A DNA stretch of 19,762 bases. Source: Candidatus Hydrogenedentota bacterium (lineage in GTDB: Bacteria; UBA8481; J006). Made by a program: the position numbers and the translations under genes. The DNA lies in contig RFFU01000125.1 of assembly GCA_003697085.1 (NCBI GenBank), positions 1-19,762 of the forward strand. Reading direction: 5' to 3'. This document shows, in pieces, positions 1 to 19,762 of this stretch. The stretch's first letter is position 1, and each line of letters opens with the position of its first letter. Below the pieces are notes generated by a model, which worked only from the letters and a program-made list of their open reading frames with translations, was not told the DNA's origin and did not search any database.

Positions 1-20
1 CGCAGACACTCTTGTCTGCG
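1..20. repeat. Perfect 8-bp inverted repeat (hairpin)
   Basis: CGCAGACA and TGTCTGCG form a perfect 8-bp stem around the loop CTCT at the very edge of the window. On the + strand it is followed by AAAAA, not a T-run, so it is not a + strand terminator. A - strand terminator is possible, but its tail would lie outside the window. Confidence 0.6.
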
Positions 21-68
21 AAAAACGGTGGAGAAAAGGAGGGGGATGGATTCGATGGCGGACTGTAG

Positions 69-120
69 GGGCGACCGGCCGGTCGCCCTCCGCCAATTGT
101 CATTCCGAGCGAGGCGGAGC
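69..120. repeat. Palindrome plus repeat-like intergenic tract
   Basis: Positions 69-88 are a perfect palindrome with two 10-bp arms (GGGCGACCGG/CCGGTCGCCC). It is followed at 99-120 by a tract of the form TGTCATTCCGAGCGAGGCGG. Both motifs resemble short intergenic repeats common in many bacterial genomes (GTAGGGGCG...CGCCCCTAC palindromes and 'GTCATTCnGAGCGA' elements). That assignment is from memory of such elements, since only one copy is visible here. No gene is convincing between 1 and 338. Confidence 0.4.
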
Positions 121-338
121 CTTTCAGTACATTTCGCAGTACACCAGCCGCCCGCCCGTGGCAAACACAATTTCGTGCTTCATCTGTTCAAAAGATAGCC
201 AGACTATGGCCAGAAATCGAACGGAATCTCGAATGACCTTCAGCTCATTTTTGCTGTTTCCGAGAGTCCTAGGTCGTCATAGAGTTACTGAACTGGGAGA
301 AGGGGGGGCACGGCAGAGGAAAGGAGCGGTTCGGGCGG

Positions 339-1217
339 TTGAAGGCGGATGCGGAGACGGAAGAGTCTTTTCGGCGGTGCGAGGAACTGAGCCGGAAAGC
401 GGGGAGCAATTTCCTGAAGGGATTTCGATTTCTCGAACCGAGCCGACGGAAGGCGTTGAACGCGCTCTATGCTTTCGCGCGAATCACGGACGATATCGTG
501 GATGAGGACGCGAAGAGTCTGGAGGAGCGGCGGGCGCGACTGGGTCGATGGAGAGCGGCCACCGAGCGTGTCTTGGATGGGGGGAGGGTCGAGGACCCGT
601 ATCTTCCGGCGCTGGGGTACGCCGCGCGCCGCTTTGGGATCGGGCGGGAAACGCTTTTGATGCTCGTGGATGGATGCGAACAGGATCTGACGAAGAACCG
701 TTATGAAACCTTTTCGGAGGTGCGGGACTATTGTTACAAGGTCGCCGTCACGGTGGGTATGGCGATGCTGGCGATCTTCGGGGCGCGGAAGCCGGAAGCG
801 GCTCGGGCGATGGAATCGGTCGGGTATGCCTTCCAATTCACGAACATTCTCAGGGACATTCCAGAGGATTTTCAGCGTGGTCGGATCTATCTGCCTCGCA
901 AGTGGCTCCGCGAATTCTCTCTCCCTGAGGATGATGTCGGGAAGGGAGTGGGAACCCGACCGGAACTGCGGAGGGTTCTGGAGCGTCTGGGCGAAGAGGC
1001 GTGGAAGGAATACGAGAAAGGGTATGAGGTTCTGAGCCATTTGCCGCCCCGTGCGGGGCGCTCCATTGCTGTGATGTTGGGGGTGTACCGTGAAATCCTG
1101 GTGAAGATTCGGAAGGCCGGCTACGATGTCTGGGCGGATCGACCTCGGTTGTCGGCAGCGGAGAAGGCCTGGATCACGTTTCGGGAGACGATTCGGTTTC
1201 GGCGTCTGAATCGATGA
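339..1217 (+). CDS. Phytoene/squalene synthase family protein
   Basis: This is a head-to-head prenyl transferase of 292 aa, the usual size for CrtB/HpnC/HpnD. Both aspartate-rich motifs that bind Mg-diphosphate are present: DDIVDE near residue 51 and the NILRDIPEDFQRGRIYLP block near residue 169. The product would be phytoene (carotenoids) or presqualene diphosphate/squalene (hopanoids). The sequence alone does not separate these, and no crt, hpn or shc partner is in the window. The start is TTG, the only start codon in this frame after an upstream stop, with an AAGGAG Shine-Dalgarno at 321-326. The last 44 bp overlap the 3' end of the opposite-strand DUF2225 gene. The family call is firm and the exact product open. 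Confidence 0.9.
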   Translation: MKADAETEESFRRCEELSRKAGSNFLKGFRFLEPSRRKALNALYAFARITDDIVDEDAKSLEERRARLGRWRAATERVLDGGRVEDPYLPALGYAARRFGIGRETLLMLVDGCEQDLTKNRYETFSEVRDYCYKVAVTVGMAMLAIFGARKPEAARAMESVGYAFQFTNILRDIPEDFQRGRIYLPRKWLREFSLPEDDVGKGVGTRPELRRVLERLGEEAWKEYEKGYEVLSHLPPRAGRSIAVMLGVYREILVKIRKAGYDVWADRPRLSAAEKAWITFRETIRFRRLNR

Positions 1218-2268
1218 GGCCAAGATCGGTCTTGATAACCTCGTTGAGATCCTCGCAGTAACGCCGAAAACGAAGCGCTCCGGGAATCTTCCCGCGATCA
1301 GTGAGAATACGGCCGATCCACGTCCGCGCGGTGCGGTCGTCTCCAAGGTGAAAGGCGATGACGCCAAGAAGGTAGATGGAGGCGGCGTTCTCCTTGCCGT
1401 ATTCGTAGGCCTTTTCGAACCAGTTGAAAGAGGCACTGAGGGCGCGCCGTTCCTGGTCGGTCCGTCCGAGGTCGTTGAGGATCTTCGCGCGTTTCAAAAG
1501 GGCCTCACCGGCTTGGTAATAACATGAGGAGTCGAATTCGGCGAGGAGACCATGGCAGTCGGACGCAAGTGCCTCTGCGACGGCGGCCAATGCCGGAGTC
1601 CGTTTCTGCAGCCAATCCTCCGGTGTCGGGAGAAAGTCGAGTTCCCGCGCAAGCAGCGACTCCCGGTCCTTCCGGTGAGCGTCGACGGCACGTTTTACGG
1701 CGGGAAATTTTCGTTGCGGAAGCCGGGCGATAAAACCGCGACTTCCCGAAAGAGCCGAATCGGAGCGAAAACTCCCGAGTTGTGTCGAGGCGTAGAGACA
1801 GCGTGGACAAACGATGGCATCTCGGAGCAAAGGGTCCTCCACGCGGTACCCTTTCATCGAACTCGAAGCCTCCGGCACCAGAAGGGGAAATCGGGAGTCC
1901 TTGTAGTTGTACATCAGGACGAGGGATTTGGATCGGAGGACATCCGCGGGAAATTGCGCTTCGCAATAGGGACAGGTGACCGCGACGCGGAAATAAGGAT
2001 CTTTTCCCGCGGGAGAAGCATCTTTCACGGCCGGAGCCGACTCATGAAGTGAATCGATGGCGGAGGTCATCAACGTATCGAGTGTCGCAACCGCCTCGGC
2101 GCGTTTTCGCTTGAGGAGCCGAATATTGGGCGCCACGACCTTTGACCACCCGAATTCCTTCAAATAAGCGGCAATCAGACTGCGATCGCCCTGGAAGGCC
2201 TCGTTGAGTTGCCGGAGGATCTCGAGCTTTTCCGGCGGCAGTTTGGGAGCGGAACTTTTCTGCGTCAT
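1174..2268 (-). CDS. DUF2225 family protein with two CPxC zinc knuckles
   Basis: The protein is 364 aa. Residues 98-103 (TCPYCE) and 153-158 (VCPRCL) give two CxxC knuckles that probably bind one zinc, the hallmark of the DUF2225 family, whose function is unknown. The segment from about 225 to 340 is helical and TPR-like, with a tetratricopeptide-type pattern (KAYEYGKENAASIYLLGVIAFHLGDD). No signal peptide is seen, so it is probably cytosolic. The acidic, Ser-rich C-terminus is encoded opposite the end of the prenyl-synthase gene. The ATG has no Shine-Dalgarno (it is preceded by ACCTCC), but a good -10 box lies 6 nt upstream, so the mRNA may be leaderless. The family call is good; the role is unknown. 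Confidence 0.85.
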   Translation of the reverse strand: MTQKSSAPKLPPEKLEILRQLNEAFQGDRSLIAAYLKEFGWSKVVAPNIRLLKRKRAEAVATLDTLMTSAIDSLHESAPAVKDASPAGKDPYFRVAVTCPYCEAQFPADVLRSKSLVLMYNYKDSRFPLLVPEASSSMKGYRVEDPLLRDAIVCPRCLYASTQLGSFRSDSALSGSRGFIARLPQRKFPAVKRAVDAHRKDRESLLARELDFLPTPEDWLQKRTPALAAVAEALASDCHGLLAEFDSSCYYQAGEALLKRAKILNDLGRTDQERRALSASFNWFEKAYEYGKENAASIYLLGVIAFHLGDDRTARTWIGRILTDRGKIPGALRFRRYCEDLNEVIKTDLGLIDSDAETESSPET

Positions 2269-2274
2269 GGAGGT

Positions 2275-2302
2275 AGTATAAGAGTTTACGCTCGGGCTTC
2301 AA
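2275..2302 (-). promoter_or_regulatory. Promoter of the DUF2225 gene, probably leaderless
   Basis: On the - strand, TTGAAG (2302-2297), a 16-nt spacer and TATACT (2280-2275) match sigma70 -35/-10 boxes at 4/6 and 5/6. The -10 box ends 6 nt before the ATG, so transcription should begin at or next to the start codon. Confidence 0.5.
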
Positions 2303-2381
2303 GGGCGGCCGGGAGGTCGAGCCTTCCAGAGTACCTCGCAAAGAACGCCTTTTTTCCCGCAACCGCCTTGCCTTGCGCCCA

Positions 2382-2410
2382 TTGACAGAGACGGCGGGAG
2401 GAAGTAGGAT
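2382..2410 (+). promoter_or_regulatory. Sigma70-type promoter of tRNA-Ala
   Basis: TTGACA (2382-2387, consensus -35), a 17-nt spacer and TAGGAT (2405-2410, 4/6 to TATAAT) end 12 nt upstream of the mature tRNA 5' end. The optimal spacing and position make this the best promoter in the window. Confidence 0.7.
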
Positions 2411-2422
2411 TGAGTCCTTGCT

Positions 2423-2498
2423 GGGGGCGTAGCTCAGTTGGAAGAGCGCTACAATGGCATTGTAGAGGTCAGGGGTTCGACTCCCCTCGCCTCCACCA
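2423..2498 (+). tRNA. tRNA-Ala (anticodon GGC)
   Basis: A complete 76-nt cloverleaf is present. The acceptor stem GGGGGCG/CGCCTCC contains the G3:U70 wobble pair that is the classic alanine identity element. The D-stem is GCTC/GAGC. The anticodon stem CTACA/TGTAG has loop ATGGCAT, giving anticodon GGC for GCC and GCT codons. The T-arm is AGGGG-TTCGACT-CCCCT, with discriminator A and encoded CCA. No clear terminator follows. Confidence 0.97.
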
Positions 2499-2579
2499 GC
2501 GTCTCATTTCTTTCTCGGCCTCCCACCGTCCCCGTCCGTGACGCGGGTAATGTTTGGTGCCCCTGATCTCGTTCGGTTT

Positions 2580-2607
2580 TTGCTTTTTTCTCTCCGCTCT
2601 GTTAAAT
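2580..2607 (+). promoter_or_regulatory. Candidate promoter for the transaldolase block
   Basis: TTGCTT (2580-2585), a 16-nt spacer and TTAAAT (2602-2607) would start a transcript near 2614. This is just upstream of the AAAGGAG site at 2638-2644 that serves the transaldolase GTG. It is a pattern match only and could be fortuitous. Confidence 0.35.
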
Positions 2608-2637
2608 TCGGCTGCCACGGAAGCAAGCATCTTCTGG

Positions 2638-2644
2638 AAAGGAG
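2638..2644 (+). promoter_or_regulatory. Shine-Dalgarno that fixes the tal start
   Basis: AAAGGAG lies 8 nt before GTG 2653. The longer reading from 2554 has no such site and would add 33 hydrophobic residues foreign to transaldolases. Confidence 0.75.
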
Positions 2645-2652
2645 ACGAGGAC

Positions 2653-3780
2653 GTGGCGGAAAATCCCTTGAAAAAAATCGGTTCTTTGGGACAGAGCGTA
2701 TGGCTCGATCAACTTTCCCGTTCCCTCATCTCATCGGGAGAATTGGAGAGGATGATCGTCGAGGACGATGTTCGTGGCGTGACCTCGAATCCCTCGATCT
2801 TCGAAAAGGCGATCCGATCAGATGAGGCTTACGCATCCGAATTCAGAGAACTCTTCTCGATTTACGAGGATGATTTTCGCGTATACGAAGCCCTTGTTTT
2901 GCCCGATATCAGGTCGGCCTGTGACGTATTTTCCGCGGTGTATGAGAGTTCGGGGGGAGCGGACGGGTATGTCTCTTTGGAGGTCGATCCGCGGCTGGCT
3001 CACGATGCCGAAGCAACGGTGGAGGAGGCGCGTCGCCTCTGGAACGAGGTGGACCGTCCTAACTTGATGATCAAGGTCCCCGCGACGATCGAAGGCCTTA
3101 CCGCGATCGAAAGCCTTCTCGGCGAGGGAATCAACGTTAATGTGACATTGATCTTTTCCGACCAGGTCTATCGCAAGGTCATCGATGCCGTTCTGGCGGG
3201 CGTTCGGACGTTTTATGGAGAGAAAGGGAAGGGATCCCCGCCCGCTTCGGTTGCAAGTTTCTTCGTGAGCCGGATCGATACGGCGGTCGATGCGGAATTG
3301 GAGAAGCGGTTGACCGAGGGAGAAGTCGCGGAGGATCTCCGGGAATATTTGGGAAAAGCCGCGATCGCCAATGCTGGGCGCGCGTACAACACTTTTCGGA
3401 AAAGGTTTGATGCGGAAACGCGCGCGGCGTTGAACGGATGGGTCCAGAGGCCGCTGTGGGCTTCGACGAGCACGAAGAATCCCGCGTATAGCGACGTGTT
3501 GTATCTCGAGGAACTGATCGGTCCCGAGACGGTGAACACGGTTCCACCGGGGACGCTGGAGGCCTTTCGCGATCATGGAAGGCCGGAGGCGCGGTTGGAG
3601 CGGAATGCACGGGAAGCGGAGGCGGTTCTGGCGCGACTTCGCGATGCCGAAATCGATCTGGACGCCGTCACGGATCGTTTGGCGCGGGAAGGAGTGGCCG
3701 CCTTTCAAAGATCGTTGGACGGTCTGCTGACCTTTCTGGGGGAAAAGCGACGTGAGCATAGAGAATGGATGAACGGATGA
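2653..3780 (+). CDS. tal: Transaldolase (long actinobacterial/cyanobacterial type)
   Basis: Transaldolase moves a dihydroxyacetone unit between sugar phosphates in the non-oxidative pentose phosphate pathway, in the cytosol. The 375-aa length fits the long Tal subfamily (about 370 aa) rather than the short 215-aa type. Visible motifs are GVTSNPSIF (42-50), NLMIKVPAT with the presumed Schiff-base Lys141, NVTLIFS (163-169), and the ASTSTKNP segment of the substrate site. The start is GTG 2653, chosen for its Shine-Dalgarno and for the N-terminus VAENPLKKIGSLGQSVWLDQ, which fits the family. An RmlD-like gene starts 25 bp downstream, so they may be co-transcribed. Confidence 0.95.
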   Translation: MAENPLKKIGSLGQSVWLDQLSRSLISSGELERMIVEDDVRGVTSNPSIFEKAIRSDEAYASEFRELFSIYEDDFRVYEALVLPDIRSACDVFSAVYESSGGADGYVSLEVDPRLAHDAEATVEEARRLWNEVDRPNLMIKVPATIEGLTAIESLLGEGINVNVTLIFSDQVYRKVIDAVLAGVRTFYGEKGKGSPPASVASFFVSRIDTAVDAELEKRLTEGEVAEDLREYLGKAAIANAGRAYNTFRKRFDAETRAALNGWVQRPLWASTSTKNPAYSDVLYLEELIGPETVNTVPPGTLEAFRDHGRPEARLERNAREAEAVLARLRDAEIDLDAVTDRLAREGVAAFQRSLDGLLTFLGEKRREHREWMNG

Positions 3781-3805
3781 AGCGGGGCCGCGGAGTGATC
3801 GCCGA

Positions 3806-4714
3806 ATGACGAAGCGCCGCCTATTGATCACCGGATCGACCGGTTTTCTCGGTCGCGCCGTGGTCGCGGTGGCGCGGGAGTCGGGAGAATGGATAACGAT
3901 TGGAACGGCGCGGAAGCCCGCCGCTCTGTCATCGTCCGACGAGCCGGATTTCTTCGAGTCGTGGGATTTGTCGAGAGAAGAAGCGCCGACCCAACTCCTC
4001 GAGAAGACGAAACCGGAGGCCGTGATCCACACGGCGGCGGCCGGCGATGCGGCGTTTTGCCGAAAAGAAACGGTAGCATCCCGAAAAATCAATGTGGTCG
4101 CCTCGATCGATTTGGCCGAGAAGTGTGCAGAACGGAGCATCCCGTTCCTGATTACTTCGACCGATTTGGTCTTCGACGGGACACAAGCTCCCTATGAAGA
4201 GATGGCGGCGCCGTCTCCGTTGAGTGAGTATGGTCGGCAGAAGGTTGAGGCGGAACGCGGGATTCAAGAGGTTTACCCGGACGCGGTGGTGGCGCGGGTG
4301 GCACTTCTCTTCGGTCCGCCTGCTCCGGAACGTCCCGCGATGTTGGCACGCTTGGCGGAGATGTTGCGGGGAAGCGGGCCTGTACGGCTCTTCGTTGACG
4401 AGTTTCGGAGTCCCCTCTCGACACGAGGAGCCGCGCGAATTCTTCTTTCGCTTCTCGGGAATGCCTCTGGTCTCGTTCACGTCGGAGGTGAGCGTCGTGT
4501 GTCGCGTTATGAATTGGGCCGGGCTCTGGCGGAGGTGTGGGGGATCGATCCGGAACGAGTAAAACCGATTCGGCAGGATGAGGTTCCGACGGCGGTTCCC
4601 AGACCGCGGGACGTCTCCTTCGAGACGAAACGGTTGCGGGAATTGGGAATTCCGCCTCCTCCCTTTGAGGAAGACCTGTTCGAGGCTCGGGAACGGGACG
4701 GCGGAGTTCGATGA
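3806..4714 (+). CDS. RmlD-like NAD(P)-dependent sugar-nucleotide reductase
   Basis: This is a 302-aa extended SDR enzyme. The Rossmann signature LLITGSTGFLG is at 6-16, the TSTDLVFDG strand with the catalytic Ser/Thr at 117-125, and the YGRQK (YxxxK) catalytic pair is Tyr142/Lys146. The layout matches dTDP-4-dehydrorhamnose reductase and its relatives. No rmlA, rmlB or rmlC lies nearby, so the substrate is uncertain and another sugar or a regulatory role is possible. It follows tal by 25 bp. Its TGA overlaps the ATG of hemE (ATGA), so it is translationally coupled to heme synthesis genes although the functions are unrelated. Confidence 0.8.
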   Translation: MTKRRLLITGSTGFLGRAVVAVARESGEWITIGTARKPAALSSSDEPDFFESWDLSREEAPTQLLEKTKPEAVIHTAAAGDAAFCRKETVASRKINVVASIDLAEKCAERSIPFLITSTDLVFDGTQAPYEEMAAPSPLSEYGRQKVEAERGIQEVYPDAVVARVALLFGPPAPERPAMLARLAEMLRGSGPVRLFVDEFRSPLSTRGAARILLSLLGNASGLVHVGGERRVSRYELGRALAEVWGIDPERVKPIRQDEVPTAVPRPRDVSFETKRLRELGIPPPPFEEDLFEARERDGGVR

Positions 4715-5766
4715 GAACGCCAGGCGCTCGGCTCTCTTTTCGAGAACGATTTCTCTCCGCTTGCGCGCGCCGTCCTGTCGATCGGCTTCCTGTATGGATG
4801 ATGCGTCAGGCGGGTCGTTGTCTTCCCGAATACAATCGGATGAGGGAGCGGTTCTCCTTTCTCGAGATGGTTCGGAATCCGGAATTGGCGGAAGAGGTGA
4901 CGCTTCAGCCGATTCGGCGGTTCGGATTCGATGCCGCGATTCTCTTCAGCGATATTCTGGTGGTTTCCGAGGCCTTGGGGCAGTCCTACGAGTATTGCGA
5001 GCGGAGGGGAATCCGAATGGCGTTTCCGATCCGAAGTGGACGAGACGTCGGGCGGTTGAGCGAAGGAGGATTTTCGAAAAGGACGGCGTATGTCCGACAG
5101 GCGTTACGCGGAGTACGAAAGGCTTTGGGAAATCAGCGAGCTTTGCTCGGTTTTGCCGGATCTCCCTGGACATTGGCGGCGTTTATGATTTCCGGGGGCA
5201 GTAGAATCGAGAAGCCGCGGATCCTGCACTTCGTAAAGAATCAGGGGGAAGTTTTCGAAAACCTTATGGAAATTCTTACGCGAGCCGTGACGGTCCATTT
5301 GAAAAGTCAGTTGGAGGCCGGCGCCGATGCGGTTCAGATCTTCGACAGTCTCGCCGGACTTTGTCCACGGGGACGGTATCAGGATTTGTCCGGACGGTGG
5401 ATTGGTCGGATCGTACGCCGCCTCCCCCGTCGAAAACCCGTTATTGTTTTCGTGCGCGGTTACCGGGAAGGAATGAGGTGTCTCGGGGGATGGAAGACCG
5501 CCGTGATCGGGGTGGATCATACGCGTTCCCTTTTTCGGACGGCTCGGGCGCTGCCGCGGACGGCGTTGCAAGGAAACCTCGATCCGGCTGTACTTTTGTG
5601 CGAGCCGGAAGCGGTGCGGATGAAAACGAGAAGGATCGCACGTTACGGCGAACTCCGGCCCGGCTTCATCTTCAATCTCGGCCACGGCGTCCCTCCGAAT
5701 GCTTCGTTGGAAAATATCGCCGCGGTGGTCGAGACCGTGCGTTCCGTGTGTCCGTTTCGAGGATGA
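4711..5766 (+). CDS. hemE: Uroporphyrinogen decarboxylase
   Basis: HemE converts uroporphyrinogen III to coproporphyrinogen III by four decarboxylations, in the cytosol. The 351-aa length is normal. The N-terminal signature PVWMMRQAGRCLPEY is at 27-41, the active-site Asp in FSDIL is Asp81, FDSLAG is at 211-216, and the conserved His in NLGHG is His325. The position equivalent to human UROD Tyr164, in the PWTLxxY motif, is Phe158 here (PWTLAAFM). The usual RQAGRY is RQAGRC. The ATG overlaps the preceding stop and has GGAG six nucleotides upstream. The gene overlaps hemH by 4 bp, giving a tight hemE-hemH pair. Identity is secure; the Phe is unusual. Confidence 0.95.
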   Translation: MRTPGARLSFRERFLSACARRPVDRLPVWMMRQAGRCLPEYNRMRERFSFLEMVRNPELAEEVTLQPIRRFGFDAAILFSDILVVSEALGQSYEYCERRGIRMAFPIRSGRDVGRLSEGGFSKRTAYVRQALRGVRKALGNQRALLGFAGSPWTLAAFMISGGSRIEKPRILHFVKNQGEVFENLMEILTRAVTVHLKSQLEAGADAVQIFDSLAGLCPRGRYQDLSGRWIGRIVRRLPRRKPVIVFVRGYREGMRCLGGWKTAVIGVDHTRSLFRTARALPRTALQGNLDPAVLLCEPEAVRMKTRRIARYGELRPGFIFNLGHGVPPNASLENIAAVVETVRSVCPFRG

Positions 5767-6809
5767 GGACGGGAGGGACGACGGGGGTTCTTCTCCTCAA
5801 CCTCGGGTCTCCGGCGCGACCCACCGCGTTCGCACTGATGCCGTATCTTCGGGAGTTCCTGATGGATCCCGCGGTGATCGATCTGCCGTACTGGAGGCGC
5901 TTTCTTCTCGTTCACGGACTGATTCTTCCTTTTCGCTCCTTCCGTTCGGCCCGGGCGTATCGTCGGATTTGGACCAAGGAAGGTTCTCCGTTGATTGCAA
6001 TCACCTTTCGCGTGCGAAGAGAGTTGGAGAAAAAACTGGGGATGCCGGTCGCGGTGGGAATGCGGTACGGTCACCCGAGGACGAGGGAGGCTCTGGAACA
6101 ACTGCGGGATGCCGGTGTCGAAAAAATCGCGGTTCTGCCCCAGTATCCTCAATTCGCCTCCGCCAGTTATGAAACAGCCGTCCAGCATCTTTTTAGGAAC
6201 GCGGGGATGTTCTCGCGAGAGGATATGAGAGTTTTGCCGCCGTTTTTCGAGGAACCGCGTTATCTGGATTGTCTCGCGAATTCCTTGCGAGACGTGTTGG
6301 CCCCGGAGGATGCACTGCTTCTGAGCTTTCACGGGGTTCCGGAGCGGCATCTGCGAAAGGCGGATCCAACAGGCGCTTATTGCCTTTCGAGCCGGGAGTG
6401 TTGTCGGCGGGTTCCGCAAGAAGTATTGGCGCGGTGTTACCGCGCGCAATGTTATCGGACGGCGGAGGAGGTGGCGCGGCGTCTCGGGCGGGAGATTGCG
6501 GACGATCCTGCGGAAGGGAAGGTTTCGCTGGGGTTCCAGTCGCGTCTCGGGAACGACCGGTGGACCCGGCCGTACACGGACGAACTTCTCCTCAAAGCCG
6601 GTGAAATGGATATTGCGAATTTGAAGGTGGCCTGCCCCTCCTTCACGGCGGATTGCCTTGAGACGCTTGAGGAAATCGGAATGGAGGGAAGGAGGATATT
6701 CGAAGAGGCCGGAGGCGGGCGATTCGCCTTGATTCCATCTTTGAACGATCGCCCGGAATGGGTGGAATTGCTGGCAGCGTACGCAAGGGAATTGCTTGAG
6801 TGGGGATGA
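5763..6809 (+). CDS. hemH: Ferrochelatase with a cysteine-rich insertion
   Basis: Ferrochelatase inserts Fe2+ into proto- or coproporphyrin. The protein is 348 aa when started at the ATG overlapping the hemE stop. The frame stays open far upstream, but MRTGGTTGVLLLNLGSP is the typical N-terminus. The metal-site His is His190 in LSFHGVP, and the conserved Glu is in ADCLETLEE (about 297-304). Between about 200 and 232 lies DPTGAYC..ECC..CYRAQC, with Cys207, 213, 214, 225 and 230. Some bacterial ferrochelatases carry a [2Fe-2S] cluster on an internal cysteine segment at this place, so a cluster is inferred here but not shown. No protoporphyrinogen oxidase gene is adjacent. Confidence 0.95.
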   Translation: MRTGGTTGVLLLNLGSPARPTAFALMPYLREFLMDPAVIDLPYWRRFLLVHGLILPFRSFRSARAYRRIWTKEGSPLIAITFRVRRELEKKLGMPVAVGMRYGHPRTREALEQLRDAGVEKIAVLPQYPQFASASYETAVQHLFRNAGMFSREDMRVLPPFFEEPRYLDCLANSLRDVLAPEDALLLSFHGVPERHLRKADPTGAYCLSSRECCRRVPQEVLARCYRAQCYRTAEEVARRLGREIADDPAEGKVSLGFQSRLGNDRWTRPYTDELLLKAGEMDIANLKVACPSFTADCLETLEEIGMEGRRIFEEAGGGRFALIPSLNDRPEWVELLAAYARELLEWG

Positions 6810-6912
6810 GCGAGACGCGGCCGTCGTTATCCTCCTTGCCGGGTTCCGCATCGCGATACCTCCTCAGGAATTTTCTTGGACAGCGAAGGCGAGAAGTGTT
6901 TTCATTACGTCC

Positions 6913-7443
6913 GTGAAGAGATTTCGAAGACGAAAGCGTTCTCTCGACGGGTGCGTCGCCGGGCCTTTCCTTTCTCTGGCCGGGCTGCTCCTACTGGGAG
7001 TTTTCTCTTTTTCGACACCCGTTGTCGCGGCGGAAACGGTTCCTTCCGGTTCGGACACGGCGGCGGCGGTCTCTTCGGCCTCCGGCTCCTCGCTCTTCGT
7101 TTCAGAAGCGGGTTCCGCGCTTGCTGCGTCTCTCGATACGGTGATCGTCTATCCGAATCCGTTCATTCCGAACGATGGCAACGACCGCACGGGAAGGCCT
7201 TTCGAACCGGCGACGGCGGGGACGGGAATCATCTTCGACAATCTTCCCGGACAAGTCGATATCCGCGTGTACGATGTTGCAGGGCGTCCCGTGGCAACCT
7301 TGACGAAAAGTTCGGCTGAGGGACGCTACCGCTGGGATGTCCGCTCCGACGACGGTCGGGATCTCGATTCCGGAATCTACTTCGCTGTGCTCGTGTCCTC
7401 CGCCGGAGACGTAGCCGTCAAAAAAATAATGATCATTCGCTGA
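6913..7443 (+). CDS. Small exported protein with FlgD-like/sorting-type C-terminal domain
   Basis: The frame is open from 6796 (TTG, inside hemH). GTG 6913 is preferred because it gives a proper signal peptide: an Arg/Lys-rich start, a hydrophobic stretch at about 13-34, and a likely cut after PVVAA (40). The start lacks a clear Shine-Dalgarno and is uncertain. After a Ser/Ala/Gly-rich linker (41-75), the rest is one C-terminal module: VIVYPNPFIPNDGN (77-90), a FDNLP...IRVYDVAGRPVATL strand pair, RYRWDVRSDDGRDLDSGIYF, and a VKKIMIIR tail. This module normally ends large surface or secreted proteins (FlgD-Ig-like, or type IX sorting domain-like). Here it stands almost alone, 176 aa in total. 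The function is unknown. Confidence 0.75.
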   Translation: MKRFRRRKRSLDGCVAGPFLSLAGLLLLGVFSFSTPVVAAETVPSGSDTAAAVSSASGSSLFVSEAGSALAASLDTVIVYPNPFIPNDGNDRTGRPFEPATAGTGIIFDNLPGQVDIRVYDVAGRPVATLTKSSAEGRYRWDVRSDDGRDLDSGIYFAVLVSSAGDVAVKKIMIIR

Positions 7444-7470
7444 GACGCACCTTTTTTTGCCGGGCCTGCG

Positions 7471-8757
7471 ATGCTTTGTTACGAAGAAAGAACGGTGCGT
7501 TCCGAAGATGCTTGTCCTTCAAGAAGACGGGTTCTCTTTGCGGCGCTGGCGGGGCTCTGTGCCGTGTTGTTTCTTGCCTTCGGCGGGACGGGAGTTGAGG
7601 CGAGGGAATGGAGAAAAGGGGAGACGCTCGTGACAGTCGTGTTTCGATTGGAATTGCCGCCGGGAACTCCGGCAAGCGATACGATCTACCTGGCGGGGAA
7701 TCTTCCGGAGGTGGGAGAATGGTCGCCGGCGGGAGTCCCCGCGGAACGGACGGGTCCGCGGACGGCCGAGGTGCACGTGAAACTGCCGCCCGGGCGGCGT
7801 CTGGAATACAAATTCACGCGCGGGGATTGGAGTCGGGTGGAAAAGGATGCTTCTTTTCGCGAAATCGCCAATCGCCGTCTCCTGATTCCCCAACTTTCCG
7901 ATCCGAAATCGAAAAGGGTTTTGTCGGTGGTGGTCGAAGCGTGGAGCGATTTCGATACGTCGCGACGGAAGGTCGAATCGACCCTGACCGGCACGATACG
8001 TTTTCACCGGGATTTTCCTTCCCCGGAACTCGGCAATACCCGCACCGTGGCGGTATACCTCCCGCCGAATTACAATTCGGACACCACGCGGCGTTATCCC
8101 GTGATCTATGCCCACGACGGCCAAAACCTCTTTGACGCGGCGACGTCCTTCGCGGGGGTCGAATGGGGAATCGATGAGGCGTGTGAGGGATTGATAGCGA
8201 GCGGCGAGATTCCCCCCGTCATCGTCGTCGGAGTTTACAATACAAATCACCGGATGGCCGAGTACACGCCGGTTTCGGATAAGCGGAACGGTGGGGGGAG
8301 AGGGCGGCTTTACGAGAGGTTCCTGGTTTATCGATTGAAGCCGTTCATTGATTCGAACTATCGGACCCTACCCGATCGGGAGCATACAGGATTGCTGGGG
8401 TCCTCTCTCGGGGGGCTGATCGCGCTTCATCAACTCTTTGTGGATTCAAAGGTCTTTTCCCGCGCCGCCGCCGTCTCGACTTCCTTCTGGTGGGGAGGCG
8501 GGTGGATCTTCGATTATCTCGAATCCGTCCCCCCGCCTCCCCAACCGACCTTCCTCTGGCTCGATATGGGAACGGAGGAGGGGGACGCGCCGGGGGAGAG
8601 TGTTTTCGGACTGGAACGAGCCGCGGAGATCGTGCGAAAACGCGGACTGATCGCGCCCGAGCGGTTGCACGTCGAGGTTGTGGAGGGTGCGTCCCACAAC
8701 GAGCGCTTTTGGAGTGCGCGGATCGATCGGATACTGAAGTTTCTTTGCCGATGGTAA
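7471..8757 (+). CDS. Exported esterase with N-terminal CBM20-like domain
   Basis: The 428-aa protein has an Arg-rich start and a hydrophobic segment at 21-38, with a likely signal cleavage after GVEA (44). Residues about 52-138 look like a starch-binding/CBM20-type beta domain (YLAGNLPEVGEWSP). Residues about 190-428 are an esterase-D-type alpha/beta hydrolase: PVIYAHDGQNLFD (210-222), the nucleophile elbow GSSLGG with Ser312, and His409 in EGASHNERFW. The acid is probably in FLWLDMGTEE (361-370). Such proteins hydrolyse carbohydrate or siderophore esters, and the actual substrate is unknown. GTG 7495 is an alternative start. The gene lies 27 bp after another exported protein, so shared expression is likely. 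Confidence 0.85.
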   Translation: MLCYEERTVRSEDACPSRRRVLFAALAGLCAVLFLAFGGTGVEAREWRKGETLVTVVFRLELPPGTPASDTIYLAGNLPEVGEWSPAGVPAERTGPRTAEVHVKLPPGRRLEYKFTRGDWSRVEKDASFREIANRRLLIPQLSDPKSKRVLSVVVEAWSDFDTSRRKVESTLTGTIRFHRDFPSPELGNTRTVAVYLPPNYNSDTTRRYPVIYAHDGQNLFDAATSFAGVEWGIDEACEGLIASGEIPPVIVVGVYNTNHRMAEYTPVSDKRNGGGRGRLYERFLVYRLKPFIDSNYRTLPDREHTGLLGSSLGGLIALHQLFVDSKVFSRAAAVSTSFWWGGGWIFDYLESVPPPPQPTFLWLDMGTEEGDAPGESVFGLERAAEIVRKRGLIAPERLHVEVVEGASHNERFWSARIDRILKFLCRW

Positions 8758-8790
8758 GGATAGTGTATTTCCGAGTAATATCTCCGGCTT

Positions 8791-9999
8791 ATGAGGAGAA
8801 ATAGGTCTCGAGCGCTGATTTCTGGGGGGGCTTTCTGGCGAATTGTGGGACCGGCGATGGCCGTGATGTGCGCCGGAGCTGTCGATATGCAGATGGTTCA
8901 ACCCCTGATAGCGCTTTTCGCCGAAGTGTTCGATATCGATCCAGGGACCGCAGGGCACATTGTCAGTGTTTATGCGATCGGCTCGGCCCTTGCCGCTCCA
9001 CTTGCGGCCCCGATCGTTGTGCGTGCGGGAACGGTTCGTATGATGCAAGCGGGGGTGTTGCTCGTGATCTTCGGCGAACTGGCCGGCGTGGCGACGACAA
9101 CCTTCGGTATGCTGTCGGCGACACGGCTGATCGTGGGAGCGGGGGCGGGGATCGCGATGACCCTCTGTCATGTCCTCGTGATCGAACGCCTTCCGAAGTC
9201 GCTGCGCGGCCGTGCCGTGGGCTGGTTGACGAGTGCCTTCTTTCTCGCGGCGATCGTCGGTGTTCCCACCACCTCCTATCTCGCTGATGCTTTCTCGTGG
9301 AAACTGGCTTTTCTTGCGGCGGCGGCTGTCAACGCGATCGCGCTTGTCGCTCTTCTGGTTGTGCCGCATACGCGGAGCGAGTTTCCCTTTCGGCTGAGCG
9401 AATTTCGATCACTGGTGCGTTATCCGGGAATGCTTCCCGGCCTGACCGTTTTTGCCACCTATGCGGCGGGCTACACGATGATCTTGACCTTCTTCGCGCC
9501 GCATGCCGCGGAGCGGTTTCGGATTACGGCCACCGGAGTCGGGCTCGCTACGATGTTCGGGGGGGGCCTGGCGTTTCTGGCGGCTCCGGCGGGCGGGTGG
9601 GCGGCGGACCGGTTCGGATATCTTCGGGTTGCGAGAACGGCGAATTCAATGCTGGCGGTCTCCTTCCTTGCGCTTCCCTTCCTGACGACGGTTTCCGGGA
9701 CCGTGACGCTTTACGCGCTCTGTGCGCTCATTGCGTCGTGGCGTTTCACAGCGACGATTCCCTGGTTGGCGGCCTTGGCCCCACCGGGCCATCAGGCTCC
9801 CGCGCTTCTGCTCAACAACACGCCTATTCTCATCGGAATGTTTCTCGGTTCGTATCTTGGAGGGTGGTTCTATTCCTGGGGAGGCTATGCGTTGACAGGT
9901 CTTGCGGCGGGTGGAGTCACGGTCGCCGGCACGCTTCTTTTGCTCCGGGTCGAGAGGGCGGAACGGGCGGCGGAGGTGCCGGCCTCCGGTGGGGTATGA
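8791..9999 (+). CDS. Major facilitator superfamily transporter
   Basis: This is a 402-aa, strongly hydrophobic protein with about 12 predicted membrane segments in two halves. The central cytoplasmic loop lies around HTRSEFPFRLSEFRSLVRYPG. The first half carries a DHA1-like pattern (ERLPKSLRGRAVGWLTSAFFLAAIVG), which points to an efflux permease of the AraJ/drug:H+ antiporter type. The substrate cannot be read from sequence. The start has no Shine-Dalgarno, but TAATAT sits 9 nt upstream of the ATG, again compatible with a short or absent leader. It is 33 bp after the esterase, and its stop is 1 bp from the mgtE stop on the other strand. Confidence 0.88.
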   Translation: MRRNRSRALISGGAFWRIVGPAMAVMCAGAVDMQMVQPLIALFAEVFDIDPGTAGHIVSVYAIGSALAAPLAAPIVVRAGTVRMMQAGVLLVIFGELAGVATTTFGMLSATRLIVGAGAGIAMTLCHVLVIERLPKSLRGRAVGWLTSAFFLAAIVGVPTTSYLADAFSWKLAFLAAAAVNAIALVALLVVPHTRSEFPFRLSEFRSLVRYPGMLPGLTVFATYAAGYTMILTFFAPHAAERFRITATGVGLATMFGGGLAFLAAPAGGWAADRFGYLRVARTANSMLAVSFLALPFLTTVSGTVTLYALCALIASWRFTATIPWLAALAPPGHQAPALLLNNTPILIGMFLGSYLGGWFYSWGGYALTGLAAGGVTVAGTLLLLRVERAERAAEVPASGGV

Positions 10000-10000
10000 C

Positions 10001-11344
10001 TCAAAGGAGAACTCCGCTGAGGAAATATCCCGCGACCGTGAAATAGATCAACACACCGGCGACATCCACTATCGTTGCCACGAAGGGAGCCGAGGCACTG
10101 GCCGGATCGAAGCCTGCGCTCCGAAGAAGGAAGGGCAGCATGGATCCGGTGATGGTTCCCCACATAACCACGCCCACGAGACTGATTCCGACCGCGACGG
10201 CCAGCAGGAGATAATGTTCGCCGTAAAGCCCGCCCAGTTCGTGCCAGAGTATAATCCGAAAGAACCCGATGATTCCCAGAAGGCAACCCAAAGCAAAGCC
10301 GACGGAAATTTCCCGCCGTAGGATCCGCCACCAGTCCCTCAAGCGCACCTCGCCCAGAGCCATGGCGCGGATGATGATCGTGGTCGCCTGAGAGCCGGAA
10401 TTGCCTCCGCTGGAGATGATCAGTGGAAGGAAGAGAGCCAGGACGACGGCTTCCGCGATCTCCTTCTCGAAATAGGCCATTACGCTGGCCGTGAGCATCT
10501 CGCCGAGAAAAAGAACCGTTAGCCATCCTCCGCGTTTTCGGATCATTTCTCGAAAGGAAACCCGCCAGTACGGTTCGTCGAAGGCGTCCGTGCCGCCCAT
10601 CTTGTGAATGTCCTCTGTTGCTTCCTCCACAACGACATCGACCACGTCGTCCACCGTGATGATTCCTTTCATCCGTCCTTCTCTGTCCACGACCGGCATC
10701 ACGGTCAGGTCGTATTCGGCGAAAAGTTCACCGATCTTTTCCTGATCCGTTTCTTCCGTGACCGAAATGAAATCGGTTTTCATGATGTCCTTGATTTTGT
10801 CGTTGGAATCGGAGGCGAGGAGGTGCATGAAGGAAACGAGGCCGAGAAGCCGCTCGTTCGAATCGATGACATAGGCCCAGGCGATCTTCCCCTCCGTCGA
10901 GCGGATTTGTCGTCGAAGATAGGTGAGGGCTTCGCCGACGGTCATATCCGGGCGGACGCGCAGGTAGCGAGGATTCATCAACCCTCCGGCCACATCCTCG
11001 GCGTACGCCAGCAAGGCCTGAACCTCGATCCGCGTGTTCGGAACGAGAAGGTCGAGAAATTCCCGCCGTCGTTCTTCCGGGAGTTCCTGGATCAAATCCG
11101 AGACATCGTCGGGGGGAAGGAGGCGTATCAGAGCGCGACAGCGGCTGTGAGGGAGAGCCAAAAGGAGTTCGGCCTGATCGGACGAGGGGAGGCGCATAAA
11201 GAAATCCTCGGCGGTTTCTTCGTTCAGAAGCCGGAAGCCCTCGACACGTTCGGCGGTATCCAACAAGGGCCAAGCGTCGTCGAGTTCCGCGTCCGTGAGC
11301 GGCTGTTCCTCGACTGAGTTCGATTTTTCTTCCAATTTCAACAT
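10001..11344 (-). CDS. mgtE: Magnesium transporter MgtE
   Basis: MgtE is a gated Mg2+ channel of the inner membrane. The 447-aa length is typical. The cytosolic N domain covers about 20-125 (ending DVAGGLMN), and the two CBS domains cover about 126-245 (TVMPVVDREGRMKGIITVDDVVD). About five membrane helices follow from 275 on. The pore signature appears as LPLIISSGGNSGSQA (307-320), compared with the common GGNAGTQ, and the conserved Asp is in VATIVDVAG. ATG 11344 is chosen because the upstream extension to 11479 is low-complexity. It is preceded by GGAGAAAGAAG. I looked for an M-box-like Mg2+ riboswitch in the upstream 330 bp and did not recognise one. Confidence 0.95.
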   Translation of the reverse strand: MLKLEEKSNSVEEQPLTDAELDDAWPLLDTAERVEGFRLLNEETAEDFFMRLPSSDQAELLLALPHSRCRALIRLLPPDDVSDLIQELPEERRREFLDLLVPNTRIEVQALLAYAEDVAGGLMNPRYLRVRPDMTVGEALTYLRRQIRSTEGKIAWAYVIDSNERLLGLVSFMHLLASDSNDKIKDIMKTDFISVTEETDQEKIGELFAEYDLTVMPVVDREGRMKGIITVDDVVDVVVEEATEDIHKMGGTDAFDEPYWRVSFREMIRKRGGWLTVLFLGEMLTASVMAYFEKEIAEAVVLALFLPLIISSGGNSGSQATTIIIRAMALGEVRLRDWWRILRREISVGFALGCLLGIIGFFRIILWHELGGLYGEHYLLLAVAVGISLVGVVMWGTITGSMLPFLLRSAGFDPASASAPFVATIVDVAGVLIYFTVAGYFLSGVLL

Positions 11345-11674
11345 CGGTCGTCTTCTTTCTCCAAGCCGCGAGTCTATCGAGATTCGCCGAAGAGGGAACG
11401 AAAAACCGGTTGAGAATTGCGGAAACGAAGGAGAGGAAGAGGGCTGCGATGGGAGGAAGGATATGCAGCAGGTACTCATTGTTCAAAAAAAACAGCCGGC
11501 CGAAATATCGCCGATCGGTGGTACGTTTCCTGGAAACCGTCGGGGATTCCCCTTTGGATTTTGGTATCGAAATCATCCCCAAGGTGCGAAACTGTCAAAC
11601 TGTAAGAATGACACCTTTTTTTGTTGCAAGAGAGTTCGAAAACGCGTTGAATGAGGGTCGGTGACCGGCTTCTC
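11345..11674. other. 330-bp gene-free region between mgtE and tRNA-Gln
   Basis: No convincing gene is present. Reading frames here overlap the tRNA or are low-complexity. It must hold the divergent mgtE and tRNA-Gln promoters. A TTGACA hexamer on the - strand (complement of TGTCAA, near 11594-11599) lacks a good -10 partner. The leader of mgtE would be long if transcription starts there. Confidence 0.5.
11624..11652 (+). promoter_or_regulatory. Candidate promoter of tRNA-Gln
   Basis: TTGCAA (11624-11629), a 17-nt spacer and TTGAAT (11647-11652) each match consensus at 4/6. They end 22 nt before the mature tRNA 5' end. Spacing and position are right and sequence quality is moderate. Confidence 0.45.
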
Positions 11675-11750
11675 TGGGGCGTAGTTCAACTGGCAGAACG
11701 GCGGGTTCTGGCCCCGTAGGTTGGAGGTTCGAGTCCTCCCGCCCCAGCCA
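11675..11750 (+). tRNA. tRNA-Gln (anticodon CTG)
   Basis: A complete 76-nt cloverleaf is present. The acceptor TGGGGCG/CGCCCCA has the weak U1:A72 pair typical of tRNA-Gln. The D-stem is GTTC/GAAC. The anticodon stem GCGGG/CCCGT has loop TTCTGGC, giving anticodon CTG for CAG codons. The T-arm is GGAGG-TTCGAGT-CCTCC, with discriminator G and encoded CCA. Its last 21 nt plus 4 nt downstream are duplicated at 11913-11937. Confidence 0.97.
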
Positions 11751-11754
11751 ACGA
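11730..11754 (+). repeat. Direct repeat copy 1 (tRNA-Gln 3' end)
   Basis: This 25-bp stretch runs from CGAGTCC in the T-loop through the encoded CCA to ACGA just past the gene. It is identical to 11913-11937. It is arranged like the att core found when elements integrate at tRNA 3' ends. Confidence 0.9.
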
Positions 11755-11912
11755 AAAAAGACCAGAAACGAAGCCAAAAGACCAAAGAGCAGGACCACTG
11801 GACTCGAAGCCGCCTGAACGGCCAGCCCAACGGCTGGTGAGCCGCAGGGATGCGGCGAAAGAGAAGGCGGCAGGTCGGAGACGCGAACGCAGGAGGCGTG
11901 AGCGGCGGAGAC
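11755..11912. mobile_element. 158-bp structured non-coding insert bounded by tRNA-Gln tail repeats
   Basis: This segment lies between two exact copies of the tRNA-Gln 3' end. The first part is A-rich, and the rest is GC-rich with consecutive hairpins: GCCG/CGGC at 11809-11822, CCAGCC-CAAC-GGCTGG at 11822-11837, and GCCGCA-GGGA-TGCGGC at 11841-11856. GGACTCGAA at 11800-11808 is the reverse complement of the T-loop TTCGAGTCC. No integrase or credible ORF is present. It could be a tiny non-autonomous element, the scar of a larger excised island, or a slippage duplication. The mobile label is inference. Confidence 0.45.
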
Positions 11913-11937
11913 CGAGTCCTCCCGCCCCAGCCAACGA
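11913..11937 (+). repeat. Direct repeat copy 2 (tRNA-Gln 3' end)
   Basis: This exact second copy of the 25-bp tRNA-Gln tail is offset by 183 bp. It carries CGCCCCAGCCA (acceptor strand, discriminator and CCA) but has no tRNA body upstream, so it is a fragment and not a gene. Confidence 0.9.
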
Positions 11938-12030
11938 TTCCTCCTGTTTCAGCCGGTATGCTCGATTACCCTTTTTTCCTTTCCCTCAATGAGGAATGCC
12001 AATTCCCTCGGAATCCGATAGACTTCCCGC

Positions 12031-13773
12031 GTGAAGAAATTCGAAAATGGAACCGCGGGAATAGTGAAGGAACCGGTCTTGGGTATCTGGGGGTATTCTT
12101 CAGATGCTCCAGAAGTGGCTCATCACGATTCCGGAGCGGCTCTCATCGCCGATGGACGGGTTCTCGCCGCCGTAAATGAGGAGCGGTTTACGCGAAACAA
12201 GAACGAGGGACGATGGCCGCAGGCATCGATTCGTTATGTCCTCGATGAAGCCGCGCTCGATATCAAGGATGTGGCGCTGGTGGGGATGGCCGGTCTGTCT
12301 CCGTTGCCTCGCGCCGTCGTGATGGGCACGGAATTGTTAAGAGCCTTCCTTCGCACCGGATCGTTTCTACCCAACCGCTGGCTTTACGCCCTCTTGACCG
12401 CGAAAAAACTGCGGCGTGTTCCTCCGGCGGGGACTCGATGCGGTGTTCGCTTCGTCGATCATCACACCGCTCACGCCGCTTCCGCGTTCTTTACATCCGG
12501 TTTCGAAAGAGCCGCGGTCGTAACCCTCGATGGAATCGGCGATTCCGCATGGTGCGGTGGGGTCTGGAGAGCCCAAGGGACGCGCTTGGAGTGTCTGCGC
12601 CGATTCACCGGGTATGCCTCGCCGGGTCTTCTTTATTCCTATGTAACGAAGTCATTCGGTTTTCGTCCGGCGCGACACGAGGGCAAGGTAACCGGTTTGG
12701 CCGCGTATGGAGATCCGGAGCGCCTCCTTCCGGAATTCCGCGGGTGTTTGTCGTACTGCAACCGGCGGCTCTATTCCGACTTCATTCCGACCCTCTTTCG
12801 AGCGCGGGTGGATGCGGAGTGGGAATCGAGCTGGATCGACCGTTTGCTCGATTCTCACTCCCGCGAGGACATCGCGGCGGCGCTTCAACGGCACACGGAG
12901 GAGATCGTCGTTGCGATCGTGAAGGATGCGGTGGAGGATACCGGATTGGAAGATGTCGCGGTTGCGGGGGGAGTCTTTGCAAATGTGGCCGTGAATCGGA
13001 AGGTCCGCGAGAATATTTCCGGACGACTTTGGATTCACCCGAATATGGGAGACGGAGGCTTGGGATTGGGGGCGGCGTGCTTTGCGGCGCGGACGCACGT
13101 TTCGTTCCCGGATGTCTTTCTCGGCCCTTCTCCTTCTCCAGCGGAAGAGCCCCGTCCGCCCGACTTCATCCCAAAGAATCCGGCCCGCTTCCTTGCCGAG
13201 GCGGTCGCGGCCGGTCGTGTGGTCGGGGTTGTTCGGGGGCGGATGGAATACGGCCCCCGCGCTCTCGGTCACCGCTCCATCTTTGTCAAGGCCGATGATG
13301 CTTCCATCAACGAGTCCCTCAATCGGCGTTTGAAGAGGACCGAATTTATGCCGTTCGCGCCGATCATGACAGAAACCGCGGCTCGACGTTTTCTTCGAAA
13401 CTGGAATCCCGGGGATCGACCGTCCCGCTTTATGACGATCACCTACGATGTGACGGAGGATTGCCGCCGAGCGGCTCCCGCCGTCGTGCATGTTGATGGA
13501 ACGGCCCGCCCTCAGGTTGTATCCGGCGACGAGGATCCCTTTCTGAAGGAGTTTCTTGAGGAATACGGCCGCCTCGCCCCCGGCGGTTCCGGGAGTTACG
13601 GCGGAGGTGCGGGGACGGAGATCGTCGTGAATACCTCCTTCAACGTGCACGAGGAGCCGATCGTCTGCTCCGTCGAAGATGCGTTACGCTCGCTTGAAAG
13701 AGGCGCTGTTGATCTTGTGTTGACCGATAAAGGTGTGTATGGTTCGCCCGCGGAGTGGGAGGAGATATCATGA
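12031..13773 (+). CDS. NodU/CmcH-type carbamoyltransferase
   Basis: This 580-aa enzyme transfers a carbamoyl group from carbamoyl phosphate, via a carbamoyl-adenylate, to a hydroxyl on a sugar or small molecule. The Kae1-like N-domain shows HHTAHAASAFF (144-154, metal-binding His), VTLDGIGD (164-171), AGGVFANV (312-319) and NMGDGGLGLGAA (338-349). The C-terminal carbamoyltransferase domain shows GRMEYGPRALGHRS and VNTSFNVHEEPIV. A Gly/Ser-rich stretch (PGGSGSYGGGAG) sits just before the last motif and looks like a lineage-specific loop. The start is GTG 12031, with TAGACT 6 nt upstream. GTG 12064 is an alternative. It overlaps the WecA-like gene by ATGA, suggesting a glycan substrate. Confidence 0.9.
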   Translation: MKKFENGTAGIVKEPVLGIWGYSSDAPEVAHHDSGAALIADGRVLAAVNEERFTRNKNEGRWPQASIRYVLDEAALDIKDVALVGMAGLSPLPRAVVMGTELLRAFLRTGSFLPNRWLYALLTAKKLRRVPPAGTRCGVRFVDHHTAHAASAFFTSGFERAAVVTLDGIGDSAWCGGVWRAQGTRLECLRRFTGYASPGLLYSYVTKSFGFRPARHEGKVTGLAAYGDPERLLPEFRGCLSYCNRRLYSDFIPTLFRARVDAEWESSWIDRLLDSHSREDIAAALQRHTEEIVVAIVKDAVEDTGLEDVAVAGGVFANVAVNRKVRENISGRLWIHPNMGDGGLGLGAACFAARTHVSFPDVFLGPSPSPAEEPRPPDFIPKNPARFLAEAVAAGRVVGVVRGRMEYGPRALGHRSIFVKADDASINESLNRRLKRTEFMPFAPIMTETAARRFLRNWNPGDRPSRFMTITYDVTEDCRRAAPAVVHVDGTARPQVVSGDEDPFLKEFLEEYGRLAPGGSGSYGGGAGTEIVVNTSFNVHEEPIVCSVEDALRSLERGAVDLVLTDKGVYGSPAEWEEIS

Positions 13774-14840
13774 CGCAGGAGACACGGTTTCTGTTGACGT
13801 TTCTCGTCGCGATGTCCCTTTCCTATCTGCTCACGATGGTGATCCGCCGCCTTTCGACGAAACTTCAACTTCTCGATTTCCCAGATGAGCGCAAGATTCA
13901 TCGTCGCGCCGTGCCGTATCTCGGCGGTGTCTCCGTCTTCGTCGGTTTCATGATGGCCGTGGGCGTGGCGTTGCACATCGACCGCGGTTTTCGTTTCGAG
14001 TTTCTACGTGAGTTCATCGGACTCTTTGTCGCTACGTCGATCATCTTTCTTCTTGGTATCTTCGACGATCTTGGAGGCTCGACCGCCACGATCAAGTTCG
14101 CCTTTCAGGCCGTGGCGGCGACGGTCTTGTGGGGCTACGGGTACAGGATCGACCAGGTTTCCTGGCTCTTCGGCGGGACGATTCATCTCGATCCGATATC
14201 GGGGTGGCTTCTCACGATTCTGTGGTTCTGGTCGGTTACGAACGCGATGAATCTCATCGACGGTCTCGACGGTCTTTGCTCGGGAATCGGAGCCATCGCC
14301 GCGACAACGCTTTTTTGGGCGGGACTTCTGCGTCAGGAGCCGGTATTGCCGTTCTTGGCGATTGCCCTCGCCGGGGCGCTTATCGGGTTTTTGCCACATA
14401 ATTTCCATCCGGCGAAGATATTTCTCGGTGACACCGGCAGCCTCACGATCGGCTTCCTCATCGCGGCCATGGGTTTGGTTTCCTTCTCGAAGGCCGCCAC
14501 GCTCGTGAGCCTGCTCGTGCCAACGGCCGCGCTTGCCCTTCCCGTGACGGATACGTTGCTGGCGATCCTTCGCCGCCGGCATTTACGAACGAATATCTTT
14601 CAGGCTGACAGAAAGCACATCCATCACCGCCTTCTCAGACTTCTGCCTCACGACCGAGCGGTCGTTCTTCTGCTTTTGCTCACAGGCTATTCCTCGGTGC
14701 TCGGCCTCGTGATGTCGGTTACAAACAAAACCACCTCCTTCTGGATTCTCCTGTTGCTTGTAGGAAGCCTGGCCTTGGTCATCGTGGTTCTTCGTTTGAT
14801 TGAACGAGCCAGCGGAATCGATTATCTTGACGAACCCTGA
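13770..14840 (+). CDS. WecA/TagO-like undecaprenyl-phosphate sugar-1-phosphate transferase
   Basis: This integral membrane enzyme of 356 aa has about 10-11 helices. It loads a HexNAc-1-phosphate onto undecaprenyl phosphate to start a surface polysaccharide. Diagnostic cytosolic motifs are DFPDERKIHRRAVPYLGG (36-53), GIFDDLGG with Asp99/Asp100, NAMNLIDGLDGL (158-169), FLGDTGSL (218-225) and HIHHRLLR (283-290). It is not MraY, because the HIHH/DxxR pattern and the lack of mur/fts neighbours fit WecA/TagO. The ATG overlaps the carbamoyltransferase TGA and has GGAGGAG upstream. An internal frame from 13755 would only add MGGDI. Confidence 0.92.
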   Translation: MTQETRFLLTFLVAMSLSYLLTMVIRRLSTKLQLLDFPDERKIHRRAVPYLGGVSVFVGFMMAVGVALHIDRGFRFEFLREFIGLFVATSIIFLLGIFDDLGGSTATIKFAFQAVAATVLWGYGYRIDQVSWLFGGTIHLDPISGWLLTILWFWSVTNAMNLIDGLDGLCSGIGAIAATTLFWAGLLRQEPVLPFLAIALAGALIGFLPHNFHPAKIFLGDTGSLTIGFLIAAMGLVSFSKAATLVSLLVPTAALALPVTDTLLAILRRRHLRTNIFQADRKHIHHRLLRLLPHDRAVVLLLLLTGYSSVLGLVMSVTNKTTSFWILLLLVGSLALVIVVLRLIERASGIDYLDEP

Positions 14841-14843
14841 CGG

Positions 14844-14864
14844 CACGAGGGCTTCGTGATTATT
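14844..14864 (+). terminator. Weak terminator-like hairpin after the WecA-like gene
   Basis: CACGA-GGGCT-TCGTG is followed by ATTATTTT, 4 nt after the stop codon. The stem is only 5 bp, so termination would be partial at best. Confidence 0.3.
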
Positions 14865-14894
14865 TTGGCGGAAAGGATTGACGTCCGATTCGTG

Positions 14895-14914
14895 ACGTTC
14901 AACGAACGTGTTTT
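14895..14914 (+). terminator. Hairpin upstream of ftsY
   Basis: ACGTTC-AAC-GAACGT is a perfect 6-bp stem followed by GTTTT. It lies 22 nt before the ftsY start. It may end readthrough from upstream or form part of the ftsY leader. Confidence 0.3.
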
Positions 14915-14935
14915 CCAAGAAGGAGGAGAGGAACG

Positions 14936-15874
14936 ATGTTAACGCTGGCGGGGCGTCTCCGGCGCGGGCTGGAGAAGACCCGGAAAAAAATGAGCGCGGT
15001 GATCGACGTCGCCGTGGGGCGGGGTCTTTTCGACGATGCCGCCGCCGAGCAGATCGAGGAGGCGTTGATCGAGGCCGATATCGGGCCGGAGATCGCTTTA
15101 CGTCTTGTCGAGGATGTACGGGAGTGGGTGCGCTCGGCCGGCGGAGGCGTGACAGCGGAAACGGTTCGCGAAAAAATCGAAATGGATATAGCGGAAATTC
15201 TCCGCGGCTCCGGTTCGGGTCGGTCGGAAGAGATTCCGCCGAACGGGAATCATTCGAGCGAACAGCCGCGCGTGACAATCCTGGTCGGAGTCAACGGGAG
15301 CGGGAAGACGACGACGGCCGCGAAGTTGGCGGCCCAGGCCGCCGCGAGGGGCAGCCGCGTCTTGCTCGGAGCAGCCGATACCTTTCGCGCGGCCGCTATC
15401 GATCAACTCCGCGTGTGGGCCGAACGGATCGGGTGCGAATTCGTAGCCCAGGATCAGGGCGCTGATCCCGCGGCGGTCGCTTTCGACGCGGTTCAGGCGG
15501 GAAAGAGCCGCGGGTGTGACGAGGTTTTTATCGACACGGCGGGTCGCCTCCACACCCAAACGAATCTTATGGCGGAATTGGAAAAGGTGATTCGTGTTCT
15601 GGGAAAGATCAAGCCACCGGATCATTGTTTCCTCACCTTGGATGCCACGACGGGCCGCAACGGCCTTCAACAGATAACGACGTTCTCCCGTTCCCTTCCC
15701 GTGGACGGACTTATTGTGACGAAACTGGACGGGAGCGCTCGGGCCGGCGTGGTCGTCGAGGCGGTGGAACGCTTGAAGATTCCCGTCCGATATGTCGGAG
15801 TGGGGGAAACGGTGGAGGATCTGATGCCGTTCGATCCGGAAGCCTTTGCCCGGGAGTTGGTTCGAACGGAATGA
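14936..15874 (+). CDS. ftsY: Signal recognition particle receptor FtsY
   Basis: FtsY is the membrane-associated GTPase that docks SRP-ribosome complexes at the Sec translocon. The protein is 312 aa and consists of the NG domain only, without the long acidic A domain of E. coli FtsY. The N domain covers about 1-95. The G-domain motifs are GVNGSGKTTT (118-127), DTFRAAA (148-154), DTAGRL (200-205) and TKLDG (262-266). The GVN version of the P-loop separates it from Ffh. The usual DATTGQN is DATTGRN at 237-242, a small deviation. AGGAGG at 14921-14926 lies 9 nt before the ATG. The stop overlaps the ribD start (ATGA). Confidence 0.96.
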   Translation: MLTLAGRLRRGLEKTRKKMSAVIDVAVGRGLFDDAAAEQIEEALIEADIGPEIALRLVEDVREWVRSAGGGVTAETVREKIEMDIAEILRGSGSGRSEEIPPNGNHSSEQPRVTILVGVNGSGKTTTAAKLAAQAAARGSRVLLGAADTFRAAAIDQLRVWAERIGCEFVAQDQGADPAAVAFDAVQAGKSRGCDEVFIDTAGRLHTQTNLMAELEKVIRVLGKIKPPDHCFLTLDATTGRNGLQQITTFSRSLPVDGLIVTKLDGSARAGVVVEAVERLKIPVRYVGVGETVEDLMPFDPEAFARELVRTE

Positions 15875-16965
15875 CGAGGAAGCGGACGCTCCGTCGCGAC
15901 GAATTCTCGGAACAAGACCGCATCTTTATGGCCCGGGCGTTGGAGTTGGCGGAAGGCGGCCGTCCCACGGCTCATCCCAACCCTTACGTCGGGGCCGTGA
16001 TTGTTCACGGTGGAACCGTTCTTGCCGAGGGCTTTCATTCGCGCTTCGGAGCGTCTCATGCGGAAGCCGCGGCCATCGCGAGCGCGAGAGAGCAAGGGAT
16101 TTCACTCGAGGGCGCCACGCTCTATGTCACGCTCGAACCCTGCTGTCATTCCGGAAAGACTCCCCCCTGCACCAAGGCGATCATCGAATCGCGAATCGGC
16201 GAGGTGATTGTCGCCGTTCGCGATCCGAATCCCGCGGTGAACGGCGAAGGAATCGCGCGCCTGGAGAAGGCCGGACTCCGTGTGCGGTCGGGATTATTGG
16301 AAGAAGAAGCCGTCAAACTCAATGAAGCCTATTTTCATTTTCGCCGAACCGGCCTTCCGTTCGTGACGTGGAAATGCTGTCGAACGCTGGACGGCCGAAC
16401 GACGTACCGTCCCGGCACGCGTTCGAGAATCTCCTCTCCCGAGGCCGATGCGCGTGTCGACAGGCTTCGTGCGTCCGTGGACGCGGTGCTTGTGGGAAGC
16501 CGTACCGCCGCGATCGACAGACCGCGATTGCGGGTGCGAAGCGGAGCAGGGACGGATCCGTGGAGGATCGTATTTGATTCTCGCCTCGTTACGCCGCTCG
16601 ATTCTCCTCTCGTGGCCGAAAACAGCGACCGCCGTACGTTGATGATCGCCGCGGAAGGCGCGTCTTCGGAACGGATCGCGGAATATCGTGATGCGGGAGT
16701 GGAAGTGGACGTGGTTCCGGAAAGGAACGGTCATGTGGACCCGCGGGCCGCATTGGCTCGAATCGCCGAGCGCGGGATCATCGAGATCCTCTGTGAATCC
16801 GGAGAGACGTTGGGCCGCGCCTTGATGGAGGAAGGATTGTTGCGCCGCGTACTCCTTCTCCAGACGCCGCGTTTGACCGAGAGGGAAAGTGGAGAGATCG
16901 AGGCGATCGAGGAAGTTGGACCGGATCTCTTCATAAGCGTGGGGATGTCTTGTCGCGGAAATTGA
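15871..16965 (+). CDS. ribD: Bifunctional riboflavin deaminase/reductase RibD
   Basis: RibD deaminates the pyrimidine intermediate from GTP and then reduces its ribosyl side chain, the second and third steps of riboflavin synthesis. It is 364 aa when started at the ATG overlapping the ftsY stop. The deaminase domain (about 12-155) has HAE at 63-65 and PCCHSGKTPPC at 90-100, giving the zinc ligands. The reductase domain (about 160-364) begins PFVTWKCCRTLDGR and is divergent: the family ADDPRL is AIDRPRL, and the C-terminal EGGxxL motif is ESGETL. Activity of the second half is therefore less certain. No ribE, ribBA or ribH follows, so the riboflavin genes are probably scattered. Confidence 0.92.
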   Translation: MTRKRTLRRDEFSEQDRIFMARALELAEGGRPTAHPNPYVGAVIVHGGTVLAEGFHSRFGASHAEAAAIASAREQGISLEGATLYVTLEPCCHSGKTPPCTKAIIESRIGEVIVAVRDPNPAVNGEGIARLEKAGLRVRSGLLEEEAVKLNEAYFHFRRTGLPFVTWKCCRTLDGRTTYRPGTRSRISSPEADARVDRLRASVDAVLVGSRTAAIDRPRLRVRSGAGTDPWRIVFDSRLVTPLDSPLVAENSDRRTLMIAAEGASSERIAEYRDAGVEVDVVPERNGHVDPRAALARIAERGIIEILCESGETLGRALMEEGLLRRVLLLQTPRLTERESGEIEAIEEVGPDLFISVGMSCRGN

Positions 16966-17621
16966 GGCGGAAGCAGCGACCGATCCACCGGGGGGCACGA
17001 AAGGAATTGGTATCGTTTCTCATCCAGGCTGCGACACAGTGGCGGCTGACAGGCGCGTTGCTTCCTTCCTCCGCCGCGCTATGTCACGCAATGACCGACC
17101 CCTTGGCGCGGGATTCTCGCGCTGCATCGCGGATGATTCTCGAAGTGGGGGCCGGAACGGGGGTCATTACGGAAGAAATCGTTCCTCTGATGTCACCTCG
17201 CGATCGTCTTGTCGTCTACGAATTGTCCGAGAGGCTCGGAGAACGGTTGAAGTACAGGGCCAAAGGCCCCGAATGGAGCGGGCGCGATATCGAGATTCGT
17301 GTGAAGCCGTTTCCGGAAGGAACCGAGGATGAGCATTACAACTTCGCTGTCTGTTCCCTTCCCTTCAACAATTTTCCGGCTTATATGGTTCATATCTGTT
17401 TGAAGACCTTCTCGAAGATTCTGACTCCCGGCGGTGTGTTGACGTTCTACGAATACTGCCACCTGCGTAATCTGCGCCTTCAGTTCGCAAATCGGAAGGA
17501 GTTTATTCGATTGAGGCGGATCGACCGCACGGTGAAGTCGTTCCTGAAAACCCATCATGGCCAGTGCCGTCACGTACTGATCAATGTCCCGCCGGCTTGG
17601 GTGTATACGATCCGCTTTTGA
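16950..17621 (+). CDS. PmtA-like SAM-dependent methyltransferase
   Basis: This is a class I methyltransferase of 223 aa. Features are a TGALLPSSAALCHAM lead-in (34-48), the SAM-binding motif I ILEVGAGTGVIT (63-74), the acidic ribose-binding Glu91 after strand 2, and SLPFNNFP (136-143) as motif IV. The TGAxxPSS and LPFNNF patterns are typical of bacterial phospholipid N-methyltransferases (PmtA) and close relatives of rRNA dimethylases. Phosphatidylethanolamine methylation is the best guess but unproven. The start is TTG 16950 inside ribD. TTG 16962 would give a TTGA overlap with the ribD stop. The gene is coupled to ribD without an obvious functional link. Confidence 0.75.
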   Translation: MSRKLRRKQRPIHRGARKELVSFLIQAATQWRLTGALLPSSAALCHAMTDPLARDSRAASRMILEVGAGTGVITEEIVPLMSPRDRLVVYELSERLGERLKYRAKGPEWSGRDIEIRVKPFPEGTEDEHYNFAVCSLPFNNFPAYMVHICLKTFSKILTPGGVLTFYEYCHLRNLRLQFANRKEFIRLRRIDRTVKSFLKTHHGQCRHVLINVPPAWVYTIRF

Positions 17622-17758
17622 GGGGAAAACTGTTGGATGACGGAAAAACTTTATTTCAGAGATCCCCAGGTTCCAGAGGAAGTTACGATTCAGAGGCCAA
17701 GATACCGTGGCAGGCGGCGGTCCGCCGGCTTACCTGTGGCGGCTCGGAGGACTCTGAT
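17622..17758. other. Convergent intergenic region
   Basis: This 137-bp stretch separates the 3' ends of the methyltransferase and thpR genes. A GC hairpin, GGCGG-CGGT-CCGCC (17713-17726), could act on either strand, but no T-run follows it. No gene or tRNA is seen. Confidence 0.5.
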
Positions 17759-18319
17759 TTAAATCTCCCGGCGGAACAACGGTGTGTAGATGGGACCCTG
17801 TTTCGTGAGTTGGCTTTCGTATAACACCACCGGAGTAGCGGGTTGAGAAGGAAGAAACAACTTCCTTCCGGAAAAGTATTCTCGAAAGAGCCGTTCCATC
17901 TCGCGATAGCGGGTTGTCGGAACCCGACCGACGGTGATGTGGGGAGAGAAGGGGCGTTCATCGCAGGGAAGATCCGCTTCCCTCAAAAGAGTCGAGAGAA
18001 GGCGATGGAGATCGAGCAAACCGGGGTCGGGAGCGATTCCCGTCCAGAGAACGCCGCGCCGCCCGTGTCGGAAGTGTCCGGTTTCCGTGAAGGAGAGGGT
18101 TGCGCCGCGTATTTTGTCGGTCAGAGGACTTTCCTCGAGACACTGACAGAACCAGCGGGCATCCTCGACGGGTACGGAGCCAAGAAAGTGCAGGGTGAGA
18201 TGCCAGAGGGAACTCTTCACCCAACGGACACGGGGAAAGAGGACGCGCCAGGGGCTGATCTGTTCATTGAGCGCTTCGCGGACAGCGGGTGCGAGCGGGA
18301 TTCCGATAAAGAGGCGCAT
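17759..18319 (-). CDS. thpR: RNA 2',3'-cyclic phosphodiesterase (2'-5' RNA ligase family)
   Basis: This 186-aa LigT/ThpR-type 2H phosphoesterase opens 2',3'-cyclic phosphates on RNA. The two catalytic HxTx motifs are HLTL (40-43) and HITV (127-130), the latter within the family motif SPHITVGR. The start MRLFIGIPL is typical. A longer reading from 18373 would add 18 residues encoded inside cinA. The ATG overlaps the cinA stop (TGATG), so translation is coupled. cinA and ligT-like genes are known neighbours in Deinococcus, often with recA, but recA is absent downstream here. Confidence 0.93.
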   Translation of the reverse strand: MRLFIGIPLAPAVREALNEQISPWRVLFPRVRWVKSSLWHLTLHFLGSVPVEDARWFCQCLEESPLTDKIRGATLSFTETGHFRHGRRGVLWTGIAPDPGLLDLHRLLSTLLREADLPCDERPFSPHITVGRVPTTRYREMERLFREYFSGRKLFLPSQPATPVVLYESQLTKQGPIYTPLFRREI

Positions 18320-19584
18320 CAACGCTCTCTGAGAGCCTGAAGCAGGAGAAGAAGCGCCGCATCGACGGCGCAAGCGCGGACCTCCTCGCGATTTCCACGA
18401 TACCGTCGGTGTTCGACGAGGCGGCGGCGCTGGGAGACCACGGCCAGAAAGACGGTTCCGACGGGCTTTTCTTTCGAACCGCCGGCGGGACCGGCGATCC
18501 CGGTGATTCCGATACCGAAATCGGAGTGGAACCGCTTGCGGACACCCGAGGCCATCGCAAGGGCAACCTCGGCGGAGACGGCACCGTGGGTGGCAAGAAT
18601 GTCCGAGGAGACGCCGAGAAGACGTTTTTTGATCTCGTTATCGTAGGCAATGACGCCTCCGAGAAAGAGGCGGGAAGCGCCGGGAACGTTCGTGAGCGCT
18701 TTTCCCAGCGCTCCGCCGGTACAGGATTCCGCGGTTGCGATCGTTTTTTCTTCCTTTGAAAAAGTCCGAACAACGGCCTCCGCGGGCGTTTCACCGGTAC
18801 AAGTAAAAATTCGCTCGCGAAATCGCTTCCGTACGGCTCGTTTCACCGCAGAATCGTCCGTCACCACCGTCAGGAATTCGCGTGAGGGGAGAATCGAGAC
18901 CTGCCCGCGCCGAATGGATTCAAGATGCAACAGCGCATCCTCGAAGGCGGCTTCGCGAAGGCCGGCAAGGCCGAAGACGGCCGTTTTTCGCCGCGTCTTC
19001 GGTGTCGGAACGAGCAAACGGAAGAGGCGGGCGAATCCCCGTGAATCGAGGATCGCGGCCAGCTCGGCCGGAACACCCGGAAGCGCCAGAAAGAGCCTCC
19101 GGCCGGAACGGAGAAAGAAAGGGTCAGCGAGGCCGAGAGGATTTCTGCCCACGACGGCCGTCTTCGGGAAACGACAGAAGGTGTCGTAACGCGGAGTCCA
19201 TTTCAGGCCGCGCTGCCGGACATTCCTCCGGATGCGTTGCTCGACGGCGGGGAAGGAGACGAGCGGTTTTCGGGAATGGCGCGCGAGGAAGGAACGCGTG
19301 AGATCATCGCGCGTCGAACCGAGGCCTCCCGTCAGGAGAACGAGGCGGACTCTCGTGCCGTTCAGGGCGCGACGGAGAGCCGAAGGGTTGTCGGGGACGA
19401 AGAGGACCTCGGAGAGCGCCAGCCCCTGACGCGCGAGGAACCGCGTCACGAGAGGCACTGCGGCGTCACGCCGTAAACCACTGACGATCTCGGAGCCGAT
19501 GACGATCAGCGAAACACTTGTGTCGGGAAACTCGGAGTCGGCTTGACGCCGAAGGACGCACGAGATGGAGGAGGGAGAGGCCAT
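18319..19584 (-). CDS. cinA: CinA family nicotinamide-nucleotide amidase/pyrophosphatase
   Basis: The 421-aa protein has both usual domains. The N-terminal molybdopterin-binding-like domain (about 25-190) has the motif TGGLGSTRDDLT at 85-96 and probably hydrolyses ADP-ribose-type substrates. The C-terminal NMN deamidase domain (about 265-421) has AESCTGG at 285-291 and TGIAGPAGG at 361-369. It serves NAD salvage and repair and is competence-linked in some bacteria. The N-terminus before residue 24 is longer than needed, but no better in-frame start is visible. There is no Shine-Dalgarno, and a promoter sits directly upstream. Confidence 0.93.
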   Translation of the reverse strand: MASPSSISCVLRRQADSEFPDTSVSLIVIGSEIVSGLRRDAAVPLVTRFLARQGLALSEVLFVPDNPSALRRALNGTRVRLVLLTGGLGSTRDDLTRSFLARHSRKPLVSFPAVEQRIRRNVRQRGLKWTPRYDTFCRFPKTAVVGRNPLGLADPFFLRSGRRLFLALPGVPAELAAILDSRGFARLFRLLVPTPKTRRKTAVFGLAGLREAAFEDALLHLESIRRGQVSILPSREFLTVVTDDSAVKRAVRKRFRERIFTCTGETPAEAVVRTFSKEEKTIATAESCTGGALGKALTNVPGASRLFLGGVIAYDNEIKKRLLGVSSDILATHGAVSAEVALAMASGVRKRFHSDFGIGITGIAGPAGGSKEKPVGTVFLAVVSQRRRLVEHRRYRGNREEVRACAVDAALLLLLQALRER

Positions 19585-19592
19585 CGGGCGGG

Positions 19593-19621
19593 AGTATGAG
19601 ACGACGGAAACGGAAAATCAA
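19593..19621 (-). promoter_or_regulatory. Promoter of cinA-thpR, possibly leaderless
   Basis: On the - strand, TTGATT (19621-19616), a 17-nt spacer and CATACT (19598-19593) match -35 and -10 boxes at 4/6 each. The -10 ends 8 nt before the ATG, so the transcript would start at or within 1-2 nt of the start codon. Confidence 0.45.
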
Positions 19622-19714
19622 GAGCGGCGTGCGGGGGGCGTGGCTCGCGAAATTCGTGCGGGATTGAAAGGCTTGGAGATAAAGCGCGGGAATTTTTGAA
19701 CCGATAGAAGAAAC

Positions 19715-19762
19715 GTGAAGAGTCCGGGCTTTCCAGTTGTGAGCATTACATTTCTGGCGGCG
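19715..19762 (+). CDS. Possible start of a + strand gene cut by the window edge
   Basis: GTG 19715 opens 16 codons to the window end (MKSPGFPVVSITFLAA), preceded by AGAAGAAAC. It is divergent from cinA, where a neighbouring gene would be expected. It is far too short to identify, and the rest of 19585-19714 shows nothing besides the cinA promoter. Confidence 0.25.
   Translation, partial: MKSPGFPVVSITFLAA

Follow-up and report, generated by a model that had tools for sequence, protein, structure and literature searches.

Structured non-coding units that end in the tail of the upstream tRNA: a tRNA-linked repeat in a Candidatus Hydrogenedentota bacterium and its counterparts in other phyla

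The tRNA-Gln(CTG) gene of a Candidatus Hydrogenedentota bacterium (assembly GCA_003697085.1, contig RFFU01000125.1, positions 1 to 19,762; this whole stretch of 19,762 nucleotides is referred to as the window) is directly followed on its 3′ side by a non-coding unit of 183 bp that ends in that tRNA's own tail. The unit is of the tRNA-linked repeat (TLR) kind, i.e., a non-coding cassette composed of a tRNA tail, a lead or terminator, an inverted T-arm and a body of hairpins, bounded on one side by the T loop of a tRNA and on the other by a repeat of that tRNA's tail. The analysis supports this description by the anatomy of the units, by the covariation between their inverted T-arm and their tail, and by their turnover, and the identity of the feature as a tRNA-tail unit is held with far more confidence than the whole mechanism that we propose for it. 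TLRs were described in E. coli in 1978, where 22 units at ten loci end in 18–19 bp of the upstream tRNA or rRNA and had no known function until binding of Hfq and CsrA in vitro was reported for three of them (PMC8144298). The window unit fits the descriptive definition of a TLR while standing outside the RtT sequence family: it lies immediately downstream of a tRNA gene, its 3′ end repeats the last 21 bases of the tRNA and 4 flanking bases at 25 of 25 bp, the kind being described by an identity of 18–19 bp or more, and it belongs to a family found at about ten loci, sometimes in tandem. The initial annotation of this DNA, made from the sequence alone, had considered that such a unit, if it recurred at other tRNA tails of the genome, would represent a little-described class; the class was in fact already on record as the TLRs of E. 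coli (PMC8144298). The results presented here show that this kind of unit is widespread and matched to its tRNA, and that it is probably structured as DNA.

The 25-bp direct repeat CGAGTCCTCCCGCCCCAGCCAACGA (Table 1), whose exactness and 183-bp spacing had been pointed out in the initial annotation, was confirmed at 100% identity. It is the single direct-repeat family detected by a repeat search between positions 11400 and 12400, and a simple calculation puts the chance of a 25-nt exact repeat inside 1 kb at the order of 1e-10. It comprises 21 bases of the tRNA, starting at C56 of the T loop, and 4 flanking bases. Copy 2 has no tRNA body, and ARAGORN predicts no second tRNA there. Inspection of the open reading frames revealed no plausible gene in the 158 bp between the copies, nor any integrase ORF or remnant. 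The inverted T-arm closes the unit by stem P1, formed by its GGACTC and the GAGTCC found in the tail copy (11914–11919). The position of the lead, which forms no clear hairpin in the window unit, is occupied in many relatives by the tRNA terminator. A hammerhead ribozyme was considered and rejected (15.8 bits against an Rfam gathering threshold of 48.5).

Table 1. Features of the tRNA-Gln locus and of the unit behind it, in window coordinates.
Feature	Position	Strand	Basis
tRNA-Gln(CTG) gene, encoded CCA; T loop bounds the repeat on the left	11675–11750	+	ARAGORN; Rfam RF00005, 64.5 bits
Direct repeat copy 1, from C56 in the T loop through T stem and acceptor to CCA and 4 further bases	11730–11754	+	25/25 identity to copy 2
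Lead, from tRNA end to inverted T-arm; no clear hairpin in the window	11755–11799	+	Sequence; leads compared
Inverted T-arm GGACTCGAA	11800–11808	+	Structure; covariation with tail in other units
Body domain 1: stem P2 (11809–11815 with 11865–11871)	11809–11871	+	Consensus structure, compensatory changes
Hairpins inside P2: P3, and P4 with GGGA loop	P3 11821–11838; P4 11841–11856	+	Consensus structure
Body domain 2: hairpin P6 (loop AGGAG) enclosed by stem P5 (GGTC/GACC)	11873–11913	+	Consensus structure; covariance model R1
Direct repeat copy 2: repeated tail that closes the unit on the right	11913–11937	+	25/25 identity; no tRNA predicted there

Related units occur at other loci of the same genome. 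BLAST of 11751–11937 located them 3′ of tRNA-Val(CAC), tRNA-Asn(GTT) and tRNA-Ser(TGA), and a screen of the 42 distinct tRNAs of the genome added Arg(ACG), Arg(TCG), Ser(GCT), Ser(GGA) and Asp(GTC). A covariance model built exclusively from these own-genome units (R1) has 10 matches in the genome, among which the window unit, itself a member of the model, scores 114.6 bits over 11800–11919. Units stand behind about ten tRNAs, and the recurrence at other tRNA tails that had been raised as a possibility was borne out. In every intact unit the tail copy equals the tail of its own tRNA, and each unit carries, close to its 5′ side, the reverse complement of the 3′ strand of the T-arm (GGANTCGAA), which pairs with the tail copy. 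An alignment of five intact units spans 121 columns and gives a structure of 40 pairs, 17 of which display double changes. The tail copy is lost at Arg(TCG) and Asp, and a contig end interrupts the unit at Ser(TGA). Degenerate second copies are present at Val, Arg and Ser, and at Ser(GCT) and Ser(GGA) the first unit is followed downstream by the beginning of a unit of another type. The Asp unit has its lead in common with the Ser units, yet the Asp tail. One Asn-type unit (L023, 480–720) is devoid of an intact tRNA, and the sequence upstream of it resembles a decayed tRNA-Asn. Several contigs of this genome (L022, L024 and L083) end in or near units, so the copy number in the assembly is probably an undercount.

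The phylum is sampled by two genomes only, that of the window and a related one (G001). R1 finds no match in G001, which has its own shorter unit, built to the same plan, after Ser(GCT), Ser(CGA), Pro(CGG, in tandem), Gly(CCC) and Leu(GAG); its two Ser tail copies track a one-base difference between their own tRNAs. The tRNA-Gln(CTG) gene of G001 has no such unit in the stretch examined, and the empty alleles described below come from Collinsella.

The same plan extends well beyond this phylum. The genomes of GTDB r220 were scanned with a pattern combining a tRNA T-arm, an inverted T-arm and a tail at set spacings, a pattern biased to one unit size and to intact sequence. At least 117 stretches were retrieved, most of them with a genuine repeat of the tail of the tRNA upstream, and the matches listed include Spirochaetes, Coriobacteriia, Clostridia, Patescibacteria, Desulfuromonadales, Planctomycetota and Paenibacillaceae. 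Among these listed matches, 84 distinct intact units were used for counting. In 83 of the 84, the inverted T-arm and the tail are complementary at their variable base (TA 42, CG 21, AT 18, GC 2), a pairing that the pattern did not impose and that independence would yield in roughly a third of units by our estimate from base frequencies, and the tail copy agrees with its own tRNA in all 84. The reversed control pattern returned nothing in 16 carrier genomes. R1 matches units in Spirochaetes, Planctomycetota, Desulfuromonadales, Seleniivibrio and others, and Rfam gives no gathering-level match for the units. Some haloarchaeal matches were set aside because of another spacing or the lack of a real tail copy; at two of these loci (L146 and L162), the tail of tRNA-Leu(TAG) is found again 110–122 bp downstream at a different spacing, possibly as integration remnants. 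Matches on viral contigs are mostly ordinary tRNA arrays, with three real units beside tRNAs or provirus ends. On one such contig (L359, 9594–11178), an integrase-like ORF at the contig end is followed by a partial tRNA T-arm and tail and then by a tail unit, and seems to belong to a provirus integrated at a unit-bearing tRNA.

For comparison, the units of the E. coli tyrT/tyrV and lys clusters were retrieved. The E. coli TLRs (tyrT/tyrV 178-bp repeats, lys cluster; rtT/RttR, RF00391) resemble the units described here in that they stand behind tRNAs, occur in tandem, measure 98–178 bp, end in a copy of the upstream tRNA's tail, and contain an inverted tail that pairs with the tail copy around hairpins. 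Their body sequence is unrelated to that of the window unit: with E values of up to 0.5 admitted, Rfam RtT (RF00391) matches the E. coli units but leaves the window unit unmatched, and R1 does not match the E. coli units. A test for the common plan showed no TLR in the leu, gly, arg/his and gln clusters of E. coli. A literature search found no report of the TLR kind outside enterobacteria; as it covered few subscription papers, this is weak evidence.

The turnover of units is best seen at the tRNA-Phe locus, which was compared in 43 genomes of one Collinsella genus. The empty allele consists of the tRNA, its terminator and the flank. The filled allele has the sequence of the empty form up to the end of the terminator, then the body, a second 63-bp copy running from the T loop to the terminator end (exact in several genomes) and the unchanged flank. 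On a tree of the tRNA and downstream flank, parsimony gives 6 state changes, at least 3 of which are forced by well-supported branches. Because of these changes and because the outgroup rows are empty in 8 of 8 cases, the tree supports a history in which a unit would have been gained before the inner clade, then lost or regained; deletion between repeats can account for the empty alleles. In the same genus, the Lys, Gln and Ser tRNAs are followed by similar bodies but by their own tails, terminators and inverted T-arms. Two terminator types exist at Lys(TTT) loci, and two Lys arrays, from two genomes, have one type in the distal position and another in the proximal one, which would follow from a unit bringing in its own terminator. 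Tandem arrays of units have a period of 170–200, and their neighbors may be identical or, at the other extreme, differ in body after a common tail, so that the tandem duplication suggested earlier forms part of the picture. The insert is thus neither unique nor without empty sites. The interpretation put forward in the initial annotation is partly supported, by the recurrence and by these filled and empty alleles of another genus; mobilization by an integrase in trans, or an assignment of the repeats to tyrosine-recombinase attL/attR sites, would be further assumptions. A candidate autonomous version (L235), with a tail copy 2.5 kb away, was rejected, as it contains small ORFs and resembles DNA inserted between units of a tandem; there (2741–4865), two near-identical tail units behind tRNA-Tyr are separated by about 2.1 kb that has ACCA at each edge and is possibly a separate insertion at a tRNA tail copy.

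In the complete explanation that we favor, to which we give an even chance, the unit would act as folded single-stranded or cruciform DNA. Its inverted T-arm would pair with T-loop and tail sequence and thereby address the unit to the T loop of a tRNA, where a recombinase supplied in trans would join it. The incoming unit would provide a working tail, with or without a terminator, and shift the old tail downstream. Since the tail would come with the unit, the tRNA would remain functional and arrays could grow beside it. The lead is an inverted copy of the acceptor strand over at least 7 nt in 25 of the 84 listed units, against 3.4 expected, which suggests that fold-back copying may intervene at some step. 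Some observations count against this explanation. A simple cassette moving between tRNAs would bring the tail, terminator and inverted T-arm of its source, and those seen are local to each tRNA; to pass to a tRNA whose tail differs, a unit would need a further, unexplained step. No mobilizing enzyme was found: the units have no ORF, their neighbors are housekeeping genes without a common family, and Y1 transposases are not universal among carriers.

One rival, which we consider unlikely, is that the unit is a structured RNA, i.e., a read-through tRNA trailer that is retained because it benefits the host and acts as a small RNA, for example through GGA loops that bind CsrA or Hfq. Nearly all hairpin loops of the units in the window's genome and in G001 contain GGA, as in CsrA-titrating RNAs of the CsrB/RsmY type, csrA is present in both genomes, and the strong fold and compensatory changes would suit an RNA. 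In E. coli, the TLR family members rrA, rrB and rrF bind Hfq and CsrA in vitro, but the other 19 TLRs were rated unlikely CsrA binders (PMC8144298). Many units also have a terminator between the tRNA and the body, and the units of Coriobacteria and Clostridia have no GGA loops. Hairpins kept as RNA should, moreover, tolerate G.T (G.U) mismatches above A.C. The ratio of G.T to A.C is 59:5 in lead terminators and 42:2 in tRNA acceptor stems of the same loci, whereas it is 37:27 in body hairpins (p 0.26; Fisher against leads 1e-5). For the subfamily to which the window unit belongs, the ratio is 4:6, from only 10 informative mismatches; a less reliable R1-based alignment across phyla likewise lacks a G.T excess, and a Collinsella-only alignment was too conserved for this test. 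The 120-nt window unit folds as DNA with a z of −4.27 against shuffles, and a longer window stretch as RNA with a z of −2.29, the differing lengths making this a loose comparison. Since a G.T excess is absent from the bodies, these seem, as far as base substitutions can tell, to be conserved as folded DNA rather than RNA, or to be palindromes kept perfect by DNA processes. Along with the lineages lacking GGA loops, the wobble test weakens the case for a CsrA sponge as general function, which was set aside.

A second explanation, which we likewise judge unlikely, involves no dedicated mobility at all. Rare illegitimate duplication would spread the units, and slippage, inter-repeat deletion, gene conversion and palindrome template switching would homogenize tails, stems and bodies. 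Identical tandem units are in line with such processes, the empty alleles fit losses between direct repeats, template switching would yield stems that are Watson-Crick only and free of strand bias, and the lead is often an inverted copy of the acceptor strand. However, this explanation accounts neither for one compact body family behind many tRNAs of a genome nor for the common plan across phyla.

Mobilization by a Y1 HUH transposase, as in IS200/IS605 or RAYT/REP systems, with the inverted T-arm as guide for both cleavage sites, appears very unlikely. The units do share with REP sequences and non-autonomous IS200/IS605 derivatives their hairpin DNA and guide-like junction pairing, a single guide-like sequence pairing with both flanking T-arm copies, and 14 of 23 carriers have Y1 genes. 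Unlike those elements, the units have a long tRNA tail at their ends, and Y1 was not found in 9 of the 23 carriers, including the complete Brucepastera genome. Furthermore, the only Y1 transposase match of the window's genome (C64:23519-23842) is adjoined by copies of another repeat, the 23-bp inverted-repeat-like motif TGTCAAACTGTAAGAATGACACC, which is also found just upstream of tRNA-Gln (window 11593–11615) and has 51 copies in the genome with up to 2 mismatches (control 0); this family and the Y1 gene look like a REP/RAYT pair.

Finally, an ordinary attL/attR scar left by a phage or island once inserted at tRNA-Gln and since shrunken, akin to the excision scar initially considered, is nearly refuted: the T-loop-to-tail identity block is typical of tRNA-targeting integrases, but the window unit, of 183 bp, is a member of a recurring structured family, with the same compact body at about ten tRNAs and across phyla, and contains no integrase remnant.

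A bolder reading, which we hold to be possible though rather less than probable, is that the units are a phylum-spanning, minimal form of mobile DNA, gene-free and self-addressed to tRNA genes by base pairing, with the inverted T-arm as guide and the tail copy keeping the tRNA alive; the E. coli TLRs would be its first-seen members. The origin of those TLRs has stayed unexplained since 1978, and their function mostly so. The same plan in many phyla, along with a covarying inverted T-arm, filled and empty alleles and a DNA-type hairpin signature, turns what was an E. coli curiosity into a general class of elements, from which T-loop joints or circles, retargeting through the inverted T-arm, and an enzyme traceable by co-occurrence would be predicted.
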